DNA from: Algibacter lectus | GTDB taxonomy: Bacteria > Bacteroidota > Bacteroidia > Flavobacteriales > Flavobacteriaceae | Assembly: GCF_900112395.1 (NCBI RefSeq) | Contig: NZ_FOLN01000007.1 | Span: 124,001-188,000, forward strand | Reading direction: 5' to 3' | DNA: 64,000 nt | Shown here: one piece after another, positions 1 through 64,000 of the stretch | How the letters are laid out: the number at the start of each line of letters is the position of its first letter | Position numbering within the stretch: position 1 is the stretch's first letter | The notes under the pieces: model-generated | Told to the model about the DNA's origin: nothing | The model's input: only the letters and a program-made list of their open reading frames with translations | The model's database searches: none | Made by a program: the position numbers and the translations under genes

Positions 1-1
1 T

Positions 2-3000
2 CATATCTGGATTGGTAGTTACGGTACGGCGTCTATAGCAAAAATTAATTTAGATTCGGTTGGCAATATTCAGCAAATAAGCACCTATTCATTAACTATA
101 CCCGATTCTATTGAGACCAACCCGTATGTGTATTTTATATATGAAGATGCCAAAAATGATATTTTTGTAGGTACTCGGAAGGGGCTTTACAAACTAGATA
201 AAAGGCTAAATAAATTTGAAAATTTATATATCGAAAATAAAGAAATCCGAGAGTCTTTAGGTCCTTATTTTTTATCAGTAGTGCAAGGTCCTGATGGTAA
301 GTATTGGGTGGGTACGCTTGGAGGCTTAATTGTTTGCGATGGTTTAGAGGCTATTTCAGAAGGTGATTTTAAGCGTTATTACTCGGTTTTAACAGATCAA
401 ACATCTCTAGTAGATAACTTGGTTTCTGCCTTATATTTTGATGCTTCAGGAATTTTATGGATTGGTACCGAAGATGGTTTGGATAAGTACGATCCTTATG
501 AAAATCAATTTAATTTAAACAAAGATATTTCAGAATATATAGGGAATCAAGCCCCTAGAATTCGTGGTTTTTCTAAAACATATACTGATGAAATTATTGT
601 TGCTACCCGACATAACGGGCTCTTCATTTCAAAAGAAGATCGTTTTTTGCCTTTAGAAATAGATCAAATAGATATTGCCAGTATTTATTCCCCGGACGGG
701 AAAGTATTCTATTGTGGGTTATGGAATGGTAAAATATTGATTTACGATTTTGAAAAGAAGACTTCAAAAGAGGTATATATCGGTTTTGAAGAATCTCCGA
801 TAGTCACTTTCGAAAACTTAGGCAATAACAAGCTGGTTGTTGGCTCGTTTGGTGAGGGTGCATTAATTTTAGATACTGAAAATATTACAGCCAGTACTCA
901 ACAACCCAAACTATTAGTTGGTAGTGAGATTAACGAGATTATAAAAGGTGAAGATGATGTTATTTGGTTTGCAACAGAAACAGGCGCTGTAAAATACAAT
1001 GCAAAAAATGGCGCTCAAACCATTTATAAATCGTCTTTAGATACAGAGAAAGGTTTAGCTCACGATAATGTGAGTGATATTGTTTTCGATAAATCGGGTA
1101 AACTTTGGGCGGCAACGCGTAGTGGAATATGCTATTTTGATAAAGAAAAAAACGATTTTTATCCTTTAAAACAACCTGAAGAGTTAGCTGGTAAATGGGT
1201 AACGGATTTACTTGTAGATACCAACGGCGATTTATGGTTAAATGTAAACAACAATAGTGTTGCAAGAGTAAATGTTAGTAGTTTAGACTATAATATATAC
1301 CACGTAAATAGTGGTAATCGGTTAGATTATTTTAGCTCTAGAGGATTTTATAAATTTAGAGATTCTAATATTTATTTAGGAGGAAAAAATGGTGTTATTT
1401 ATTTTTCACCTTATACCATTAAAGAGAACAAATTATCTCCAGAACCTATAATAACAGAAATTAAAATACAAAATGAAATATTGGTTCCGGGTATGGAAAT
1501 CAATAAAGAAATCCCGTTGAAAGAAGATTTTAATCAAATAAAAAGTATTGACTTAAATTATAATAACAGGAATTTTTCACTTGAGTTTTCTTCGCCCTCT
1601 TATGCTAATGAAAAACTAAATAAGTTTGAGTATCAGTTAGAAGGTTTCGATAAAAAATGGATTTCTACAAATAGTAATTCTCGAACGGTACAATACACCA
1701 ATTTATTTCCGGGCGATTACGTTTTTAAAATGAAATCGTGCAATAGTGACGGTCATTGGAGCCCAATTGTGTCGTACAAAATTAAAATAGAGCGCCCATT
1801 TTGGCTTACCTATCAGGCTTTGTTTTTGGTTGTTTTGTTTTTAGGTTTGGTGCTTTGTTTTGTGAGGCGCGATTTTAAAAATCGTATGCGTTTAAAGCAA
1901 GAATTGGTGACCGAGAAGGTAAATAGAGAGCGTGATATTAAATTAAATAATGAGAAATTAAGATTTTTCACCAACATATCTCACGAGTTAAGAACTCCCC
2001 TAACGCTTATTATTGGTCCGGTAAAACAACTTATTGAAGAGAGTAAGGAATATAGTAGCGACTATCAAAAAAGTCGTTATCACTTAATTCATCAAAATGC
2101 TAGTCGACTTTTAAATTTAGTAAATCAAGTACTGGATTTTAGAAAAGCACAAACGGGAGAGTTAAAGTTAAAAGTGTCGAGCACCGATATTTTGCAGTAC
2201 ACACAAAATACTTTCGATTCCTTTAAGGAGTTTGCTTATAATAAAGAAATTCAGCTTAATTTTAATTCGGAAAACGAGGTGCTTTTCGGTTGGATTGATC
2301 GTGATAAGTATGATAAAATTTTATACAATCTTTTATCCAATGCTATTAAGTTTACCAATAAATATGGGCATGTCGATTTATTTGTGCGATTAAAAAGTGA
2401 TAGTAGCGACTATTTAGTGGTTGAGGTTAGTGATGATGGTATTGGGATTCCGCAAAAAAGTCAGGAAAAAATCTTTAAGCGCTTTTACCAAGCCACAAAT
2501 AGTAAGGAAAATAATACGGGTTCGGGTATTGGTTTATCGCTTGTTAAAGCTTTGGTCGATTTGCATAAAGGCACTATTTCTGTGCAAAGTACGCCAAACA
2601 AAGGGAGTGTGTTTTGTTTTGAAATTCCAATAAGTAGAGAACTTTATAGTAAGAATGAAGTTTTTGAATTTGTGACTAATATTGAAGAACAAGAGCAAAT
2701 TCCGAAGGTTCCATTGAAAAAAACAACAACAAATACAGATATTAAAGAGAAAATATTGGTTGTTGAAGATAATACCGAACTCCGGAAATATTTAATTGAT
2801 TACCTATCTAACTATTATAAAGTTTACGAAGCAGAAAATGGGGAAGAAGGTTTGCAGATTTGTCGACAAGTAAAACCTATATTATGTGTGGCCGATGTTA
2901 TGATGCCGGTAAAGAATGGTATTGAATTTTGTGAAGAACTTAAAAATGATGAGTTTATAAGTCATATTCCTGTAATTTTATTAACTGCGCTTTCTGAGAA

Positions 3001-3490
3001 TGAAGACAAGGTAAAGGGGTATAATGTTGGTGCGGATGGATATTTGGTGAAACCTTTCGATCCGTCGTTATTAAAGTCTATAATGGTTAACATTATAAAA
3101 TCTAGATTGGAATTAAAAACCAAATTTTCTGATGATGCTGATAGTGAAATAGGTTTGCTAACACACTCACCAGTAGATGAAGTTTTGATGGAGAAAATCT
3201 CCAAACTGATAGAAGATAATATTAGTAAACCCGATTTAACCACTAGTTTTTTATGTGAAGAATTAGGTGTGAGTTCGTCTAAATTATATCGAAAAATTAA
3301 AGAATTGACAGATTTGGCCCCGAATGAGTTTATTAGAACCATTCGTTTAAAAAAATCGGTGCAATTACTTAAAACAAAAAAACATAATGTATCGGAAGTA
3401 ACTGATTTAATTGGGTTTAACGACCCGTTGTACTTTAGTCGTTGCTTTAAGAAACAGTTTGGTTATCCGCCAAGTAAGCTGCTTAAATAG
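2..3490 (+). CDS. Hybrid two-component system regulator (HTCS), 5'-truncated by window
   Basis: One-protein sensor-regulator that detects glycan fragments in the periplasm and activates nearby polysaccharide-utilisation genes. The reading frame is open from base 2, so the gene starts upstream of the window; the GTG at 128 is internal. Visible order: beta-propeller repeats of the Reg_prop type (motifs like LWIGTEDGLDKYD), a Y_Y_Y domain (about bases 1570-1790), one membrane segment (about 1800-1860), a histidine kinase with the H-box ISHELRTP (about 1975), an HATPase domain with DDGIGIP and GSGIGLSL, a receiver domain with VVEDN and the phospho-acceptor in ADVMMP, and a C-terminal AraC-type helix-turn-helix ending in the FSRCFKKQFGYPPS region. 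It lies 106 bp upstream of the inositol oxygenase gene on the same strand. Family assignment is secure; its ligand is unknown and its target genes could lie to the left of the window. Confidence 0.95.
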   Translation, partial: HIWIGSYGTASIAKINLDSVGNIQQISTYSLTIPDSIETNPYVYFIYEDAKNDIFVGTRKGLYKLDKRLNKFENLYIENKEIRESLGPYFLSVVQGPDGKYWVGTLGGLIVCDGLEAISEGDFKRYYSVLTDQTSLVDNLVSALYFDASGILWIGTEDGLDKYDPYENQFNLNKDISEYIGNQAPRIRGFSKTYTDEIIVATRHNGLFISKEDRFLPLEIDQIDIASIYSPDGKVFYCGLWNGKILIYDFEKKTSKEVYIGFEESPIVTFENLGNNKLVVGSFGEGALILDTENITASTQQPKLLVGSEINEIIKGEDDVIWFATETGAVKYNAKNGAQTIYKSSLDTEKGLAHDNVSDIVFDKSGKLWAATRSGICYFDKEKNDFYPLKQPEELAGKWVTDLLVDTNGDLWLNVNNNSVARVNVSSLDYNIYHVNSGNRLDYFSSRGFYKFRDSNIYLGGKNGVIYFSPYTIKENKLSPEPIITEIKIQNEILVPGMEINKEIPLKEDFNQIKSIDLNYNNRNFSLEFSSPSYANEKLNKFEYQLEGFDKKWISTNSNSRTVQYTNLFPGDYVFKMKSCNSDGHWSPIVSYKIKIERPFWLTYQALFLVVLFLGLVLCFVRRDFKNRMRLKQELVTEKVNRERDIKLNNEKLRFFTNISHELRTPLTLIIGPVKQLIEESKEYSSDYQKSRYHLIHQNASRLLNLVNQVLDFRKAQTGELKLKVSSTDILQYTQNTFDSFKEFAYNKEIQLNFNSENEVLFGWIDRDKYDKILYNLLSNAIKFTNKYGHVDLFVRLKSDSSDYLVVEVSDDGIGIPQKSQEKIFKRFYQATNSKENNTGSGIGLSLVKALVDLHKGTISVQSTPNKGSVFCFEIPISRELYSKNEVFEFVTNIEEQEQIPKVPLKKTTTNTDIKEKILVVEDNTELRKYLIDYLSNYYKVYEAENGEEGLQICRQVKPILCVADVMMPVKNGIEFCEELKNDEFISHIPVILLTALSENEDKVKGYNVGADGYLVKPFDPSLLKSIMVNIIKSRLELKTKFSDDADSEIGLLTHSPVDEVLMEKISKLIEDNISKPDLTTSFLCEELGVSSSKLYRKIKELTDLAPNEFIRTIRLKKSVQLLKTKKHNVSEVTDLIGFNDPLYFSRCFKKQFGYPPSKLLK

Positions 3491-3596
3491 ACTTTTTGCT
3501 TCAATATCTCCATGTTTTTGATTTATAAATCCATTTAAAACCATTCATTATCTTTTAAATTGCGATTAGAAAATTAAACTAATTCACATTATAGCA

Positions 3597-4475
3597 ATGA
3601 AAGAATCTTTGAACAAAAATCTCCAAAATCCAATGGAGAATATTGACGATTGGGAAGAGAACTTAATAGATAGATATCCCGATCCGGAAGAACCTAAAAA
3701 AGAAAAAGAAGAATTTAGGAATTATGTAGATTCTGAAAGATTAGATACCGTACGCGAATTTTATAAAATTAATCACGAACTTCAAACCTACGATTTTGTT
3801 TGTAAGAAGGAAGCGGAGTTTTTAAAGTTCGATAGAAAGGAAATGTCTATTTGGGAAGCCGTAGATTTTTTAAATACTTTGGTTGATGATAGTGATCCTG
3901 ATATCGATTTAGATCAATTACAGCACCTTTTACAGACTTCAGAAGCTATTAGAGCCGATGGTCATCCCGATTGGTTTGTGCTAACAGGTTTTATTCACGA
4001 TTTAGGTAAAATTCTATGTCTTTTTGGAGAACCTCAATGGGCGGTTGTTGGCGATACGTTTCCGGTAGGTTGTGCGTATTCGGATAAAATTGTTTATCCA
4101 GAATTTTTTAAAGCAAATCCAGATTATACAGATACGCGTTACAATACTAAATACGGTGTGTATTCGCCTAATTGCGGATTGGATAACGTAAAAATGAGTT
4201 GGGGGCACGACGAGTATTTGTATCAAATAATGAAAGACTATCTGCCAGATCCAGCATTGTATATTATACGCTATCATTCATTTTACTCGCAACATAGAGA
4301 GAATGATTATACCCATTTAATGAATGAAAAAGATGTGGAAATGTTTGAATGGGTAAAAGCATTTAATCCATACGATTTGTATTCTAAAGCTCCTGTGCCA
4401 CCAAATGCAGAAGAACTTTTACCATATTATAAAGATTTGGTATCAAAATATTTACCTGAGACCTTAAAGTTCTAG
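3597..4475 (+). CDS. Inositol oxygenase (MIOX)
   Basis: Cytoplasmic di-iron enzyme that cleaves myo-inositol with O2 to give D-glucuronate. The 292-residue protein matches the family length and carries all six expected iron ligands: H123 (DGHPDW), H134-D135 (IHDLGK), H204 (WGHDEY), H227 (YHSFY) and D260 (NPYDLYSK). The VGDTFPVGC and [17 protein letters not shown] segments are also typical of MIOX. The N-terminal 35 residues are charged and variable. It is followed, after a weak hairpin, by a sodium:solute symporter, and kdu uronate genes lie 3 kb away, so the product could enter uronate catabolism; this link is inferred. No glucuronate isomerase (uxaC) or reductase is present in the window. 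Confidence 0.95.
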
Positions 4476-4499
4476 TAGCTTTTAAAACTAAAACCAACC

Positions 4500-4523
4500 A
4501 AACGCTAAGTGAGACTAGCGTTT
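4500..4523 (+). terminator. Weak hairpin after MIOX gene
   Basis: AAACGCTA and TAGCGTTT form an 8-bp stem around an 8-nt loop, followed by an AT-rich tail without a long T-run. It could be a partial terminator between the MIOX and symporter genes, which are 157 bp apart. Confidence 0.45.
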
Positions 4524-4632
4524 ATAATTAATTTGTCGAATTGTGATAATGCATCAATAATTTGGCAAATTAATTTTTGTTGAAATTAACGCTTGTTAAA
4601 CTTCAACACCAACTAACCACTAAACTAACTTT

Positions 4633-6210
4633 ATGTATACTGCGCTTACGTTTATAGGCTTTACACTCTTTGTTGCCTTTTATTCTTGGTATAAACTTCG
4701 GAAAGAAAAATTAAACTCAAAAGATGGCTATTTCCTTGGCGGAAGAAGCCTAACAGGAGTCGTTATTGCTGGTTCTATGTTGCTTACCAATATCTCAACA
4801 GAGCATTTGATAGGTATGAATGGTTCATCATATAAAAACGGATTTATTATAATTGCTTGGGAAGTAACTTCAGCTTTAGCCTTAGTGGTTGCAGCCATTT
4901 ATTTTGTGCCCAAATATTTAAAAATGGGCTTAACAACTATACCCGAATATTTAGAAAAACGATTTGATAGTACCACGAGAACGTTAGTCGCATTGTTTTT
5001 AATGATTTCCTTTATTGTAACCTTGTTACCTATTGTTTTGTATACAGGCGCTATAAATTTAGAAAGTATTTTCAACGTATCGGAAGTATTAGAAGTTTCT
5101 AAAAAAGAAGGTCTTTGGATTACTGTAGTTGCCGTGGGGATTTTAGGTTCTATTTATGCTATTTTTGGTGGTCTAAAAGCTGTAGCGGTTTCTGATACTA
5201 TTAATGGTTATGGACTACTTATAGGTGGTTTGGCCATTCCGTTAATTGCTTTAGTTAGTATTGGTGATGGGAATCCATTGGATGGTTTGGCTAAAGTGTA
5301 TAACCATAGTCCTGAAAAATTTAATGTAATTGGTGCTAAAGATTCGGTTTTACCGTTCGAAGTATTGTTTACTGGATTAATTATCAATCAGCTGTATTTT
5401 TGGAGTATGAATCAAACTATAATTCAGCGTGCCTTAGGTGCGAAGAATTTAGTTGAAGCCCAAAAAGGATTGTTGTACACAGGTGTTTTGAAAATTTTAG
5501 TGCCAATTATCATTATTCTACCAGGCGTTATTGGGTTTTATTATTTTGGAGATTCTATGTATGAAAACCTAGATATGATTTACCCAGAATTAATTAAAAA
5601 AGTATTGCCAGTAGGCCTAGTAGGTATATTTGCTGCTATTGTTATGGGAGCTGTTTTAAGTACCTTTAATAGTGTTTTAAATAGTGCCGCTACTATTTTT
5701 AGTATCGATGTTTTTAAGCGTCATTTTGGTAAAAACTGTAGTGATAGAAAACTGGTAAAAGTAGGGAAGCTTACCTCTTTAATATTAGCAATTTTCGCTA
5801 TTTTGGTAGCGCCAATGGTTGCCAATGCGCCAGATGGTTTGTATCAATTATTGCAACAGCTTAATGGTATTTTCTTTATCCCAATTGCCTCAATAATGTT
5901 AGCTGGTTTTTTTCTGAAAAACATTTCGGCTATGGGAGCCAAGGTGGCACTTTTTGTAGGTTTAACATTTTATATTTTAACGACGTTTATATTTAAAGTC
6001 GATATTCATTTTGTGCATATTTGGGGAATAGAGTTTGTTTTAAACCTAATCGTGATGTTCGCGGTATCTTACTTTTATCCGCCAACTCAAGAAATGCAGC
6101 AAGACAATATTGTGTTTGTAGACATGAAGACCTGGAAGTATACAAAACCAATGGCTATTATGCTTTGTGTTGTAACTGTAGCTATTTATGTGTTATTAGG
6201 AAATGCATAA
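4633..6210 (+). CDS. Sodium:solute symporter (SSS family)
   Basis: Inner-membrane sodium-coupled importer of 525 residues with about 14 hydrophobic helices. The segments GYFLGGRSLTGVVIAGS and LLTNISTEHLIGMNG near residues 30-65 and the AVLSTFNSVLNSAATIFSID region near 340-360 are characteristic of the SSS/SLC5 family. The substrate cannot be read from sequence. Because it follows the MIOX gene, inositol or a sugar acid such as glucuronate is a reasonable guess. It could be co-transcribed with MIOX or use its own start in the 157-bp gap. It ends against a shared bidirectional terminator with the oppositely oriented DUF4861 gene. Confidence 0.9.
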   Translation: MYTALTFIGFTLFVAFYSWYKLRKEKLNSKDGYFLGGRSLTGVVIAGSMLLTNISTEHLIGMNGSSYKNGFIIIAWEVTSALALVVAAIYFVPKYLKMGLTTIPEYLEKRFDSTTRTLVALFLMISFIVTLLPIVLYTGAINLESIFNVSEVLEVSKKEGLWITVVAVGILGSIYAIFGGLKAVAVSDTINGYGLLIGGLAIPLIALVSIGDGNPLDGLAKVYNHSPEKFNVIGAKDSVLPFEVLFTGLIINQLYFWSMNQTIIQRALGAKNLVEAQKGLLYTGVLKILVPIIIILPGVIGFYYFGDSMYENLDMIYPELIKKVLPVGLVGIFAAIVMGAVLSTFNSVLNSAATIFSIDVFKRHFGKNCSDRKLVKVGKLTSLILAIFAILVAPMVANAPDGLYQLLQQLNGIFFIPIASIMLAGFFLKNISAMGAKVALFVGLTFYILTTFIFKVDIHFVHIWGIEFVLNLIVMFAVSYFYPPTQEMQQDNIVFVDMKTWKYTKPMAIMLCVVTVAIYVLLGNA

Positions 6211-6216
6211 TAAAAA

Positions 6217-6264
6217 AAAGTGATTGTTTCATTCTTTTAATAAAAGAGTAGAAACAATCACTTT
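6217..6264. terminator. Bidirectional terminator between converging genes
   Basis: AAAGTGATTGTTTC (6217-6230) pairs perfectly with GAAACAATCACTTT (6251-6264), with a second small CTTTT/AAAAG stem inside the loop. A-rich and T-containing flanks on both sides suit termination of the symporter (+) and of the DUF4861 gene (-). Confidence 0.8.
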
Positions 6265-6293
6265 AATAAAATAACTTAGAAATAATGTTGAAT

Positions 6294-7469
6294 TTATTTA
6301 TTCAAAACAACTTCTAAAGGTGTGTTAATTTGTTTAGAAAACATATCTAAATAAGCTTCCCATTCTTGGCTGTTTTTAAATTGGTTGCTCTCGCTCCAAG
6401 TAAAGCCAGCGTAATAAACTACTTCGTTATTAGTTACTTTTAATTCCGCGTAAGCGTTACTTAAATCCTTTTGTTCGGTATCATAAGTTTCGTAACCTAA
6501 AAATGTTCCTTTAGGAGCTACAATAGCTGTTGCTAATTCGGTTTCAAAGTGTGGTTGCCAGTAGCTTACCCATCCATTATTATCACTCCCAGTAACTTTA
6601 CCATCTTTTTCATGTAGCGTTAAGCCAGCATAAATAGTATCGGTACCTTCAATGCTTGTTGTGAATTTCGAGAAGTTGTTTCCTAAATCTAAACTAATAG
6701 TTTTAGATTCTTTTATCAACTTGCCGTTAGCATCCCAATTTGCATATTCTAAGTGAAAACTAGTTCTAAGTGGCCCCGTAGTAATGGTGCGCCATTGTGT
6801 GTAGTTTTTAGAAAAATAGTAAGTAGTATCTGCTTTTACAGCAATACCACCAACACCTCTACTAACACCTACATGGAAATTATCGCGACCTTCCGGAGAA
6901 GCTTCATGATAAGCGCCAGGTTTAATAGCGTTCTTTTTATACCAATTGTTGATAATTGGATATTCAACCTTTTTTAACCAAGCATCTACACCACTAGAAA
7001 GTGTGCCTCCAGGTGTACCGTCTTCAATCATTTTTTGAGCAACAGGCCCATAAACACGGAAGGCTACTTTATTGTTTTCCCAAGTATAATCGTCTGTACG
7101 TTCTGGCACAAAACGAGAATAACAAAGTTCTTCAGCTTTTGGCTGTTCGGCTTCTGTTATGGTAACAATTTCAAACGTTTTTTCTGAATTTGCAGCTATT
7201 TTAGGTTGAAATAAAATCTCGTCCATTGTGCCGTCTCCATCATTATCTACCGTTTGAGTTACTTGTAAAGTTCCGTCTTTGGCATCACGAATTCCAACCG
7301 TTGTAAGATCGGTAACGTTTAAAAATGCTTTTGATAATTCAACAGTTTCAAAAGTTTTTTCAAAATCTAAAGTGTTTTTAACAACAATAGATTTTATGTC
7401 TTCTTTTTGATTACATGAAGAAAGTATAGCGGCACAAAAAATACCGGCTAATATTTTATTTCTTTTCAT
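6294..7469 (-). CDS. DUF4861-type lipoprotein
   Basis: A 391-residue exported lipoprotein: positively charged N-terminus, hydrophobic stretch and lipobox ending at C19 (LSSC), followed by NQKED, whose charged residues are compatible with surface export. The rest matches the DUF4861 type (from memory), with segments such as FVPERTDDYTWENN and GPLRTSFHLEY. The family occurs in Bacteroidota polysaccharide-utilisation loci, often near pectin-degradation genes, and its biochemical function is not firmly known to me. The beta-rich composition suggests a carbohydrate-active or carbohydrate-binding fold, but that is inference. It is last in a kduI-kduD-DUF4861 operon with a 16-bp gap to kduD. Confidence 0.75.
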   Translation of the reverse strand: MKRNKILAGIFCAAILSSCNQKEDIKSIVVKNTLDFEKTFETVELSKAFLNVTDLTTVGIRDAKDGTLQVTQTVDNDGDGTMDEILFQPKIAANSEKTFEIVTITEAEQPKAEELCYSRFVPERTDDYTWENNKVAFRVYGPVAQKMIEDGTPGGTLSSGVDAWLKKVEYPIINNWYKKNAIKPGAYHEASPEGRDNFHVGVSRGVGGIAVKADTTYYFSKNYTQWRTITTGPLRTSFHLEYANWDANGKLIKESKTISLDLGNNFSKFTTSIEGTDTIYAGLTLHEKDGKVTGSDNNGWVSYWQPHFETELATAIVAPKGTFLGYETYDTEQKDLSNAYAELKVTNNEVVYYAGFTWSESNQFKNSQEWEAYLDMFSKQINTPLEVVLNK

Positions 7470-7485
7470 AAATACTGAATTTAAA

Positions 7486-8280
7486 TTAATCTTCGTTTGA
7501 AGGTTTTCCGATAGTCGCTAAAATACCACCGTCAACATAAACCACTTGCCCGTTAACAAAATCACTAGCTTTTGAGCTTAGAAATATTGCTGCACCTTGC
7601 AAATCTTTTGGGTCTCCCCAACGTGCAGCAGGTGTACGGTTAATAATGAAATCGTTAAATGGATGTCCATCTACACGAATTGGAGCGGTTTGCGTAGTAG
7701 CAAAATAACCAGGTCCAATACCATTAGTTTGTATGTTATGTTTAGCCCATTCGGTAGCCATGTTTTGCGTTAGCATTTTTAAACCACCTTTTGCAGCTGC
7801 ATAAGCACCAACAGTACTTCTGCCAAGTTCACTCATCATGGAGCAAATGTTGATTATTTTGCCTTCTTTACGTTTAATCATGCCTTTTACAACATGTTTA
7901 GACATAATAAACGGACTTACTAAATCTACTTTAATTACAGCTTCAAAATCTGCAACTTCCATTTCTTCCAGAGGCGTTCTTTTAATAATACCTGCATTAT
8001 TTACAAGAATATCAATATTGCCAACTTCTTTTTCTATAGCTGCAATGTTTTTAATAACTTGAGCTTCATCTGTAACATCAAAAAGGTATCCCGAAGCGTT
8101 AATGCCTAGAGATTTATAATGTTCTACAGCTGTATTTAGTTTGTCTTGCGACGATGCACCGTTGATTACCAAAGTGGCACCCGCATTACCTAAACCTTCA
8201 GCCATGGCTTGTCCTAAGCCGTGAGTACCACCTGTAATAAGGGCTACTTTTCCTGTTAAATCGAATAAGTTTATAGACAT
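7486..8280 (-). CDS. kduD: 2-dehydro-3-deoxy-D-gluconate 5-dehydrogenase KduD (SDR family)
   Basis: Cytoplasmic short-chain dehydrogenase that reduces 3-deoxy-D-glycero-2,5-hexodiulosonate (DKII) to 2-keto-3-deoxygluconate with NAD(P)H. The 264-residue protein shows the Rossmann motif TGGTHGLG (16-23), NNAG near residue 93, and the catalytic set S146, Y159 and K163 (YAAAK). SDR enzymes are hard to assign by sequence alone, but position directly after kduI (5-bp gap) makes KduD the best call; gluconate 5-dehydrogenase is the main alternative name for close relatives. Confidence 0.88.
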   Translation of the reverse strand: MSINLFDLTGKVALITGGTHGLGQAMAEGLGNAGATLVINGASSQDKLNTAVEHYKSLGINASGYLFDVTDEAQVIKNIAAIEKEVGNIDILVNNAGIIKRTPLEEMEVADFEAVIKVDLVSPFIMSKHVVKGMIKRKEGKIINICSMMSELGRSTVGAYAAAKGGLKMLTQNMATEWAKHNIQTNGIGPGYFATTQTAPIRVDGHPFNDFIINRTPAARWGDPKDLQGAAIFLSSKASDFVNGQVVYVDGGILATIGKPSNED

Positions 8281-8285
8281 TTTTA

Positions 8286-9128
8286 TTATTTTAGTTCAGT
8301 TATTTTACAGTGATCCATATCTCCGTAGTCTAAGTTTTCACCAGCCATTCCCCAAATAAAAGTGTAGTTACTAGTTCCAGATCCAGAGTGTACAGACCAT
8401 GCTGGAGAAATAACGGCTTGGTTATTTTGCATCCAGATATGACGTGTTTCTTGTGGTTGTCCCATAAAGTGACATACCGATTGTTCTGCAGGTACATCAA
8501 AATAGAAATAAACTTCCATACGTCTGTCATGCACGTGTGCAGGCATCGTATTCCAAACAGATCCTGGTTTTAATTCGGTCATTCCCATTTGTAATTGGCA
8601 AACATCTACAACGCTATTTACAATATACTTTCTAAGTGTTCTTGCATTAGCAGTTTCAGGTGCACCTAATTGTACAACTTCTACATCATTAATTCCTATT
8701 TTTTTGTTTGGATATGCTTTGTGAGCAGGTGTAGAGTTTAAGTAAAATAAAGCAGGTTCGTTAGCCGATTTACTAGCAAAAACAACTTCTTTGTTGCCTT
8801 TACCAACGTATAATGCTTCGCGGTTATCTAATTCGTAAACAGTTCCGTCTACGGTAACAGTACCAGAACCACCAATGTTAATGATTCCTAATTCGCGACG
8901 TTCTAAAAAGTAATCGGCCTTTAACGGATCGATAGCTTCTAACGTTAAAGCTTCTTTTACAGGAACAGCACTTCCAGAAATAAATCTATCATAGTGAGAA
9001 TACACCAAATTTACTTCATCTGGAGACATTAAGTTGTCAATTAAAAATTCGTCTCTTAATCTAGTAGTATCATACGATTTAACATCTTGTGGTGATGCTG
9101 CGTAGCGTACTTCATAATTGGTTTTCAT
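8286..9128 (-). CDS. kduI: 5-dehydro-4-deoxy-D-glucuronate isomerase KduI
   Basis: Cytoplasmic cupin isomerase converting 5-keto-4-deoxyuronate (DKI), the spontaneous product of unsaturated uronates from polysaccharide lyases, to DKII. The 280-residue length fits the family. The zinc ligands expected from E. coli KduI are all present: H198, H200 and E205 in the segment [16 protein letters not shown], and H247 in SVHSGSG. It is first in the kduI-kduD-DUF4861 operon and divergent from a LacI-family gene; the 126-bp intergenic region carries a palindrome overlapping the predicted promoter. Confidence 0.96.
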
Positions 9129-9172
9129 GGTATTTAGTTTTTATATATGATTTTATAACTTTTTTAACGATG

Positions 9173-9201
9173 TAAATATAATAAATAAAATCTAAATACA
9201 A
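9173..9201 (-). promoter_or_regulatory. Predicted kduI promoter
   Basis: On the minus strand TTG (9201-9199) is followed after 18 bp by TATATTTA (9180-9173), close to the Bacteroidota consensus TTG-N17..23-TAnnTTTG. The -33 TTG is the end of the palindrome at 9199-9208, so a repressor bound there would block this promoter. Confidence 0.5.
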
Positions 9202-9208
9202 TCGATTG
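9199..9208. promoter_or_regulatory. Candidate LacI-family operator
   Basis: CAATCGATTG is a perfect 10-bp palindrome in the divergent kduI/lacI region, with a CG at its centre as is usual for LacI-family sites. I noticed no second copy in the window. The assignment to the neighbouring regulator is inferred from position. Confidence 0.5.
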
Positions 9209-9216
9209 GATTTTGT

Positions 9217-9224
9217 TATATTTG
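9217..9224 (+). promoter_or_regulatory. Predicted -7 element of the LacI-family gene
   Basis: TATATTTG matches the TAnnTTTG consensus, 31 bp before the start codon. No clear TTG is present at the usual -33 distance, which may mean weak or regulated transcription. The palindrome lies 9 bp upstream. Confidence 0.45.
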
Positions 9225-9254
9225 TGAACGCTAAACTTAATTTTCAATTTACTA

Positions 9255-10271
9255 TTGAATAACAAACCCACCATACACGACATTGCCAAGGCTCTAGGAA
9301 TTGATAGTTCTACAGTATCAAGAGCCTTAAATAATAGTCCACGAGTAACTCGTGCTACAAAAGATAAAATTTTGGCTAAAGCTGAAGAATTAGGATACCA
9401 ACGTAATATGTTGGCGTCTAATTTGCGAAAAAACATTACTAACACTATTGGTGTTGTGGTGCCAAGAATATCTCGACATTTTTTTTCGTCGGCCATTCAG
9501 GGTATTGAAGAAACGGCCTATTTAGCTGGTTATAATGTAATTATTTGTCAATCTTTAGAGCAATTAGAGCGCGAGAAAAAAATAGTTGGCGGTTTACTTG
9601 CAAATAGGGTAGATGGTTTATTAATTTCGGTGTCTATGGAAACCATGAATTACGACCATTTAGAAGCTTTAAAAAATAGTAATATTCCGCTTATATTTTT
9701 CGATAGGCATTGTGATATTCCTGGCTTTAGTAATGTGCTAATTGATGATTTTAAGGGCGGCTACGATGCTACACAGCATTTAATATCAAAGGGCTGTAAG
9801 CATATTGCACATTTCTCGGGACCGCAGGAATTAGAAATTTATAAAAATAGATTTGAAGGCTACAAAGCAGCTTTAAAGAAAAATAATTTAACCTTTAAAG
9901 AAGAATATGTTATTAGCTCTCGACTTATGGAGCAAGATGGTTATATTAGTATGCGAAAATTATTAGCAAAAAAACTGCCTATTGATGCCGTTTTTTGTGC
10001 TAATGATTTATCGGCTATTGGTGCCATGAAACACACCAAGGAGTTGCAAATTAAAATACCCGATGCTATTGCTTTTGTTGGTTTTAGTAACGAGCCTGTT
10101 TCTAGTGTTATTGAGCCATCGTTAACCACGATAGATCAATCTGGATTTGAAATAGGGAAAATAGCTTCGGAGTTAATGCTGAAGCAAATTTTAACTAAAG
10201 AAACCCCTCAAAAGGGACAAACCATATTAATAGATACTCATTTAATAGAAAGAAATTCATCTAAAAAATAA
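9255..10271 (+). CDS. LacI-family transcriptional regulator
   Basis: DNA-binding regulator of 338 residues: helix-turn-helix at about residues 5-25 (TIHDIAKALG, STVSRALN), hinge, then a periplasmic-binding-protein-like effector domain from about residue 60. The start is TTG at 9255: no in-frame ATG is available before the helix-turn-helix and family members begin only a few residues before it. It is divergent from kduI and followed after 18 bp by manA. Control of the kdu operon in response to a uronate intermediate such as DKII or KDG is inferred from context and the palindrome at 9199-9208. Confidence 0.92.
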   Translation: MNNKPTIHDIAKALGIDSSTVSRALNNSPRVTRATKDKILAKAEELGYQRNMLASNLRKNITNTIGVVVPRISRHFFSSAIQGIEETAYLAGYNVIICQSLEQLEREKKIVGGLLANRVDGLLISVSMETMNYDHLEALKNSNIPLIFFDRHCDIPGFSNVLIDDFKGGYDATQHLISKGCKHIAHFSGPQELEIYKNRFEGYKAALKKNNLTFKEEYVISSRLMEQDGYISMRKLLAKKLPIDAVFCANDLSAIGAMKHTKELQIKIPDAIAFVGFSNEPVSSVIEPSLTTIDQSGFEIGKIASELMLKQILTKETPQKGQTILIDTHLIERNSSKK

Positions 10272-10289
10272 CTTTTAAACACAACTATA

Positions 10290-11261
10290 ATGAAACTATA
10301 TCCATTAAAATTCGAACCGCTATACAAATACAGATTATGGGGTGGCGAAAAATTAAAAACACAACTTAATAAAGAGTATACAGAAAGTAGTATTGGTGAA
10401 TCTTGGGAAATTTCGGATGTAAAAGGCGATGAAACTCAGGTGTTAAATGGCGAGCTTAAAGGGCAAACGCTTAAACAATTAATTAATACTTATAAAGGTG
10501 ATTTTGTTGGTGAAGCTGTGTATAAAGCTTTTGGTGAAGATTTCCCGTTACTTATTAAATTTATTGATGCAAAAACACCATTATCTATACAAGTACACCC
10601 AAGTAATGAGTTAGCAAAAGAGCGTCACAACTCATTCGGGAAAAACGAAATGTGGTATGTTATGCAAGCCGATAAAGATGCAGAACTTATTGTTGGTTTC
10701 GAAAAAGAAATTAATAAAGAAGAATACCAAAGACATTTAGAAGATGATACAATCTTAAATGTTATGCATCACGAAACGGTTGCAAAAGGCGATACGTTTT
10801 ACATTCCTACAGGAAGAATTCATGCTATTGGATCTGGTGTTTTATTAGCTGAAATTCAACAAACCTCGGATGTTACTTACCGTATTTACGATTATAATAG
10901 AGTAGATGCTACAACGGGGAAAGAGCGTGAGTTACACAACGATCAAGCTTTAGATGCTATAGATTTTACTTACCATAGCGAGTTTAAAACAAGTTATGAA
11001 ACTAAGGCGAATATGGCTAACAAATTAGTACATTCTCCTTATTTTAAAACAAACTTTATAAAAGTTGAAAACGAGTTAGAGAAAGATTATTCTAACCTAG
11101 ATTCTTTTGTAATTTATATGTGCGTTAGCGGAAGTTTAGAAATTAGCCATGCCGATGATACTTATGCATTAAACACAGGAGAAACGATATTGTTGCCAGC
11201 CACTGTTAATGCTGTTAAAATTACTGCTTCTCAAGCCGATTTATTAGAGATTTATCTTTAA
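10290..11261 (+). CDS. manA: Mannose-6-phosphate isomerase, class I
   Basis: Cytoplasmic zinc enzyme interconverting mannose 6-phosphate and fructose 6-phosphate. The 323-residue protein has the short type I form found in Bacteroidota and Firmicutes, with metal ligands Q101 and H103 (IQVHPSNEL), E120 (KNEMWYVM) and H178 (IPTGRIHAIG). It directly follows the LacI-family gene and is probably co-transcribed with it, then terminates at a strong hairpin. Pairing with a uronate regulator is unusual; it may supply mannose metabolism for a mannose-containing glycan, or act on a related sugar. Confidence 0.9.
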   Translation: MKLYPLKFEPLYKYRLWGGEKLKTQLNKEYTESSIGESWEISDVKGDETQVLNGELKGQTLKQLINTYKGDFVGEAVYKAFGEDFPLLIKFIDAKTPLSIQVHPSNELAKERHNSFGKNEMWYVMQADKDAELIVGFEKEINKEEYQRHLEDDTILNVMHHETVAKGDTFYIPTGRIHAIGSGVLLAEIQQTSDVTYRIYDYNRVDATTGKERELHNDQALDAIDFTYHSEFKTSYETKANMANKLVHSPYFKTNFIKVENELEKDYSNLDSFVIYMCVSGSLEISHADDTYALNTGETILLPATVNAVKITASQADLLEIYL

Positions 11262-11295
11262 TCTTTCGAGACATTAGTTAAAAATAATATTAGTA

Positions 11296-11334
11296 AAGCA
11301 AAGTTTTTTATATTAGTGAAAAACTTTGCTTTTT
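11296..11334 (+). terminator. Terminator after manA
   Basis: AAGCAAAGTTTTT (11296-11308) pairs with AAAAACTTTGCTT (11319-11331), 10-nt loop, followed by T residues. Confidence 0.8.
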
Positions 11335-11420
11335 GCTAATATCTAAAAACGACGTGATCACTATATTTTAAAATGATTTCCGTTTGGTTTTATGTTCTCA
11401 TTCTAAAGAGTATTTTAGAT

Positions 11421-11436
11421 TGCGCAGGCCTGCACA
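11421..11436. other. GC-rich palindrome upstream of HTCS gene
   Basis: GCAGGCCTGC (11424-11433) is a perfect palindrome and extends to TGCGCAGGCCTGCACA with one mismatched pair. It stands out as a GC-rich island in a very AT-rich spacer between manA and the HTCS gene. It could be a protein-binding site; nothing in the sequence identifies the protein. Confidence 0.35.
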
Positions 11437-11543
11437 GTTACGGGTAAATAACCTCCATATTTTATTTTAGCTTGAATACAAATTAGTAAAAGTTTTGTAT
11501 TCAATAAATTAATAACATTTAGTTGTTGAAATTTCAAATAAAA

Positions 11544-14500
11544 ATGAATTTTAAAAATTATTTTATTGCTTTATTCTGTTTACTAACAAATATTATTGTT
11601 GGGCAGAAGAATAATATAAAGTTTGAAAATTTAGATACATTTAGTGGGCTTTCAAGCAGTACGTGTACCGAAATATTTCAGGATAAAGCTGGTTTTTTGT
11701 GGTTCGGAACTATTGATGGACTTAATAGATATAATGGTTATGAATTTGAGATTTTTAGATCTGTTTTAAATGACAATACATCTATTAGTAATAACAGAAT
11801 TAATGCTATTGAAGAAGATAACGAAGGGAATTTGTGGGTTGGAACCAATAATGGGCTTAATTTATTTAATAAACAGACTAATAAGTTTATTAGAATAAAA
11901 CTGTATAAGCAGCTTTCTTTATCAAATAGTTCGCAAAAAATTATTAATGATTTGCTGTACGACAGTATTAATAATACACTCTGGGTTGCTACCAATATTG
12001 GTGTTATAAAAATTCAGCTTTATGATTATAATACTAATGAAGATAATTTTAAGTTTTCATATTACATAAGCGATCAAAGTAATTTAAAATCTATTGATAA
12101 TAATAAAGTTAATGTTCTTTTAAAAGATAAAGATAATACGATTTGGGCTGGAACTAATGGGCAGCATTTAAACCGATATAATAGAAAAAACGATAACTTC
12201 GATCGTGTTTTAATTGATAAAAAAGAATCTTACGAGTTAAACCACATTACTAAAAAAGTATTTATTGATGCCGATGGCGATTTTTGGATTGGTAACGATT
12301 TATCTAACCTCATACTTTGGAATACCAAAAATAATACGTTTAAGCACGTATCTTTAGTGGATAAAAGTGTGCCTATTTACGATATTTATCAGGATAAAAC
12401 AGGTTTGTTTTGGGTGTCTACCGATGTTTTTGGTTTGTATTTATTCAAAAAAGAAAATGACGATGTAGAAATGCAACGCCATATTGTAAATAATTTTTCC
12501 GATCCGTTTTCATTACCTAATAATAAACCTACTAAAATATTTGAAGACAGAAAAGGTATTTTCTGGATAGGCAGTTACGATGTTGGTGTTAGCAAGTTAG
12601 ATCCGTCTAGTTATTCCTTTCAGCATTATTACTATAAAGCCAATAAGGCCGATGGTTTAAGTCAAAAAACAATACAATCTGTTTTGCAAGATTCCAAAGA
12701 ACGAATTTGGATAAGTGCATACAATGGCGGCCTAAATTTGTTTAATGAAGAAGAGAATTCGTTTGAGCATTTTAGTAGTTTTTCTAATGATACAAGTGCG
12801 CTTAGCTCCAACAAAATATTATATACTTTTGAAGATCATGCAGGTTTTATTTGGGTTTGTACCTTAGATGGTGGCGTTAATAAATTTAATCCGGAAACGG
12901 GTAAAAGTGAAGTGTTTTTACACGATGCTAATAATACTAAGTCTATTGGGCAAAGTTCTGTTTGGAGCGGAGTGGAAGATGCTGAACATAGAATTTGGTT
13001 CGCTTTAAGAAACGAGGGTTTAAGTCTTTATAACCCGAAAACTAAACAATTTAAAAATTATAAAAGCACCTACGATTCTGGTAATTCTTTACTTAGTAAC
13101 TCTATCATTAGTACGTTTATAGATTCAAAAAAACGCTTGTTTATAGGTACAGAACTGGGGTTAAATGTAGTTGAATTGAAAGCCTTAGGTGAGTTTATTC
13201 CCAATGATATCGATTTTATACCTGTTAACGTTTCTGGATTAGTGGAGGTTAGGGTTAGTACTATTACAGAAGATCATGGTAATAATATTTGGGTAGGATC
13301 AGATAGTGGTGTTTATAAGCTTGATGCTAATTTAAATTTGGTACAGTCATATTCTTCGCAAAATGGACTACCAAACAATTTGGTTGTAGGTATTAAGGAG
13401 GATGATAATTTTAATATTTGGATTACTACAAAGAGTGGCTTGTCTTTACTGAATCCCAAAACACATCAAATTGTAAATTACAATACGCACGATGGTTTAC
13501 AAGGTGCAGAATTTCAAACACAATCTATAGAGAAAACTACAGACGGCCGTATTATTGTTGGTGGTTTAAACGGTTTTAATATTTTTAATCCAGATGATAT
13601 TGCCATTCCTGCAGCTGTAGATTTAAAACCACAAATAAGTAAGCTGAAGTTAAATAACAGAGTTGTTTTTGCAGGCGACTCAATACATGATAGAGTTTTA
13701 TTGAACAAAGGTATTTCGGAAACTAAAGATTTAACGTTAAAGTACAAGGAGAATTATGTTTCGTTGGAGTTTGTGGCGCTTTATTTTGATAATCCAGAGC
13801 AGGTTAAGTATGCTTATCGTATGCAAGGTCTAGATAGCGACTTTATTAATTTGGGCTCTAACCGTGTAGTAAACCTATCGAACTTAGAATCTGGTACATA
13901 TAAATTTGAAGTAAAAGCGACCATTAATGGGCAATGGGATACTGCTAAAACAACTTTTCTAAATATAAAAATTTTACCACCTATGTGGCGTAGTTGGTGG
14001 GCTTACCTTATTTATATTATTATTGGAGCGTTAATTATTCGTTTCTTAATGTATTATTATGAGCTTAAAGTACAAGAAGAACAAGAACACGAACTAGATC
14101 AAATGAAACTACAGTTCTTTGTAAATGTATCTCACGAGTTTAGAACGCCATTAACATTAATCCTGAATCCGGTAGATAAAATATTAGCGAATTTTAGTGA
14201 TAATCCTGAGGTTGTAAAAACATCGGCATTATCTATTCAGCGAAGTGCTAGACGATTACTTCACTTGGTAAATCAGTTGTTAGATTATCGTAAAATGGAT
14301 GTTGGTATGGCACCGCTTCAATTAGAAAAAGGAGATGTTGTTAAGTTTAGTGAAGATATTTTTTCGCTTTTTAAAGATTTAGCTTTCAAAAAGGAGATTA
14401 ATTATAACTTCATAAGTACTTCAGATAAAATTGTTTCACTTTTCGATTTTGATAAAGTTGAAAAAATAATTACAAACTTAATTTCGAATGCTATAAAATT

Positions 14501-15743
14501 CACCAATAGTGGAGGTGATATAACCATAACAATTAATAAAATTAATACTGGTAGTGGTAATTCTAACTTTTTGAAGTTGGGTAAAGCTAAATCTACCGAG
14601 TATGTTGAAATTATAGTTGAAGATACTGGTGTGGGCTTAGATAAGGAGCAAATGCGCCGTATTTTTTCGAGGTTCTATAATTTGGATGCTTCAAAAGCCG
14701 GTACAGGTATTGGGTTAAACTTTACCAAAGGTTTAGTGGAATTACATGGTGGTGAAATAGATGTAGAGAGTAAGCATAAAAAAGGAACCAAGTTTATTGT
14801 TAAACTACCTTTAAATATCGATGCTAAGCCAGATGATGTTGAGAATGTTAAAAATGAATTTTTAATAAACTCAATGAAGGCTGTTGAATATGATATGTTA
14901 ATCTCGAACGATCATTTACCAAATGTAAAACCAGATTCGGTAGACGATTACAATGGTGACGATTCTAATAAACCAATACTGCTTATTGTTGAAGATAATA
15001 AGGAACTCCGTGTGCATTTAAGTAGTGATTTAAGAGATCAATACATTATTAAAGAAGCTGTTAATGGTGTCGATGGGTTAAAGAAAGTGCATAAATATTT
15101 GCCAGATTTGGTTATAAGTGATGTTATGATGCCTAAAATGGATGGTTTCGAAATGTGTAATTCTATAAAATCCGATTTAGAAACCTGCCATATACCTGTA
15201 ATTTTATTAACTGCTAAAACCTTGGTTGAGGATAGAATAGAGGGTTACGAGCACGGTGCAGACGGTTATATATCAAAACCTTTTGTTACCGATGTATTGA
15301 AAGCTAGAATTAATAACTTGCTTGAGGCGAAGAAAAGATTGCGACAACGTTTTTCTGAAATTGGAGGTATATTCCCGTCTAGTGAGGTAACCTCTAATAA
15401 TCTAGACGAAGCATTTCTTGATAAAGCCACCAAAGTTATTATTGAAAATATAAGTGATATAGATTTTAAACAAGGCGATTTACTGGCCGAAATGGGGATT
15501 GGTCGATCTCAGTTCTATAAAAAAATAAATACGTTAACAGGAAGTAACCCAAGCAACTTTATTAGGACAATACGATTGCGTTATGCTGCTGAGTTGTTGG
15601 TAAAAAACAATTATTCTATAAAAGAGGTATCTCACATGTCCGGTTTTAATTCCACAGCATATTTTAGTAAAACCTTTAAGGAATTGTTTGATGTAACACC
15701 AAGTCAGTTTATTGAACAAAAGGAAAAAGAAGGAGAAATGTAA
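11544..15743 (+). CDS. Hybrid two-component system regulator (HTCS), complete
   Basis: Membrane sensor-regulator of 1399 residues from the ATG at 11544; a TTG seven codons upstream would only add residues before the signal peptide MNFKNYFIALFCLLT. It has about 14 periplasmic beta-propeller repeats (for example LWVGTNNGLNLFNK, IWISAYNGGLNLFN), a Y_Y_Y domain (about bases 13740-13970), a membrane helix (about 13990-14060), kinase H-box VSHEFRTP (about 14130), ATPase motifs EDTGVGLD and GTGIGLNF, receiver domain with VEDNKEL and SDVMMP, and an AraC-type DNA-binding domain ending near 15715. It lies directly upstream of the FAS1-SusCD array on the same strand, separated by a terminator and a 470-bp leader, so it is the most likely activator of that array. 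Confidence 0.95.
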   Translation: MNFKNYFIALFCLLTNIIVGQKNNIKFENLDTFSGLSSSTCTEIFQDKAGFLWFGTIDGLNRYNGYEFEIFRSVLNDNTSISNNRINAIEEDNEGNLWVGTNNGLNLFNKQTNKFIRIKLYKQLSLSNSSQKIINDLLYDSINNTLWVATNIGVIKIQLYDYNTNEDNFKFSYYISDQSNLKSIDNNKVNVLLKDKDNTIWAGTNGQHLNRYNRKNDNFDRVLIDKKESYELNHITKKVFIDADGDFWIGNDLSNLILWNTKNNTFKHVSLVDKSVPIYDIYQDKTGLFWVSTDVFGLYLFKKENDDVEMQRHIVNNFSDPFSLPNNKPTKIFEDRKGIFWIGSYDVGVSKLDPSSYSFQHYYYKANKADGLSQKTIQSVLQDSKERIWISAYNGGLNLFNEEENSFEHFSSFSNDTSALSSNKILYTFEDHAGFIWVCTLDGGVNKFNPETGKSEVFLHDANNTKSIGQSSVWSGVEDAEHRIWFALRNEGLSLYNPKTKQFKNYKSTYDSGNSLLSNSIISTFIDSKKRLFIGTELGLNVVELKALGEFIPNDIDFIPVNVSGLVEVRVSTITEDHGNNIWVGSDSGVYKLDANLNLVQSYSSQNGLPNNLVVGIKEDDNFNIWITTKSGLSLLNPKTHQIVNYNTHDGLQGAEFQTQSIEKTTDGRIIVGGLNGFNIFNPDDIAIPAAVDLKPQISKLKLNNRVVFAGDSIHDRVLLNKGISETKDLTLKYKENYVSLEFVALYFDNPEQVKYAYRMQGLDSDFINLGSNRVVNLSNLESGTYKFEVKATINGQWDTAKTTFLNIKILPPMWRSWWAYLIYIIIGALIIRFLMYYYELKVQEEQEHELDQMKLQFFVNVSHEFRTPLTLILNPVDKILANFSDNPEVVKTSALSIQRSARRLLHLVNQLLDYRKMDVGMAPLQLEKGDVVKFSEDIFSLFKDLAFKKEINYNFISTSDKIVSLFDFDKVEKIITNLISNAIKFTNSGGDITITINKINTGSGNSNFLKLGKAKSTEYVEIIVEDTGVGLDKEQMRRIFSRFYNLDASKAGTGIGLNFTKGLVELHGGEIDVESKHKKGTKFIVKLPLNIDAKPDDVENVKNEFLINSMKAVEYDMLISNDHLPNVKPDSVDDYNGDDSNKPILLIVEDNKELRVHLSSDLRDQYIIKEAVNGVDGLKKVHKYLPDLVISDVMMPKMDGFEMCNSIKSDLETCHIPVILLTAKTLVEDRIEGYEHGADGYISKPFVTDVLKARINNLLEAKKRLRQRFSEIGGIFPSSEVTSNNLDEAFLDKATKVIIENISDIDFKQGDLLAEMGIGRSQFYKKINTLTGSNPSNFIRTIRLRYAAELLVKNNYSIKEVSHMSGFNSTAYFSKTFKELFDVTPSQFIEQKEKEGEM

Positions 15744-15772
15744 GCGTTTCGAATTTATAAATTAATAATGTG

Positions 15773-15812
15773 AAATCTCAGATTAAAACTTAATCTGAGA
15801 TTTTTTTTTTTT
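15773..15812 (+). terminator. Terminator after HTCS gene
   Basis: AAATCTCAGATTAA (15773-15786) and TTAATCTGAGATTT (15790-15803) form a 14-bp perfect stem with a 3-nt loop, followed by a run of 12 T residues. Confidence 0.9.
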
Positions 15813-16282
15813 GTTAAAAACAATAGAATATGCTTACTTATATTAGGAGGTAAAAGGTGAGGTAATTGCTCATTGTTTTATATGGTCTGTAATGCTAAAA
15901 TTTAAGTATTTTATTAGTTTGTTAAACGTTTAAGCAAAATTAAATACTGTATTCTGTTAATTTGATAATTATGCTTATGGTTTTTTAAGAATAGGTTAAT
16001 GTGGTAAAAATAATACTGTAGGATTTTACATAAAGCCTAGTGTTTATAGGGGTAAAACGGTATAAATGAGCAATAATTTATCTCTAAATAGCTATAATTT
16101 ATATACTTAAAGGGCATTGTTTTATAAGTTTGCATTAACAAATAGTTAACATTAATTAACAAATTTTAGTATTTGCTCTTTAATTGCTGTTTCTCTTTAA
16201 TTTAAGCTAAAACCAAGTTTAAATGTATTAACCGAACCTAATTAAATAACTAAACAATAATTCTAAATTAACTACAATTAAT
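15813..16282 (+). promoter_or_regulatory. Long regulatory leader of FAS1-SusCD array
   Basis: No gene is visible in these 470 bp. A candidate -7 element TAAGTTTG lies at 16125-16132, without a clear -33 TTG at standard distance, as expected for an activator-dependent promoter. Directly after it are two copies of TTAACAAAT (16135-16143 and 16156-16164) around a GTTAAC palindrome. GGTAAAA occurs at 16003 and 16051. One of these repeats may be the HTCS binding site; the transcript would have a leader of roughly 140 nt. Confidence 0.4.
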
Positions 16283-18598
16283 ATGGTACAAAAAATGAAG
16301 CATAGAAATGGTATAATTATATTATTTATAATTATGGCCACTTTTGGGTGTAAGCCCGACCCGCTTGAGTATGCACGTCCCGACAATTTGGCTGGTACAA
16401 TTTACCAACAATTAGAGTCCATGGGGAATTTTACTTATTACTTACAGGCATTAGATCAAACGGCTTACAAAGAACCATTGGTAAAAGGTGGTTCTTGGAC
16501 AGTTTTTGCTCCAACAGATGAGGCTTTCGAGGCTTATATGACTGCTGAAGGAATATCTAGTATAGAATCTATTTCACCAGAAAAAATATTAGATATCGTA
16601 GAGTATTCAATTATAATTGATGGTTGGAATACTACAACGTTAACTTATTTTCCAAATCGATTTTATTTAGGTCAAAGTTTTAGACGTAGAACGCAATACC
16701 AAAGACCTAATAGAACGTATAATACCGATACTTTACAGCATATATTAGATTGGGATAAGTTAGAGCCTGGTCAATATGTGGTAGAAGAAAGTAATGGTAG
16801 ATTAAAAACAACCAATTATTTTATTCAATCTTATTTAGATACTTGGGATGTTCAGCATTCGGATTACGAGTTTATGTTTCCAGATGAAACTTTCAATGAT
16901 GGCGAAATGAAAGTATTTGGTGCTAATGTTACAGAACAAAATATTGTAGCAGAAAATGGGATAATTTATGCTTTAGATAAAGTGTTTGAGCCTAAAAAGA
17001 GCATGTACGAAAACCTTTCTTCTCCGGAGTATGGCGATAAGTATTCTGGTTTTAAAAGAATATTGGAACGTTTTGCTTATTTGAGATACAATAGAGACGA
17101 GCTAAATGAGGAAACAGGAGAAACAGAGCAAATTTACAGATTTGTGTTTTCTACAGGAATAGAAAATGATTATCTACCCTTTAATGTTGCAGATGAGAAT
17201 TATGCAACTAATATCGATGGAACTCTAGCACAAGCTTGGGGGTTATTAGTGCCAACAAACGAAGCTTTAGAAAGTTATTTAACTAGTAATAGTATTTTGG
17301 GAGAGTTTTATAGCTCTTATGATGAAATGCCTTTAGATGTTTTAGGGAAATTTATATCACCTTTTTTCTTTAATGATTATTGGGATATATGTCCAAGTTA
17401 TTTTGGTCAAAGTTATGATACAAGCTTAGGTTTAGTAGATTATAAAGCGGAAGATGTTGTCGACAAAAAGTTTTGTAGCAATGGTTTCTTTGTAGGGGTA
17501 AATACAGTGTATACAAATAATAGTTTTGGAACAATAATGGGGCCTTTATTATTAGACCCTAATTACTCTATAATGCTTCAAGCAGTTCAAGATCTTAGAA
17601 TAGATACAGCTTTACAAAGTAATGCAGTGCGTTTTTCTATTTTAGGTGTAAGAAACGATCAGTTTGTCGATATTGCAGATCCAAACAGTGCAACACGTAG
17701 AATAACAGTACGTACAGATCTTGATTCTTATGATCCTACTGATGTGTCTGTAATTTATATGGATGTAGAAGGTGATCCTGTAGGAGCTAATAACCGTACG
17801 TATCCAGATCCAGATGCAACGTCTCCAAGTGCAGCAGATATAGCTTATGTTAGAAAAACAATAGCTGATATTGTTCTTAATCAAATTGTCGATGAGGATA
17901 TAGATTTTAATGCTAACAATTACTACCAAGCAAGAAGTGGCGAGTTTATCTACGCATCTGCTGGTAATTTAGCACAAGGAGGTGGAGATATTCAGGATAT
18001 GGAATCTGCTCAGGTTGAGAATATCCAAGTTACAGATAATGGAAACTTTTATGAAATGAGTGCTATTATAGATATGCCGTTAAATTTCACTTACGGTACT
18101 TTAGTAGAGAACTCTGCGAGCTTTTCATCTTTTATAGAGGTATTAGAAAGTGCAGATGCATTAATTACCATTGTAGGTTCGGAAGATAAATTAATTAACT
18201 TCTTAAACTTACAAAGAACGTTTACATTATTTGCGCCTAACAACAGTGCTGTTGCACAAGCTATTAGTGATGGTGTTATTGTAGACCCTAGCATAGTAAA
18301 TGGGTTGGATGATTTAGATAAGGCTATAGCAAAAAGAGATCTTTTAAACTTTGCTAAAAAGCACTTTATACAACAATCGTTACCTACCGATGGTAAAATC
18401 ACAGGAACTTTTCCTTCTATGTATTATAGTAAAATTGTCGATTTTGCTCCAGTTTACGATCAGTTTTCTGTTGTAAATACAACAACATCTGTTTCTATTA
18501 CAAACGAAGAAACAGGAGATACCGTAACAACTGGTAGTATGACAAATATATTATCAAAGAGAATTATAATACACGAAACGAATAATTATATAAAATAA
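16283..18598 (+). CDS. Large fasciclin (FAS1) repeat lipoprotein
   Basis: A 771-residue outer-membrane lipoprotein: hydrophobic signal and lipobox ending at C23 (FGC), then KPDPLEY. An alternative ATG four codons later would give a shorter signal. It contains about four FAS1-like segments: residues roughly 35-240 (WTVFAPTDEAFEAYM, NGIIYALDKVF), 250-420 (LLVPTNEALESYL), a degenerate one near 430-600, and 600-770 (TFTLFAPNNSAVAQAI). FAS1 domains mediate adhesion or ligand binding. It is the first gene of the array and is followed after 20 bp by a SusC gene. A role as surface glycan-binding or substrate-capturing protein is inferred from position. Confidence 0.85.
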   Translation: MVQKMKHRNGIIILFIIMATFGCKPDPLEYARPDNLAGTIYQQLESMGNFTYYLQALDQTAYKEPLVKGGSWTVFAPTDEAFEAYMTAEGISSIESISPEKILDIVEYSIIIDGWNTTTLTYFPNRFYLGQSFRRRTQYQRPNRTYNTDTLQHILDWDKLEPGQYVVEESNGRLKTTNYFIQSYLDTWDVQHSDYEFMFPDETFNDGEMKVFGANVTEQNIVAENGIIYALDKVFEPKKSMYENLSSPEYGDKYSGFKRILERFAYLRYNRDELNEETGETEQIYRFVFSTGIENDYLPFNVADENYATNIDGTLAQAWGLLVPTNEALESYLTSNSILGEFYSSYDEMPLDVLGKFISPFFFNDYWDICPSYFGQSYDTSLGLVDYKAEDVVDKKFCSNGFFVGVNTVYTNNSFGTIMGPLLLDPNYSIMLQAVQDLRIDTALQSNAVRFSILGVRNDQFVDIADPNSATRRITVRTDLDSYDPTDVSVIYMDVEGDPVGANNRTYPDPDATSPSAADIAYVRKTIADIVLNQIVDEDIDFNANNYYQARSGEFIYASAGNLAQGGGDIQDMESAQVENIQVTDNGNFYEMSAIIDMPLNFTYGTLVENSASFSSFIEVLESADALITIVGSEDKLINFLNLQRTFTLFAPNNSAVAQAISDGVIVDPSIVNGLDDLDKAIAKRDLLNFAKKHFIQQSLPTDGKITGTFPSMYYSKIVDFAPVYDQFSVVNTTTSVSITNEETGDTVTTGSMTNILSKRIIIHETNNYIK

Positions 18599-18618
18599 TA
18601 AAACTAAAAGTTTTTAAT

Positions 18619-21600
18619 ATGAAGGATAAATACAGGTCATATTCATATGTCTTAATGGTAGTTTGTGTATTGTTTTCGGCGTTCAGTATGTCGGCACAAA
18701 CGCAAATAAGCGTATCAGGAACCGTAATCTCAGAATCAGATGGTCAGCCATTAACAGGTGCAACCATTGCAGAGAAAGATAAAAATAATCGTATTATTAA
18801 TGGTGTTGTAGCCGATTTTAATGGTAATTACGCTATTAAAATGCATGATGCTAATAACGTGCTAACCTTTTCTTACATTGGTTTTATTACTAAGGAAATT
18901 ACAGTTGGAGGTAGAACAACAATTGATATAGGATTAAAAGAAGATGTAGCAGAGTTAGATGCTATTATTGTAAGAGGAACAAAAAAAGTATTTACTGGTG
19001 AGTTTGAAATGGATAAGCGAAGAATTGCTACAGCCATGGAAACTATCTCTACCAAAGAAATTAGTGAAACAGCATCATCGGGTATTGTAGATCAATTGCA
19101 AGGTCGATTAAGTGGTGTAGATATTGTAGCTAATTCTGGAGATCCAGGAGCCGGTTTATCTATCCGTATTCGTGGTACATCATCATTAAATGCTTCTTCA
19201 GAACCACTAATTGTTATTAACGGTGTGCCTTTTGAAACACAAATTGATACTGGGTTCGATTTTTCTACAGCCGATGAAGATCAATATGCATCAATGATTG
19301 GGGTATCTCCAGATGATATTTCTGAAATTTCAGTTTTAAAAGATGCAGCAGCAACGGCGCAATATGGGTCGCGTGCAGCAAACGGTGTTTTACTTATTAA
19401 AACAAAACGTGGGGCAAAAGGTAAAGCTAGATTTTCTTATAGTTATAAAGGAAGTACATCTAAGCAACCAGACGGAATACCAATGTTAAATGGAGATCAA
19501 TACTCTACATTAATTAAAGATGAATTAATTGCAACTAATACTAATTTAGCAGATAGTAACCCAATAGCATACAATCCAGATTACGAGTTATACGAGTTGT
19601 ATAATAAAAATGTTAATTGGCTAGATGAAATTACACAAAGAGGGCACACTAATGAGCATTTCTTAAGTGTATCTGGTGGTGGAGAAAAATCATCATACCG
19701 TGTATCTGGAAGTTATAAAAATCAATTAGGGACAACAGTTGGTAGTGCTTTCAAATTATTTACAACACGTGCTATTTTAGATTATAATATTTCAGATAAA
19801 ATTACTATTGCTTCCGAGCTTTCTTATAGCCACGGATCATTAGATCGTTCTTATGCAAAAGATAATAGTTTAGGACAAGCTAACTTAAGATCTTTAGCAT
19901 TGGTAAAAATGCCAAATCAATCTATTTATCAAGTTGACGAAAATGGTAATTTAACCGATCAGTATTTTACACCAGAAAATTCTTTTCAAGGTAATGGTGT
20001 TACTTATTACAACCCAGTTGCAATGGCGAGGTTGTCTAGAAACAATACAGAAAATAATAGAATTACACCGGTTTTTAGATTTAGTTATAAACCTAATAAG
20101 CATTTCGATTTTAGATCTATTATTTCATTTGATATTAATGTAGATAAAAAATCTCAATTTGTACCAGAAGAAGCTATTGGGGCAGCATGGACAAATTCAG
20201 GAGCAAACAGATCAACTTTTGATGATGGTGAGTTTTTTGTAATGCGTACAGATAATAAATTAATTTGGATGCCAGAATTAGGTGAGAAACATTCGTTTTT
20301 ATCAAGTTTTTCTTTTCAAACATTCGAAAAAACAAGTCAAGGATATGTATCTGTTGCTAGTAATAGTCCAACAAGTGATATACAAACACCTATTGCAAAT
20401 ATTAGAATTGAAGGTTCTGGAAATTCTTTAGAATCTACATTCGAGCAAAACACAACGCTTGCAGCCAACTTTGCTTTTAACTATCAGTATTTAGATCGTT
20501 ATATTTTAAGTGGAGGTATTAGATCGGAAGGAAACTCTAAATTTGGTAGTAATTACCGAAATGGTACTTTTCCAAGTGTTGCTGCAAAATGGATTTTATC
20601 TTCAGAGCCTTTTATGGAAAGTGCAGATTTTGTGGACGAAATAGGTATTCGTGCTAGTTATGGTGTAAACGGTAATTCGCCAGGTACAAACTACGGTTCG
20701 TACAATACTTACACAACGTATAACTATACATATTTAGATGAGCCTGCTGTAATACCAAGTAGTATGGAATTAACAGATTTACGTTGGGAAACTGTTATTC
20801 AGAAGAACTTAGGTGTAACCTATTCATTTTTTAATCGTAGAGTTAGTGGTGACTTAGAATTCTATCAAAAAGACACCAAAGATTTATTAACTAAAAACAC
20901 AGCTATACCAACAACTTCTGGTTTTTCTAGAATACCTTATTTAAACTTAGGTGATATTAGTAACCAAGGTATTGAGTTTAGTGTAAGAACCAAAATTATA
21001 GATAATGAAGATTTTGGATTAGATTTTAATTTTAACGTAGCTCGTAATAGAAACGTAGTTAAACGTATTACAGAAGCTCAAGTAGCAGAAGCAGGAAACC
21101 CTTTAACAACTGGACCTGGTGGGTATTTAAAACGAATTCAAGAAGGTAACCCTATTGGTTCTTTTTATGGCTACCGTTATTTAGGCGTATTTAGTTCTCA
21201 AGAAGATTTAGTAGCACGTGATGGTAATGGAGATATTATTTACGATCTTAATGGAGAGCCTAAAAACTTAGTTTTTAATAATGGTAAAGAGTTTCAGCCA
21301 GGTGAAGCCATGTATGAAGATGTTAACAAAGATGGAAATATCAACGAACTAGATGTAGTATACTTAGGAAATGCAAATCCGTTATTATTTGGTGGGTTTG
21401 GACCTAATATTCGTTATAAAAACTTTCAACTTAATGCATTTTTCAACTTTAGATATGATCAGAAATTAATGAATATTGCACGTATGAATACGGAAAGTAT
21501 GGACGATTTTGATAATCAAAGTACAGCGGTTTTAAGACGTTGGAGATTTGAAGGTGATGAAACAGATATACCAAGAGCTATTTTGAATAGCCCTGTTAAT

Positions 21601-21873
21601 ACTTTAGGGTCTGATAGGTTTATGGAAGATGCTTCATTCTTAAGAATGAAATACATTACACTTAGGTATAATTTACCAAAGCCTTTTATTAACAAGTTGA
21701 ATTTTACAAATGCTTCAGTTTATGTTACAGGAACCAATTTATTAACTTTTACCAAGTATTCGGGAGTAGATCCTGAAGGAGGAATTAGTAACGATTGGCA
21801 AGAGTTAGGTTACGATGCGGAACAAACTCCGAGATCGAAACAAATAACCGTAGGTATAAATCTATCATTTTAA
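18619..21873 (+). CDS. SusC-like TonB-dependent outer-membrane receptor (first)
   Basis: Outer-membrane importer of 1084 residues that takes up oligosaccharides using TonB energy, capped by its SusD partner. It has a signal peptide ending near residue 27 (FSMSAQ), a carboxypeptidase-D-like N-terminal domain (about 30-110; SVSGTVISESDGQPLTGAT), a plug domain with IRIRGTSSLN and the SusC signature GSRAANGVLLIKTKRG near 250, and a C-terminal barrel ending in an aromatic residue (INLSF). It is followed by its SusD after 22 bp. The substrate is not readable. Confidence 0.95.
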   Translation: MKDKYRSYSYVLMVVCVLFSAFSMSAQTQISVSGTVISESDGQPLTGATIAEKDKNNRIINGVVADFNGNYAIKMHDANNVLTFSYIGFITKEITVGGRTTIDIGLKEDVAELDAIIVRGTKKVFTGEFEMDKRRIATAMETISTKEISETASSGIVDQLQGRLSGVDIVANSGDPGAGLSIRIRGTSSLNASSEPLIVINGVPFETQIDTGFDFSTADEDQYASMIGVSPDDISEISVLKDAAATAQYGSRAANGVLLIKTKRGAKGKARFSYSYKGSTSKQPDGIPMLNGDQYSTLIKDELIATNTNLADSNPIAYNPDYELYELYNKNVNWLDEITQRGHTNEHFLSVSGGGEKSSYRVSGSYKNQLGTTVGSAFKLFTTRAILDYNISDKITIASELSYSHGSLDRSYAKDNSLGQANLRSLALVKMPNQSIYQVDENGNLTDQYFTPENSFQGNGVTYYNPVAMARLSRNNTENNRITPVFRFSYKPNKHFDFRSIISFDINVDKKSQFVPEEAIGAAWTNSGANRSTFDDGEFFVMRTDNKLIWMPELGEKHSFLSSFSFQTFEKTSQGYVSVASNSPTSDIQTPIANIRIEGSGNSLESTFEQNTTLAANFAFNYQYLDRYILSGGIRSEGNSKFGSNYRNGTFPSVAAKWILSSEPFMESADFVDEIGIRASYGVNGNSPGTNYGSYNTYTTYNYTYLDEPAVIPSSMELTDLRWETVIQKNLGVTYSFFNRRVSGDLEFYQKDTKDLLTKNTAIPTTSGFSRIPYLNLGDISNQGIEFSVRTKIIDNEDFGLDFNFNVARNRNVVKRITEAQVAEAGNPLTTGPGGYLKRIQEGNPIGSFYGYRYLGVFSSQEDLVARDGNGDIIYDLNGEPKNLVFNNGKEFQPGEAMYEDVNKDGNINELDVVYLGNANPLLFGGFGPNIRYKNFQLNAFFNFRYDQKLMNIARMNTESMDDFDNQSTAVLRRWRFEGDETDIPRAILNSPVNTLGSDRFMEDASFLRMKYITLRYNLPKPFINKLNFTNASVYVTGTNLLTFTKYSGVDPEGGISNDWQELGYDAEQTPRSKQITVGINLSF

Positions 21874-21895
21874 ATAGCATTAAAGTTAAGATATT

Positions 21896-23350
21896 ATGAA
21901 AAGACACATAATTAAAATATTTATAATGGTTCCGATGATTTTTGCAACACTATCATCGTGTAGCGATTATCTAGATCTAGAACCAAAAGACAACTTAATT
22001 CAACAAGAATTTTGGAATAATAAAGAGCAAGTAAGTTCTGCAGTAGCTGGGTGTTATGCCTCTATGAATCAATCTGGGTTTACCGATAGAGTATTAAAGT
22101 GGGGAGAACTTAGAGCAGAAATGATGGTTTCTGGTAGTGGAGGTTTAGAGAATATAATGAGAAATTATATGATTCCTTCAGATGGATTAACAAACTGGAG
22201 TAACTTCTATGCTACTATTAACTACTGTAATTTAGTTTTAGAGTTTGCCGATGGCGCTCAGGAGCAAGATAAAACGTTTTCTATAGAAGAATTAAATACA
22301 TTTAAAGCAGAAGCTATTACTATTCGTTCTTTAGCATATTTAATTTTGGTTAAAAACTTTAAAGAGGTGCCGTTAGTATTAACAGCAACATCAACAAACC
22401 AAATCGATTTTTATCCAGCAAAAAATACAGAAGAAGAAATTCTTACTCAAATTATCAATGATTTAACTTTAGCAGTAGAAGATTTAAACTTAGGGTATGC
22501 ACAATCTGCAGCTCATGATAAAGGGAGAATTACAAAAGGAGCAGCGCTTGCTATTCTTGCAGATGCTTATTTATGGAATGAACAGTACACTGAGTGTATT
22601 GACGCCGCACAAGAATTAATAGATTTAGGTCGCTATAGTTTAGTTAATGGTGAAGAGTGGTTTAATAGTATCTTTTTTGAAGGCAACTCAGATGAAGGTA
22701 TTTTCGAACTTCAGTTTAGCGATATTTCAGCAACGCTAAGAAACTCATTCCAAGTAAGTAATCTTAATTATGTAGCATATCAAGGAATTAACGAATTGTA
22801 TAGAGAGTTTCCAGATGATATTCGTGCGCATTTAGGAACGTATGATAGGGAGAATTTTGCAGTTTTTAAATATGCAGGTGTAGATGAAACTGGCGAATAC
22901 CGTGGTAGTGATGAGTATTATAACAATTTTATATTCTATCGTTATGCCGATGTTTTACTTATGCAAGCTGAAGCTTATATTTTATCTGCTGATAAAAAGA
23001 ATTTAGATATGGCTTATCAACTTATTAACGATGTGCATATGCGTGCAGTTTCTGCACCTTTAGGTGTTTCTAGAGACGAGTCTAGTTTATTAAATGCATT
23101 ATTATTAGAACGCCAAAAAGAGTTTGCATTCGAAGGAAAGCGCTGGTACGATTTACTGCGTTTTGCACGTCGTGATAACTTTGCAAATCAAGAACTTATT
23201 TTAAGTTTAGTCGATTTTAAAGCTGGTGCAGATGATTATGAGCAGATTTTGAGTTATTACTCAGATCCAGATTCATACTTTTTACCAATTTATCAAAATG
23301 AAATTAATTTGAATGATAATTTAGTGCAGAATCCATTTTACGAAAACTAA
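21896..23350 (+). CDS. SusD/RagB-like lipoprotein (first)
   Basis: Surface glycan-binding lipoprotein of 484 residues that forms the lid on the preceding SusC barrel. The signal sequence ends at C22 (LSSC), followed by SDYLDLEPKD, the usual SusD beginning. The N-terminal helical SusD repeat region (for example EAITIRSLAYLILVKNF, residues about 140-160) and the C-terminal motif LLLERQKEFAFEGKRWYDLLRF (split: LLLERQKEFAFEG, then KRWYDLLRF) near 400-425 are diagnostic. It is followed after 10 bp by a FAS1 lipoprotein. Confidence 0.95.
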   Translation: MKRHIIKIFIMVPMIFATLSSCSDYLDLEPKDNLIQQEFWNNKEQVSSAVAGCYASMNQSGFTDRVLKWGELRAEMMVSGSGGLENIMRNYMIPSDGLTNWSNFYATINYCNLVLEFADGAQEQDKTFSIEELNTFKAEAITIRSLAYLILVKNFKEVPLVLTATSTNQIDFYPAKNTEEEILTQIINDLTLAVEDLNLGYAQSAAHDKGRITKGAALAILADAYLWNEQYTECIDAAQELIDLGRYSLVNGEEWFNSIFFEGNSDEGIFELQFSDISATLRNSFQVSNLNYVAYQGINELYREFPDDIRAHLGTYDRENFAVFKYAGVDETGEYRGSDEYYNNFIFYRYADVLLMQAEAYILSADKKNLDMAYQLINDVHMRAVSAPLGVSRDESSLLNALLLERQKEFAFEGKRWYDLLRFARRDNFANQELILSLVDFKAGADDYEQILSYYSDPDSYFLPIYQNEINLNDNLVQNPFYEN

Positions 23351-23360
23351 AACTAAACTT

Positions 23361-25013
23361 ATGAAAACTAAAAAAATAATTAATTGGCTTGGAGGGCTTT
23401 GCATGTTTATGCTAATATTAAATAGCTGTAATGATCCTCTTGATGGAACCACCTTTTTTACAACAGATGGTGAAACTACTGATATGACAATTTCAGAGGT
23501 ATTAGAAGCTAACCCAGACAAATTTTCTATGTATGTTGAAATTCTTCAAAAAACAGAATTTTACACCGCATTAAGAAGTTATGGAAGTTATACGTGTTTA
23601 GCACCTACCAATACGGCTATAAAGGCATTCTTAGAAGAGCGCTTTAATGTAAGTACTGTAGCAGAGTTAACTTCGGAAGAGCAAATAGAATTTTTAAAAA
23701 TATTAGTTAAGTTTCATACGCTACCAACGAGTAGAACCACAAGTAGTTTTATAGAAGGGCGATTGGCCGATACAACTTATACTGGAGATTATCTTACAAC
23801 GTCTTACTTATTAGGAGGTGGTATTGCTAATGTGCAGATTAATAAAGAAGTTGGTTTAGATCAATACGATATTCGTACAAATAATGGAACTATACATGCG
23901 CTTACAGGAGTTTTAAACCCTTTTATTGATCCCGTTACTGTTGTAATGGAAAAGGCTGGTAAGCATACTATTTTTATTGAAGCTTTAAAGCAAACCGGAT
24001 ATTATGATATGTTTTCTCAATACTTTAGTGAAACAGGATCAAAGAATAATTTTACAATTTTAGCAGAATCAGATGCTGTTTATGCTGAAGCTGGTATTAA
24101 TTCTTTTCAAGATTTGGCAGATTATATCTCTCCAGGAGATGTAAATTATACAGACGAGCTAAATGAGTTAAATAGGTTTATGGCTTATCATGCAACAGAG
24201 AGTTTCTTGTATTCTGCAGATTTTCCAGAAAACTCTTTTATTAGTACAATACTTCCTAAAAATGCTATAAAATCTTTTAAAACAGATAAAGAGCTTAGAA
24301 TTAACGAAACAGAAACGGGTGTAGATGATACATGGACGTCTTTAATTTCTGAAGACAGCAATTTTCCTGCGAAAAATGGAGTATATCATACCGTAGATAA
24401 ATTATTAACCATATTTATTCCTAAAGCAAAACATGTAATCTTCGATTTTGGAACAGGTTTACCAGAAGTACAAGCCGGTAAAATTGGTTTTAATTCATGG
24501 TTTGATTCTACAGAATTCGAATCGCTTCGGGTTTTTCCAGCAACACGAATTAGAATTTTAAGACAAAGTAGAAATGCTGCTTATGATGCAGGAACTGTAT
24601 TGAATTTAGGTTCTGTAACATGGATTGAGTTTGATACGCCAGTACTTCCTAAAGGGAAATATGAGCTTAGAGTATGTGGAAACCAAGGAAATAATGGTAG
24701 GCCAATATTCCAAACCTATTGGGATGGACAACCTATAGGGTCACAATGGGATATGAGATCTAACCCAAGTGAATTAGGTATAGGATGGCCAGATGAAGAT
24801 TCTCTAGAGTTAAGAGAGCGTGGTTATGTAAGAGGACGTGCTGATATTTTTGATAATAGCGGTAACTCTGCTTACGATTTAGCGAACTGGGCAAGGTTTA
24901 TTGTAATTGATGATTTACTTATGCCAGAACAACAAAGTCACGTATTGCGTTTTGAAACAATACGATCAGGAGGTATTCCTATTGATTATATTGAGTTTGT
25001 ACCGGTTGATTAA
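23361..25013 (+). CDS. FAS1 lipoprotein with C-terminal beta-rich domain (A)
   Basis: A 550-residue lipoprotein with lipobox ending at C23 (LNSC), followed by NDPLDG. Two FAS1-like domains are visible: about residues 40-190 (YTCLAPTNTAIKAFL, NGTIHALTGVLNPF) and 193-355 (FTILAESDAVYAEAG, NGVYHTVDKLL). The last 195 residues are different: AKHVIFDFGTGLPEV, then beta-rich sequence with several tryptophans and aspartates and the ending VLRFETIRSGGIPIDYIEF. This may be a carbohydrate-binding beta-sandwich; I do not recognise the family. It sits where SusE/SusF-like proteins usually sit. Confidence 0.85.
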   Translation: MKTKKIINWLGGLCMFMLILNSCNDPLDGTTFFTTDGETTDMTISEVLEANPDKFSMYVEILQKTEFYTALRSYGSYTCLAPTNTAIKAFLEERFNVSTVAELTSEEQIEFLKILVKFHTLPTSRTTSSFIEGRLADTTYTGDYLTTSYLLGGGIANVQINKEVGLDQYDIRTNNGTIHALTGVLNPFIDPVTVVMEKAGKHTIFIEALKQTGYYDMFSQYFSETGSKNNFTILAESDAVYAEAGINSFQDLADYISPGDVNYTDELNELNRFMAYHATESFLYSADFPENSFISTILPKNAIKSFKTDKELRINETETGVDDTWTSLISEDSNFPAKNGVYHTVDKLLTIFIPKAKHVIFDFGTGLPEVQAGKIGFNSWFDSTEFESLRVFPATRIRILRQSRNAAYDAGTVLNLGSVTWIEFDTPVLPKGKYELRVCGNQGNNGRPIFQTYWDGQPIGSQWDMRSNPSELGIGWPDEDSLELRERGYVRGRADIFDNSGNSAYDLANWARFIVIDDLLMPEQQSHVLRFETIRSGGIPIDYIEFVPVD

Positions 25014-25039
25014 TAAAAATAAATAATAAAGAACTTATA

Positions 25040-26563
25040 ATGAATAATAAAAATAATTTCATAATTAATCTAGGTCGCATATGTGCCGTTCTTGTTATCC
25101 TTGTAGCATTTAGCTGTAAGGAAGATGCCTTGGACGACCATTATGGACAAGAAGATCAAAGGTTAGAATCTAGTATTTTAGAGACGTTAGCTACCGATGC
25201 TAACTATTCAACCTTTTTAGAACTGGTAAAACAAACAGGTTTTGAAGAGTTACTTAGCTCATCGCAAGCTTTTACAGTATGGGCACCAAGTAACGAAGCT
25301 TTAGCATTGGTATCTGCCGATGTATTAAACGATCCAGATGCATTAACACAATTAATAGGAAATCATATTTCTAGATTCTCTTACGGCTCAACCATAAATG
25401 AAAACCCTGTATTTGTAAAAATGCTTAACGATAAATATATAGAGTTTTCTAATGTAGATGGGCAAGTTACTTTTGGTGATGTTGATTTGTTAGAAGCAGA
25501 TTTGCTAACATCAAACGGTATCCTACATAAGGTGTCAAGCGTGTTAAGCGTAAAACCAAATATTTGGGGATTCCTTAATGACAATGTAGAAGAATTTCCG
25601 GTCTTAATGGAATATTTTTCTCAGTATAACGAAGTTCTTTTTGATGAAGCAAAAAGTGTTAAAACAGGAACTAATACATTAGGCCAAACGGTTTACGATT
25701 CTATTTTTAGCGCATCAAATACACAATTTAAAACAATAGGAGATTTAAGTTCTGAAGAAGATCGTTTTACTTTTATAGGTTTAACCGATGATGCTTATAC
25801 AGGGATTTACGATCGTTTTAAAGAGTATTATAAATTTCCAATTGAAGATTCTGTAAAGAGTAATACAGACAGAACAATATTTAGCAACTTAACATTTCCA
25901 GCTTTTGAACAAGCAGATTTAGACGGATCGTTGCTTTTAAATACGGTTGGTAATTTTGTAACGCTAGACGCTAGTTCTATAACGGGTAATGAAGCATTAA
26001 GTAATGGCAATGTGCTTTTAGTTAGTGATTTAAATTATACTCCAGAAAATGTTATGTATAAAATTATTGGATATGAGGTAGAAGATAATAAAAGAAGAAC
26101 TATAGGTGATTTGTCAGACTTTACAGTAGTTCAAAATTTTGATAGAACAGCATCAGGATCATTTACTAATACAGTAAGCTTATTAGCAAATCCAGATGCG
26201 AGTAATAGTAATAATTATTTTGAAGTAGCATTTAGTAATGTGTTATCTGCAAGTTATAATATTCAATTACGATTTACTCCCGTAGGAGCATCTCAAGATA
26301 CTAAGTTGAGGTTTGAGTTTAGCTACACAGATGCTGATAAAAATGTAATTGTAAACGAAATTGGCCCATTAGTAGTAAGTAACCTTGAAGATGGTGTTGT
26401 TACCATTGGTGATACTTATGATATTCCTGTGTTTGTTAATGAGGAGGTTGATAATGAGTACTTTGTGAAGCTTAAAGTTATTGTAGATGTGAGTGAACCA
26501 GAACTACTGTTGTACGATCGTAAGTTTGGTCTAGATTTTATAGCACTAACGCCAGTAGAGTAA
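25040..26563 (+). CDS. FAS1 lipoprotein with C-terminal beta-rich domain (B)
   Basis: A 507-residue lipoprotein with lipobox ending at C26 (AFSC), followed by KEDALDD. KED fits the K-(D/E)2 lipoprotein export signal known from Capnocytophaga, so surface exposure is likely. FAS1-like domains span about residues 40-175 (FTVWAPSNEALALVS, SNGILHKVSSVL) and 178-350 (more degenerate; FTFIGLTDDAYTGIY). The region from about 360 is a separate beta-rich domain (LRFEFSYTDADKNV, VPVFVNEEVDNEYFVKL-like pattern) ending in LDFIALTPVE. It has the same layout as the preceding gene with diverged sequence, suggesting an old duplication. The next gene is SusC after 22 bp. Confidence 0.83.
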   Translation: MNNKNNFIINLGRICAVLVILVAFSCKEDALDDHYGQEDQRLESSILETLATDANYSTFLELVKQTGFEELLSSSQAFTVWAPSNEALALVSADVLNDPDALTQLIGNHISRFSYGSTINENPVFVKMLNDKYIEFSNVDGQVTFGDVDLLEADLLTSNGILHKVSSVLSVKPNIWGFLNDNVEEFPVLMEYFSQYNEVLFDEAKSVKTGTNTLGQTVYDSIFSASNTQFKTIGDLSSEEDRFTFIGLTDDAYTGIYDRFKEYYKFPIEDSVKSNTDRTIFSNLTFPAFEQADLDGSLLLNTVGNFVTLDASSITGNEALSNGNVLLVSDLNYTPENVMYKIIGYEVEDNKRRTIGDLSDFTVVQNFDRTASGSFTNTVSLLANPDASNSNNYFEVAFSNVLSASYNIQLRFTPVGASQDTKLRFEFSYTDADKNVIVNEIGPLVVSNLEDGVVTIGDTYDIPVFVNEEVDNEYFVKLKVIVDVSEPELLLYDRKFGLDFIALTPVE

Positions 26564-26585
26564 GTATTTTAACTAAAAAATAAAC

Positions 26586-29500
26586 ATGAATTATCTGATT
26601 ATGATGAAAATAAAAAATACATATTCCCTGCTTTTCATTCTATTTTTCGGAATTATTTTTGCATCGCAAGGACAAGAAAAATCGAATAAAATAGTTACGG
26701 GAACGGTCCTTAACGCTACTAATAAAGAGCCTTTGGCTGGCGTTAATGTACGAGCGGGTAATTTTTCCTCTGTGCTTACAGACGAAAAAGGTACATTCTC
26801 GATAAAAGTTCCAGATGGTAGAGCTACACTTATATTAAGTAGCCAAGAGTTTCAAGATAAAGAGGTTGCCTTAAGAGGAAGATCTAAAATTGAAATTAAA
26901 ATTAATAAAAAGGATTTCAATACGTATTATACAGACGTAAATACACCACTTAGAGCTAAAAGTAACTCATCTGTAGTAGGAGCTATTTCTGTAAGAGAGG
27001 GCAATATTGCTACAGCACGTGAGTCTGCAGCAAATATGATTACGGGTAACGAAGTAAGCGGTATGCGGAGTATTATGCGTTCTGGAATTCCGGGTATTGG
27101 TTCTAATAACTTTATTAGAGGGTACAATACTTTAAACAGTTCTACACAACCTTTAATAGTTGTAGATGGTATGATGATTGAAACAAATACGTTTAATAAT
27201 AATTCTATTATTAGAGGGTATAGTTACGATCCTTTATCAGATATAAACCCAAAGGATATTGCAAATATTACAGTAATTAAAGATGCGGCTTCAATCTACG
27301 GATCTAGAGCTGCAAATGGAGTAATACTTATTGAAACTAATAAAACGGATGATGTTACAACTAAAATAGATTTCTATGCGCAAGCAGGTTTAAATATTTC
27401 TCCGGATAATATTAGAATGATGAATGCAGATCAATACAAAACGTATTTATCTAACCAATTAAATAATTCGGGACTTTATACTAATAGCGAAATAAGTAAT
27501 TTACCTTATTTTAATGAAAGTACATCTTTTCAAGATTATGAAAAATATCATAATTCTACCGATTGGCAAAAACAAGTATTCGATGATAACTATGTTAATG
27601 AGTACTATTTAAAAGTAACCGGTGGTGATGAGATTGCTAAATATGGTTTATCTGTTGGTTATTCTACTAACGGAGGTGTAATTTCTAATTCAGATTTCGA
27701 GCGTTTTACAACACGTTTTAATGCCGATACAAACATTACAGATAGATTATCTTTATCTACAAACTTAAGTGTAAGTTATACAGATAGAAGTTTGTATGAC
27801 GATGGTTTGTTAAGCACATCTCCAATATTTTCAGCGCTTAATAAATCGCCATTTTTGGCACCTTATACAGAGAATGCAGATGGTGTAGTAACCGATGTTT
27901 ATCAAGATGTTGATGATATTGGTGGCTTTAGTAACCCTGTAGTTATTACAGATGTTGCAACGTTTGTTGCAAAAGATTATAATCTTTACGGACAATTAAA
28001 CTTCGGTTATAAAATTTCAGATAAATTAACGTTGAGTTCTTTATCTGGTGTTAATTATATTAAAAACAGACAAAATGTTTTCTTACCAGATTTAGGATTG
28101 TCTGAAGAAACTAACGATTTTGGTGATGCTTTTTATCGTACATCAAAAGTAAGTGTAGAGAGTTTATTTTCTGTTTATAACGATACACGATTAAATTATA
28201 AATTAAACGTTGATAATATTCACGATTTCTCAATAAACTTAGGGGTACGTTACAACCAAAATGATTATGAGAATTCATACTCTATTAGTGGTAACTCTGG
28301 AGACGATCAATTTACATCACTTAATAATGGTAATAGAGATACGTTTGTTACTTCTGGTAATATTGGTAACTGGAAATATGCATCACTTTATGCTAATGCA
28401 GATTATTCGTTTTTAAATAAGTATTTTGTGAGTTACAACTTAGCTTTCGATAGTTCATCTCGTTTTGGAGATGCTAAATCTACCGGTATTTTTCCTGGTC
28501 TAGGAGTGGGGTGGTTAATTTCTTCAGAAAACTTTATGGCTAACAATAATCTTATCGATAAATTAAAACTTAGAGCAAGTTATGGTTTAACAGGTAACGA
28601 TGGTATTGGAAACTACAATGCAGAATCTTACTTTGTGTCTACTAGATTTTTAGAAGGAACAGGACTTATTAATGGTAACATTGCCAAAAGTTCTATCCGT
28701 TGGGAAGAAACAACTAAGGCTAACATAGGTTTAGATTTAGGATTGTTAAACGAACGCGTATCTGTAAACTTAGATTATTTTAACAATGTTACAGATGGTT
28801 TATTAAACCAAACTAGTATTAGCCCAGTTTTTGGTAGTGAAGGGTTTTTGTCTAATGATGGAAAACTAAAAAATAAAGGTTTCGAATTAGGGATTAATGC
28901 ACGTGTTATTAATACAGATAACTTTACTTGGGATGTTGGAGGAAATATTTCTCAATATAAAAATAAGATTATCTCATTACCTGGAGATCAACAGATATAT
29001 GAAATCGCTGGTGTAAACGCCACAATCATTAATAAAGAAGGTAGTGCGTTAGGTTTATTTTACGGTTACAAAACAGATGGTATTTATAACAATGCTACAG
29101 AAGCTTCAAGCGAAGGTTTAAACTGGGTAGATTTTGCAGGGTTCGAACAACCATTTGCAGCAGGTGATGTTCGCTTTGTTAACAGTGATGCTTCTGATAA
29201 CGTGATTAATGAAGACGATCGTGTAGTAATTGGTAATCCTAATCCGGATTTTACAGGTATGGTTTACAATACATTTACATATAAAAATGTATCCTTATCG
29301 GCTATATTTTCATTCAGTCAAGGAAACGATGTTTACAATGCACAACGCTGGCAAACAGAATCTATGTCTGGTTTAGCTAACCAAAGTGAAGCGGTAGCAA
29401 ACCGTTGGACCGTAGCAAACCAAAGCACAAATATACCTCGTGCGGTTTATGGTGATGCTGTTGGTAATTCAAGGTTTTCAGACCGTTGGATAGAAGATGG

Positions 29501-29717
29501 GTCTTACATTCGTTTAAAAACCTTGTCATTATCTTATAGTCCAGACTTTTTTAATGCAACAGTTTTCCTTACAGCAAATAACTTATTTACAATTACAGAT
29601 TATTTAGGGTTCGATCCAGAAGTAAGCTCGTCTCAAACAAGTTATTTACAAGGTATCGATGCAGGTTTAACACCACAATACACTTCAGTTTTAGTTGGAG
29701 TTAGAGTAGGACTATAA
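26586..29717 (+). CDS. SusC-like TonB-dependent outer-membrane receptor (second)
   Basis: Outer-membrane importer of 1043 residues. Signal peptide (an internal Met at residue 6 or 7 may be the real start), carboxypeptidase-D-like domain (about 38-110; VTGTVLNATNKEPLAGV), plug domain with NFIRGYNTLNSSTQPL and the SusC signature YGSRAANGVILIET near 240, and a beta barrel to the C-terminus. It is clearly diverged from the first SusC, for example in a longer, atypical linker before the plug (residues about 110-150), so the two systems probably take different ligands. It is followed by its SusD after 39 bp. Confidence 0.95.
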   Translation: MNYLIMMKIKNTYSLLFILFFGIIFASQGQEKSNKIVTGTVLNATNKEPLAGVNVRAGNFSSVLTDEKGTFSIKVPDGRATLILSSQEFQDKEVALRGRSKIEIKINKKDFNTYYTDVNTPLRAKSNSSVVGAISVREGNIATARESAANMITGNEVSGMRSIMRSGIPGIGSNNFIRGYNTLNSSTQPLIVVDGMMIETNTFNNNSIIRGYSYDPLSDINPKDIANITVIKDAASIYGSRAANGVILIETNKTDDVTTKIDFYAQAGLNISPDNIRMMNADQYKTYLSNQLNNSGLYTNSEISNLPYFNESTSFQDYEKYHNSTDWQKQVFDDNYVNEYYLKVTGGDEIAKYGLSVGYSTNGGVISNSDFERFTTRFNADTNITDRLSLSTNLSVSYTDRSLYDDGLLSTSPIFSALNKSPFLAPYTENADGVVTDVYQDVDDIGGFSNPVVITDVATFVAKDYNLYGQLNFGYKISDKLTLSSLSGVNYIKNRQNVFLPDLGLSEETNDFGDAFYRTSKVSVESLFSVYNDTRLNYKLNVDNIHDFSINLGVRYNQNDYENSYSISGNSGDDQFTSLNNGNRDTFVTSGNIGNWKYASLYANADYSFLNKYFVSYNLAFDSSSRFGDAKSTGIFPGLGVGWLISSENFMANNNLIDKLKLRASYGLTGNDGIGNYNAESYFVSTRFLEGTGLINGNIAKSSIRWEETTKANIGLDLGLLNERVSVNLDYFNNVTDGLLNQTSISPVFGSEGFLSNDGKLKNKGFELGINARVINTDNFTWDVGGNISQYKNKIISLPGDQQIYEIAGVNATIINKEGSALGLFYGYKTDGIYNNATEASSEGLNWVDFAGFEQPFAAGDVRFVNSDASDNVINEDDRVVIGNPNPDFTGMVYNTFTYKNVSLSAIFSFSQGNDVYNAQRWQTESMSGLANQSEAVANRWTVANQSTNIPRAVYGDAVGNSRFSDRWIEDGSYIRLKTLSLSYSPDFFNATVFLTANNLFTITDYLGFDPEVSSSQTSYLQGIDAGLTPQYTSVLVGVRVGL

Positions 29718-29756
29718 TTTTTGTATAATAGATTCAAAATAAAAAAATAGATATAA

Positions 29757-31367
29757 ATGAAACAATATAGAAATATTACGTTCAGCATACTTTTCGGATT
29801 AACGCTTTTAACCTCTTGCGAGAGTTTGTTAGAAGTAGAACCTGAAGAAGTATTGCTTGCCGAGGATTACCTTGGCGACGATCAAATAGATGCTAGATCG
29901 GCATTGTTTGGAGTGCTTTCTCAATTGCAAGGCGTTGTAGGGCAATATGTAGTGCTAGGCGAGTTACGTGCAGATTTAGTAAATGTAAACGCAAACTCTA
30001 TTGATGAGCTTCAAGAAGTTAACAATCACAACATAAGTGAAGATAATAGTTATGCAGATTTAACGACTATGTTTTCTATTATCAATAACTGTAATTTTGC
30101 TTTAGAAGGTATTGATACGGATGCTTACGAAAATCAATTATTAGATGATTATGCTTCTATTTTAAGAATTAGAACATGGGCGCAAATGCAAATTCTAATT
30201 AATTACGGAAAGTTACCATACATTACAAAACCAATTAGAACGAGTGATGAACTGGATGATACTTACCCTTTATTATCAGTAGATCAAGCTTTGGATCAAT
30301 TAATTTCTAATCTAGCTGAGGTTGAAGGTGTAGAGAATGTAACTAAATATGCAGGCTCTTTAGGGTTTTCAATTTTTGACATGATTCCTGATCAAGATAT
30401 TCTTTTGGGTGACTTACATTTATGGAAAGGAAACAATACGCTAGCAGCAACGAGATATAAAGCATTTTTAGATAAAGAGGCTTTACAAGGTGTTTTATAC
30501 TTATCTGGATCTAATTCGGTAACAGTTACAAAATCGGGGGAATCTTACAGTTGGGTAAGCCGTTGGTTAAACATATTCGGAGAAACCGTTAGAACTAGTG
30601 AGGTTATCAATTATGTTGGTTTTAGTGAACAATATAGACAGCCTAACAATAGCTTTACGGTAGTGACAGATCAATTATCGGCGTCATTATCAATTATATA
30701 TAATTGGGCAGATCAATCTGTAGGGTTTGAAGGTGAGCCAAAGATCGAAGGAATAGATACAAGAGTTAGTAGCTCAGTTGATGCTTTTAGTGATTTACTT
30801 CCAATTAAAAAATATCAATACGATTATTTTACATGGAATAGAGCAGCTAAAGTATATTTAAGATATGCAGAGGCTATTAATTACGCAGGACATCCAGAAC
30901 AGGCTTTAGCGATTTTAAATGGTATTTTTAATAATCCTGATGTAGCCCCTGTTGATGCTCCTATTTTTGAAAACGGGGAAGCTTATTTAAATTTTGATAT
31001 AAACACCTATTACGCAACTAATTCTAGTGATGAGCCAATTTCTGGATACTTAGGGGTTCGTGGTCGTGTAGGTATGGCTCCGGTAGGTTTAGATATCGAT
31101 GTAACAAGTGCTAGTGCTATCGAGCAAGTAGGTGCGTTAATTCTTAATGAGGCCGCTTTAGAGTTGGCTTTTGAAGGAAACAGATGGGAAGATTTAGTTC
31201 GTTTTTCACGTAGAAGTAACGATCCAACAATATTAGCTAATGCTGTTGCAAATAAGTTTGTAACTGCAGGAGAAAGTGGAGCAGCAGCAACTGTAGGTCA
31301 AAAATTATTAAATTCAGAAAACTGGTATTTACCATTAAGTATTCCTGACAACTTTGTGTCGCAGTAA
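29757..31367 (+). CDS. SusD/RagB-like lipoprotein (second)
   Basis: A 536-residue surface lipoprotein with lipobox ending at C21 (LTSC), followed by ESLLEVEPEE, a SusD-like start. The conserved C-terminal motif is present as ALELAFEGNRWEDLVRFSRR (about residues 470-490). Partner of the preceding SusC. It is the last gene of the array and is followed by a strong terminator. Confidence 0.94.
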   Translation: MKQYRNITFSILFGLTLLTSCESLLEVEPEEVLLAEDYLGDDQIDARSALFGVLSQLQGVVGQYVVLGELRADLVNVNANSIDELQEVNNHNISEDNSYADLTTMFSIINNCNFALEGIDTDAYENQLLDDYASILRIRTWAQMQILINYGKLPYITKPIRTSDELDDTYPLLSVDQALDQLISNLAEVEGVENVTKYAGSLGFSIFDMIPDQDILLGDLHLWKGNNTLAATRYKAFLDKEALQGVLYLSGSNSVTVTKSGESYSWVSRWLNIFGETVRTSEVINYVGFSEQYRQPNNSFTVVTDQLSASLSIIYNWADQSVGFEGEPKIEGIDTRVSSSVDAFSDLLPIKKYQYDYFTWNRAAKVYLRYAEAINYAGHPEQALAILNGIFNNPDVAPVDAPIFENGEAYLNFDINTYYATNSSDEPISGYLGVRGRVGMAPVGLDIDVTSASAIEQVGALILNEAALELAFEGNRWEDLVRFSRRSNDPTILANAVANKFVTAGESGAAATVGQKLLNSENWYLPLSIPDNFVSQ

Positions 31368-31423
31368 TACATGGGAAGATTATATTATTAGCTTAATATT
31401 ATTGTTATTTTTTTTTAAAAGGA

Positions 31424-31460
31424 AAAAACTCCAAGTGCTATACTTGGAGTTTTTGTTTTT
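31424..31460 (+). terminator. Terminator of FAS1-SusCD array
   Basis: AAAAACTCCAAG (31424-31435) pairs with CTTGGAGTTTTT (31443-31454), 7-nt loop, with a T-rich tail. Confidence 0.88.
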
Positions 31461-31557
31461 ATATACAACAGTAGTTTTACTTGTTTGAAAATTTAAATAT
31501 TGATTAGTATCTATAAAGAACGCTTTGTTTTATAGAGATATAAATAGATTAAATAAA

Positions 31558-31595
31558 AAAAAGGGGTTTTCTAAAATTTTAGAAAACCCCTTTTT
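31558..31595. terminator. Terminator of groEL (bidirectional)
   Basis: A perfect 38-bp palindrome: AAAAAGGGGTTTTCTAAAA followed directly by its reverse complement. It can act on both strands; it lies 20 bp after the groEL stop codon. Confidence 0.88.
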
Positions 31596-31615
31596 AATAC
31601 TATATAGTGATGTTA

Positions 31616-33289
<1,674 letters not shown>

Positions 33290-33319
33290 TTAATGAAAAT
33301 CTAGTTTAAATTGATGAGG

Positions 33320-33337
33320 TTTCCGCTTTCGCGGAAA
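33320..33337 (-). other. GNRA-type hairpin between groES and groEL
   Basis: On the transcribed strand TTTCCGC-GAAA-GCGGAAA forms a 7-bp stem closed by a GAAA tetraloop in the groES-groEL mRNA. No T-run follows, so it is more likely a processing, stability or translational element, or a small dispersed palindrome, than a terminator. Confidence 0.55.
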
Positions 33338-33354
33338 ATAAAAAAAAGTACTTG

Positions 33355-33630
33355 TTAAATAATTGCAAGAATATCGCTCTCACGCATAATTAAATAATCT
33401 GTACCTTCTAATTTTAATTCTGTGCCAGCATATTTACCATATAAAACAGTGTCACCAACTTTTACAGTAATAGGCTCATCTTTGGTACCTTTTCCTGCGG
33501 CAACAACAGTTCCTTTTTGTGGTTTTTCTTTGGCGTTATCTGGAATAATAATTCCTGATGCTGTTTTAGTTTCAGCGGCAGCAGGCTCAATAAGAACGCG
33601 GTCTGCTAATGGTTTAATGTTTAAGCTCAT
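33355..33630 (-). CDS. groES: Co-chaperonin GroES (10 kDa)
   Basis: Lid of the GroEL chamber, 91 residues. It begins with [13 protein letters not shown] and contains the mobile loop ([19 protein letters not shown]) and [14 protein letters not shown]. It is first in the groES-groEL operon. Confidence 0.99.
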
Positions 33631-33682
33631 TTTTATATTATTTTTAATTAATTAAATTATGATTAACGCTTTAATAGTACGC

Positions 33683-33714
33683 TAAAAATATGCCAAGAGC
33701 AATAGACTGACAAA
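33683..33714 (-). promoter_or_regulatory. Predicted groES promoter
   Basis: On the minus strand TTTG (33714-33711) is followed after 20 bp by TATTTTTA (33690-33683), close to the Bacteroidota consensus, 52 bp before the groES start codon. Confidence 0.5.
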
Positions 33715-33727
33715 CTTGCAGAAATAA

Positions 33728-33756
33728 AAAATGCCAACTGTATAAGTTGGCATTTT
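33728..33756 (-). terminator. Terminator after secG
   Basis: AAAATGCCAACT (33728-33739) pairs with AGTTGGCATTTT (33745-33756) around a 5-nt loop; on the minus strand it ends in a T-run and closes the miaB-secG operon before groES. Confidence 0.82.
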
Positions 33757-33781
33757 TAAATCTAATATGTTTTTGAGAATC

Positions 33782-34132
33782 TTAGTTCACACTATCTTTT
33801 ATTGTAGCAGCGTCGGTTGCTGTATTAGCAGGAGTTTGTAAAGGCTGAGTGCTTGGTGCATCAGTATCTAAAGCTTTAGATTCTAAAGTAGAATCTCCTC
33901 TGTTAATAGCAATGTTTGAAGCTAAAATTAATATTAGCAAAAATGTAGCTAAGTACCATGTGCTCTTGTCTAAAAAATCGGTTGTCTTTTTTACACCGCC
34001 TAATTGCTGTGTGCCACCACCTCCAAATGAAGAAGATAATCCACCACCCTTAGGGTTTTGCACCATAATTACTACAATTAGTAAAAATGCTACCACAACT
34101 ATTAATGCTAAAAATATTGTAAACGTACTCAT
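33782..34132 (-). CDS. secG: Preprotein translocase subunit SecG
   Basis: Small inner-membrane subunit of the SecYEG channel, 116 residues. It has a first membrane helix at about residues 3-24, then the glycine-rich loop with NPKGGGLSSSFGG, a KTTDFLDKSTW segment, a second helix (about 55-75) and an Ala/Thr/Asp-rich cytosolic tail usual in Flavobacteriaceae. Its start overlaps the stop of the upstream gene (TAATG), indicating translational coupling. Confidence 0.93.
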   Translation of the reverse strand: MSTFTIFLALIVVVAFLLIVVIMVQNPKGGGLSSSFGGGGTQQLGGVKKTTDFLDKSTWYLATFLLILILASNIAINRGDSTLESKALDTDAPSTQPLQTPANTATDAATIKDSVN

Positions 34133-35079
34133 TATTTCTTGTTATTTTGTTCTTGTAATTGTTTTACTGCCTCAATTTGGTTTGCAAAGAAACCACTTTT
34201 TTCTGGATATTTCAAACTTAAAATTTTATAAGATTGAATGGCCTTCGAATAATTTTTTTGTTCTACATAAATACGTGCTAAAGTCTCTGTCATCAAGGCT
34301 TCCGGTTGTATCATTTGTGCTTTTGCTAAATTTCCTTTTAGCGAAAGTGGCTTTGTAGGGTTTATTTTTGGGTTTTTAATGATGAATTTATCAATTAAAT
34401 CGAATTTTTTCTCCTTTTTTAATGCTTTTTCCGATTTCTTTTTAGTCGGTTTTTTTAAAACTTCAGGTTCGCGCTCAATAGGCTTAAATTGTGTAAGTTT
34501 TAACCATTGGTTGAAGGAATGCGATTCTTTTTTATCAAAAGGAAGTGGTGTCCCTAAATTTAATATAGCCTCTGGAGTATTTTTTTCGGGTTGATCAACT
34601 TCTTCGGTTGAAGTTTCAATATGCTCAGAAGGAGTTTCGTTAAGAGTAATTTCTTTTTTCGGACGAAATTCTTTAGGTTCAAATAACGATGGGTCTAAAA
34701 CGCCTGTAGTATCTTGTATTTGTTGTTTTAAAGTATCATCAATAGTTACTTTTTTGTAAACTGTGATATCTTCAACATCAATTTCTATATCATTTATAGG
34801 TGAAATGTTTTTTTTGATGTATTGTGAAATTTCATTCTGAATAAAATGTTCTGAAGTAATAAAATCGAATAAAATACTGCGGTCTGTGGTGTAGGCAGCT
34901 GTAGTTTTTAAGGCTTGATTATAATCTAAACTACTTTGATCTTTTAATCCTTTTAAATGAATAGCGCGTGCCGATTGAAAATAAGGATATTGATCTAAAA
35001 TAGATTTTATAGCCTCGGTTTGTTCATGCGTTATAGCATGCGGGTTTTGTAGTAGATATGTGAAATCGGTTCGATTCAT
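34132..35079 (-). CDS. Conserved hypothetical protein with C-terminal TPR-like region
   Basis: A 315-residue cytoplasmic protein without signal peptide. The N-terminus (residues 1-110) is helical, beginning MNRTDFTYLLQNPHAIT, with YPYFQSARAIHLKGLKD. The middle is charged, low-complexity Lys/Glu/Pro. The C-terminal 50 residues resemble one or two tetratricopeptide repeats (ARIYVEQKNYSKAIQSY, LKYPEKSGFF). It lies between lptE and secG, and translation appears coupled to secG. I know no function for it; the setting suggests envelope biogenesis. Confidence 0.8.
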   Translation of the reverse strand: MNRTDFTYLLQNPHAITHEQTEAIKSILDQYPYFQSARAIHLKGLKDQSSLDYNQALKTTAAYTTDRSILFDFITSEHFIQNEISQYIKKNISPINDIEIDVEDITVYKKVTIDDTLKQQIQDTTGVLDPSLFEPKEFRPKKEITLNETPSEHIETSTEEVDQPEKNTPEAILNLGTPLPFDKKESHSFNQWLKLTQFKPIEREPEVLKKPTKKKSEKALKKEKKFDLIDKFIIKNPKINPTKPLSLKGNLAKAQMIQPEALMTETLARIYVEQKNYSKAIQSYKILSLKYPEKSGFFANQIEAVKQLQEQNNKK

Positions 35080-35135
35080 TGGCTAAGCCAAATTTTTAAT
35101 ATTAATCTAAAAATGATTATTAACGCTTGGTTTTA

Positions 35136-35642
35136 TTACCACTTGGCTAACGTAGCATTGAAAATATCTTGAGTTAAACGCTCAAAAATTTCTTCGTGTG
35201 CTGTTGTTTTTGTGGTTCCAATAAGTTGTGCTGTTCCATCGTAATCATAGAAAAAAGAGAAACTTTGTTCTAAATCGTCCTCTTCTTTTTTTCTGTTGAA
35301 AAACCTAAGCTTAACACTTATTGTTAATCTGTTTTGAGCTGCAACATTTTCTGATGTAGCTGTTGTTGGTGAAACACGGTATCCTGTAATTTCGCCTTCG
35401 TAAACTAAATCTCCATTAGATGGTACAAGACTTAAGTTGGTTTGATTCTGAATTAAATCTTCTAAAGCTAATTTAAAATCTCGCTCTAAACCTGGCTCTA
35501 CTAAAAGGGCATTGTTTTCAAATCGATTTACTTGGTAAGTTTTTATATCAGAAGAAATAGATGTCCCTGTAAAAGAGTAAATACCACAACTTGTAAGGGT
35601 TGCGATGGTTAATATTGCAATAATGTATTTTGCGTGCTTCAT
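35136..35642 (-). CDS. lptE: LPS assembly lipoprotein LptE-family
   Basis: Lipoprotein of 168 residues that plugs the LptD barrel during lipopolysaccharide insertion into the outer membrane. The signal ends at C19 (LTSC), followed by GIYSFTG, without acidic residues and so consistent with periplasmic orientation. The pattern of GTSISSDIKTYQVNRFEN and GEITGYRVSP is typical of Bacteroidota LptE annotations. Located in the miaB-secG operon. Confidence 0.82.
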   Translation of the reverse strand: MKHAKYIIAILTIATLTSCGIYSFTGTSISSDIKTYQVNRFENNALLVEPGLERDFKLALEDLIQNQTNLSLVPSNGDLVYEGEITGYRVSPTTATSENVAAQNRLTISVKLRFFNRKKEEDDLEQSFSFFYDYDGTAQLIGTTKTTAHEEIFERLTQDIFNATLAKW

Positions 35643-35701
35643 TTTGTTTTCTTAAATACGTGTCTGTTTTATAGAGGCTTGTGTATTAGGTTAACGTGTT
35701 T

Positions 35702-36970
35702 TTATAGATCGTATTGTTTAATTTTACGGTATAATGTACGTTCGCTAATGCCAAGTTCTGCGGCTGCTAATTTACGTTTTCCGCTGTGACGTTCTAATGA
35801 TTTTTTAATTAATTCTAATTCTTTATCATGAATAGATAAGGTCTCTTCCTCTTCAATTTCTTCTGCAAAGTGATACTTATCTTGTGTGCTTATAGGCTCT
35901 TCAATTTTTGAAGTATGTTCTGGAATAGAGAGTAACTCGGTATTGGTTACGCTTTCTTCAAAATCATGAATATCGTCATCATCGTCACCGTAAATTTTCT
36001 GAATTAAGCTTTCGTTTTTCTTCTCAACATCTTTGGTGTTACCATTTTTCATGAGTTCCATGGTGAGTTTCTTTAAATCGCTCAAGTCACTTTTCATATC
36101 AAAAAGAACTTTGTATAGAATTTCGCGTTCGCTACTAAAATCACTTTTAGATTTCGATGTTTTAATTACTGCTGGTAAATTGGTTGCTGAAGCAGGTAAA
36201 TAACCGTTTAAAGTTTCGGCGCTAATAGTACGGTTTTGTTCTAAAACAGACACTTGTTCTGCAATGTTACGTAACTGCCTAATATTACCATTCCATCGGT
36301 GTTTTGTAAGAACTTGCACTGCCGAATCTGTGAGCTTTACAGTCGGCATTTTGTATTTTAAAGCAAAATCGCTGGCAAATTTTCTGAATAATAAATGAAT
36401 ATCGTCTTGGCGTTCGCGAAGTGGAGGTAAATTAATATCCACAGTACTTAAACGATAGTATAAATCTTCTCTAAATTTTTCTTTTTCAATAGCTTCAAAC
36501 ATGTTAACGTTTGTTGCCGCGACAATACGCACATTGGTTTTTTGAACTTTACTGGAGCCTACTTTTAAAAATTCACCATTTTCTAAAACACGTAAAAGTC
36601 TAACTTGAGTTGTAAGTGGTAACTCGCCAACTTCATCTAAAAAAATGGTTCCGCCATCGGCAACTTCAAAGTAGCCTTCACGGGTTTGTGTTGCTCCTGT
36701 AAAAGCACCTTTTTCGTGTCCGAATAGCTCCGAGTCTATTGTGCCTTCTGGTATGGCACCACAGTTTACGGCAATATATTTATTGTGTTTTCTATGTGAT
36801 AATTGATGTATTATTTTAGGAATACTTTCTTTTCCAACACCACTTTCTCCGGTTACTAAAACCGAAATATCGGTAGGAGCAACCTGAATGGCTTTTTCTA
36901 TAGCACGGTTTAGTGTTGGTGTATTGCCAATAATACCAAATCGTTGTTTAATTGCTTGGATTGATTCCAT
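35702..36970 (-). CDS. Sigma-54-dependent type transcriptional activator
   Basis: AAA+ activator of 422 residues with no receiver domain or other sensory N-terminus: the ATPase core begins almost at residue 10. Walker A is GESGVGKE (about 40-47), the sigma-54-contacting loop GAFTGA is intact (about 89-94), Walker B is TIFLDEVGELP, the arginine-finger region REDLYYRL is present, and a Fis-type helix-turn-helix (LAAAELGISERTLYRKIKQY) ends the protein. An acidic linker (about 320-385) joins the two. It is in an operon with miaB, lptE and secG; its targets are unknown. Confidence 0.92.
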   Translation of the reverse strand: MESIQAIKQRFGIIGNTPTLNRAIEKAIQVAPTDISVLVTGESGVGKESIPKIIHQLSHRKHNKYIAVNCGAIPEGTIDSELFGHEKGAFTGATQTREGYFEVADGGTIFLDEVGELPLTTQVRLLRVLENGEFLKVGSSKVQKTNVRIVAATNVNMFEAIEKEKFREDLYYRLSTVDINLPPLRERQDDIHLLFRKFASDFALKYKMPTVKLTDSAVQVLTKHRWNGNIRQLRNIAEQVSVLEQNRTISAETLNGYLPASATNLPAVIKTSKSKSDFSSEREILYKVLFDMKSDLSDLKKLTMELMKNGNTKDVEKKNESLIQKIYGDDDDDIHDFEESVTNTELLSIPEHTSKIEEPISTQDKYHFAEEIEEEETLSIHDKELELIKKSLERHSGKRKLAAAELGISERTLYRKIKQYDL

Positions 36971-37033
36971 AATGCTTAATTAAAAATTAAAAGTGAATAA
37001 TGATAAATGCTTGGTTTTAATTTCAAATAAATA

Positions 37034-38482
37034 TTAATTATTCATTGATAATGCTATGCCTTCTCCAATTAACGTGGCGCTTGTGCAGTTGTTAACTTTA
37101 ACTTTTACCAAATCACCAATTTTAAAATCTCCTTTAGGGAATACACACACAATGTTTTGTGAGGTGCGACCCGACCATTGTTCGGTAGATTTTTTTGATT
37201 CTTTTTCGATTAAAACCTCTACTTCTGTATCTAAGAATTCTTTAGTTCTAAATTCGCTATGTTGGCGTTGTAAATCTACAATATCTTGTAAACGACGTTT
37301 TTTAACAGGTTCAGGCACATCGTCTTCCATATTTCTTCCGGCCATGGTGCCAGGGCGTTCAGAATATGTAAACATGTATCCAAAATTATATTTTACGTAT
37401 TCCATTAAAGAAACTGTGTCTTGAAAATCTTCTTCAGTTTCTGTAGGAAAACCAACAATCATATCGTGGCTAATGGTGCATTTTGGAATAATACGACGGA
37501 TGTTGTCAATTAATTCAAAATACTCTTCGCGTGTGTGTAAACGATTCATTTCCTTTAAAATACGGTTACTTCCGCTTTGCACAGGTAAATGGATATGATT
37601 ACAAATATTATTGAACTTAGCCATGGTTTCAACCACATCTAAAGTTAAATCTTGCGGGTTGGATGTAGAAAAACGAATACGCATTTTTGGTTGTTCTTTA
37701 GCGCAAAGCTCTAGTAATTTAGCAAAATCTACAGCGGTAGCTTTTTCCATATCTGTAGCTTTTACAAAGTCTTTTTTAAGTCCACCACCATACCAAAGGT
37801 AACTGTCTACGTTTTGGCCAAGTAAAGTGATTTCTTTAAAACCACGACTCCATAAATCGTTTATTTCTTCTAAAATACTTTGTGGATCACGACTACGTTC
37901 ACGGCCTCTTGTAAAAGGCACCACGCAAAACGTACACATGTTATCGCAACCACGAGTTATAGAAACAAAAGCGGTAACTCCATTAGAATTTAAACGCACT
38001 GGAGAAATATCTCCATAAGTTTCTTCTTTAGAAAGAATAACGTTTATAGCGTCTCTACCTTCATCAACTTCAGCTAAAAGGTTTGGTAAATCTTTGTATG
38101 CATCAGGACCAACAACCAAATCTACAATTTTTTCTTCTTCAAGAAATTTTGTTTTTAAGCGTTCAGCCATACAGCCTAAAACACCAACTTTCATTTTTGG
38201 ATTTAGGTCGCGCTTTACGGCGTTATATTTTTCTAATCGTTTACGTACGGTTTGCTCGGCTTTATCACGAATAGAGCAGGTGTTTACTAAAACTAAATCG
38301 GCTTCTTCTAAGTTTTGTGTGGTATTAAAACCCTGATCCTTCATGATAGAAGCAACAATTTCACTATCGCTAAAATTCATTGAGCAGCCGTAGCTTTCAA
38401 TAAAAAGTTTGCGTGTATTGCCTTCTTTTTGTTCAAGAGTTAAAGATTGGCCTTGTTTATTTTCGTCTATAATTTTTTCCAT
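37034..38482 (-). CDS. miaB: tRNA-2-methylthio-N6-dimethylallyladenosine synthase MiaB
   Basis: Radical-SAM methylthiotransferase modifying A37 of tRNAs that read U-starting codons. The 482-residue protein has the N-terminal cluster cysteines (ESYGCSMN, NTCSIRDKA, LGCMAERLK), the radical-SAM motif CDNMCTFC (about residues 179-186; RGCDNMCTFCVVPFTRG), and a TRAM domain at the C-terminus (EVLIEKESKKSTEQWSGRT). It is first gene of the five-gene operon to secG. Confidence 0.97.
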   Translation of the reverse strand: MEKIIDENKQGQSLTLEQKEGNTRKLFIESYGCSMNFSDSEIVASIMKDQGFNTTQNLEEADLVLVNTCSIRDKAEQTVRKRLEKYNAVKRDLNPKMKVGVLGCMAERLKTKFLEEEKIVDLVVGPDAYKDLPNLLAEVDEGRDAINVILSKEETYGDISPVRLNSNGVTAFVSITRGCDNMCTFCVVPFTRGRERSRDPQSILEEINDLWSRGFKEITLLGQNVDSYLWYGGGLKKDFVKATDMEKATAVDFAKLLELCAKEQPKMRIRFSTSNPQDLTLDVVETMAKFNNICNHIHLPVQSGSNRILKEMNRLHTREEYFELIDNIRRIIPKCTISHDMIVGFPTETEEDFQDTVSLMEYVKYNFGYMFTYSERPGTMAGRNMEDDVPEPVKKRRLQDIVDLQRQHSEFRTKEFLDTEVEVLIEKESKKSTEQWSGRTSQNIVCVFPKGDFKIGDLVKVKVNNCTSATLIGEGIALSMNN

Positions 38483-38517
38483 AGTTTGCTAGAAACTGGT
38501 ATTGTTCAATAAGTATG

Positions 38518-38550
38518 CAAAGATACAATTAATTTGTGTTTTGTGACAAA
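38518..38550 (-). promoter_or_regulatory. Predicted miaB operon promoter
   Basis: On the minus strand TTTG (38550-38547) is followed after 21 bp by TATCTTTG (38525-38518), a full match to the Bacteroidota promoter consensus, 36 bp before the miaB start codon. Confidence 0.7.
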
Positions 38551-38772
38551 GTGGCAGTTTTATTTTTTGAGTCTATTTATAGGTTTTATGGTGTTCTATT
38601 TAGTTAAAAGAATGTTTTATAAATCAGGTTTTTAGTGCTGTTAGAAGTGGTTTGCGCATCCTTGGATTTATAATTTAGGGGTTACGATTTGGGTTTATTT
38701 AACAAAATTTTTTGTTTTAAGAAATTAAATTACTTTTACGTCTTTAAATAACTTAACCCCTAACTTTAAAAT

Positions 38773-39558
38773 ATGAACACAATTACTAGTCTATTAGAAA
38801 AAATTAATAATGCAAAGCAACTCGATTTTGGCTCTATTTTTAGTGAAGCCATTGAGTTATATAAAAAGACTTGGGTGCAAGGTTTCTTGCTTCAAATTTT
38901 TACTATGGTTGTTATGTTACCTCTTATTATAGTGTTGTACGTGCCTTTAATTGGTTTAATGGTTGCGCAACAGGAAAGCGGATATAACGATCAAGAAGCA
39001 TTAAGTACATTTTTGGGCGGTATGTCTGTGTTGTATATTCTGTTTGTAGTTATAGGGATATTTGTTCTTGGTACTATTTCATTAACGTTACAAGCTTCTT
39101 TTTTCAGAATAATTAAAAGAATGGATTATAATGAAGTAGTTAATACAACCGATTTTTTTCATTTTGTAAAAGGTAAATATTTAAGCAAAGCCTTTGTGTT
39201 AATGCTTGTTTCTATAGGTATTGTTATTCCATCGGCATTGTTATGTTACTTGCCATTAATATACACTATGGTTCCGGTTTCTTATTTTATGCTGGTTTTT
39301 GCCTTTAATCCAGAGTTTGGTACTGGCGATGTTGTAAAAGCTAGTTTTAAACTAGGAACAAAAAAATGGGGTATTACTATAGCTTTATTTCTTGTTAGTT
39401 ACCTTTGTGTATTTGTAATATCTATGATTACGTGTGGATTAGGATCTTTGTTTTTGCAAGCCTTTTTATGGCACCCTGCGTATTTAATTTATAAAAAAGT
39501 AGTAGGGTTTAATGAAACCACAGATGCTATAGAAGAAATAGGTACGGCTGTAGAATAG
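38773..39558 (+). CDS. Multi-pass inner-membrane protein of unknown function
   Basis: A 261-residue protein with about five to six hydrophobic helices (roughly residues 33-63, 83-112, 135-160, 163-185, 205-240). The opening FGSIFSEAIELYKKTWVQG is the pattern seen in membrane proteins annotated as DUF975-like or glycerophosphodiesterase membrane-domain proteins, but no function can be given. It stands alone between the miaB promoter region and a strong terminator. Confidence 0.8.
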   Translation: MNTITSLLEKINNAKQLDFGSIFSEAIELYKKTWVQGFLLQIFTMVVMLPLIIVLYVPLIGLMVAQQESGYNDQEALSTFLGGMSVLYILFVVIGIFVLGTISLTLQASFFRIIKRMDYNEVVNTTDFFHFVKGKYLSKAFVLMLVSIGIVIPSALLCYLPLIYTMVPVSYFMLVFAFNPEFGTGDVVKASFKLGTKKWGITIALFLVSYLCVFVISMITCGLGSLFLQAFLWHPAYLIYKKVVGFNETTDAIEEIGTAVE

Positions 39559-39641
39559 AAAAATAAGAGACCTATATAAAGGTGTTTTGAAATAAGAGCT
39601 TTTCAAAATATATTGAAAGGTTATTTTAGTGATAAAAAAAT

Positions 39642-39678
39642 AAAACCCTGCTTTTTACTATTAAAAGCAGGGTTTTTT
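39642..39678 (+). terminator. Terminator before topA
   Basis: AAAACCCTGCTTTT (39642-39655) pairs with AAAAGCAGGGTTTT (39663-39676), 7-nt loop, followed by T residues. Confidence 0.88.
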
Positions 39679-39760
39679 ATGTAAAAATTATACAGATAGT
39701 ACGTAAAATTAGGCAGATAAACTTTTTTTGATATACATTTGTAGGATCAAAAAATGATTT

Positions 39761-42295
39761 ATGGCGAAGAATTTAGTAATAGTAGAGTCACCTGCAAAAG
39801 CAAAAACCATTGAAAAATTTCTAGGAAAAGATTTTAAAGTAGAATCTAGTTTCGGACATATTTCCGATTTACCATCCAAGGAATTAGGGGTTGATGTTGA
39901 GGGTGATTTTAATCCCAAATACGAAGTATCCACAGATAAGAAAGCAGTTGTAAAAAAACTGAAAGACTTAGCTAAGAAAGCCGAAATGGTTTGGCTAGCA
40001 AGTGATGAGGATCGCGAGGGAGAGGCTATTGCATGGCACTTAGCCGAAACATTGAAATTAGATAAAGAGAAAACCAAACGTATTGTTTTTCACGAAATTA
40101 CAAAATCTGCTATTTTAAAAGCGATTGAGAATCCACGTGGAATAGATTACGATTTAGTCGATGCGCAACAAGCACGACGTGTATTAGATAGAATTGTTGG
40201 TTACGAGCTGTCTCCAGTATTATGGAGAAAGGTAAAAGGTGGTTTGTCTGCCGGCCGTGTACAATCTGTTTCAGTTCGATTAATTGTTGAAAAGGAAAGA
40301 GATATACAAGGTTTTAGTCCTGTAGCATCATATAGAATAGATGCAGAGTTTTCTAATGAAGATGGGCAAAGCTTTAAAGCAAAACTTCCGAAGAACTTTT
40401 CAACTAAAGAAGAAGCGCAAAAGTTTTTAGAGAAAAATGCTCAGGCCGATTTTAAAGTAGCCGATTTACAACAGAAACCAGCTAAGAAATCTCCAGCAGC
40501 ACCGTTTACAACATCGACGTTGCAACAGGAAGCTTCTAGAAAATTATATTTCTCGGTAAGTAAAACCATGACGATGGCGCAACGCCTCTACGAAGCCGGT
40601 TTAATTACTTATATGAGAACGGATAGTGTTAATCTTTCCGATGAAGCTAAAAAAGGAGCAGAGGCAGAAATTAGGAATGCTTACGGTGATAAATACAGTA
40701 AGTCTAGAAATTATAAAGGAAAAGCGAAAGGGGCTCAAGAAGCTCACGAAGCGATTCGTCCAACCAATTTCGCTGTACATTCAGTAGATATTGATTATGA
40801 TCAAGCCCGTTTATACGATTTAATTTGGAAGCGTTCTATTGCATCACAAATGAGTGAAGCAGAATTAGAGCGTACCAATGTAAAAATTAGTGCATCAACA
40901 CATAAAGAAACTTTTACAGCAAACGGAGAGGTTATTACTTTTGATGGTTTCTTAAAAGTATATTTAGAAGGTACTGATGATGAGGATTTAGATGAACAAG
41001 ATGGTATGTTACCAGCTATGAAAACTAATGAAACATTACTTAATAGTTATATTACAGCAACCGAGCGTTATACGCGTCCGCCAGCTAGATATACTGAGGC
41101 ATCTTTAGTTAAAAAGTTAGAAGAATTAGGTATTGGCCGTCCGTCTACATATGCGCCAACAATTTCAACAATTCAGAACAGGAATTATGTTGAAAAAGGT
41201 ACTATAGATGGTGAGGAAAGAAATTATTCTCAATTAAAACTTCAAGATGGTACGGTAAACGATGTGACTTTATCAGAGAAAGTGGGGTCAGATAAAGGGA
41301 AGTTAGTTCCAACAGATATTGGAATGATTGTAACGGACTTTTTAGTGAATCACTTTGAGTCTATATTAGATTACAGTTTTACAGCAAAAGTAGAAGCCGA
41401 TTTTGATGAAATTGCTGAAGGTAAAGAAGATTGGAAGAAAATGATGCGATCATTTTACGATAATTTTCACCCGATAGTAGAAGATGTAAAGGAAAATGCC
41501 GATAGGGAATCTGGTGAACGTATTTTAGGTGAAGATCCTAAAACAGGCAAACGTGTAAGTGTGCGTTTAGGGAAGTTCGGGCCAATGGTTCAAATAGGAA
41601 CGGTTGATGATGAAGAGAAACCTCAGTTTGCAAGTTTAAGTCCAGATCAACAATTAAATTCTATTACCTTCGAAGAGGCGATGGATTTATTTCAACTTCC
41701 TAAAAATTTAGGGAATTTTGAAGATGAAGAGGTTGTTGTTAATAACGGACGTTTTGGACCTTATGTAAAGTTTGGTGATGCTTATGTATCGCTTCCAAAA
41801 GGAACAGACCCATTAAGTGTAGAGCTCGATGATGCTATTGTTTTAATTAAAGAAAAACAAAAAGCCGATGCGCCAATTTATATGTATAAAGATTTACCTG
41901 TACAAAAGGGTAAAGGACGTTTTGGACCATATATAAAATGGAACAATTTGTTTATTAATGTGAATAAAAAATACGATTGGGATAATTTAACCGATGATGA
42001 AATTGTAGAACTTATTGAAGTTAAGATTCAGAAAGAAATCGACAAGGTTATTCATAATTGGGAAGAAGAAGGTATTCGTGTAGAAAAAGCACGTTGGGGC
42101 CGTCACAATGTTATAAAAGGTAAAATTAAAGTAGAGTTAGCTAAAACGGTTGATGTTACAGAGATGACCTTGGAAGAGGCTGCAAAATTAATTGAAGCTA
42201 AAACCCCGAAGAAAAAAGCAAGAAAAAAAGCAGCGCCTAAAAAAGCCGCAGCGAAAAAAACGACAACTAAAAAAACAACAGCGAAAAAGAAATAA
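39761..42295 (+). CDS. topA: DNA topoisomerase I (type IA)
   Basis: Relaxes negative supercoils by single-strand passage. The 844-residue protein starts with the TOPRIM domain (MAKNLVIVESPAKAKTIEKF; DEDREGEA at about 85-92) and has the active-site tyrosine in LITYMRTDS near residue 285. Instead of zinc ribbons it has topoisomerase C-terminal repeats (GRFGPYVKFGD, GRFGPYIKWNN) and ends with a tail of about 35 residues that is nearly all Lys, Ala and Thr, like a histone H1 tail. A -7-like TACATTTG lies at 39734-39741. Confidence 0.97.
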   Translation: MAKNLVIVESPAKAKTIEKFLGKDFKVESSFGHISDLPSKELGVDVEGDFNPKYEVSTDKKAVVKKLKDLAKKAEMVWLASDEDREGEAIAWHLAETLKLDKEKTKRIVFHEITKSAILKAIENPRGIDYDLVDAQQARRVLDRIVGYELSPVLWRKVKGGLSAGRVQSVSVRLIVEKERDIQGFSPVASYRIDAEFSNEDGQSFKAKLPKNFSTKEEAQKFLEKNAQADFKVADLQQKPAKKSPAAPFTTSTLQQEASRKLYFSVSKTMTMAQRLYEAGLITYMRTDSVNLSDEAKKGAEAEIRNAYGDKYSKSRNYKGKAKGAQEAHEAIRPTNFAVHSVDIDYDQARLYDLIWKRSIASQMSEAELERTNVKISASTHKETFTANGEVITFDGFLKVYLEGTDDEDLDEQDGMLPAMKTNETLLNSYITATERYTRPPARYTEASLVKKLEELGIGRPSTYAPTISTIQNRNYVEKGTIDGEERNYSQLKLQDGTVNDVTLSEKVGSDKGKLVPTDIGMIVTDFLVNHFESILDYSFTAKVEADFDEIAEGKEDWKKMMRSFYDNFHPIVEDVKENADRESGERILGEDPKTGKRVSVRLGKFGPMVQIGTVDDEEKPQFASLSPDQQLNSITFEEAMDLFQLPKNLGNFEDEEVVVNNGRFGPYVKFGDAYVSLPKGTDPLSVELDDAIVLIKEKQKADAPIYMYKDLPVQKGKGRFGPYIKWNNLFINVNKKYDWDNLTDDEIVELIEVKIQKEIDKVIHNWEEEGIRVEKARWGRHNVIKGKIKVELAKTVDVTEMTLEEAAKLIEAKTPKKKARKKAAPKKAAAKKTTTKKTTAKKK

Positions 42296-42419
42296 TTTTA
42301 TAAAAAAAAGAAAATTTTAATACGTTTATTTGTGATATAAATTTTTACATTTATAGTGTTAGTTTTCTTTTTTTATTGATATTTGTGTAACGCAAAACAG
42401 CATAATTTAGTACACTTTA

Positions 42420-43586
42420 ATGGATTTTAACTTTCTGTCTCCTGTTTCAGATTTTGTATTGGCTCATAATGAGTTGCTTTCAGCTCAGGCTTTAGGTCGA
42501 AAAATAAAAATTCACTCAGCGCAGCAGGGCATTCCAGATTTAGATGGTGTTCAAATTGCTATAGTTGGTGTTTTAGAAAATAGAAATGATATTAATTATA
42601 TAGGTGAAGAGTTTTGCTTAGATGAGATTCGAAAAGGATTTTATAGCCTCTTCCCTGGTAGCTGGAGTATTAGTGTTGCCGATTTAGGTGATATTGAAAA
42701 AGGCGAAAGTGTAGATGATACGTATTTTGCTTTAAAAGAAGTTGTAAATACTCTAATTAAGCAAAATGTAATTCCCGTGATTTTGGGTGGATCGCAAGAT
42801 CTTACTTATGCAAACTATCGTGCTTATGATAGTTTTGCGCCCATGGTGAATATAGTAAATGTTGATAGCAAATTCGATTTAGGCGATTCAACTAAACCTA
42901 TTAAGAACAATAGTTTTGTAGGTAAAATTATTTTAGATCAACCCTATAACCTTTTTAATTACGCTACAGTAGGCTATCAAACATATTTTAATTCGCAAGA
43001 AGAAATAGATTTGATGGATAGTTTGTATTTTGAGTCTTATAGACTTGGGCAAGTATCTCATGATATTACAATAGTAGAACCTGTATTAAGAGATGCTAAT
43101 ATTGTAAGTATCGATTTGGGGTCGGTAAAAAGCTCTGAAGTAAGTTTAAATCAAAAAGTATCTCCCAACGGTCTAAACGGTAAAGAAATTTGCGCCATAG
43201 CTAGATATGCAGGTATAAGTAATAAGGTGTCGTCTTTTGGTATTTACGAATACAAACCTTCTAGTGATGATGAAATAACATCTATGTTAGTATCACAAAT
43301 GCTGTGGTATTTTATAGAAGGTGTAAATTATAGAATTAAAGATGATGATTTTTCAGATGAATATACTTACCAAAAATTCATTACTTTGGTAGAATCGGAA
43401 GAATTAGTTTTTTATAAGAGTAATAAGACAGGAAGATGGTGGATTGAAATACCTTTTTTGTCAGAAGTTAATAATAAATTAAAAAGGCATACGTTATTAC
43501 CTTGCATGCACCAAGATTACAAAGATGCATGCAATAATAAAGTGCCAGAGCGCTGGTACAAAGCCATTAGGAAAAATAGCGTTTAA
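42420..43586 (+). CDS. Arginase/formimidoylglutamase-fold protein lacking metal ligands
   Basis: A 388-residue ureohydrolase-fold protein. Members that hydrolyse arginine or formimidoylglutamate bind two manganese ions through GGxH, DAHxD and SxDxDxxDP motifs. Here these are GGSQD (Q126 in place of His), DSKFD (K151 in place of His, D149 and D153 kept) and SIDLGS (Gly in place of the second Asp). The enzyme is therefore probably inactive as a ureohydrolase. It lies between topA and gldK on the same strand, 155 bp before gldK, so a structural or regulatory role linked to gliding/T9SS genes is possible but only inferred. Confidence 0.85.
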   Translation: MDFNFLSPVSDFVLAHNELLSAQALGRKIKIHSAQQGIPDLDGVQIAIVGVLENRNDINYIGEEFCLDEIRKGFYSLFPGSWSISVADLGDIEKGESVDDTYFALKEVVNTLIKQNVIPVILGGSQDLTYANYRAYDSFAPMVNIVNVDSKFDLGDSTKPIKNNSFVGKIILDQPYNLFNYATVGYQTYFNSQEEIDLMDSLYFESYRLGQVSHDITIVEPVLRDANIVSIDLGSVKSSEVSLNQKVSPNGLNGKEICAIARYAGISNKVSSFGIYEYKPSSDDEITSMLVSQMLWYFIEGVNYRIKDDDFSDEYTYQKFITLVESEELVFYKSNKTGRWWIEIPFLSEVNNKLKRHTLLPCMHQDYKDACNNKVPERWYKAIRKNSV

Positions 43587-43668
43587 CAAGGTGAAAAGGT
43601 TAAAATGCGCATTTCATCGTTTAAATGTTAATTTTTTACGACGAAATGTAATTTTTTTAGGTAAAAAG

Positions 43669-43699
43669 TTGTTTTTTAAAAAATATATAAATATGTTTA
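43669..43699 (+). promoter_or_regulatory. Predicted gldK promoter
   Basis: TTG (43669-43671), 20-bp spacer, TATGTTTA (43692-43699), one base from the TAnnTTTG consensus, 42 bp before the gldK start. Confidence 0.5.
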
Positions 43700-43741
43700 C
43701 GCTCTCAAGTTAGAGCTTAAATAATTAACCGCGAGTTTTCT

Positions 43742-45109
43742 ATGATTATGAAGAAGTTTATATTATTAACCACAGTAGTAGCATTACTAGCAAGTTGCGG
43801 GTCAAATGACCGAGGAGAACTAGTTGGTGTGCAAGGAAAAAAATGGCATCCAGAGAAGCCTTATGGTATGGAGCTAATTCCTGGTGGCGCATTTATAATG
43901 GGTAAAGCTGATGATGATTTAGCTGGTGTGCAAGATGCGCCTGCAAAAACCGTTACAGTACGCTCATTTTACATGGATGCAACTGAAATAACAAATAGTG
44001 AGTATCGCCAATTTGTTAATTGGGTAAGAGATTCTATAGTTAGAATGAAACTTGCTGTATTAGCTGATGAAATTGGAAAAGTTCCAGAAGATGGAGGTAT
44101 TGGTGAATACGCATTTAAAGATGCAGATACAGCCAACATGTCTGTTTACGAAAAATACATGTTCGAGAACTATACCGGATTAGGACCAACAGGTTACGAA
44201 GGTAGAAAGTTGAACAAAGATGTTGATCTAGTATTTGATACAGCTGAATACCCAGATGAGTGGTATGCAGAGGTTATGGATACTATGTATTTACCTTTAG
44301 AGGCATCATACAATGGTCAACGTACTTGGGATGTTAAGAAATTCAAATTCCAATATAGCTATATGGACATTCAAGAAGCTGCTAATAACAGAGGTATTGA
44401 ACGTAAAGATGCTATTAAAAAGGAAGAATTAGAAATATATCCAGATACAACAGTTTGGATTAGAGATTTCGCATATTCTTACAATGAACCAATGCATAAC
44501 GATTATTTCTGGCATGATGCTTATGGAGAATATCCTGTAGTAGGAGTGACTTGGAAACAAGCTAAAGCATTTTGTGAGTGGAGAACTTTGCAGAAAAACT
44601 CTTACCAAAAATCTAAAAAAGGTGCGGCAATGGTAAATACATTTAGATTGCCATCTGAAGCAGAGTGGGAGTATGCCGCTCGTGGAGGTTTGCAAGCAGC
44701 AACTTACCCTTGGGGTGGGCCTTACACAAAAAGTGATAGAGGTTGTTTTATGGCAAACTTTAAACCTGTACGTGGAGATTATGCTGCCGATCAAGCTTTA
44801 TACACAGTAGAAGCAAAATCTTATGAGCCTAACGATTACAATTTGTATAACATGTCTGGAAATGTTTCAGAATGGGTAAATGCATCTTACGATCCTTCAT
44901 CTTATGAGTATACATCAAGTATTAACCCAAGTGTAAACGATAGAGATAACAAACGTAAAATTGTTCGTGGTGGTTCTTGGAAAGATGTAGCATACTTTTT
45001 ACAAGTAAGTTCAAGAGATTACGAATATGCAGATTCTGCAAGAAGTTATATTGGCTTTAGAACCGTTCAAGATTATATGGGGACACAGGTAACAAAAAAC
45101 GGTAACTAA
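43742..45109 (+). CDS. gldK: Gliding/T9SS lipoprotein GldK
   Basis: Outer-membrane lipoprotein of the type IX secretion core, forming a periplasmic ring with GldN. The 455-residue protein has a lipobox ending at C19 (LASC) and a formylglycine-enzyme-like fold: MELIPGGAFIMG near 40-51, MDATEITNSEYRQFVNWV, FRLPSEAEWEYAARGG near 300 and NMSGNVSEWVN near 375. A second ATG two codons later is an equally possible start. First gene of gldKLMN. Confidence 0.96.
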   Translation: MIMKKFILLTTVVALLASCGSNDRGELVGVQGKKWHPEKPYGMELIPGGAFIMGKADDDLAGVQDAPAKTVTVRSFYMDATEITNSEYRQFVNWVRDSIVRMKLAVLADEIGKVPEDGGIGEYAFKDADTANMSVYEKYMFENYTGLGPTGYEGRKLNKDVDLVFDTAEYPDEWYAEVMDTMYLPLEASYNGQRTWDVKKFKFQYSYMDIQEAANNRGIERKDAIKKEELEIYPDTTVWIRDFAYSYNEPMHNDYFWHDAYGEYPVVGVTWKQAKAFCEWRTLQKNSYQKSKKGAAMVNTFRLPSEAEWEYAARGGLQAATYPWGGPYTKSDRGCFMANFKPVRGDYAADQALYTVEAKSYEPNDYNLYNMSGNVSEWVNASYDPSSYEYTSSINPSVNDRDNKRKIVRGGSWKDVAYFLQVSSRDYEYADSARSYIGFRTVQDYMGTQVTKNGN

Positions 45110-45197
45110 GCTAATTGTATTAAAACAAATCAAATCATTATAAATTTTTATTAATTAACCTACTTAAGTATTCGTACTTAAATTAAAATCAGAAATT

Positions 45198-45839
45198 ATG
45201 GCAAAGTCAAAAGGAAGTAAAAAAATCATGAATATGATGTATGGATTAGGAGCAGCAGTTGTTATCCTTGGAGCATTATTCAAAATCACACACATGGAGT
45301 TTGGACCATTAAACGGTAACACACTCTTAACAATTGGTTTAGTAACAGAAGCGCTTATTTTCGCGGTATCTGCATTTGAACCTGTTGATGATGAATTAGA
45401 TTGGTCATTAGTATACCCAGAATTAGCTGGTGGTATGGGAACCAAAAAAGAAGTAGCTCAAAATGATGATGCTCAAGGGATGTTATCTAAAAAATTAGAT
45501 AATTTATTAAAAGAAGCTAAAATTGACGGTGAGTTAATTGCAAGCTTAGGAGATAGCATTAAAAACTTTGAAGGTGCAGCAAAAAACATGGGATCTACTG
45601 TAGATTCAATGGAAGCAACTAAAAAATATGGTGCAGAGTTATCTTTAGCAGCAGCTCAAATGGAATCATTAAACGGTTTATACAAAGTACAATTAGAAAG
45701 TGCTAGTAAACAAGCAAGTATTAATGAAGAATCTGTTGAAAATGCAGCGAAATTAAAAGAACAAATGCAATCTTTAGCTTCAAACTTATCATCATTAAAT
45801 GGTGTTTACGGAGGTATGTTATCTGCAATGAATAAATAA
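45198..45839 (+). CDS. gldL: T9SS motor protein GldL
   Basis: Inner-membrane component that, with GldM, forms the proton-driven motor of type IX secretion and gliding. The 213-residue protein has two N-terminal membrane helices (about residues 13-30 and 39-60; the first contains MMYGLGAAVVILGALFKI and the following ITHMEFGPLNG) and a long helical cytoplasmic part. 88 bp after gldK, 66 bp before gldM. Confidence 0.96.
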   Translation: MAKSKGSKKIMNMMYGLGAAVVILGALFKITHMEFGPLNGNTLLTIGLVTEALIFAVSAFEPVDDELDWSLVYPELAGGMGTKKEVAQNDDAQGMLSKKLDNLLKEAKIDGELIASLGDSIKNFEGAAKNMGSTVDSMEATKKYGAELSLAAAQMESLNGLYKVQLESASKQASINEESVENAAKLKEQMQSLASNLSSLNGVYGGMLSAMNK

Positions 45840-45905
45840 TTAATTAGGCTAATTAATAACCCCAAATTACTTATTATTAATTAACCATTAAAAACCTAAT
45901 TAACC

Positions 45906-47468
45906 ATGGCAGGAGGAAATTTATCACCTAGACAAAAAATGATTAATCTAATGTACCTCATATTTATTGCGATGTTAGCATTAAATATGTCGAAAGAAGT
46001 ACTTTCAGCATTCGGATTAATGAACGAGAGACTTGTTGAATCTAACGAGTCTGCAGAATTGAGAAATAAATCATTCGTAGATAATTTAAAATTAAAAGCT
46101 GAAGAGCAACCTGAGAAATACGAGCCTTTAAAGGCTAAAGGTGAAGCTTTAGATCAGTTAGCGTCAGATTTTAACGCTTACCTAGAAGAATTAAAAGGTA
46201 AAATGACCGCAACGGTTGATAACCCTGAAGAATACGAAAGTATGGATAAAGGTGATTACCTAGATCAAAACTTCTTTAAAGGTGGGAAATTAAAACCAGA
46301 AGGCGAAGAATTTAAAGCTAAAATAGTAGGCTTTAGAGAAGGCGTTCTTAAACTTATTGAAGGTCAAAAAGGCATGGAAGATGTAGTTAAATCTGTAAAA
46401 GACAAATTTAATACTGACGATGTTAAACGTGGTGCAGGAACTGTAGAATGGTTAGATCATAACTTCAAAGGATTTCCTTTGGTAGCTTCTTTAACTAAAA
46501 TGACTCAATTACAATCTGATATTAAAACAACAGAATCTGAGATATTAGGTAATATGTTACAAGGAACACTTTCTAGCGAGGTTTCTATGACTAATTATAC
46601 TACCTTAATGGAAACATCTAAATCTGCTTATTTTAACGGAGAGCAATTCGACGGACAAATTGTTTTAGGTCGTACAGATGCTTCAACAAAACCAAGTAGA
46701 GTTGAATTAACTTTAGATGGTAGAAAACTTAGCGATAAACAATACACTATTGAAGGCGGAAAAGTGAAACTTAAAGTTGGAACTGGTGGAGTTGGAGAAC
46801 ATAAAATTGCAGGAGCTTTATATTTTGCTCAAGATGGAGAAGAGGTTGAAGTACCTGTAAACTCATCTTTTGCAACAGTTGCAAAACCAAACTCAGCAAC
46901 TATTTCTGCAGATAAAATGAATGTAGTTTATAGAGGTGTTAAAAACCCAATGACTATTTCTTTTGCAGGTGTACCTGATAATAAAGTTAATGCTAAGGCG
47001 CAAGGTTTATCTAGAGTCTCTGGAAGTAAATATGTTATGGATGCTACTAGAATTAAGGGTAGAGAAGTAACTATTAACGTAAGCGCATCATTACCTGATG
47101 GAGGTGGTAGCGTTGGAGATAAAGCAACATTTAGAATTAAAGATTTACCAAAACCAACAGGAACTGTAAGAGGTGAAGATGGTGCTGTAAAAATGCAACG
47201 TAATAGTCTTGAAATTTCTACTATTGGTGCTAAGTTTGACGATTTTGATTTTGAATTACCATTACGTGTTACTGGATTCAAATTTAAAGTACCAGGACAA
47301 CCAACAATTAGTGTAAGTGGTAGTAAATTAGATAGTAGAGCAAAAGGTGCTTTACGTAAAGCTAAGCGAGGATCTGATGTTACAATTTTTGATATTCAGG
47401 CTAAAGCAACCGGTGTTAGTGTAATACTTAAAAAAGTATCACCAATTATTATCGAGCTTACAAACTAA
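45906..47468 (+). CDS. gldM: T9SS motor protein GldM
   Basis: Inner-membrane-anchored periplasmic shaft of the GldLM motor, 520 residues. It begins with SPRQKMINLMYLIFIAMLAL, containing the single membrane helix, followed by a helical region and four beta-rich periplasmic domains. Length and start are typical of the family. Confidence 0.96.
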   Translation: MAGGNLSPRQKMINLMYLIFIAMLALNMSKEVLSAFGLMNERLVESNESAELRNKSFVDNLKLKAEEQPEKYEPLKAKGEALDQLASDFNAYLEELKGKMTATVDNPEEYESMDKGDYLDQNFFKGGKLKPEGEEFKAKIVGFREGVLKLIEGQKGMEDVVKSVKDKFNTDDVKRGAGTVEWLDHNFKGFPLVASLTKMTQLQSDIKTTESEILGNMLQGTLSSEVSMTNYTTLMETSKSAYFNGEQFDGQIVLGRTDASTKPSRVELTLDGRKLSDKQYTIEGGKVKLKVGTGGVGEHKIAGALYFAQDGEEVEVPVNSSFATVAKPNSATISADKMNVVYRGVKNPMTISFAGVPDNKVNAKAQGLSRVSGSKYVMDATRIKGREVTINVSASLPDGGGSVGDKATFRIKDLPKPTGTVRGEDGAVKMQRNSLEISTIGAKFDDFDFELPLRVTGFKFKVPGQPTISVSGSKLDSRAKGALRKAKRGSDVTIFDIQAKATGVSVILKKVSPIIIELTN

Positions 47469-47519
47469 AATCGAAAACATAACGTTTAGTTATTACTGAA
47501 TAATAAGTATTATAGGATG

Positions 47520-47558
47520 AACATCTAAAATAAAAAGAGTATTTTTATTTTAGATGTT
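47520..47558 (+). other. Strong hairpin between gldM and gldN
   Basis: AACATCTAAAATAAAAA (47520-47536) and TTTTTATTTTAGATGTT (47542-47558) form a perfect 17-bp stem with loop GAGTA. The stem itself is AT-rich and no long T-run follows, so it could attenuate gldN, protect the upstream mRNA or mark a processing point. Confidence 0.7.
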
Positions 47559-47585
47559 TCATTAAAAACAATAAATAGTAAGCAC

Positions 47586-48476
47586 ATGAATTTGAAAAGT
47601 TTTTTATTAACTGTAACAACTGTTTGTACCGTATCTGGTATGTTTGCTCAGGCAAATATTTTAAATGCGAAAAGCCCAGAAGAGATTGGTGTTAGAACAG
47701 ATGCTCAAAAGGCTGTAGATAACGATAAACCTTTAGAATACGGTTATGTTGATGATCGTGATATTCTATTTTCAAAAATGACTTGGGAAAAAGTGGTTTT
47801 AGATGAACGTTCTAACTTTCCTTTGTACTATCCTATAGATACTAATAACATTAGTAGTAATAGACGTTCTTTATACGATGTTCTAATGAAGAACATTAAA
47901 AACGGTAAGATTGCAAATATCTATGACGATTCGTATTTCAATGCGAAAAGAACATTAAAAGATATTGAATCTGCCTTATCTAAAATTGATACAACAGGAG
48001 TTGGTATCGAGCAGTTAAATGCTGGAGAAGAACTTTCTGCTGAGTACATCAATAGAAGAGATATTACAGCTGCAGAAATTAGAGAATACCATATCAAAGG
48101 ACTATGGTATTTTGATAAACGTCAAGCTGAAATGAAATACCGTTTATTAGGTATTGCTCCAGTGGCGCCAGATGTTAACTTTATTGATGACGATGAGCCA
48201 GACTTAGTCGAGTTATTTTGGATATTCTTCCCTGATGCTCGTGAGGTTTTACACGAAGCAAAATCGTTTAATAATAAAAACAGTTCTATGCCGTTTTCAT
48301 TCGATCATATATTGAATGCACGTCGTTTTCACGGTTATACCTATAAAGAAGAAAACGTACAAGGTGATAGAGCCGTATCGGAATATATTTCGGACAATGC
48401 TTTAATGCAATTGTTAGAATCTGATAGAATAAAAGATAAAATTAGAGATTTTGAATTAGATATGTGGACATATTAA
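47586..48476 (+). CDS. gldN: T9SS ring protein GldN
   Basis: Periplasmic protein that forms a ring with GldK in the type IX secretion core. The 296-residue protein has a signal peptide ending near residue 21 (SGMFAQ) and family features such as VDDRDILFSKMTWEKVVLDERSN (in pieces DRDILFSKMTWE and KVVLDERSN) and NARRFHGYTYKEENVQGDRA (about residues 255-275). Last gene of gldKLMN, 117 bp after gldM and before a strong terminator. Confidence 0.95.
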   Translation: MNLKSFLLTVTTVCTVSGMFAQANILNAKSPEEIGVRTDAQKAVDNDKPLEYGYVDDRDILFSKMTWEKVVLDERSNFPLYYPIDTNNISSNRRSLYDVLMKNIKNGKIANIYDDSYFNAKRTLKDIESALSKIDTTGVGIEQLNAGEELSAEYINRRDITAAEIREYHIKGLWYFDKRQAEMKYRLLGIAPVAPDVNFIDDDEPDLVELFWIFFPDAREVLHEAKSFNNKNSSMPFSFDHILNARRFHGYTYKEENVQGDRAVSEYISDNALMQLLESDRIKDKIRDFELDMWTY

Positions 48477-48500
48477 ATTCTAGATTTTATGAAAAATAAA

Positions 48501-48530
48501 AAACGCTCACTTTTAAGTGAGCGTTTTTTT
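48501..48530 (+). terminator. Terminator of gldKLMN
   Basis: AAACGCTCACTT (48501-48512) and AAGTGAGCGTTT (48515-48526) form a nearly loopless palindrome followed by T residues. It overlaps any ATG upstream of 48568, supporting the later start of the next gene. Confidence 0.88.
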
Positions 48531-48561
48531 GTTAAATAAAGTGTGTAAATATTTATCTTCG
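48529..48561 (+). promoter_or_regulatory. Predicted promoter of FAD oxidoreductase gene
   Basis: TTG (48529-48531), 22-bp spacer, TATCTTCG (48554-48561), one base from consensus. It ends only 6 bp before the start codon, so the transcript would be nearly leaderless. Confidence 0.4.
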
Positions 48562-48567
48562 CAAGAC

Positions 48568-49614
48568 ATGAAAGTAGATTATATTATTGTTGGAATTGGC
48601 TTAGCCGGTATTAGTTTTTGTGAGCAATTAAAGGCTTGTAACAAGAGTTTTGTTGTGTTTGATAATGCATCACAACAATCGTCTACCGTGGCAGGCGGAT
48701 TGTATAATCCGGTTGTTTTAAAGCGGTTTACATCGGTTTGGAAAAGTGAAGAGCAGATTGATTTAGCTTTAAACGTCTATGAAAACATAGAGGAACGACT
48801 TAGCGTTAAGTTAGATTATAAAATACCTGTTTACAGGAAGTTTGCCTCTTTAGAAGAACAGAACGATTGGTTTACAGCATCGGACAAACCGAGATTAGCT
48901 CAATATCTGTCTACTAAATTGGTTAAGAACACAAATGAAGCTATTAATGCTCCGTTTAGTTTTGGTGAAGTTTTAACCACCGGTAGAGTAGATGTAAAAA
49001 CTTTAATTGAAACCTATAAAATAGATTTGCTTAAAGGTGGTCTTTTAATTGAAAGTGATTTTGATTATGATGTTTTAGATTTAGAAAGTGATAATGCTAT
49101 TGTAAGCTACAAACACATTGAGACGAAGCATATTGTGTTTGCTGAAGGTTTTGGAGTTACCAAAAATCCATTTTTTAAGCATTTACCTATGGTACCAACC
49201 AAAGGTGAGTTACTAACTATTTTGGCGCCTAATTTGAATATGGAGGTTGTATTGAAGGCTGGTGTGTTTTTAATTCCGTTAGGGGACGATTTATACACTG
49301 TTGGTGCTACTTACGATTGGCATGATACTACACATGATGTAACAGATAAGGCTAAAAAAGAACTTTTAGATAAGTTAGAAAAGGTGATTAATTGTGATTT
49401 CACTGTGGTGAATCAAGTTGCTGGAATTAGGCCAACAGTCAAAGATAGACGTCCTTTAATAGGGAAACATAATGATTATGAAAATCTGTATGTGCTAAAC
49501 GGTTTAGGAACACGTGGCGTAATGATTGGGCCTTATGTTGCGAAAGCGCTTTATGAGTTTATTGAATTTGGTACGCCTTTAGATTCTGAAATTGATATTA
49601 TTCGTTTTAAGTAA
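48568..49614 (+). CDS. FAD-dependent oxidoreductase (D-amino-acid oxidase fold)
   Basis: A 348-residue flavoprotein. It starts at ATG 48568 so that the FAD-binding motif VGIGLAG is near the N-terminus; longer starts would lie inside the upstream terminator. A glycine-rich N-terminal Rossmann motif, the segment STVAGGLYNPVVLKRF near 45-60 and the C-terminal NGLGTRGVMIGPYVAKAL match the DAO family. Bacteroidota relatives are often annotated as FAD-binding oxidoreductase; the substrate is unknown. Confidence 0.85.
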   Translation: MKVDYIIVGIGLAGISFCEQLKACNKSFVVFDNASQQSSTVAGGLYNPVVLKRFTSVWKSEEQIDLALNVYENIEERLSVKLDYKIPVYRKFASLEEQNDWFTASDKPRLAQYLSTKLVKNTNEAINAPFSFGEVLTTGRVDVKTLIETYKIDLLKGGLLIESDFDYDVLDLESDNAIVSYKHIETKHIVFAEGFGVTKNPFFKHLPMVPTKGELLTILAPNLNMEVVLKAGVFLIPLGDDLYTVGATYDWHDTTHDVTDKAKKELLDKLEKVINCDFTVVNQVAGIRPTVKDRRPLIGKHNDYENLYVLNGLGTRGVMIGPYVAKALYEFIEFGTPLDSEIDIIRFK

Positions 49615-49688
49615 ATGATTCTTTTGATTGTAGTTTAGCTATATATTTAGCAGATTGATTTACGTTAGGGATTGAACGGTTTGTTTAA

Positions 49689-49777
49689 GCTCCCCGACGT
49701 TAGGAGGGAGCGAGTAGTGAAAGCCCGACCTTTTGCAATTTAGAGAGGTTGTTTTAACCTTGCTAAATTGCAAAAGG
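49689..49777. repeat. REP-like composite palindromic element
   Basis: Two adjoining hairpins in the gap between converging genes. The first has stem GCTCCC (49689-49694) and GGGAGC (49706-49711). The second has CCTTTTGCAATTTAG (49729-49743) with CTAAATTGCAAAAGG (49763-49777), continued inward by AGGTT/AACCT. ACGTTAGG occurs at 49662 and 49697. The GC-rich linker (GGGAGCGAGTAGTGAAAGCC) is unlike the surroundings and looks like a dispersed intergenic repeat. It may also terminate both genes. Only one copy seen in the window. Confidence 0.6.
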
Positions 49778-49800
49778 TAACGCCCAAAATAAAATTAACT

Positions 49801-50184
49801 TTATTTTTTTGCCAATTTTTTGTCGTAACTCATAAAAAGATTGATCCAAATATTTCTAGAAATCCGCATAATTACCGGCATAAAGCCAATAAGTGTTGCA
49901 ATAATGGCGATAAATATTCCATTTAATGTGGCATCGAAAACTAAACTACTAATTACAAAGGCGGCAACGGCAAAAGCTATACCAACTCCGTAACTCACGT
50001 ACATAGCGCCATAAAAAAACGATGGTTCTATCTTGTATTTTGTACCACAATTGCTGCATTTTTCGTGCATACTTAAGGTTTCGGTAAGCACATATGGGTT
50101 TTTGTTGGTGTACATAGATTCTTCTTGACATTTAGGACAAGTTCCTGTGAAAATACTATATACTTTTGAGCCTTTTTTAAACAT
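49801..50184 (-). CDS. DUF983-type membrane protein with zinc-ribbon motif
   Basis: A 127-residue protein from ATG 50184 (a TTG nine codons upstream is less likely). Two CxxC pairs, CPKCQ and CSNCG, form a predicted zinc ribbon, followed by two membrane helices (about residues 60-80 and 85-110). This is the DUF983 layout; function is not established to me. It is divergent from the ABC-F gene. Confidence 0.85.
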   Translation of the reverse strand: MFKKGSKVYSIFTGTCPKCQEESMYTNKNPYVLTETLSMHEKCSNCGTKYKIEPSFFYGAMYVSYGVGIAFAVAAFVISSLVFDATLNGIFIAIIATLIGFMPVIMRISRNIWINLFMSYDKKLAKK

Positions 50185-50269
50185 ATTATTTGTGTATTTT
50201 TGCAAGCGCAATTACAAAGCAAAAATAAGATTTTTAAAACTAAAACTTTGTAATAAAAGTTACATTTCT

Positions 50270-52174
50270 ATGATGAACATTCATAACTTATCGGTTTCCT
50301 TTCAAGGCGAATACTTGTTTGAAGATATTACATTTAAACTTGGAAACGGCGATAGAATAGGCCTTATTGGAAAAAATGGGGCAGGAAAATCGACCATGCT
50401 TAAAATTTTATCGAAAGAGATGGAGCCTGATACAGGGCAAATTGCTGCAGATAAAGAATTAAAGATTGGGTTTTTAAAACAGGATATCGATTTTATTTTA
50501 GGTCGTACCGTTTTAGAAGAAGCTTACGAGGCCTTTGTTGAGATTAAGGAATTGGAAGCCAAAATGGAAGAGGTTAACACCCAAATGGCCGAACGAACTG
50601 ATTATGAGAGTGAAGGTTACCACCAATTAATGGTCGATATTAATGATTTACAACATCAATACGATATTTTAGGAGGTTATAATTACCAAGGTGATACTGA
50701 AAAGATTTTACAAGGTTTAGGTTTTAAACGTGAAGATTTTGGCAAACTTACCGATACTTTTTCTGGTGGGTGGCGTATGCGTATAGAGTTGGCTAAATTA
50801 TTATTACAAAATAATGACATCTTGCTACTCGATGAGCCTACCAATCACTTGGATATTGAATCTATTATTTGGTTAGAAAGCTTTTTAAGAAACTACACCG
50901 GTGCGGTAGCTATTGTATCTCACGATAAGATGTTTTTGGATAATGTTACTAATAGAACTATTGAAATTTCTTTAGGAAGAATATACGATTATCCTAAACC
51001 GTATTCTAAGTTTTTAGTATTACGTGAGGAATTGAGAACACAACAATTGGCTTCTCAAAAAAATCAGCAAAAACAAATTGAGCAAACCGAGAAGCTTATT
51101 GAGAAGTTTAGAGCGAAAGCATCTAAGGCTACCATGGCGCAATCGCTTATTAAAAAGCTTGATAAAATTGATAGAATTGAAGTTGATGAGGATGATAACA
51201 GTGTAATGACCCTTAATTTTCCGGTATCTATTACGCCAGGGAAGGTAGTTGTTGAAACTAATAAAATCTCCAAAAAATATGGTGACAATCAAGTTTTAAG
51301 TGCTATTGATTTGCTTATTGAACGTGATACTAAAACTGCTTTTGTTGGCCAGAACGGACAAGGTAAATCCACACTTGCCAAAATAATGGTAGGTGATATT
51401 AAGCATGAAGGTGAATTAAAATTGGGACATAATGTGCAGATTGGATATTTTGCTCAAAACCAAGCCGAGTATTTAGATGGTAACAAAACCGTTTTAGATA
51501 CTATGATTGATGCTGCAAATGAAACTAACCGAAGTAAGGTTCGTGATATTTTAGGGTCGTTTTTGTTTAGAGGAGACGAGGCTGAAAAATATGTGCGTGT
51601 ACTTTCGGGTGGTGAGCGTAACCGTTTGGCGTTAGCAAAATTAATGTTGCAACCGTTTAACGTGCTAATAATGGATGAGCCTACCAATCACTTAGATATT
51701 AAATCTAAAAATGTATTGAAGGAGGCTTTAAAGCGCTTTGAAGGTACGTTAATATTAGTATCCCATGATCGTGATTTTCTGCAAGGTTTAACACATACGG
51801 TTTACGAATTTAAAGACCAACAAATAAAGAAATACCTAGGTGATATTGATTATTACTTAGAGAAACGAAATGTTGATAGTTTACGTGAGGTTGAAAAACG
51901 TACGGTGATTAAGGAAGTTCCGAAGGAAAAAAATCAACAATCTTACGAAGACCAGAAGAAAATAAAATCATTAAATAATAAATTAAGCAACATTGAGTCT
52001 AAAATTAGTGATATGGAGCGCAAGATTAAAAAGATAGACGCTGAGCTTGAGATTAATTATGAAGAGGTTTCATCTAAACCAAATTTCTTTGATGATTATC
52101 AAAAAATGAAATCTGATTTGCAAAACTTTATGCAAAAATGGGAAGATATTCAACTGGAAATTGAAAAGTTTTAA
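50270..52174 (+). CDS. ABC-F family ATPase
   Basis: Cytoplasmic protein with two ABC ATPase domains and no membrane part, 634 residues from ATG 50270 (ATG at 50273 is equally possible; longer starts run into the divergent promoter region). Walker A motifs GKNGAGKS and GQNGQGKS, signatures FSGGW and LSGGERN, and Walker B LLLDEPTNHLD and LIMDEPTNHLD are present, with the interdomain linker between. The C-terminal 80 residues are coiled coil. ABC-F proteins act on ribosomes in translation or antibiotic protection; which kind this is cannot be read from sequence. A -7-like TATTTTTG lies at 50195-50202. Confidence 0.92.
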   Translation: MMNIHNLSVSFQGEYLFEDITFKLGNGDRIGLIGKNGAGKSTMLKILSKEMEPDTGQIAADKELKIGFLKQDIDFILGRTVLEEAYEAFVEIKELEAKMEEVNTQMAERTDYESEGYHQLMVDINDLQHQYDILGGYNYQGDTEKILQGLGFKREDFGKLTDTFSGGWRMRIELAKLLLQNNDILLLDEPTNHLDIESIIWLESFLRNYTGAVAIVSHDKMFLDNVTNRTIEISLGRIYDYPKPYSKFLVLREELRTQQLASQKNQQKQIEQTEKLIEKFRAKASKATMAQSLIKKLDKIDRIEVDEDDNSVMTLNFPVSITPGKVVVETNKISKKYGDNQVLSAIDLLIERDTKTAFVGQNGQGKSTLAKIMVGDIKHEGELKLGHNVQIGYFAQNQAEYLDGNKTVLDTMIDAANETNRSKVRDILGSFLFRGDEAEKYVRVLSGGERNRLALAKLMLQPFNVLIMDEPTNHLDIKSKNVLKEALKRFEGTLILVSHDRDFLQGLTHTVYEFKDQQIKKYLGDIDYYLEKRNVDSLREVEKRTVIKEVPKEKNQQSYEDQKKIKSLNNKLSNIESKISDMERKIKKIDAELEINYEEVSSKPNFFDDYQKMKSDLQNFMQKWEDIQLEIEKF

Positions 52175-52253
52175 TTGAAAAGCTTGAATTACTTACTAAA
52201 ATTTAAATTTATATAAGTAATTAACGTTAATATTTAGATATATTTAAAATTTT

Positions 52254-52289
52254 AACGGAAACTGCCAATGTGTAGTTTCCGTTTTTTTT
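52254..52289 (+). terminator. Terminator after ABC-F gene
   Basis: AACGGAAACT (52254-52263) pairs with AGTTTCCGTT (52274-52283), 10-nt loop, followed by a T-run to 52289. Confidence 0.88.
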
Positions 52290-52357
52290 ATGTTTTTTTT
52301 AACTTTTCGGGATGAGTTATTGGGTAATTTTGGCAACTTACCACCAAAACCATTATC

Positions 52358-53488
52358 ATGCGAAATTATATACTTTCCGGCATAGGAATTTTATTCATAG
52401 GGTTTTCCATCTTTTTTGCTAAAAAGCTCATTGACGAAAAGAACAAACCTAAACCTATAAAGGAGAAAGTAGTAAAAACTGTACTTACTGATACTGTTGT
52501 AAATAGCACAATTCAAATTGTAATTCCTGCAAACGGAAGTTTGATTGCTAAGCGTCGTGTAGAAATATATTCTGAAGTTGAAGGGATTTTTAAACCTTCT
52601 AATATTCTTTTTAAACCAGGACAAGAATACCGAAAGGGACAAACGCTTATACGTGTAGATGCTTCAGAATATTACTCAAGTGTTCAATCTGCAAAAAGTA
52701 ATTTATATAACGACATTGCGGCAATAATGCCAGATTTACGTTTAGATTTTACAGATGTTTTCCCGAAATGGCAAAAGTATCTTTCTAGTTTCGACTTGAA
52801 TAAAACAACACCGGAGTTACCAAAAATGACTTCTGATAAAGAAAACTATTTTATTACCGGTCGTGGTATTGTATCTAGTTATTACAATGTTAAAAATCTA
52901 GAGCAGCGATTATCTAAATATAATATTCATGCTCCTTTTTCAGGTATTTTAACTGAAGCCTTAGTAACGGAAGGTTCTTTGGTGAGAGGCGGACAGAAAT
53001 TGGGTGAATTTATAGATCCTTCTGTTTACGAAATGGAAGTAGCCTTAAGTAAAAGTTATGCTAGCATGCTTAAAGTTGGCGAAACGGTAAAACTGACTAA
53101 TTTAGATAAAACTGAAACTTACACAGGCCATGTATCTAGGGTAAACGGTAGCGTAGATGCTACTACCCAAACCATTACGGCTTATATAGATGTTAAGGAT
53201 AATACTTTAAAAGAAGGCTTATATCTTGAAGCGCAATTAGATGCTAGAGACGAGGAGAATGCTATTGAAATCGATAGAGGATTATTATCAGAAAGTAACG
53301 AGATTTTTATTGTTAGAGATAGTTTGCTCGATGTAATGCCTGCTAAACCTGTTTATTTTTCTGAAACAAAAGTGGTTTTAAAGGAAGTGCCAAATGGTAC
53401 CGTAATTCTTAAAAAGGCTGTGCCCGGTGCTTATGCCGGAATGCTTGTTAAGCCTTTTAAAACAACAGATAAAACGGACGATAAATAA
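52358..53488 (+). CDS. RND efflux periplasmic adaptor (HlyD/MFP family)
   Basis: A 376-residue membrane-fusion protein anchored by one N-terminal helix (residues about 5-25). Lipoyl-type half motifs surround a helical hairpin: VIPANGSLIAKRRVEIYSEV near 50-70 and YNIHAPFSGILTEALVTEG near 190. It bridges the inner-membrane pump and TolC. It overlaps the next gene by the last base of the stop codon. A -7-like TAATTTTG is at 52325-52332. Confidence 0.93.
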   Translation: MRNYILSGIGILFIGFSIFFAKKLIDEKNKPKPIKEKVVKTVLTDTVVNSTIQIVIPANGSLIAKRRVEIYSEVEGIFKPSNILFKPGQEYRKGQTLIRVDASEYYSSVQSAKSNLYNDIAAIMPDLRLDFTDVFPKWQKYLSSFDLNKTTPELPKMTSDKENYFITGRGIVSSYYNVKNLEQRLSKYNIHAPFSGILTEALVTEGSLVRGGQKLGEFIDPSVYEMEVALSKSYASMLKVGETVKLTNLDKTETYTGHVSRVNGSVDATTQTITAYIDVKDNTLKEGLYLEAQLDARDEENAIEIDRGLLSESNEIFIVRDSLLDVMPAKPVYFSETKVVLKEVPNGTVILKKAVPGAYAGMLVKPFKTTDKTDDK

Positions 53489-56400
53489 TGAGAAAGTTAA
53501 TTACTTATTTTATTAAGTATCACGTTGCTGTAAATGTGTTCATTTTGGCATTTGTATTGTTTGGTACTATCGGGATCTTGTCGCTTAAGTCGTCGTTTTT
53601 CCCTTTAACCGATTCTAAAATAGTTACCATAAGTGTTGCTTACCCTGGAGCATCTCCGCAAGAAATAGAAGAAGGAGTTGTTTTAAAAATAGAAGATAAT
53701 CTAAAAGGATTACGCGGCGTAGATAGAGTAACATCGGTTTCTAGAGAAAACAGTGGTACCATTACTGTTGAAATTGAAACGGGTGAAAATATAGATTTTA
53801 TGCTTTTGGAAGTTAAGAACGCGGTAGATCGTGTTCCTTCTTTTCCAACAGGTATGGAACCTTTAATTGTTGCCAAGCAAGAAGAAGTTCGCCAAACTAT
53901 TACATTCGCTTTAAGCGGAGATAAGATTCCGTTGGTTACTCTAAAACAATTAGGTCGCCAAGTTGAAAACGATTTAAGAGCTATTGAAGGTATTTCGCAA
54001 ATTGAAGTATCTGGCTATCCGGAAGAAGAGATTGAAATAGCAATAAACGAAGCTAGTTTATTGGCTTATGATATTAGTTTTGAAGATGTTTCTAAAGCGG
54101 TTAGTACTTCTAATATATTAGTTACAGGTGGAAATATAAAAACAGACACCGAAGAATATTTAATTCGTGCAACCAATAGGTCTTATTACGGAAAAGAACT
54201 TTCTAATATTATTATAAAAGCCACTAATAATGGTAAAACTGTTCGTTTAAGTGATGTTGCTATAATTAGAGATCGTTTTTCTGAAACTCCAAATGCTACT
54301 TATTTTAATGGAGAATTGGCTGTAAATATAACGGTAACAAGTACAAATAGTGAAGATTTAATTAGTTCTGCGGAAAAAATTAAAACCTATATAGAAGGAT
54401 ACAATCAAAGTCATAATAACGTTAAAATTTCGATTGTTAGAGATTTATCTATCACACTTAACCAAAGAACACAGCTATTAACAGAGAACGCTATTGTTGG
54501 GATGATTTTGGTGTTGATCTTCCTATCCTTATTCTTAAATACGCGTTTAGCCTTTTGGGTGGCCTTTGGATTACCTATTTCATTTTTAGGGATGTTTATT
54601 TTTGCAGCACAATTTGATGTCACTATAAATGTATTATCCCTTTTCGGGATGATTATCGTTATCGGTATTTTGGTGGATGATGGTATTGTTATTGCTGAAA
54701 ATATATATCAGCATTACGAAAAAGGTAAAACACCAATTCAAGCAGCAATCGATGGTACTATGGAAGTTATTCCGCCGGTAGTTTCTGCAATAATTACTAC
54801 ATTGTTGGCATTCTCGTTATTCCTCTTTTTAGATAGTAGAATTGGGGAGTTTTTCAGTGAAGTATCTGTAATTGTAATATTAACTCTAGTTGTTTCTTTA
54901 GTTGAAGCATTAATTATTTTACCAGCGCATTTAGCACATTCTAAAGCTCTTAGGAAACCGGTAGAAGAGGAAAACCCTTCTAAGATGAAACAGTTTTTCT
55001 CTAAAATGCGTATTATTAATAAGCTAGGAGATCGCTTTATGGTATTCTTGCGTGATAAGCTTTATAGTCCGTCTCTAGATTTTGTTTTAAAATATAAAAT
55101 GCTATCGTTAAGTTTCTTTATTGGGTTTTTAATACTCACTATTGGTGCTATTGGTGGAGGTGTAATAGGTGTAACCTTATTTCCATCTGTTGCTAGTGAT
55201 AGAGTTTCAGTAGAATTAGATATGCCTAACGGGACCAATGTAAGGGTTACAGACTCTATTATTTCAATGATTCAGGAAAAGGCTTATTTAGTTAATAAAG
55301 AGTTATCTGATAAATACTTAAAAGGCACAGGGAAAGAGTTGTTTGAAAATACAATTTTGTCTTTGTCAAGTTCTTCTAGTGCGCAATTACAAATAAACAT
55401 GTTACCTGGAGAAGAGCGACCGAATGAAATAAATTCCAGCTTAGTAACTAATAAACTACGGGAAGCCGTTGGACCTGTAATTGGAACAGAGCGTTTAATT
55501 TTTGGTTCTGGTGGTAATTTTGGTGGTAGCCCAGTATCTGTTTCTTTATTAAGTAATAATATTGAAGAGCTAAAAGCAGCCAAACTCGAATTGAAAGAGG
55601 TTTTAAAAACCAATCCGTTATTAAAAGATGTCGAGGATAATGATCCGGCCGGAATAAAGGAAATTCAATTGGAATTAAAAGAAAGCGCGTATTTACTTGG
55701 TTTAGATTTACAAACAGTCATGTCTCAGGTACGTTCTGGTTTTTTTGGAACTCAAGCACAGCGTTTTCAACGTGGACAAGATGAAATAAAGGTTTGGGTG
55801 CGTTACGATTTATCTAACCGGAAGTCTATAAATAATCTAGACGATATGCGTATTATGACCCCTTCAGGAGAGCGTGTTACTTTAAAAGATATCGCAACAT
55901 ATACTATTGCCAGAGGAGATGTGGCAATAAATCATTTAGAAGGTCAGCGAGAAATAAAAGTATCGGCAGATTTAAAAGACCCTAGTTCTAGTGCTACAGA
56001 TATTATAGATGATATTAAACTGAATGTTATTCCAGAAATTCAGTCTAGATATCCAACAATTTCAACATCTTATGAAGGTCAGAATAGAGAAGCTGTAAAG
56101 TTATCTCGATCGTTAAAAGCAGCGGGAATTCCAATTCTGTTACTTATTTATATCACAATAGCGTTTACCTTCAGAAGTTATAGTCAACCTATTTTACTTA
56201 TATTATTAGTGCCTTTTAGTTTAACAGCAGTGGCTTGGGGGCATTGGATGTTAGATTTTCCTGTAAATATATTATCGCTTTTAGGTATTATCGCTTTAAT
56301 AGGTATTATGGTGAATGATGGTTTGGTGCTTATAGGTAAATTCAATTCTAATTTAAAGGAAGGCATGGCTTTCGATATGGCACTTTCTGATGCCGGAAAA

Positions 56401-56685
56401 TCTAGGTTTAGAGCAATTTTCTTAACTTCTGTAACCACTGTAGCTGGTTTGGCACCTTTATTACTAGAAAAAAGTAGACAAGCACAATTTTTAAAACCTA
56501 TGGCAATTTCAATTTCTTTCGGTATTGCTTATGCAACTATTTTAACCTTATTAGTGTTACCATTATTTTTAGCGTTTAGTAATAATATTAAAAAGAGCTC
56601 TAAGTGGTTGGTAACAGGAGAAGAAGTAACAAAAGAAGAAGTAGAACGCGCCATTAAAGAACAAAAAGAAGAGCATGAACATTAA
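53488..56685 (+). CDS. RND efflux pump (AcrB/HAE-type)
   Basis: Proton-driven inner-membrane exporter of 1065 residues with 12 membrane helices and two large periplasmic loops. The N-terminal helix plus FFPLTDSKIVTISVAYPGASP segment (in pieces FFPLTDSKIVTIS and VAYPGASPQEIEEG), the IVIGILVDDGIVIAEN helix 4 with paired aspartates near residue 395, and the second-half GIMVNDGLVLIGKFN are diagnostic. Substrate not readable. It overlaps the TolC gene by 11 bp. Confidence 0.96.
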   Translation: MRKLITYFIKYHVAVNVFILAFVLFGTIGILSLKSSFFPLTDSKIVTISVAYPGASPQEIEEGVVLKIEDNLKGLRGVDRVTSVSRENSGTITVEIETGENIDFMLLEVKNAVDRVPSFPTGMEPLIVAKQEEVRQTITFALSGDKIPLVTLKQLGRQVENDLRAIEGISQIEVSGYPEEEIEIAINEASLLAYDISFEDVSKAVSTSNILVTGGNIKTDTEEYLIRATNRSYYGKELSNIIIKATNNGKTVRLSDVAIIRDRFSETPNATYFNGELAVNITVTSTNSEDLISSAEKIKTYIEGYNQSHNNVKISIVRDLSITLNQRTQLLTENAIVGMILVLIFLSLFLNTRLAFWVAFGLPISFLGMFIFAAQFDVTINVLSLFGMIIVIGILVDDGIVIAENIYQHYEKGKTPIQAAIDGTMEVIPPVVSAIITTLLAFSLFLFLDSRIGEFFSEVSVIVILTLVVSLVEALIILPAHLAHSKALRKPVEEENPSKMKQFFSKMRIINKLGDRFMVFLRDKLYSPSLDFVLKYKMLSLSFFIGFLILTIGAIGGGVIGVTLFPSVASDRVSVELDMPNGTNVRVTDSIISMIQEKAYLVNKELSDKYLKGTGKELFENTILSLSSSSSAQLQINMLPGEERPNEINSSLVTNKLREAVGPVIGTERLIFGSGGNFGGSPVSVSLLSNNIEELKAAKLELKEVLKTNPLLKDVEDNDPAGIKEIQLELKESAYLLGLDLQTVMSQVRSGFFGTQAQRFQRGQDEIKVWVRYDLSNRKSINNLDDMRIMTPSGERVTLKDIATYTIARGDVAINHLEGQREIKVSADLKDPSSSATDIIDDIKLNVIPEIQSRYPTISTSYEGQNREAVKLSRSLKAAGIPILLLIYITIAFTFRSYSQPILLILLVPFSLTAVAWGHWMLDFPVNILSLLGIIALIGIMVNDGLVLIGKFNSNLKEGMAFDMALSDAGKSRFRAIFLTSVTTVAGLAPLLLEKSRQAQFLKPMAISISFGIAYATILTLLVLPLFLAFSNNIKKSSKWLVTGEEVTKEEVERAIKEQKEEHEH

Positions 56686-57991
56686 AATTGTCTTTTTTAG
56701 TATAGTATTCCTTTTGCAAGCTCCAATGTTTGCTCAAGAGTTAATAACGCCAGAAAAAGCGGTAAGCTTGGCTTTAGAGAATAATTATGGGATAAAAATC
56801 GCTAAAACCGATGTGGAAATAGCCGAAAATAATGCCGATATTTTAAACTCTGGATATTTACCAACCTTAACAGGTAATGCTGGAGCCAATTATAACCTAG
56901 ATGATACTGAGGTAGGCTTTTCCGATGGAACAAATAGAGTTTTGAATGGAGCAGAAAGTTCTAGTTATAATGCATCTGTGGATTTAGATTATACGTTGTT
57001 TGATGGTTTGGGGAGATCTTACGATTATAAACAATTTAAGGAAACAAAGCAGTTAACAGAGTTGCAAGCACGCGAAACTATTGAAAACACGATAGTAGAA
57101 TTGTTTACAATATATTATAATGTAGCAGAACTTATTGAAAATAAAGATGCTGTTGCACAAACATTAGCTATCTCTAAAGATAGATTAATACGTGCGCAAT
57201 ATCAATTTGATTATGGTCAAGCTAATAAACTAGCTAGTCTTAATGCAGAAGTCGATATTAATAATGATAGTATTAGTTTAATGAACACCTTACAAGAACT
57301 TAATAATGCAAAGCGTGATTTAAATTTTGTTTTAGGTAATACCATACCCTATGATTTTACTATTGATACAGAAGTTGCTTTTGATAATTTATACGATAGA
57401 AGTGAGCTTTTAGCGAAGACAAGAAATAATAATATCTATATTCTTCAGGTTGATAAGAATATAAATATTAATGCTTTAGAAATAAAATCGGAAACTTCTG
57501 CGTACCTACCAACAGTTGGTTTATCCGGGAGTTATGGATGGAATAAAAACAATAACAATGCAGCTTCTTTTGCTGCGTACTCCATTAATACAGGACTTTC
57601 TGCTGGATTAAGTTTAAGTTGGAATTTATTTGATGGTGGAAGTACTATTACAAATGTGAGAAATGCTAAGGTAAATTTAGAAGCTCAAAAAATACTTAAA
57701 GAGCAACTATTAGTATCTATAGTAAGAGATTTTAATAATGCTTGGGATGACTATGAGAATAAGCTAAGTGTTTACAGGCTGCAGGAGCATAATATTAAAA
57801 CGGCTCAGAATAATTTTGATAGAACTGAAGAACAATTTAAATTAGGTCAGATAAATTCTATAGAGTTTAGACAAGCACAAATCAACTTGTTAAATGCAGA
57901 ATTAAGTCGTAATCAGGCTAAATATTTAGCAAAAATAGCCGAAATGCAAATGTTACAGATAAGTGGTGATTTGTTAAATATAGAGTTTTAG
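56675..57991 (+). CDS. TolC-like outer-membrane efflux protein
   Basis: A 438-residue outer-membrane channel. Signal peptide to about residue 20 (PMFAQ), then the two OEP repeats: LALENNYGIKIAKTDVEIAE near 30-50 and DRTEEQFKLGQINSIEFRQAQ (in pieces DRTEEQFKLGQI and NSIEFRQAQINLL) near 385. Completes the tripartite RND system encoded by the two overlapping upstream genes. Confidence 0.94.
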   Translation: MNIKIVFFSIVFLLQAPMFAQELITPEKAVSLALENNYGIKIAKTDVEIAENNADILNSGYLPTLTGNAGANYNLDDTEVGFSDGTNRVLNGAESSSYNASVDLDYTLFDGLGRSYDYKQFKETKQLTELQARETIENTIVELFTIYYNVAELIENKDAVAQTLAISKDRLIRAQYQFDYGQANKLASLNAEVDINNDSISLMNTLQELNNAKRDLNFVLGNTIPYDFTIDTEVAFDNLYDRSELLAKTRNNNIYILQVDKNININALEIKSETSAYLPTVGLSGSYGWNKNNNNAASFAAYSINTGLSAGLSLSWNLFDGGSTITNVRNAKVNLEAQKILKEQLLVSIVRDFNNAWDDYENKLSVYRLQEHNIKTAQNNFDRTEEQFKLGQINSIEFRQAQINLLNAELSRNQAKYLAKIAEMQMLQISGDLLNIEF

Positions 57992-58008
57992 ATTACGTTT
58001 TATGAAGC

Positions 58009-58040
58009 AAAATACACTTTGTCGATAAATAGTGTATTTT
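58009..58040 (+). terminator. Terminator of RND operon
   Basis: AAAATACACT (58009-58018) pairs with AGTGTATTTT (58031-58040); a competing TCGATAA/TTATCGA stem overlaps the loop. Confidence 0.65.
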
Positions 58041-58088
58041 ATCGATGGTTAAATGTTAAAATTTATTGTATTTGAGCGAATAAAATAG

Positions 58089-58116
58089 TTGTTCGTCTTG
58101 TTTAAGTCTATTTTTG
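58089..58116 (+). promoter_or_regulatory. Predicted promoter of LRR gene
   Basis: TTG (58089-58091), 17-bp spacer, TATTTTTG (58109-58116), a match to TAnnTTTG, 30 bp before the start codon. Confidence 0.55.
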
Positions 58117-58146
58117 TAGGAGAATAAACAACCTAATACAATTCAC

Positions 58147-58971
58147 ATGAAAAATTTAAGCTACATTTTAATCTTCTGTTTAGTAACAAGTTATTCATTT
58201 GCTAGTATATCGAAAGTACAGAAAAATGCTTTAGTCGCTCTATACAATGCAACAAATGGAGATCAATGGAATACTTCATGGAATTTAGAAGCAGACGTAG
58301 AGTCTTGGTTTGGACTTACTATCGAAAACAATAAGATAGTAGAAATTAATCTTCAATTTAATAACTTAAAAGGTGAGTTACCTAATGAATTAGGAGACTT
58401 AACCGATTTAAGAAAACTTAATTTAGGATTTAACCAACTTTCTGGTGAAATACCTACTTCAATTTCAAACTTAACCGAGTTAACAGCTTTAGAATTGTTT
58501 ATGAATAAACTAGTGGGACAAATTCCTTCAGGTATTGGGCAATTAAAGAATATTGAATACATTAAACTTTATAGTAATCAATTAACTGGAGATATTCCTG
58601 AATCTATAATGGGACTTTCTCAATTAAAAGAACTTTTATTAAGTAGTAATTATTTAACAGGAACAATATCTCCAAATATCCATGCTTTAGAAAACTTAGA
58701 AAAATTAGGTTTAATGGATAATAAAATGAGCGGAGAAATTCCAGTAGAATTAGCTGAACTTCATAATCTTGAAGAATTAATGTTATCTTCAAATAGTTTT
58801 TCTGGTAATCTACCAATAGAGTTTATTAGTCTTACTAAATTAAATACATTAATGGTGAGCGATAATAACTTAAACCAAGAATATATTACAGTATCAGGTA
58901 ATACGCCACAAAACTTATCTAATATGGTGTTGCAAAGTGCTACTGCAATCATGGATATTGAAAAAGAATAG
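58147..58971 (+). CDS. Secreted leucine-rich-repeat protein
   Basis: A 274-residue exported protein with a signal peptide (about residues 1-19), an N-terminal cap (ALVALYNATNGDQWNTSWN) and about seven 24-residue leucine-rich repeats of the plant-like type with the pattern LxxLxLxxNxLxGxIPxxIxxL (residues about 60-245). There is no lipobox and no recognisable type IX C-terminal signal, so it is probably periplasmic or released. Such repeats usually bind proteins; the partner is unknown. It stands alone between two terminators. Confidence 0.85.
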   Translation: MKNLSYILIFCLVTSYSFASISKVQKNALVALYNATNGDQWNTSWNLEADVESWFGLTIENNKIVEINLQFNNLKGELPNELGDLTDLRKLNLGFNQLSGEIPTSISNLTELTALELFMNKLVGQIPSGIGQLKNIEYIKLYSNQLTGDIPESIMGLSQLKELLLSSNYLTGTISPNIHALENLEKLGLMDNKMSGEIPVELAELHNLEELMLSSNSFSGNLPIEFISLTKLNTLMVSDNNLNQEYITVSGNTPQNLSNMVLQSATAIMDIEKE

Positions 58972-59001
58972 TATATTAAAGTGTTGTTATAACTAGTATT
59001 T

Positions 59002-59034
59002 AAATAGTAGCTTGAAAAGGCTGCTATTTTTTTT
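59002..59034 (+). terminator. Terminator of LRR gene
   Basis: AAATAGTAGC (59002-59011) pairs with GCTGCTATTT (59020-59029, one G-T pair), followed by a T-run. Confidence 0.85.
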
Positions 59035-59148
59035 GCCAAATTTGAAGTGAAAAAGAGATTATTCAATGTGTTTTAAAAAAATATTTAAATGGAATACTCA
59101 GGTAATGAGTTGTTTAAAAATTATTGTGAATTTTTAAGTAAAAAATGC

Positions 59149-59178
59149 TTGTAATATCTAAAAAGGATTGTATATTTG
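59149..59178 (+). promoter_or_regulatory. Predicted tRNA-fMet promoter
   Basis: TTG (59149-59151), 19-bp spacer, TATATTTG (59171-59178): a complete match to the Bacteroidota consensus. It is 72 bp before the tRNA. Confidence 0.75.
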
Positions 59179-59250
59179 CAGTCGGAAATAATTTGATTGG
59201 TATTATGAGCCAAGAGTTAAAAGCTAAGTAAATTATTTCTAGATTATATC

Positions 59251-59323
<73 letters not shown>

Positions 59324-59346
59324 TAAGTAGAATTGCTTTAAAACAG

Positions 59347-59378
59347 ACGGTTTAGTTCACACTAAGCCGTTTTTTTTT
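59347..59378 (+). terminator. Terminator of tRNA-fMet, abutting integrase start
   Basis: ACGGTTTAG (59347-59355) pairs with CTAAGCCGT (59362-59370) with one G-T pair, followed by T residues up to 59378. The integrase ATG starts at the next base. Confidence 0.85.
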
Positions 59379-60683
59379 ATGTCTAATTTGAACAGAATCC
59401 TTACATTTGAACACGAAAGTGAACACGATTTAGAACACAGTCTCCCATTGAAGAATTTATTTTCCGCACCAAAAATTTATAATGCCAAAGGTGATTTGAG
59501 CAAACGTTGGTATGTGTATTTTTCATATCGCAATCCTAAAACAGGGAAATTACAACGAATGCAGAACGTCTACGGTAAAGCGAATAAATATACCACTAAG
59601 GAAGATCGACTTTTTGTATTAACTGTATATAAGCGAAGCTTACTAAAACTCCTAAAAGAAGGATTTAATCCTTTTGAAGATAATACAGCCTTACTAGCTA
59701 AACGAAACGCAAAAGTTAAACGATCTAATGCAAAACCATCTTCAGAAGTTGATACAGAGAAAGACCAGGAAACAAGTGTACCTACAATGTCTATAAAGGA
59801 AGCTTTTAACTTTGGATTAAAACTGAAAGAAAAATTACTAAGTAAAACGACGAAACGAGCCTATGAGAATAGGATCAAGAATTTTATAAAGTGGGTTGAA
59901 GATGTGCATCCAGAAATACACACGATCGACAAGGTCGATAGAAAGCTTGTTACCCAGTTTTTAAACCATGTACTTGACAATACAAGCGCACGTAATCGCA
60001 ACAATTTTAGAGTAGATTTAAGTAGCTTAATACAGGTTTTGGAAGATAATGATATCGTGGCAACGAATTTCGTGAAACGTATTCCAGTATTAAAAAGCAT
60101 ACCACAGCGTAATAAAACCTATAGTAAGGAAAAGCAAGAAGAAATATATAAATACTTAGAAAAGGAAGACACCTTGTTATTGCTGTATATTAAATTTATC
60201 TCCTATAATTTTTTGAGACCAATCGAAGTTTGCCGATTAAAGGTTGGAGATATCGATCTAAAAAATAAAGTAATTAAGTTTAAAGCCAAAAACAGTCCTC
60301 TAAAAACAAAGATTATTCCTGATTTACTAATCAACGATTTACCCGATCTCTCTACGATGAATAAATCACTGTGTTTATTTACTCCAGATCAAATAGGAGG
60401 AAAGTGGGAAACCGATGTAGATAATAAACGAGATTACTTTTCTAAGCGTTTTAAAAAAGTAGTTAAAGACCCTTTTGGACTCGGGAAAGACTATGGCCTA
60501 TATAGTTTTAGGCACACTTATATTACAAAACTATACCGCGCATTGGTAAAAGGATCTTCACCATTTGAAGCAAAAAGTAAACTTATGTTAATCACGGGGC
60601 ATTCATCGATGTCCGCTCTTCAAAAATATCTTAGAGATATTGATGCGGAGTTACCCGAAGATTATTCAGAACACATAAAATAG
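59379..60683 (+). CDS. Tyrosine recombinase / integrase
   Basis: Site-specific recombinase of 434 residues. N-terminal arm-binding-type region (about 25-100, KRWYVYFSYRNPKTGKLQR), core-binding domain (about 138-235) and catalytic domain (about 245-430) with R280 (NFLRPIEVCRL), the box YSFRHTY (R378, H379; the usual first His is Tyr375), H408 (TGHSS) and nucleophile Y417 (LQKYLRD). It begins right after the tRNA-fMet terminator and points away from the tRNA, the usual layout of an integrase at one end of an integrated element. There is no room for a separate promoter or leader in the integrated form. Confidence 0.93.
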   Translation: MSNLNRILTFEHESEHDLEHSLPLKNLFSAPKIYNAKGDLSKRWYVYFSYRNPKTGKLQRMQNVYGKANKYTTKEDRLFVLTVYKRSLLKLLKEGFNPFEDNTALLAKRNAKVKRSNAKPSSEVDTEKDQETSVPTMSIKEAFNFGLKLKEKLLSKTTKRAYENRIKNFIKWVEDVHPEIHTIDKVDRKLVTQFLNHVLDNTSARNRNNFRVDLSSLIQVLEDNDIVATNFVKRIPVLKSIPQRNKTYSKEKQEEIYKYLEKEDTLLLLYIKFISYNFLRPIEVCRLKVGDIDLKNKVIKFKAKNSPLKTKIIPDLLINDLPDLSTMNKSLCLFTPDQIGGKWETDVDNKRDYFSKRFKKVVKDPFGLGKDYGLYSFRHTYITKLYRALVKGSSPFEAKSKLMLITGHSSMSALQKYLRDIDAELPEDYSEHIK

Positions 60684-60687
60684 AGGT

Positions 60688-61368
60688 ATGGAATTAGACA
60701 AATTATTTACCGAGCTATGGAAAAACCTTTATAAACCTTTTGTGTTTTATATCCCATTACGATTGATGCCTGATTTAAAGCATAATGAGGTCTTAAATAC
60801 GGTTATCTTTATAGACAGTAAAGGATTTGATAGCGAATTAAAAGAAGCGCCTTCTCATCACTATATATTGAGTAAAGCGATGATTTTAAATGATAACATA
60901 TTTAAGCTTATCGATCAAAGTGAGCGCTTACCAAAACAGCAATTTGAGTTTTTTTTAGAGAAGTATTTAGAACATGTCAATTTTGTATTGTACGCATCAA
61001 ATTGGATGAAAAATCATGTAGAAATAGATATTTCTGATTTAAAGGAAGAAACCAAAAAATCATTTAAATCACAGACGGAGATATTTTTACAACATGTAAA
61101 AGATTTAGAATCACATATTGTACTGCCAAAAAAAATAATAGAAAATCAAGAAGTTGATGTTTCAAGATTTATTAAAAGCGATTTATCAGATATAAAGAAT
61201 GCTCTAAATATTAAATTGGATTTAGAAGCACCGAAAACTTCTTTAAAAAAGGATGAACCAACTTCAATAAAAATTAAAAAGAAATTACCTTTAATATGTG
61301 AAGAGGTAGCGGAAGACTTTCTTTTAGAAACGGTTTTTCATATTAGAAAAGAATGCACAACAAAATGA
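60688..61368 (+). CDS. Unknown protein co-transcribed with integrase
   Basis: A 226-residue protein, 4 bp after the integrase and probably translated from the same mRNA. No signal peptide or membrane helix; helical, with a YIPLRLMPDLKHNEVLN segment near the N-terminus and a Lys-rich C-terminal part (KKKLPLICEEVAED). I do not recognise it. Candidates are an excision or accessory DNA-binding factor, or cargo; nothing in the sequence decides. Confidence 0.7.
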   Translation: MELDKLFTELWKNLYKPFVFYIPLRLMPDLKHNEVLNTVIFIDSKGFDSELKEAPSHHYILSKAMILNDNIFKLIDQSERLPKQQFEFFLEKYLEHVNFVLYASNWMKNHVEIDISDLKEETKKSFKSQTEIFLQHVKDLESHIVLPKKIIENQEVDVSRFIKSDLSDIKNALNIKLDLEAPKTSLKKDEPTSIKIKKKLPLICEEVAEDFLLETVFHIRKECTTK

Positions 61369-61413
61369 TAGAGTAATCAAATATGAATAAAAAGGTTTTT
61401 TGTTCTTTTTTGA

Positions 61414-61482
61414 GGTGTTTATAGGTTTCTTTGTGGTGTTTTGGGGTGTAAAGAGGTGTGGTTTGTTCTTATAGTGTGGTGT
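61414..61482 (+). repeat. Five phased GGTGT repeats
   Basis: GGTGT begins at 61414, 61435, 61445, 61455 and 61478, spaced 21, 10, 10 and 23 bp, close to whole helical turns, in a stretch of about 100 bases that is almost only G, T and A on the plus strand. It lies just after the integrase operon and before the IS relic. It could be an array of protein-binding sites, for example for the recombinase. Confidence 0.4.
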
Positions 61483-61536
61483 TTTGTGGTGGACTTGCAA
61501 TAAAAAAGAGGACAATTAATTGCGAGATTTAAGCTG

Positions 61537-61915
<379 letters not shown>

Positions 61916-62250
61916 TCAATTGCCGCTCTTGGAGAAGATGCTCACCACCTTTTTTAATATCTCATGTTCTTCTGAAATATCTTTTAACTGTTTCTTTAAT
62001 AGCGCTATTTCTTTTTGTTCGTCGCTCAATTTTGGCTTTCCTCGACCTGGAAAACTATTCTTACCATAATCTTGTGATTCTTTTCGCCACGGTGTAATAC
62101 TGAATATGGAATGTCCAATTCTTCACATACTTGTTTAGTGTTGCCTCGGGCATAACTTAATTCTACGGCCTTTTTCTTAAAGGACGAAATGTAATTTCTG
62201 TACTGCTTTTCACGATTCAAAGTTAATTTATGTAACTCAAAATCTCGCAT
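61916..62250 (-). pseudogene. IS3-family transposase OrfA, frameshifted
   Basis: Helix-turn-helix protein starting at ATG 62250 (YRNYISSFKKKAVELSYARG, EELDIPYSVLHR). Near 62090 the frame shifts by one base; the other frame continues WRKESQDYGKNSFPGRGKPK and LLKKQLKDISEEHEILKK to a stop at 61916. With the shift corrected the protein would be about 110 residues, the normal OrfA size. Confidence 0.85.
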
Positions 62251-62344
62251 CTTTATCTCCAGTCTAATATAGTAACTCCAAGTTTTAAGTACAGGTTTTT
62301 TTAGCTGTATTACATGCAATACATACGTTATGATAGATTATCAG

Positions 62345-64000
62345 TTAATGGAATTTGGAAATCCATTGATTTTTAATTCCCCATTCTAAATTTGGTTTTA
62401 AGGATGTTTCTATTTCTAAAAAGCCTCCATTTAAAAGTTCTTTATGAGTAAGCCAATTACGTTCTAATGTCTTTCCATTAAACATAACAGATTTTACATA
62501 GAAATGGTCTTTATTATAATTCTCTACCGAGATGTTTAATACCTTGTTGTTTGGAAATCTAATGGAAATAGACTTAAAAATAGGAGCCGTAAGGTAATAA
62601 ATGGGATCCCCAATATTGGCCGGAGAAAGTCCTAAACTACGCATAACAAACCAAGAGGACATGGTGCCAGAATCATCATCCATAGTTCGTAAATAAGCTT
62701 TGGGTTTGTTGTTGTAAATTCTACCTATAAACGGATCGACACCTTTACTGTTATTATTGAAATAATTTTGGACTACAGTGTCTAGCATGATATTTCTGTA
62801 TAATTTTTGAGATTTCCAGGGTTCATTCGATGCATTGTACATGCCTGGAACTTGTAAATCGGGTTGATTAGCATGATTGTAACTGTTGCTGTTAAAAAAA
62901 TGATCTAATTGATTTGTGAAAGCGTCTTCACCTCCTGTCAACTCTTTTAAGCCCTTTACATCAAAAGGAACAAACCAACGGTATTGTAGTATGGTTCCTT
63001 GGTATAGCCCCCTGGCTTGCATAACATCTACATCTGGTTTTGAAAGATCAGCAAAGTCTTTTTTCCAATAGGCTTTGTATTCTAAAGCTTTGTTTTTATA
63101 CATGTTGCTTAACGCTATATCTCCAGTAGCTTTCATTAATTCGCTTATCGCCCAATTATCATATGAGGATTCTAGAGCTTTGTCTGGCGCTTTATAATCT
63201 AGTCCATTGGCTTCGGCTATTAAAGAATCTTTTATAGATTTTAAATCCAGTTTATAGCCTTTTTTATAAGCGTCTAATAATACAATAGAGGCATGCTCCG
63301 TTCTCACGGTAGGAGAGGGCTCGTGCATAGTGCCCCAATTATTTTTACCGTATTTGTACAGGTTTGCAATAGATTTTGAGATATCTGAAAATTCTTCCGA
63401 ATAAAACAAAGAGAGCATAGGCAGTTGCTCACGGTAATTATCCCAAATAGCCCACCCGTTATAAATATTGTGATTGGATTTTTGAACAGATCCATCTATG
63501 GCCGCGTAAGTGCCATCGTTTTCAGAAATTAAATAGGGCGCTTGTAATCCACGATATAAAAGCGAATAAAAAAGGGCGGTTCTGTCTGCTTCACCGGTAA
63601 CATTTATAGTACTTAATAGCTTTTGCCACTCGGCTTCAGTTTCTTTTTTTAATGCTGAAATAGATATGGCTTCTAATTTTTCTTTCGCATATTTAGTATT
63701 TACAGATGAAAAACCTAAACGTACTTCCATTGGTGCGTTTATATGTTTTCGCTCTGCCATAAAGATATGGTCTGCCGTGTTTTTTAAAGTCGACATATTC
63801 TCTATTTCTAAAGCATAGTAAATTCTATACACACCTTTACTACAAGTGGTTTGAGTGTCAATCCAACCCGTAATTATATGGCCGTTTATGCTATGCGATT
63901 CAGCTACAAATCTATCGTCGAAAGCAAAAGATAAGTCTATTTTTAGGCCACTTTTAGTGTTTGGAAAACTGTAATTTTGAATACCAAAATTATGTTTTAC
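62345..64000 (-). CDS. GH92 alpha-mannosidase, 5'-truncated by window
   Basis: C-terminal 551 residues of a glycoside hydrolase family 92 enzyme, calcium-dependent exo-alpha-mannosidases acting on N-glycans or mannans in the periplasm. The frame is open to the window edge; the GTG at 63832 is internal. Motifs include LFYSLLYRGLQAPYL, the WAIWDNYREQLPMLSLFY region (about 63430), NQPDLQVPGMYN and the catalytic-region motif MDDDSGTMSSWFVMRSLGLS near 62650, typical of GH92. Its 3' end lies about 50 bp from the IS relic. It may be part of the element integrated at the tRNA or of a neighbouring glycan locus. Confidence 0.9.
   Translation of the reverse strand, partial: VKHNFGIQNYSFPNTKSGLKIDLSFAFDDRFVAESHSINGHIITGWIDTQTTCSKGVYRIYYALEIENMSTLKNTADHIFMAERKHINAPMEVRLGFSSVNTKYAKEKLEAISISALKKETEAEWQKLLSTINVTGEADRTALFYSLLYRGLQAPYLISENDGTYAAIDGSVQKSNHNIYNGWAIWDNYREQLPMLSLFYSEEFSDISKSIANLYKYGKNNWGTMHEPSPTVRTEHASIVLLDAYKKGYKLDLKSIKDSLIAEANGLDYKAPDKALESSYDNWAISELMKATGDIALSNMYKNKALEYKAYWKKDFADLSKPDVDVMQARGLYQGTILQYRWFVPFDVKGLKELTGGEDAFTNQLDHFFNSNSYNHANQPDLQVPGMYNASNEPWKSQKLYRNIMLDTVVQNYFNNNSKGVDPFIGRIYNNKPKAYLRTMDDDSGTMSSWFVMRSLGLSPANIGDPIYYLTAPIFKSISIRFPNNKVLNISVENYNKDHFYVKSVMFNGKTLERNWLTHKELLNGGFLEIETSLKPNLEWGIKNQWISKFH

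Follow-up and report, generated by a model that had tools for sequence, protein, structure and literature searches.

A seven-gene Bacteroidota cassette with two SusCD pairs and three FAS1 lipoproteins, a probable uptake module for uronate-containing polysaccharides

Analysis of the window, the whole 64,000-nucleotide stretch of Algibacter lectus DNA considered here, revealed an array of seven genes whose content and order recur widely among the Bacteroidota. The cassette is likely to be a conserved module of the outer membrane that takes up uronate-containing polysaccharides, and in which FAS1 domains form the stalks of surface glycan-binding proteins (SGBPs). The genes occupy positions 16283-31367 of the plus strand in the order FAS1a-SusC1-SusD1-FAS1b-FAS1c-SusC2-SusD2, and an ORF check recovered all of them exactly where the initial annotation had placed them, with gaps of 10-39 bp (20, 22, 10, 26, 22 and 39 bp, in order). 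The array and the relevant features upstream and downstream of it are as follows.

3597-4475, plus strand: myo-inositol oxygenase (product glucuronate; PF05153, E 2e-112)
6294-9128, minus strand: DUF4861 (6294-7469), KduD-like SDR (7486-8280) and KduI (8286-9128)
11523-15743, plus strand: hybrid two-component regulator (HTCS) with Reg_prop propeller, Y_Y_Y, HisKA, HATPase_c, response regulator and AraC-type HTH (Pfam); putative activator of the array
15772-15804, plus strand: terminator-like hairpin 3' of the HTCS gene (15 pairs, T run)
16283-18598, plus strand: FAS1a lipoprotein, 771 aa (PF02469; lipobox Cys23, invariant in the family alignment)
18619-21873, plus strand: SusC1, TonB-dependent outer-membrane transporter (TIGR04056, E 5e-221)
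21896-23350, plus strand: SusD1 lipoprotein (PF07980/PF14322)
23361-25013, plus strand: FAS1b lipoprotein, 550 aa, two FAS1 domains and a C-terminal CBM-like β-sandwich
24426-25010, plus strand: CBM-like β-sandwich of FAS1b, residues 356-550, DUF5108-related (structure matches of the predicted model)
25040-26563, plus strand: FAS1c lipoprotein, 507 aa, two FAS1 domains and a C-terminal CBM-like β-sandwich
26057-26560, plus strand: CBM-like β-sandwich of FAS1c, residues 340-507 (structure matches of the predicted model)
26586-29717, plus strand: SusC2, TonB-dependent transporter (TIGR04056, E 7e-189)
29757-31367, plus strand: SusD2 lipoprotein (PF07980, E 4e-12)
31424-31454, plus strand: terminator-like hairpin closing the array

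The array contains the core of a PUL twice over, as susC and susD homologues are adjacent in both halves (Pfam/NCBIfam), and the Fasciclin model PF02469 matches FAS1a, FAS1b and FAS1c above its curated cut-off (E 1e-20, 6e-22 and 2e-16, respectively). SusC1 and SusC2 are an old, diverged pair with 28% identity, which is compatible with different ligands but no proof of them; SusD1 and SusD2 are likewise homologous. Duplication of a single triplet was also considered as the origin of the septet and was rejected: the C-terminal domains of FAS1b and FAS1c share no profile similarity, so that the two are unlike simple copies in this region.

Since FAS1b or FAS1c served to retrieve the related loci, the frequencies given for gene order apply only to loci retrieved in this way. 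Among the 63 loci found through FAS1b, 56 show the cassette order (49 exactly, three with FAS1b duplicated, and four in which split ORFs keep this order), which places the arrangement far beyond chance. These loci span marine Flavobacteriaceae to Pedobacter, Chitinophaga, Fibrella and Geofilum. In Prevotella-like genomes, any one of which may have as many as 11 FAS1c-type matches, FAS1c lies between both SusCD pairs in all 20 loci examined, 14 of which are full septets. Furthermore, the pairwise distances of the seven proteins correlate strongly (r 0.93-0.98 over 51 loci; at least 0.94 within clade II). The linkage of FAS1 to susCD was borne out for the cassette families, though not for FAS1 proteins in general, as a second, housekeeping-type FAS1 family resides near mnmA, pyrG and yidC and is unlinked to susCD. 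A search of the open-access literature on fasciclin/FAS1 in PULs yielded no description of this module, an absence that carries little weight at this coverage.

The three FAS1 proteins were proposed at the outset to occupy the usual place of SGBPs, and this proposal held: they are inseparable from the two SusCD pairs across the phylum, and the lipobox cysteine is invariant in the family alignments of all three. Surface-exported lipoproteins carry an acidic export signal behind the lipobox cysteine, and the eight positions that follow Cys+1 in these families contain a mean of 2.1-2.5 acidic residues, a pattern that resembles such a signal and would be compatible with surface exposure. No match to the SusE/SusF Pfam models was obtained for FAS1a, FAS1b or FAS1c up to an E value of 1. 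FAS1a consists of FAS1 repeats only, with three Pfam stretches and, by alignment, about four domains. AlphaFold models of FAS1b and FAS1c (pLDDT 85 and 86, respectively) show the FAS1 fold: the solved structures that best match their predicted FAS1 parts are TGFBIp and periostin, with Z scores of 18-19 for FAS1b (residues ~23-353) and ~20-21 for FAS1c (residues 38-336). The search for solved structures of close relatives returned generic FAS1 proteins only.

The same predictions revealed, besides the FAS1 fold, a separate C-terminal domain in both proteins. That of the FAS1b model matches a domain of xanthan lyase (6f2p, 763-902; Z 13.7), MiXBM (7ehg; Z 13.6) and CBM6/CBM35 entries (Z 9.6-10.6), while that of the FAS1c model matches xanthan lyase 6f2p (Z 11.6) and CBM22, CBM4, CBM35, CBM6 and CBM61 structures (Z ~10-10.5). 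The closest CBMs to these two domains include the CBM35 structures 4qb2, with bound glucuronic acid, and 2w47, with bound unsaturated galacturonic acid. In their predicted models, both domains adopt the β-sandwich fold of the CBM35/CBM6/CBM84 type; Z scores of 10-14 indicate fold, not function, and CBM-like folds are common β-sandwiches. At the sequence level, none of the Pfam CBM families matched any member of the FAS1b and FAS1c family alignments. FAS1b stands near DUF5108 (PF17133), an uncharacterised family: in 18 of 45 FAS1b relatives its profile finds the C-terminal domain (best E 1e-7), and the window's own FAS1b is matched at an E value of only 0.036. As a census tool this profile proved too narrow, matching three of 296 genomes, and DUF5108 and FAS1 gave no match in the single Bacteroides control genome.

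Since their nearest solved structures are carbohydrate-binding modules, the C-terminal modules of FAS1b and FAS1c are more likely to be the sugar binders than the FAS1 domains, which may act as a stalk or adaptor. The initial annotation had instead suggested that FAS1 was itself recruited for glycan capture. The SGBP position and the glycan-degrading neighbourhoods of the cassette agree with a role in glycan capture, but in FAS1b and FAS1c the FAS1 part is probably not the binder. A reading in which the FAS1 domains bind glycan or glycoconjugate themselves, and the β-sandwiches are structural, is unlikely. FAS1 is indeed the sole part common to the three lipoproteins, and the only part of FAS1a; moreover, FAS1 proteins are described as offering several interaction surfaces, and mammalian ones as binding protein and carbohydrate components of the matrix (PMC6032426). 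Against this, FAS1b and FAS1c possess a distinct CBM-like domain that is kept across both clades, and the stalk-plus-CBM plan is repeated in a FAS1-CBM96-Cadherin_3 lipoprotein of the same genome (L014:7059-8504), which directly follows a SusC-SusD pair. This protein has FAS1 and a carbohydrate-binding module in common with the cassette, yet it stands outside the septet family, with one FAS1 domain, a single SusCD pair and GH20/NagB neighbours in what is an amino-sugar locus.

The absence of enzymes noted in the initial annotation is accurate within the seven genes, but does not extend to their surroundings, where the CAZymes of the locus are found. Upstream of the array, the source genome carries a GH/esterase cluster (GH78-like, GH115, GH92, GH29, GH3 and SASA) as well as genes of uronate catabolism (MIOX, KduD, KduI, DUF4861 and an SSS transporter). 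The KduI/KduD/DUF4861 set recurs near the cassette in five genomes of the window's clade, and a GH88-like gene is also recurrent in this clade. The flanks of related cassettes encode GH88/105, GH28, GH106, SGNH esterases, PL11 and DUF4861. Several Prevotella-like copies are surrounded by housekeeping genes and have no nearby enzyme.

PL11, a rhamnogalacturonan lyase, separates the two clades: it is present in 22 of 22 clade II genomes versus none of ten in clade I, to which the window belongs. In 13 of the 22 clade II genomes it lies within 35 kb of the cassette, where 0.9 would be expected (P about 1e-14). Linkage to RG-I lyase is thus a feature of clade II and not of the window's clade, and for the window's own copy RG-I was rejected for now as a substrate, PL11 being absent from the source genome and nine clade relatives. 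The flanks in this clade contain GH88-like, heparinase-II/III-like, GH97, GH29, GH95 and sulfatase genes, to which no single named polysaccharide fits.

These neighbourhoods also bear on a reading of the FAS1 lipoproteins as adhesins, which would fasten the cell to other cells or to the surface of algae or plants and share no more than a transcript with the importers. Adhesion is the role for which FAS1 proteins are best known, and TGFBIp and periostin are the top solved matches. Nevertheless, we regard this role as very improbable: FAS1b and FAS1c are locked between SusD1 and SusC2 in strict order, they co-diverge tightly with the transporters over deep distances, as expected in one uptake machine, and PL11 and further genes of polysaccharide degradation are linked to the cassette, which suggests nutrition. 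Least probable is the import of a non-glycan or protein-linked substrate (a peptide or glycoprotein) through RagAB-like SusCD pairs, since, even though RagAB-type SusCD homologues take up peptides and some Prevotella-like copies have no adjacent enzymes, the CBM-like domains, HTCS regulation and linkage to PL11, GH88, GH106 and KduI all argue against it.

In the favoured uptake-module reading, the two SusCD pairs would be importers of acidic, uronate-containing polysaccharide fragments and the three FAS1 lipoproteins would take the SGBP role. The N-terminal lipid of FAS1b and FAS1c would anchor a tandem FAS1 stalk, with the CBM-like C-terminus keeping the glycan above the transporters, while FAS1a, a longer all-FAS1 protein, may scaffold or extend the assembly. 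Surface and periplasmic enzymes would be supplied by neighbouring or distant clusters: RG-I lyases in the PL11-linked clade, and enzymes for a glycan containing uronate, rhamnose and fucose in that of the window. A bolder version, which we put forward as a tentative and rather doubtful extension, makes the septet a distinct class of uptake machine, in which the FAS1 lipoproteins join both SusCD transporters in one complex, the CBM-like domains face one polymer and the transporters cooperate obligately; the septet would then be among the commonest unrecognised PUL cores of Bacteroidota, and DUF5108 a new CBM family.

A partial precedent is provided by the RG-I locus of B. thetaiotaomicron (BT4145-BT4183), in which the SusCD pairs BT4164/65 and BT4168/69 bracket BT4166-67; BT4167 is an SGBP that binds RG-I, and an RG-I lyase adjoins (PMC8002723). 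The cassette shares with it two SusCD pairs around two proteins, a parallel that is positional only. PL11-linked copies agree with this locus in plan and substrate class, whereas the window's copy, from a clade that lacks PL11, begins with an additional FAS1 gene. Like SusE/SusF and SGBP-A/B, the FAS1 proteins are lipoproteins beside susCD, and FAS1b and FAS1c carry a carbohydrate-binding module (here CBM-like, as predicted) at the C-terminal end of a stalk of several domains; unlike them, the stalk is built from FAS1 rather than immunoglobulin-like domains, and FAS1a has no CBM-like domain. TGFBIp and periostin have tandem FAS1 in common with the cassette proteins, but these animal matrix proteins possess neither CBM, lipid anchor nor transporter partners.

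With no sequence in common, SGBPs are difficult to identify, and a fixed seven-gene cassette would allow 'fasciclin domain' and DUF5108 proteins to be assigned a role by the hundred. It would also help to explain why certain loci always hold two SusCD transporters, and bacterial FAS1 would gain a function other than adhesion, that of a stalk for glycan capture. The CBM-like fold would provide DUF5108 with a candidate role, and the cassette may serve as a genomic marker of the ability to take up pectin-like glycans and others that contain uronate.

The limits of the array also proved to be as initially described, with an HTCS gene before it (11523-15743, by Pfam) and a terminator-like hairpin after it. 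Since the HTCS gene has its own terminator-like hairpin, the seven genes are probably transcribed separately, from a start within the 15805-16282 gap to the hairpin at 31424-31454. The HTCS would turn the module on upon sensing a breakdown product; an HTCS directly upstream of the cassette is also found in related loci (L071-L073, L079, L083, L084 and L091).

The array consists of seven ATG-initiated open reading frames on the + strand, and strong Pfam and NCBIfam scores support the order FAS1, SusC, SusD, FAS1, FAS1, SusC, SusD, at the positions given in the initial annotation. The preceding regulator claimed there was likewise found, as was a terminator-like hairpin at the array end, where a terminator was claimed.

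11523-15743, hybrid two-component regulator (HTCS) preceding the array
15772-15804, terminator-like hairpin closing the HTCS gene
16283-31367, + strand, array FAS1a-SusC1-SusD1-FAS1b-FAS1c-SusC2-SusD2
31424-31454, hairpin with a T run, 3' of SusD2 and ahead of the convergent groEL

The gaps between the seven genes measure 20, 22, 10, 26, 22 and 39 bp. Since the HTCS gene has its own hairpin and a second one follows SusD2, the array is likely a single transcript starting within the 15805-16282 gap.

The predicted models of FAS1b and FAS1c (mean pLDDT 85 and 86, respectively) each contain two FAS1 domains, for which TGFBIp and periostin are the closest solved structures (Z 18-21), followed by a C-terminal beta-sandwich.

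FAS1b, residues 356-550, C-terminal beta-sandwich of the predicted model
FAS1c, residues 340-507, C-terminal beta-sandwich of the predicted model

The FAS1b sandwich scores highest against a Paenibacillus xanthan lyase (6f2p, domain 763-902, Z 13.7) and the MiXBM module (7ehg, Z 13.6), followed by CBM6 and CBM35 entries (Z 9.6-10.6), the latter including 4qb2 (glucuronic acid bound) and 2w47 (unsaturated galacturonic acid bound). The FAS1c sandwich matches 6f2p as well (Z 11.6), and entries of CBM22, CBM4, CBM35, CBM6 and CBM61 at a Z of about 10. For a beta-sandwich, a Z near 10 is moderate and 13.7 clearer, and fold likeness alone gives no function. By sequence, DUF5108 is matched in 18 of 45 FAS1b relatives, and FAS1 is the sole match in both FAS1a and FAS1c. 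Profile comparison detects no relationship between the C-terminal domains of FAS1b and FAS1c, so their ligands may differ. All three FAS1 proteins are predicted lipoproteins with acidic residues shortly past the lipidated cysteine, which resemble the Bacteroidota signal for lipoprotein surface export. The earlier proposal, in which FAS1 domains capture glycans in an enzyme-free SusCD array, holds in outline, but the binding element appears to lie in the CBM-like C-terminal domains of the FAS1b and FAS1c models, and the absence of enzymes requires correction.

Indeed, enzymes are absent from the seven array genes only, since enzyme genes occur upstream. The window corresponds to C12:124001-188000 in a Flavobacteriaceae genome of 4.8 Mb, which carries, 5' of the array, genes for LacI, a phosphomannose-isomerase-like protein, KduI, a KduD-like SDR, DUF4861, an SSS transporter, MIOX and a second HTCS; farther upstream are a metallophosphoesterase, GH115, SASA esterase, GH3, GH29, GH92, a GH115-like protein, a SusC/SusD pair, DUF1080, two Gfo/Idh/MocA-like oxidoreductases (labelled from sequence), a GH78-like rhamnosidase and a SASA esterase. 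The myo-inositol oxygenase gene (MIOX) adjoins the SSS transporter and HTCS within this glycan locus (3597-6210), which suggests that inositol is converted to glucuronate, supplying the same Kdu pathway.

The cassette is inherited as a unit and was probably also transferred as one; the pairwise distances of its seven proteins correlate at 0.93-0.98 (51 loci), and at 0.94 or above inside clade II, the cassette clade other than the window's, alone. Among 199 Flavobacteriaceae genomes, a FAS1b search returned close relatives (59-69% identical) in three genera and distant ones (about 30%) in three more, with the complete seven-gene order in all six and FAS1b duplicated once. Scanning the FAS1b alignment against genomes of 84,980 species yielded 63 loci. 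Septet order is present in 56 of the 63: exactly and on a single strand in 49, with a doubled FAS1b in three (L076, L077, L080), and with at least one split ORF in an unchanged order in four (L111, L122, L126, L131). Of the remaining seven, L099 ends at a contig edge, and FAS1b occupies a different setting in L078, L082, L106, L117, L129 and L133. Among the hosts are Algibacter, Mariniflexile, Flavivirga, Tamlana, Flavicella, Polaribacter, Flavobacterium, Leeuwenhoekiella, Gramella, Pedobacter, Mucilaginibacter, Sphingobacterium, Chitinophaga, Niastella, Fibrella, Geofilum and Prevotella. Furthermore, the FAS1c profile matches 104 of 151 sampled Bacteroidaceae genomes, a single genome having as many as 11 matches, and FAS1c sits between SusD1 and SusC2 in all 20 loci of this sample examined at full length (14 full septets, three without a called FAS1b, one with a triple FAS1b, one with FAS1b at the front, and one cut at FAS1a). 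All of these fractions are conditional on detection of the loci via FAS1b or FAS1c.

Several loci depart from the simple pattern. In Mariniflexile spp. (L076, L077, L078, L080, L082) the cassette FAS1b is duplicated, and more FAS1b genes lie outside it, beside GH88-like, HTCS and sulfatase genes. At least seven septet copies occur on separate contigs of one Prevotella-like genome (L189-L195 belong to genome G697, L196-L197 to G640); several copies in such genomes lie amid housekeeping genes without a nearby CAZyme, and one copy has three consecutive FAS1b genes. Cassette ORFs are broken at several places in L131 and L126 (Niabella) and L122 (Geofilum rubicundum), which are either decaying copies or sequencing errors.

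Clade I, to which the window's cassette belongs, and clade II are 23-41% identical, depending on the protein. Every one of the 22 clade II genomes tested carries the rhamnogalacturonan lyase PL11 (PF21348), which was found in none of the 10 tested from clade I, the window's among them. PL11 lies within 35 kb of a cassette in 13 of the 22, against 0.9 expected under random placement, given the copy numbers and the size of the genome (P about 1e-14). The immediate flanks of all cassettes include GH88/105, GH106, GH28, GH2, SGNH esterases, sulfatases, PL11 and DUF4861. Given the presence and linkage of PL11 and these flanking enzymes, clade II cassettes are best interpreted as serving the use of rhamnogalacturonan I (RG-I). 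Clade I flanks recurrently contain KduI, KduD and DUF4861 (five genomes), GH88-like proteins (six genomes, one cluster), and repeatedly GH78-like, GH29 and sulfatase genes; GH97, GH95 and lyases resembling heparinase II/III occur in some. Together these point to a uronate-containing glycan with rhamnose and fucose, perhaps sulfated.

The FAS1 pairs would most likely act as stalks positioning the CBM-like domains above the membrane, and these domains would supply the two importers, SusD1/SusC1 and SusD2/SusC2, with polymer or long oligosaccharides. Both pairs may always be kept because each takes different oligosaccharides or because they form a joint complex. SusCD loci and surface glycan-binding proteins (SGBPs) are well known, and the proposed capture role is that of SGBPs at other loci; among the open-access papers searched we found none on FAS1 stalks in a double-SusCD cassette of fixed order that recurs across the phylum. 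Of proven systems, the RG-I locus of B. thetaiotaomicron comes closest: two genes lie between two SusCD pairs, and one of them, BT4167, encodes an RG-I-binding SGBP (PMC8002723). The likeness is positional, by gene arrangement alone.

The window's genome has 12 FAS1 matches in six genes, three of which lie in the array. Locus L015 encodes a two-FAS1 lipoprotein flanked by rhamnosidase genes of GH106 and GH78 and close to a sulfatase-like gene, and L016 a three-FAS1 protein adjoining clpX. At ten other Flavobacteriaceae loci FAS1 proteins lie away from SusCD, mostly near genes named from sequence as mnmA, pyrG and yidC. FAS1 genes thus fall into two or more populations, one of housekeeping type and one belonging to polysaccharide utilization loci (PULs). 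L051-L059 represent a distinct FAS1 lipoprotein family near mnmA, pyrG and yidC in many Flavobacteriaceae, with no SusCD tie. A second, independent combination of FAS1 with a CBM in the window's genome is found at the GH20/NagB (amino-sugar) locus L014, directly 3' of a SusC-SusD pair.

L014:7059-8504, contig C25 of the window's genome (G000), about 774 kb, FAS1-CBM96-Cadherin_3 lipoprotein
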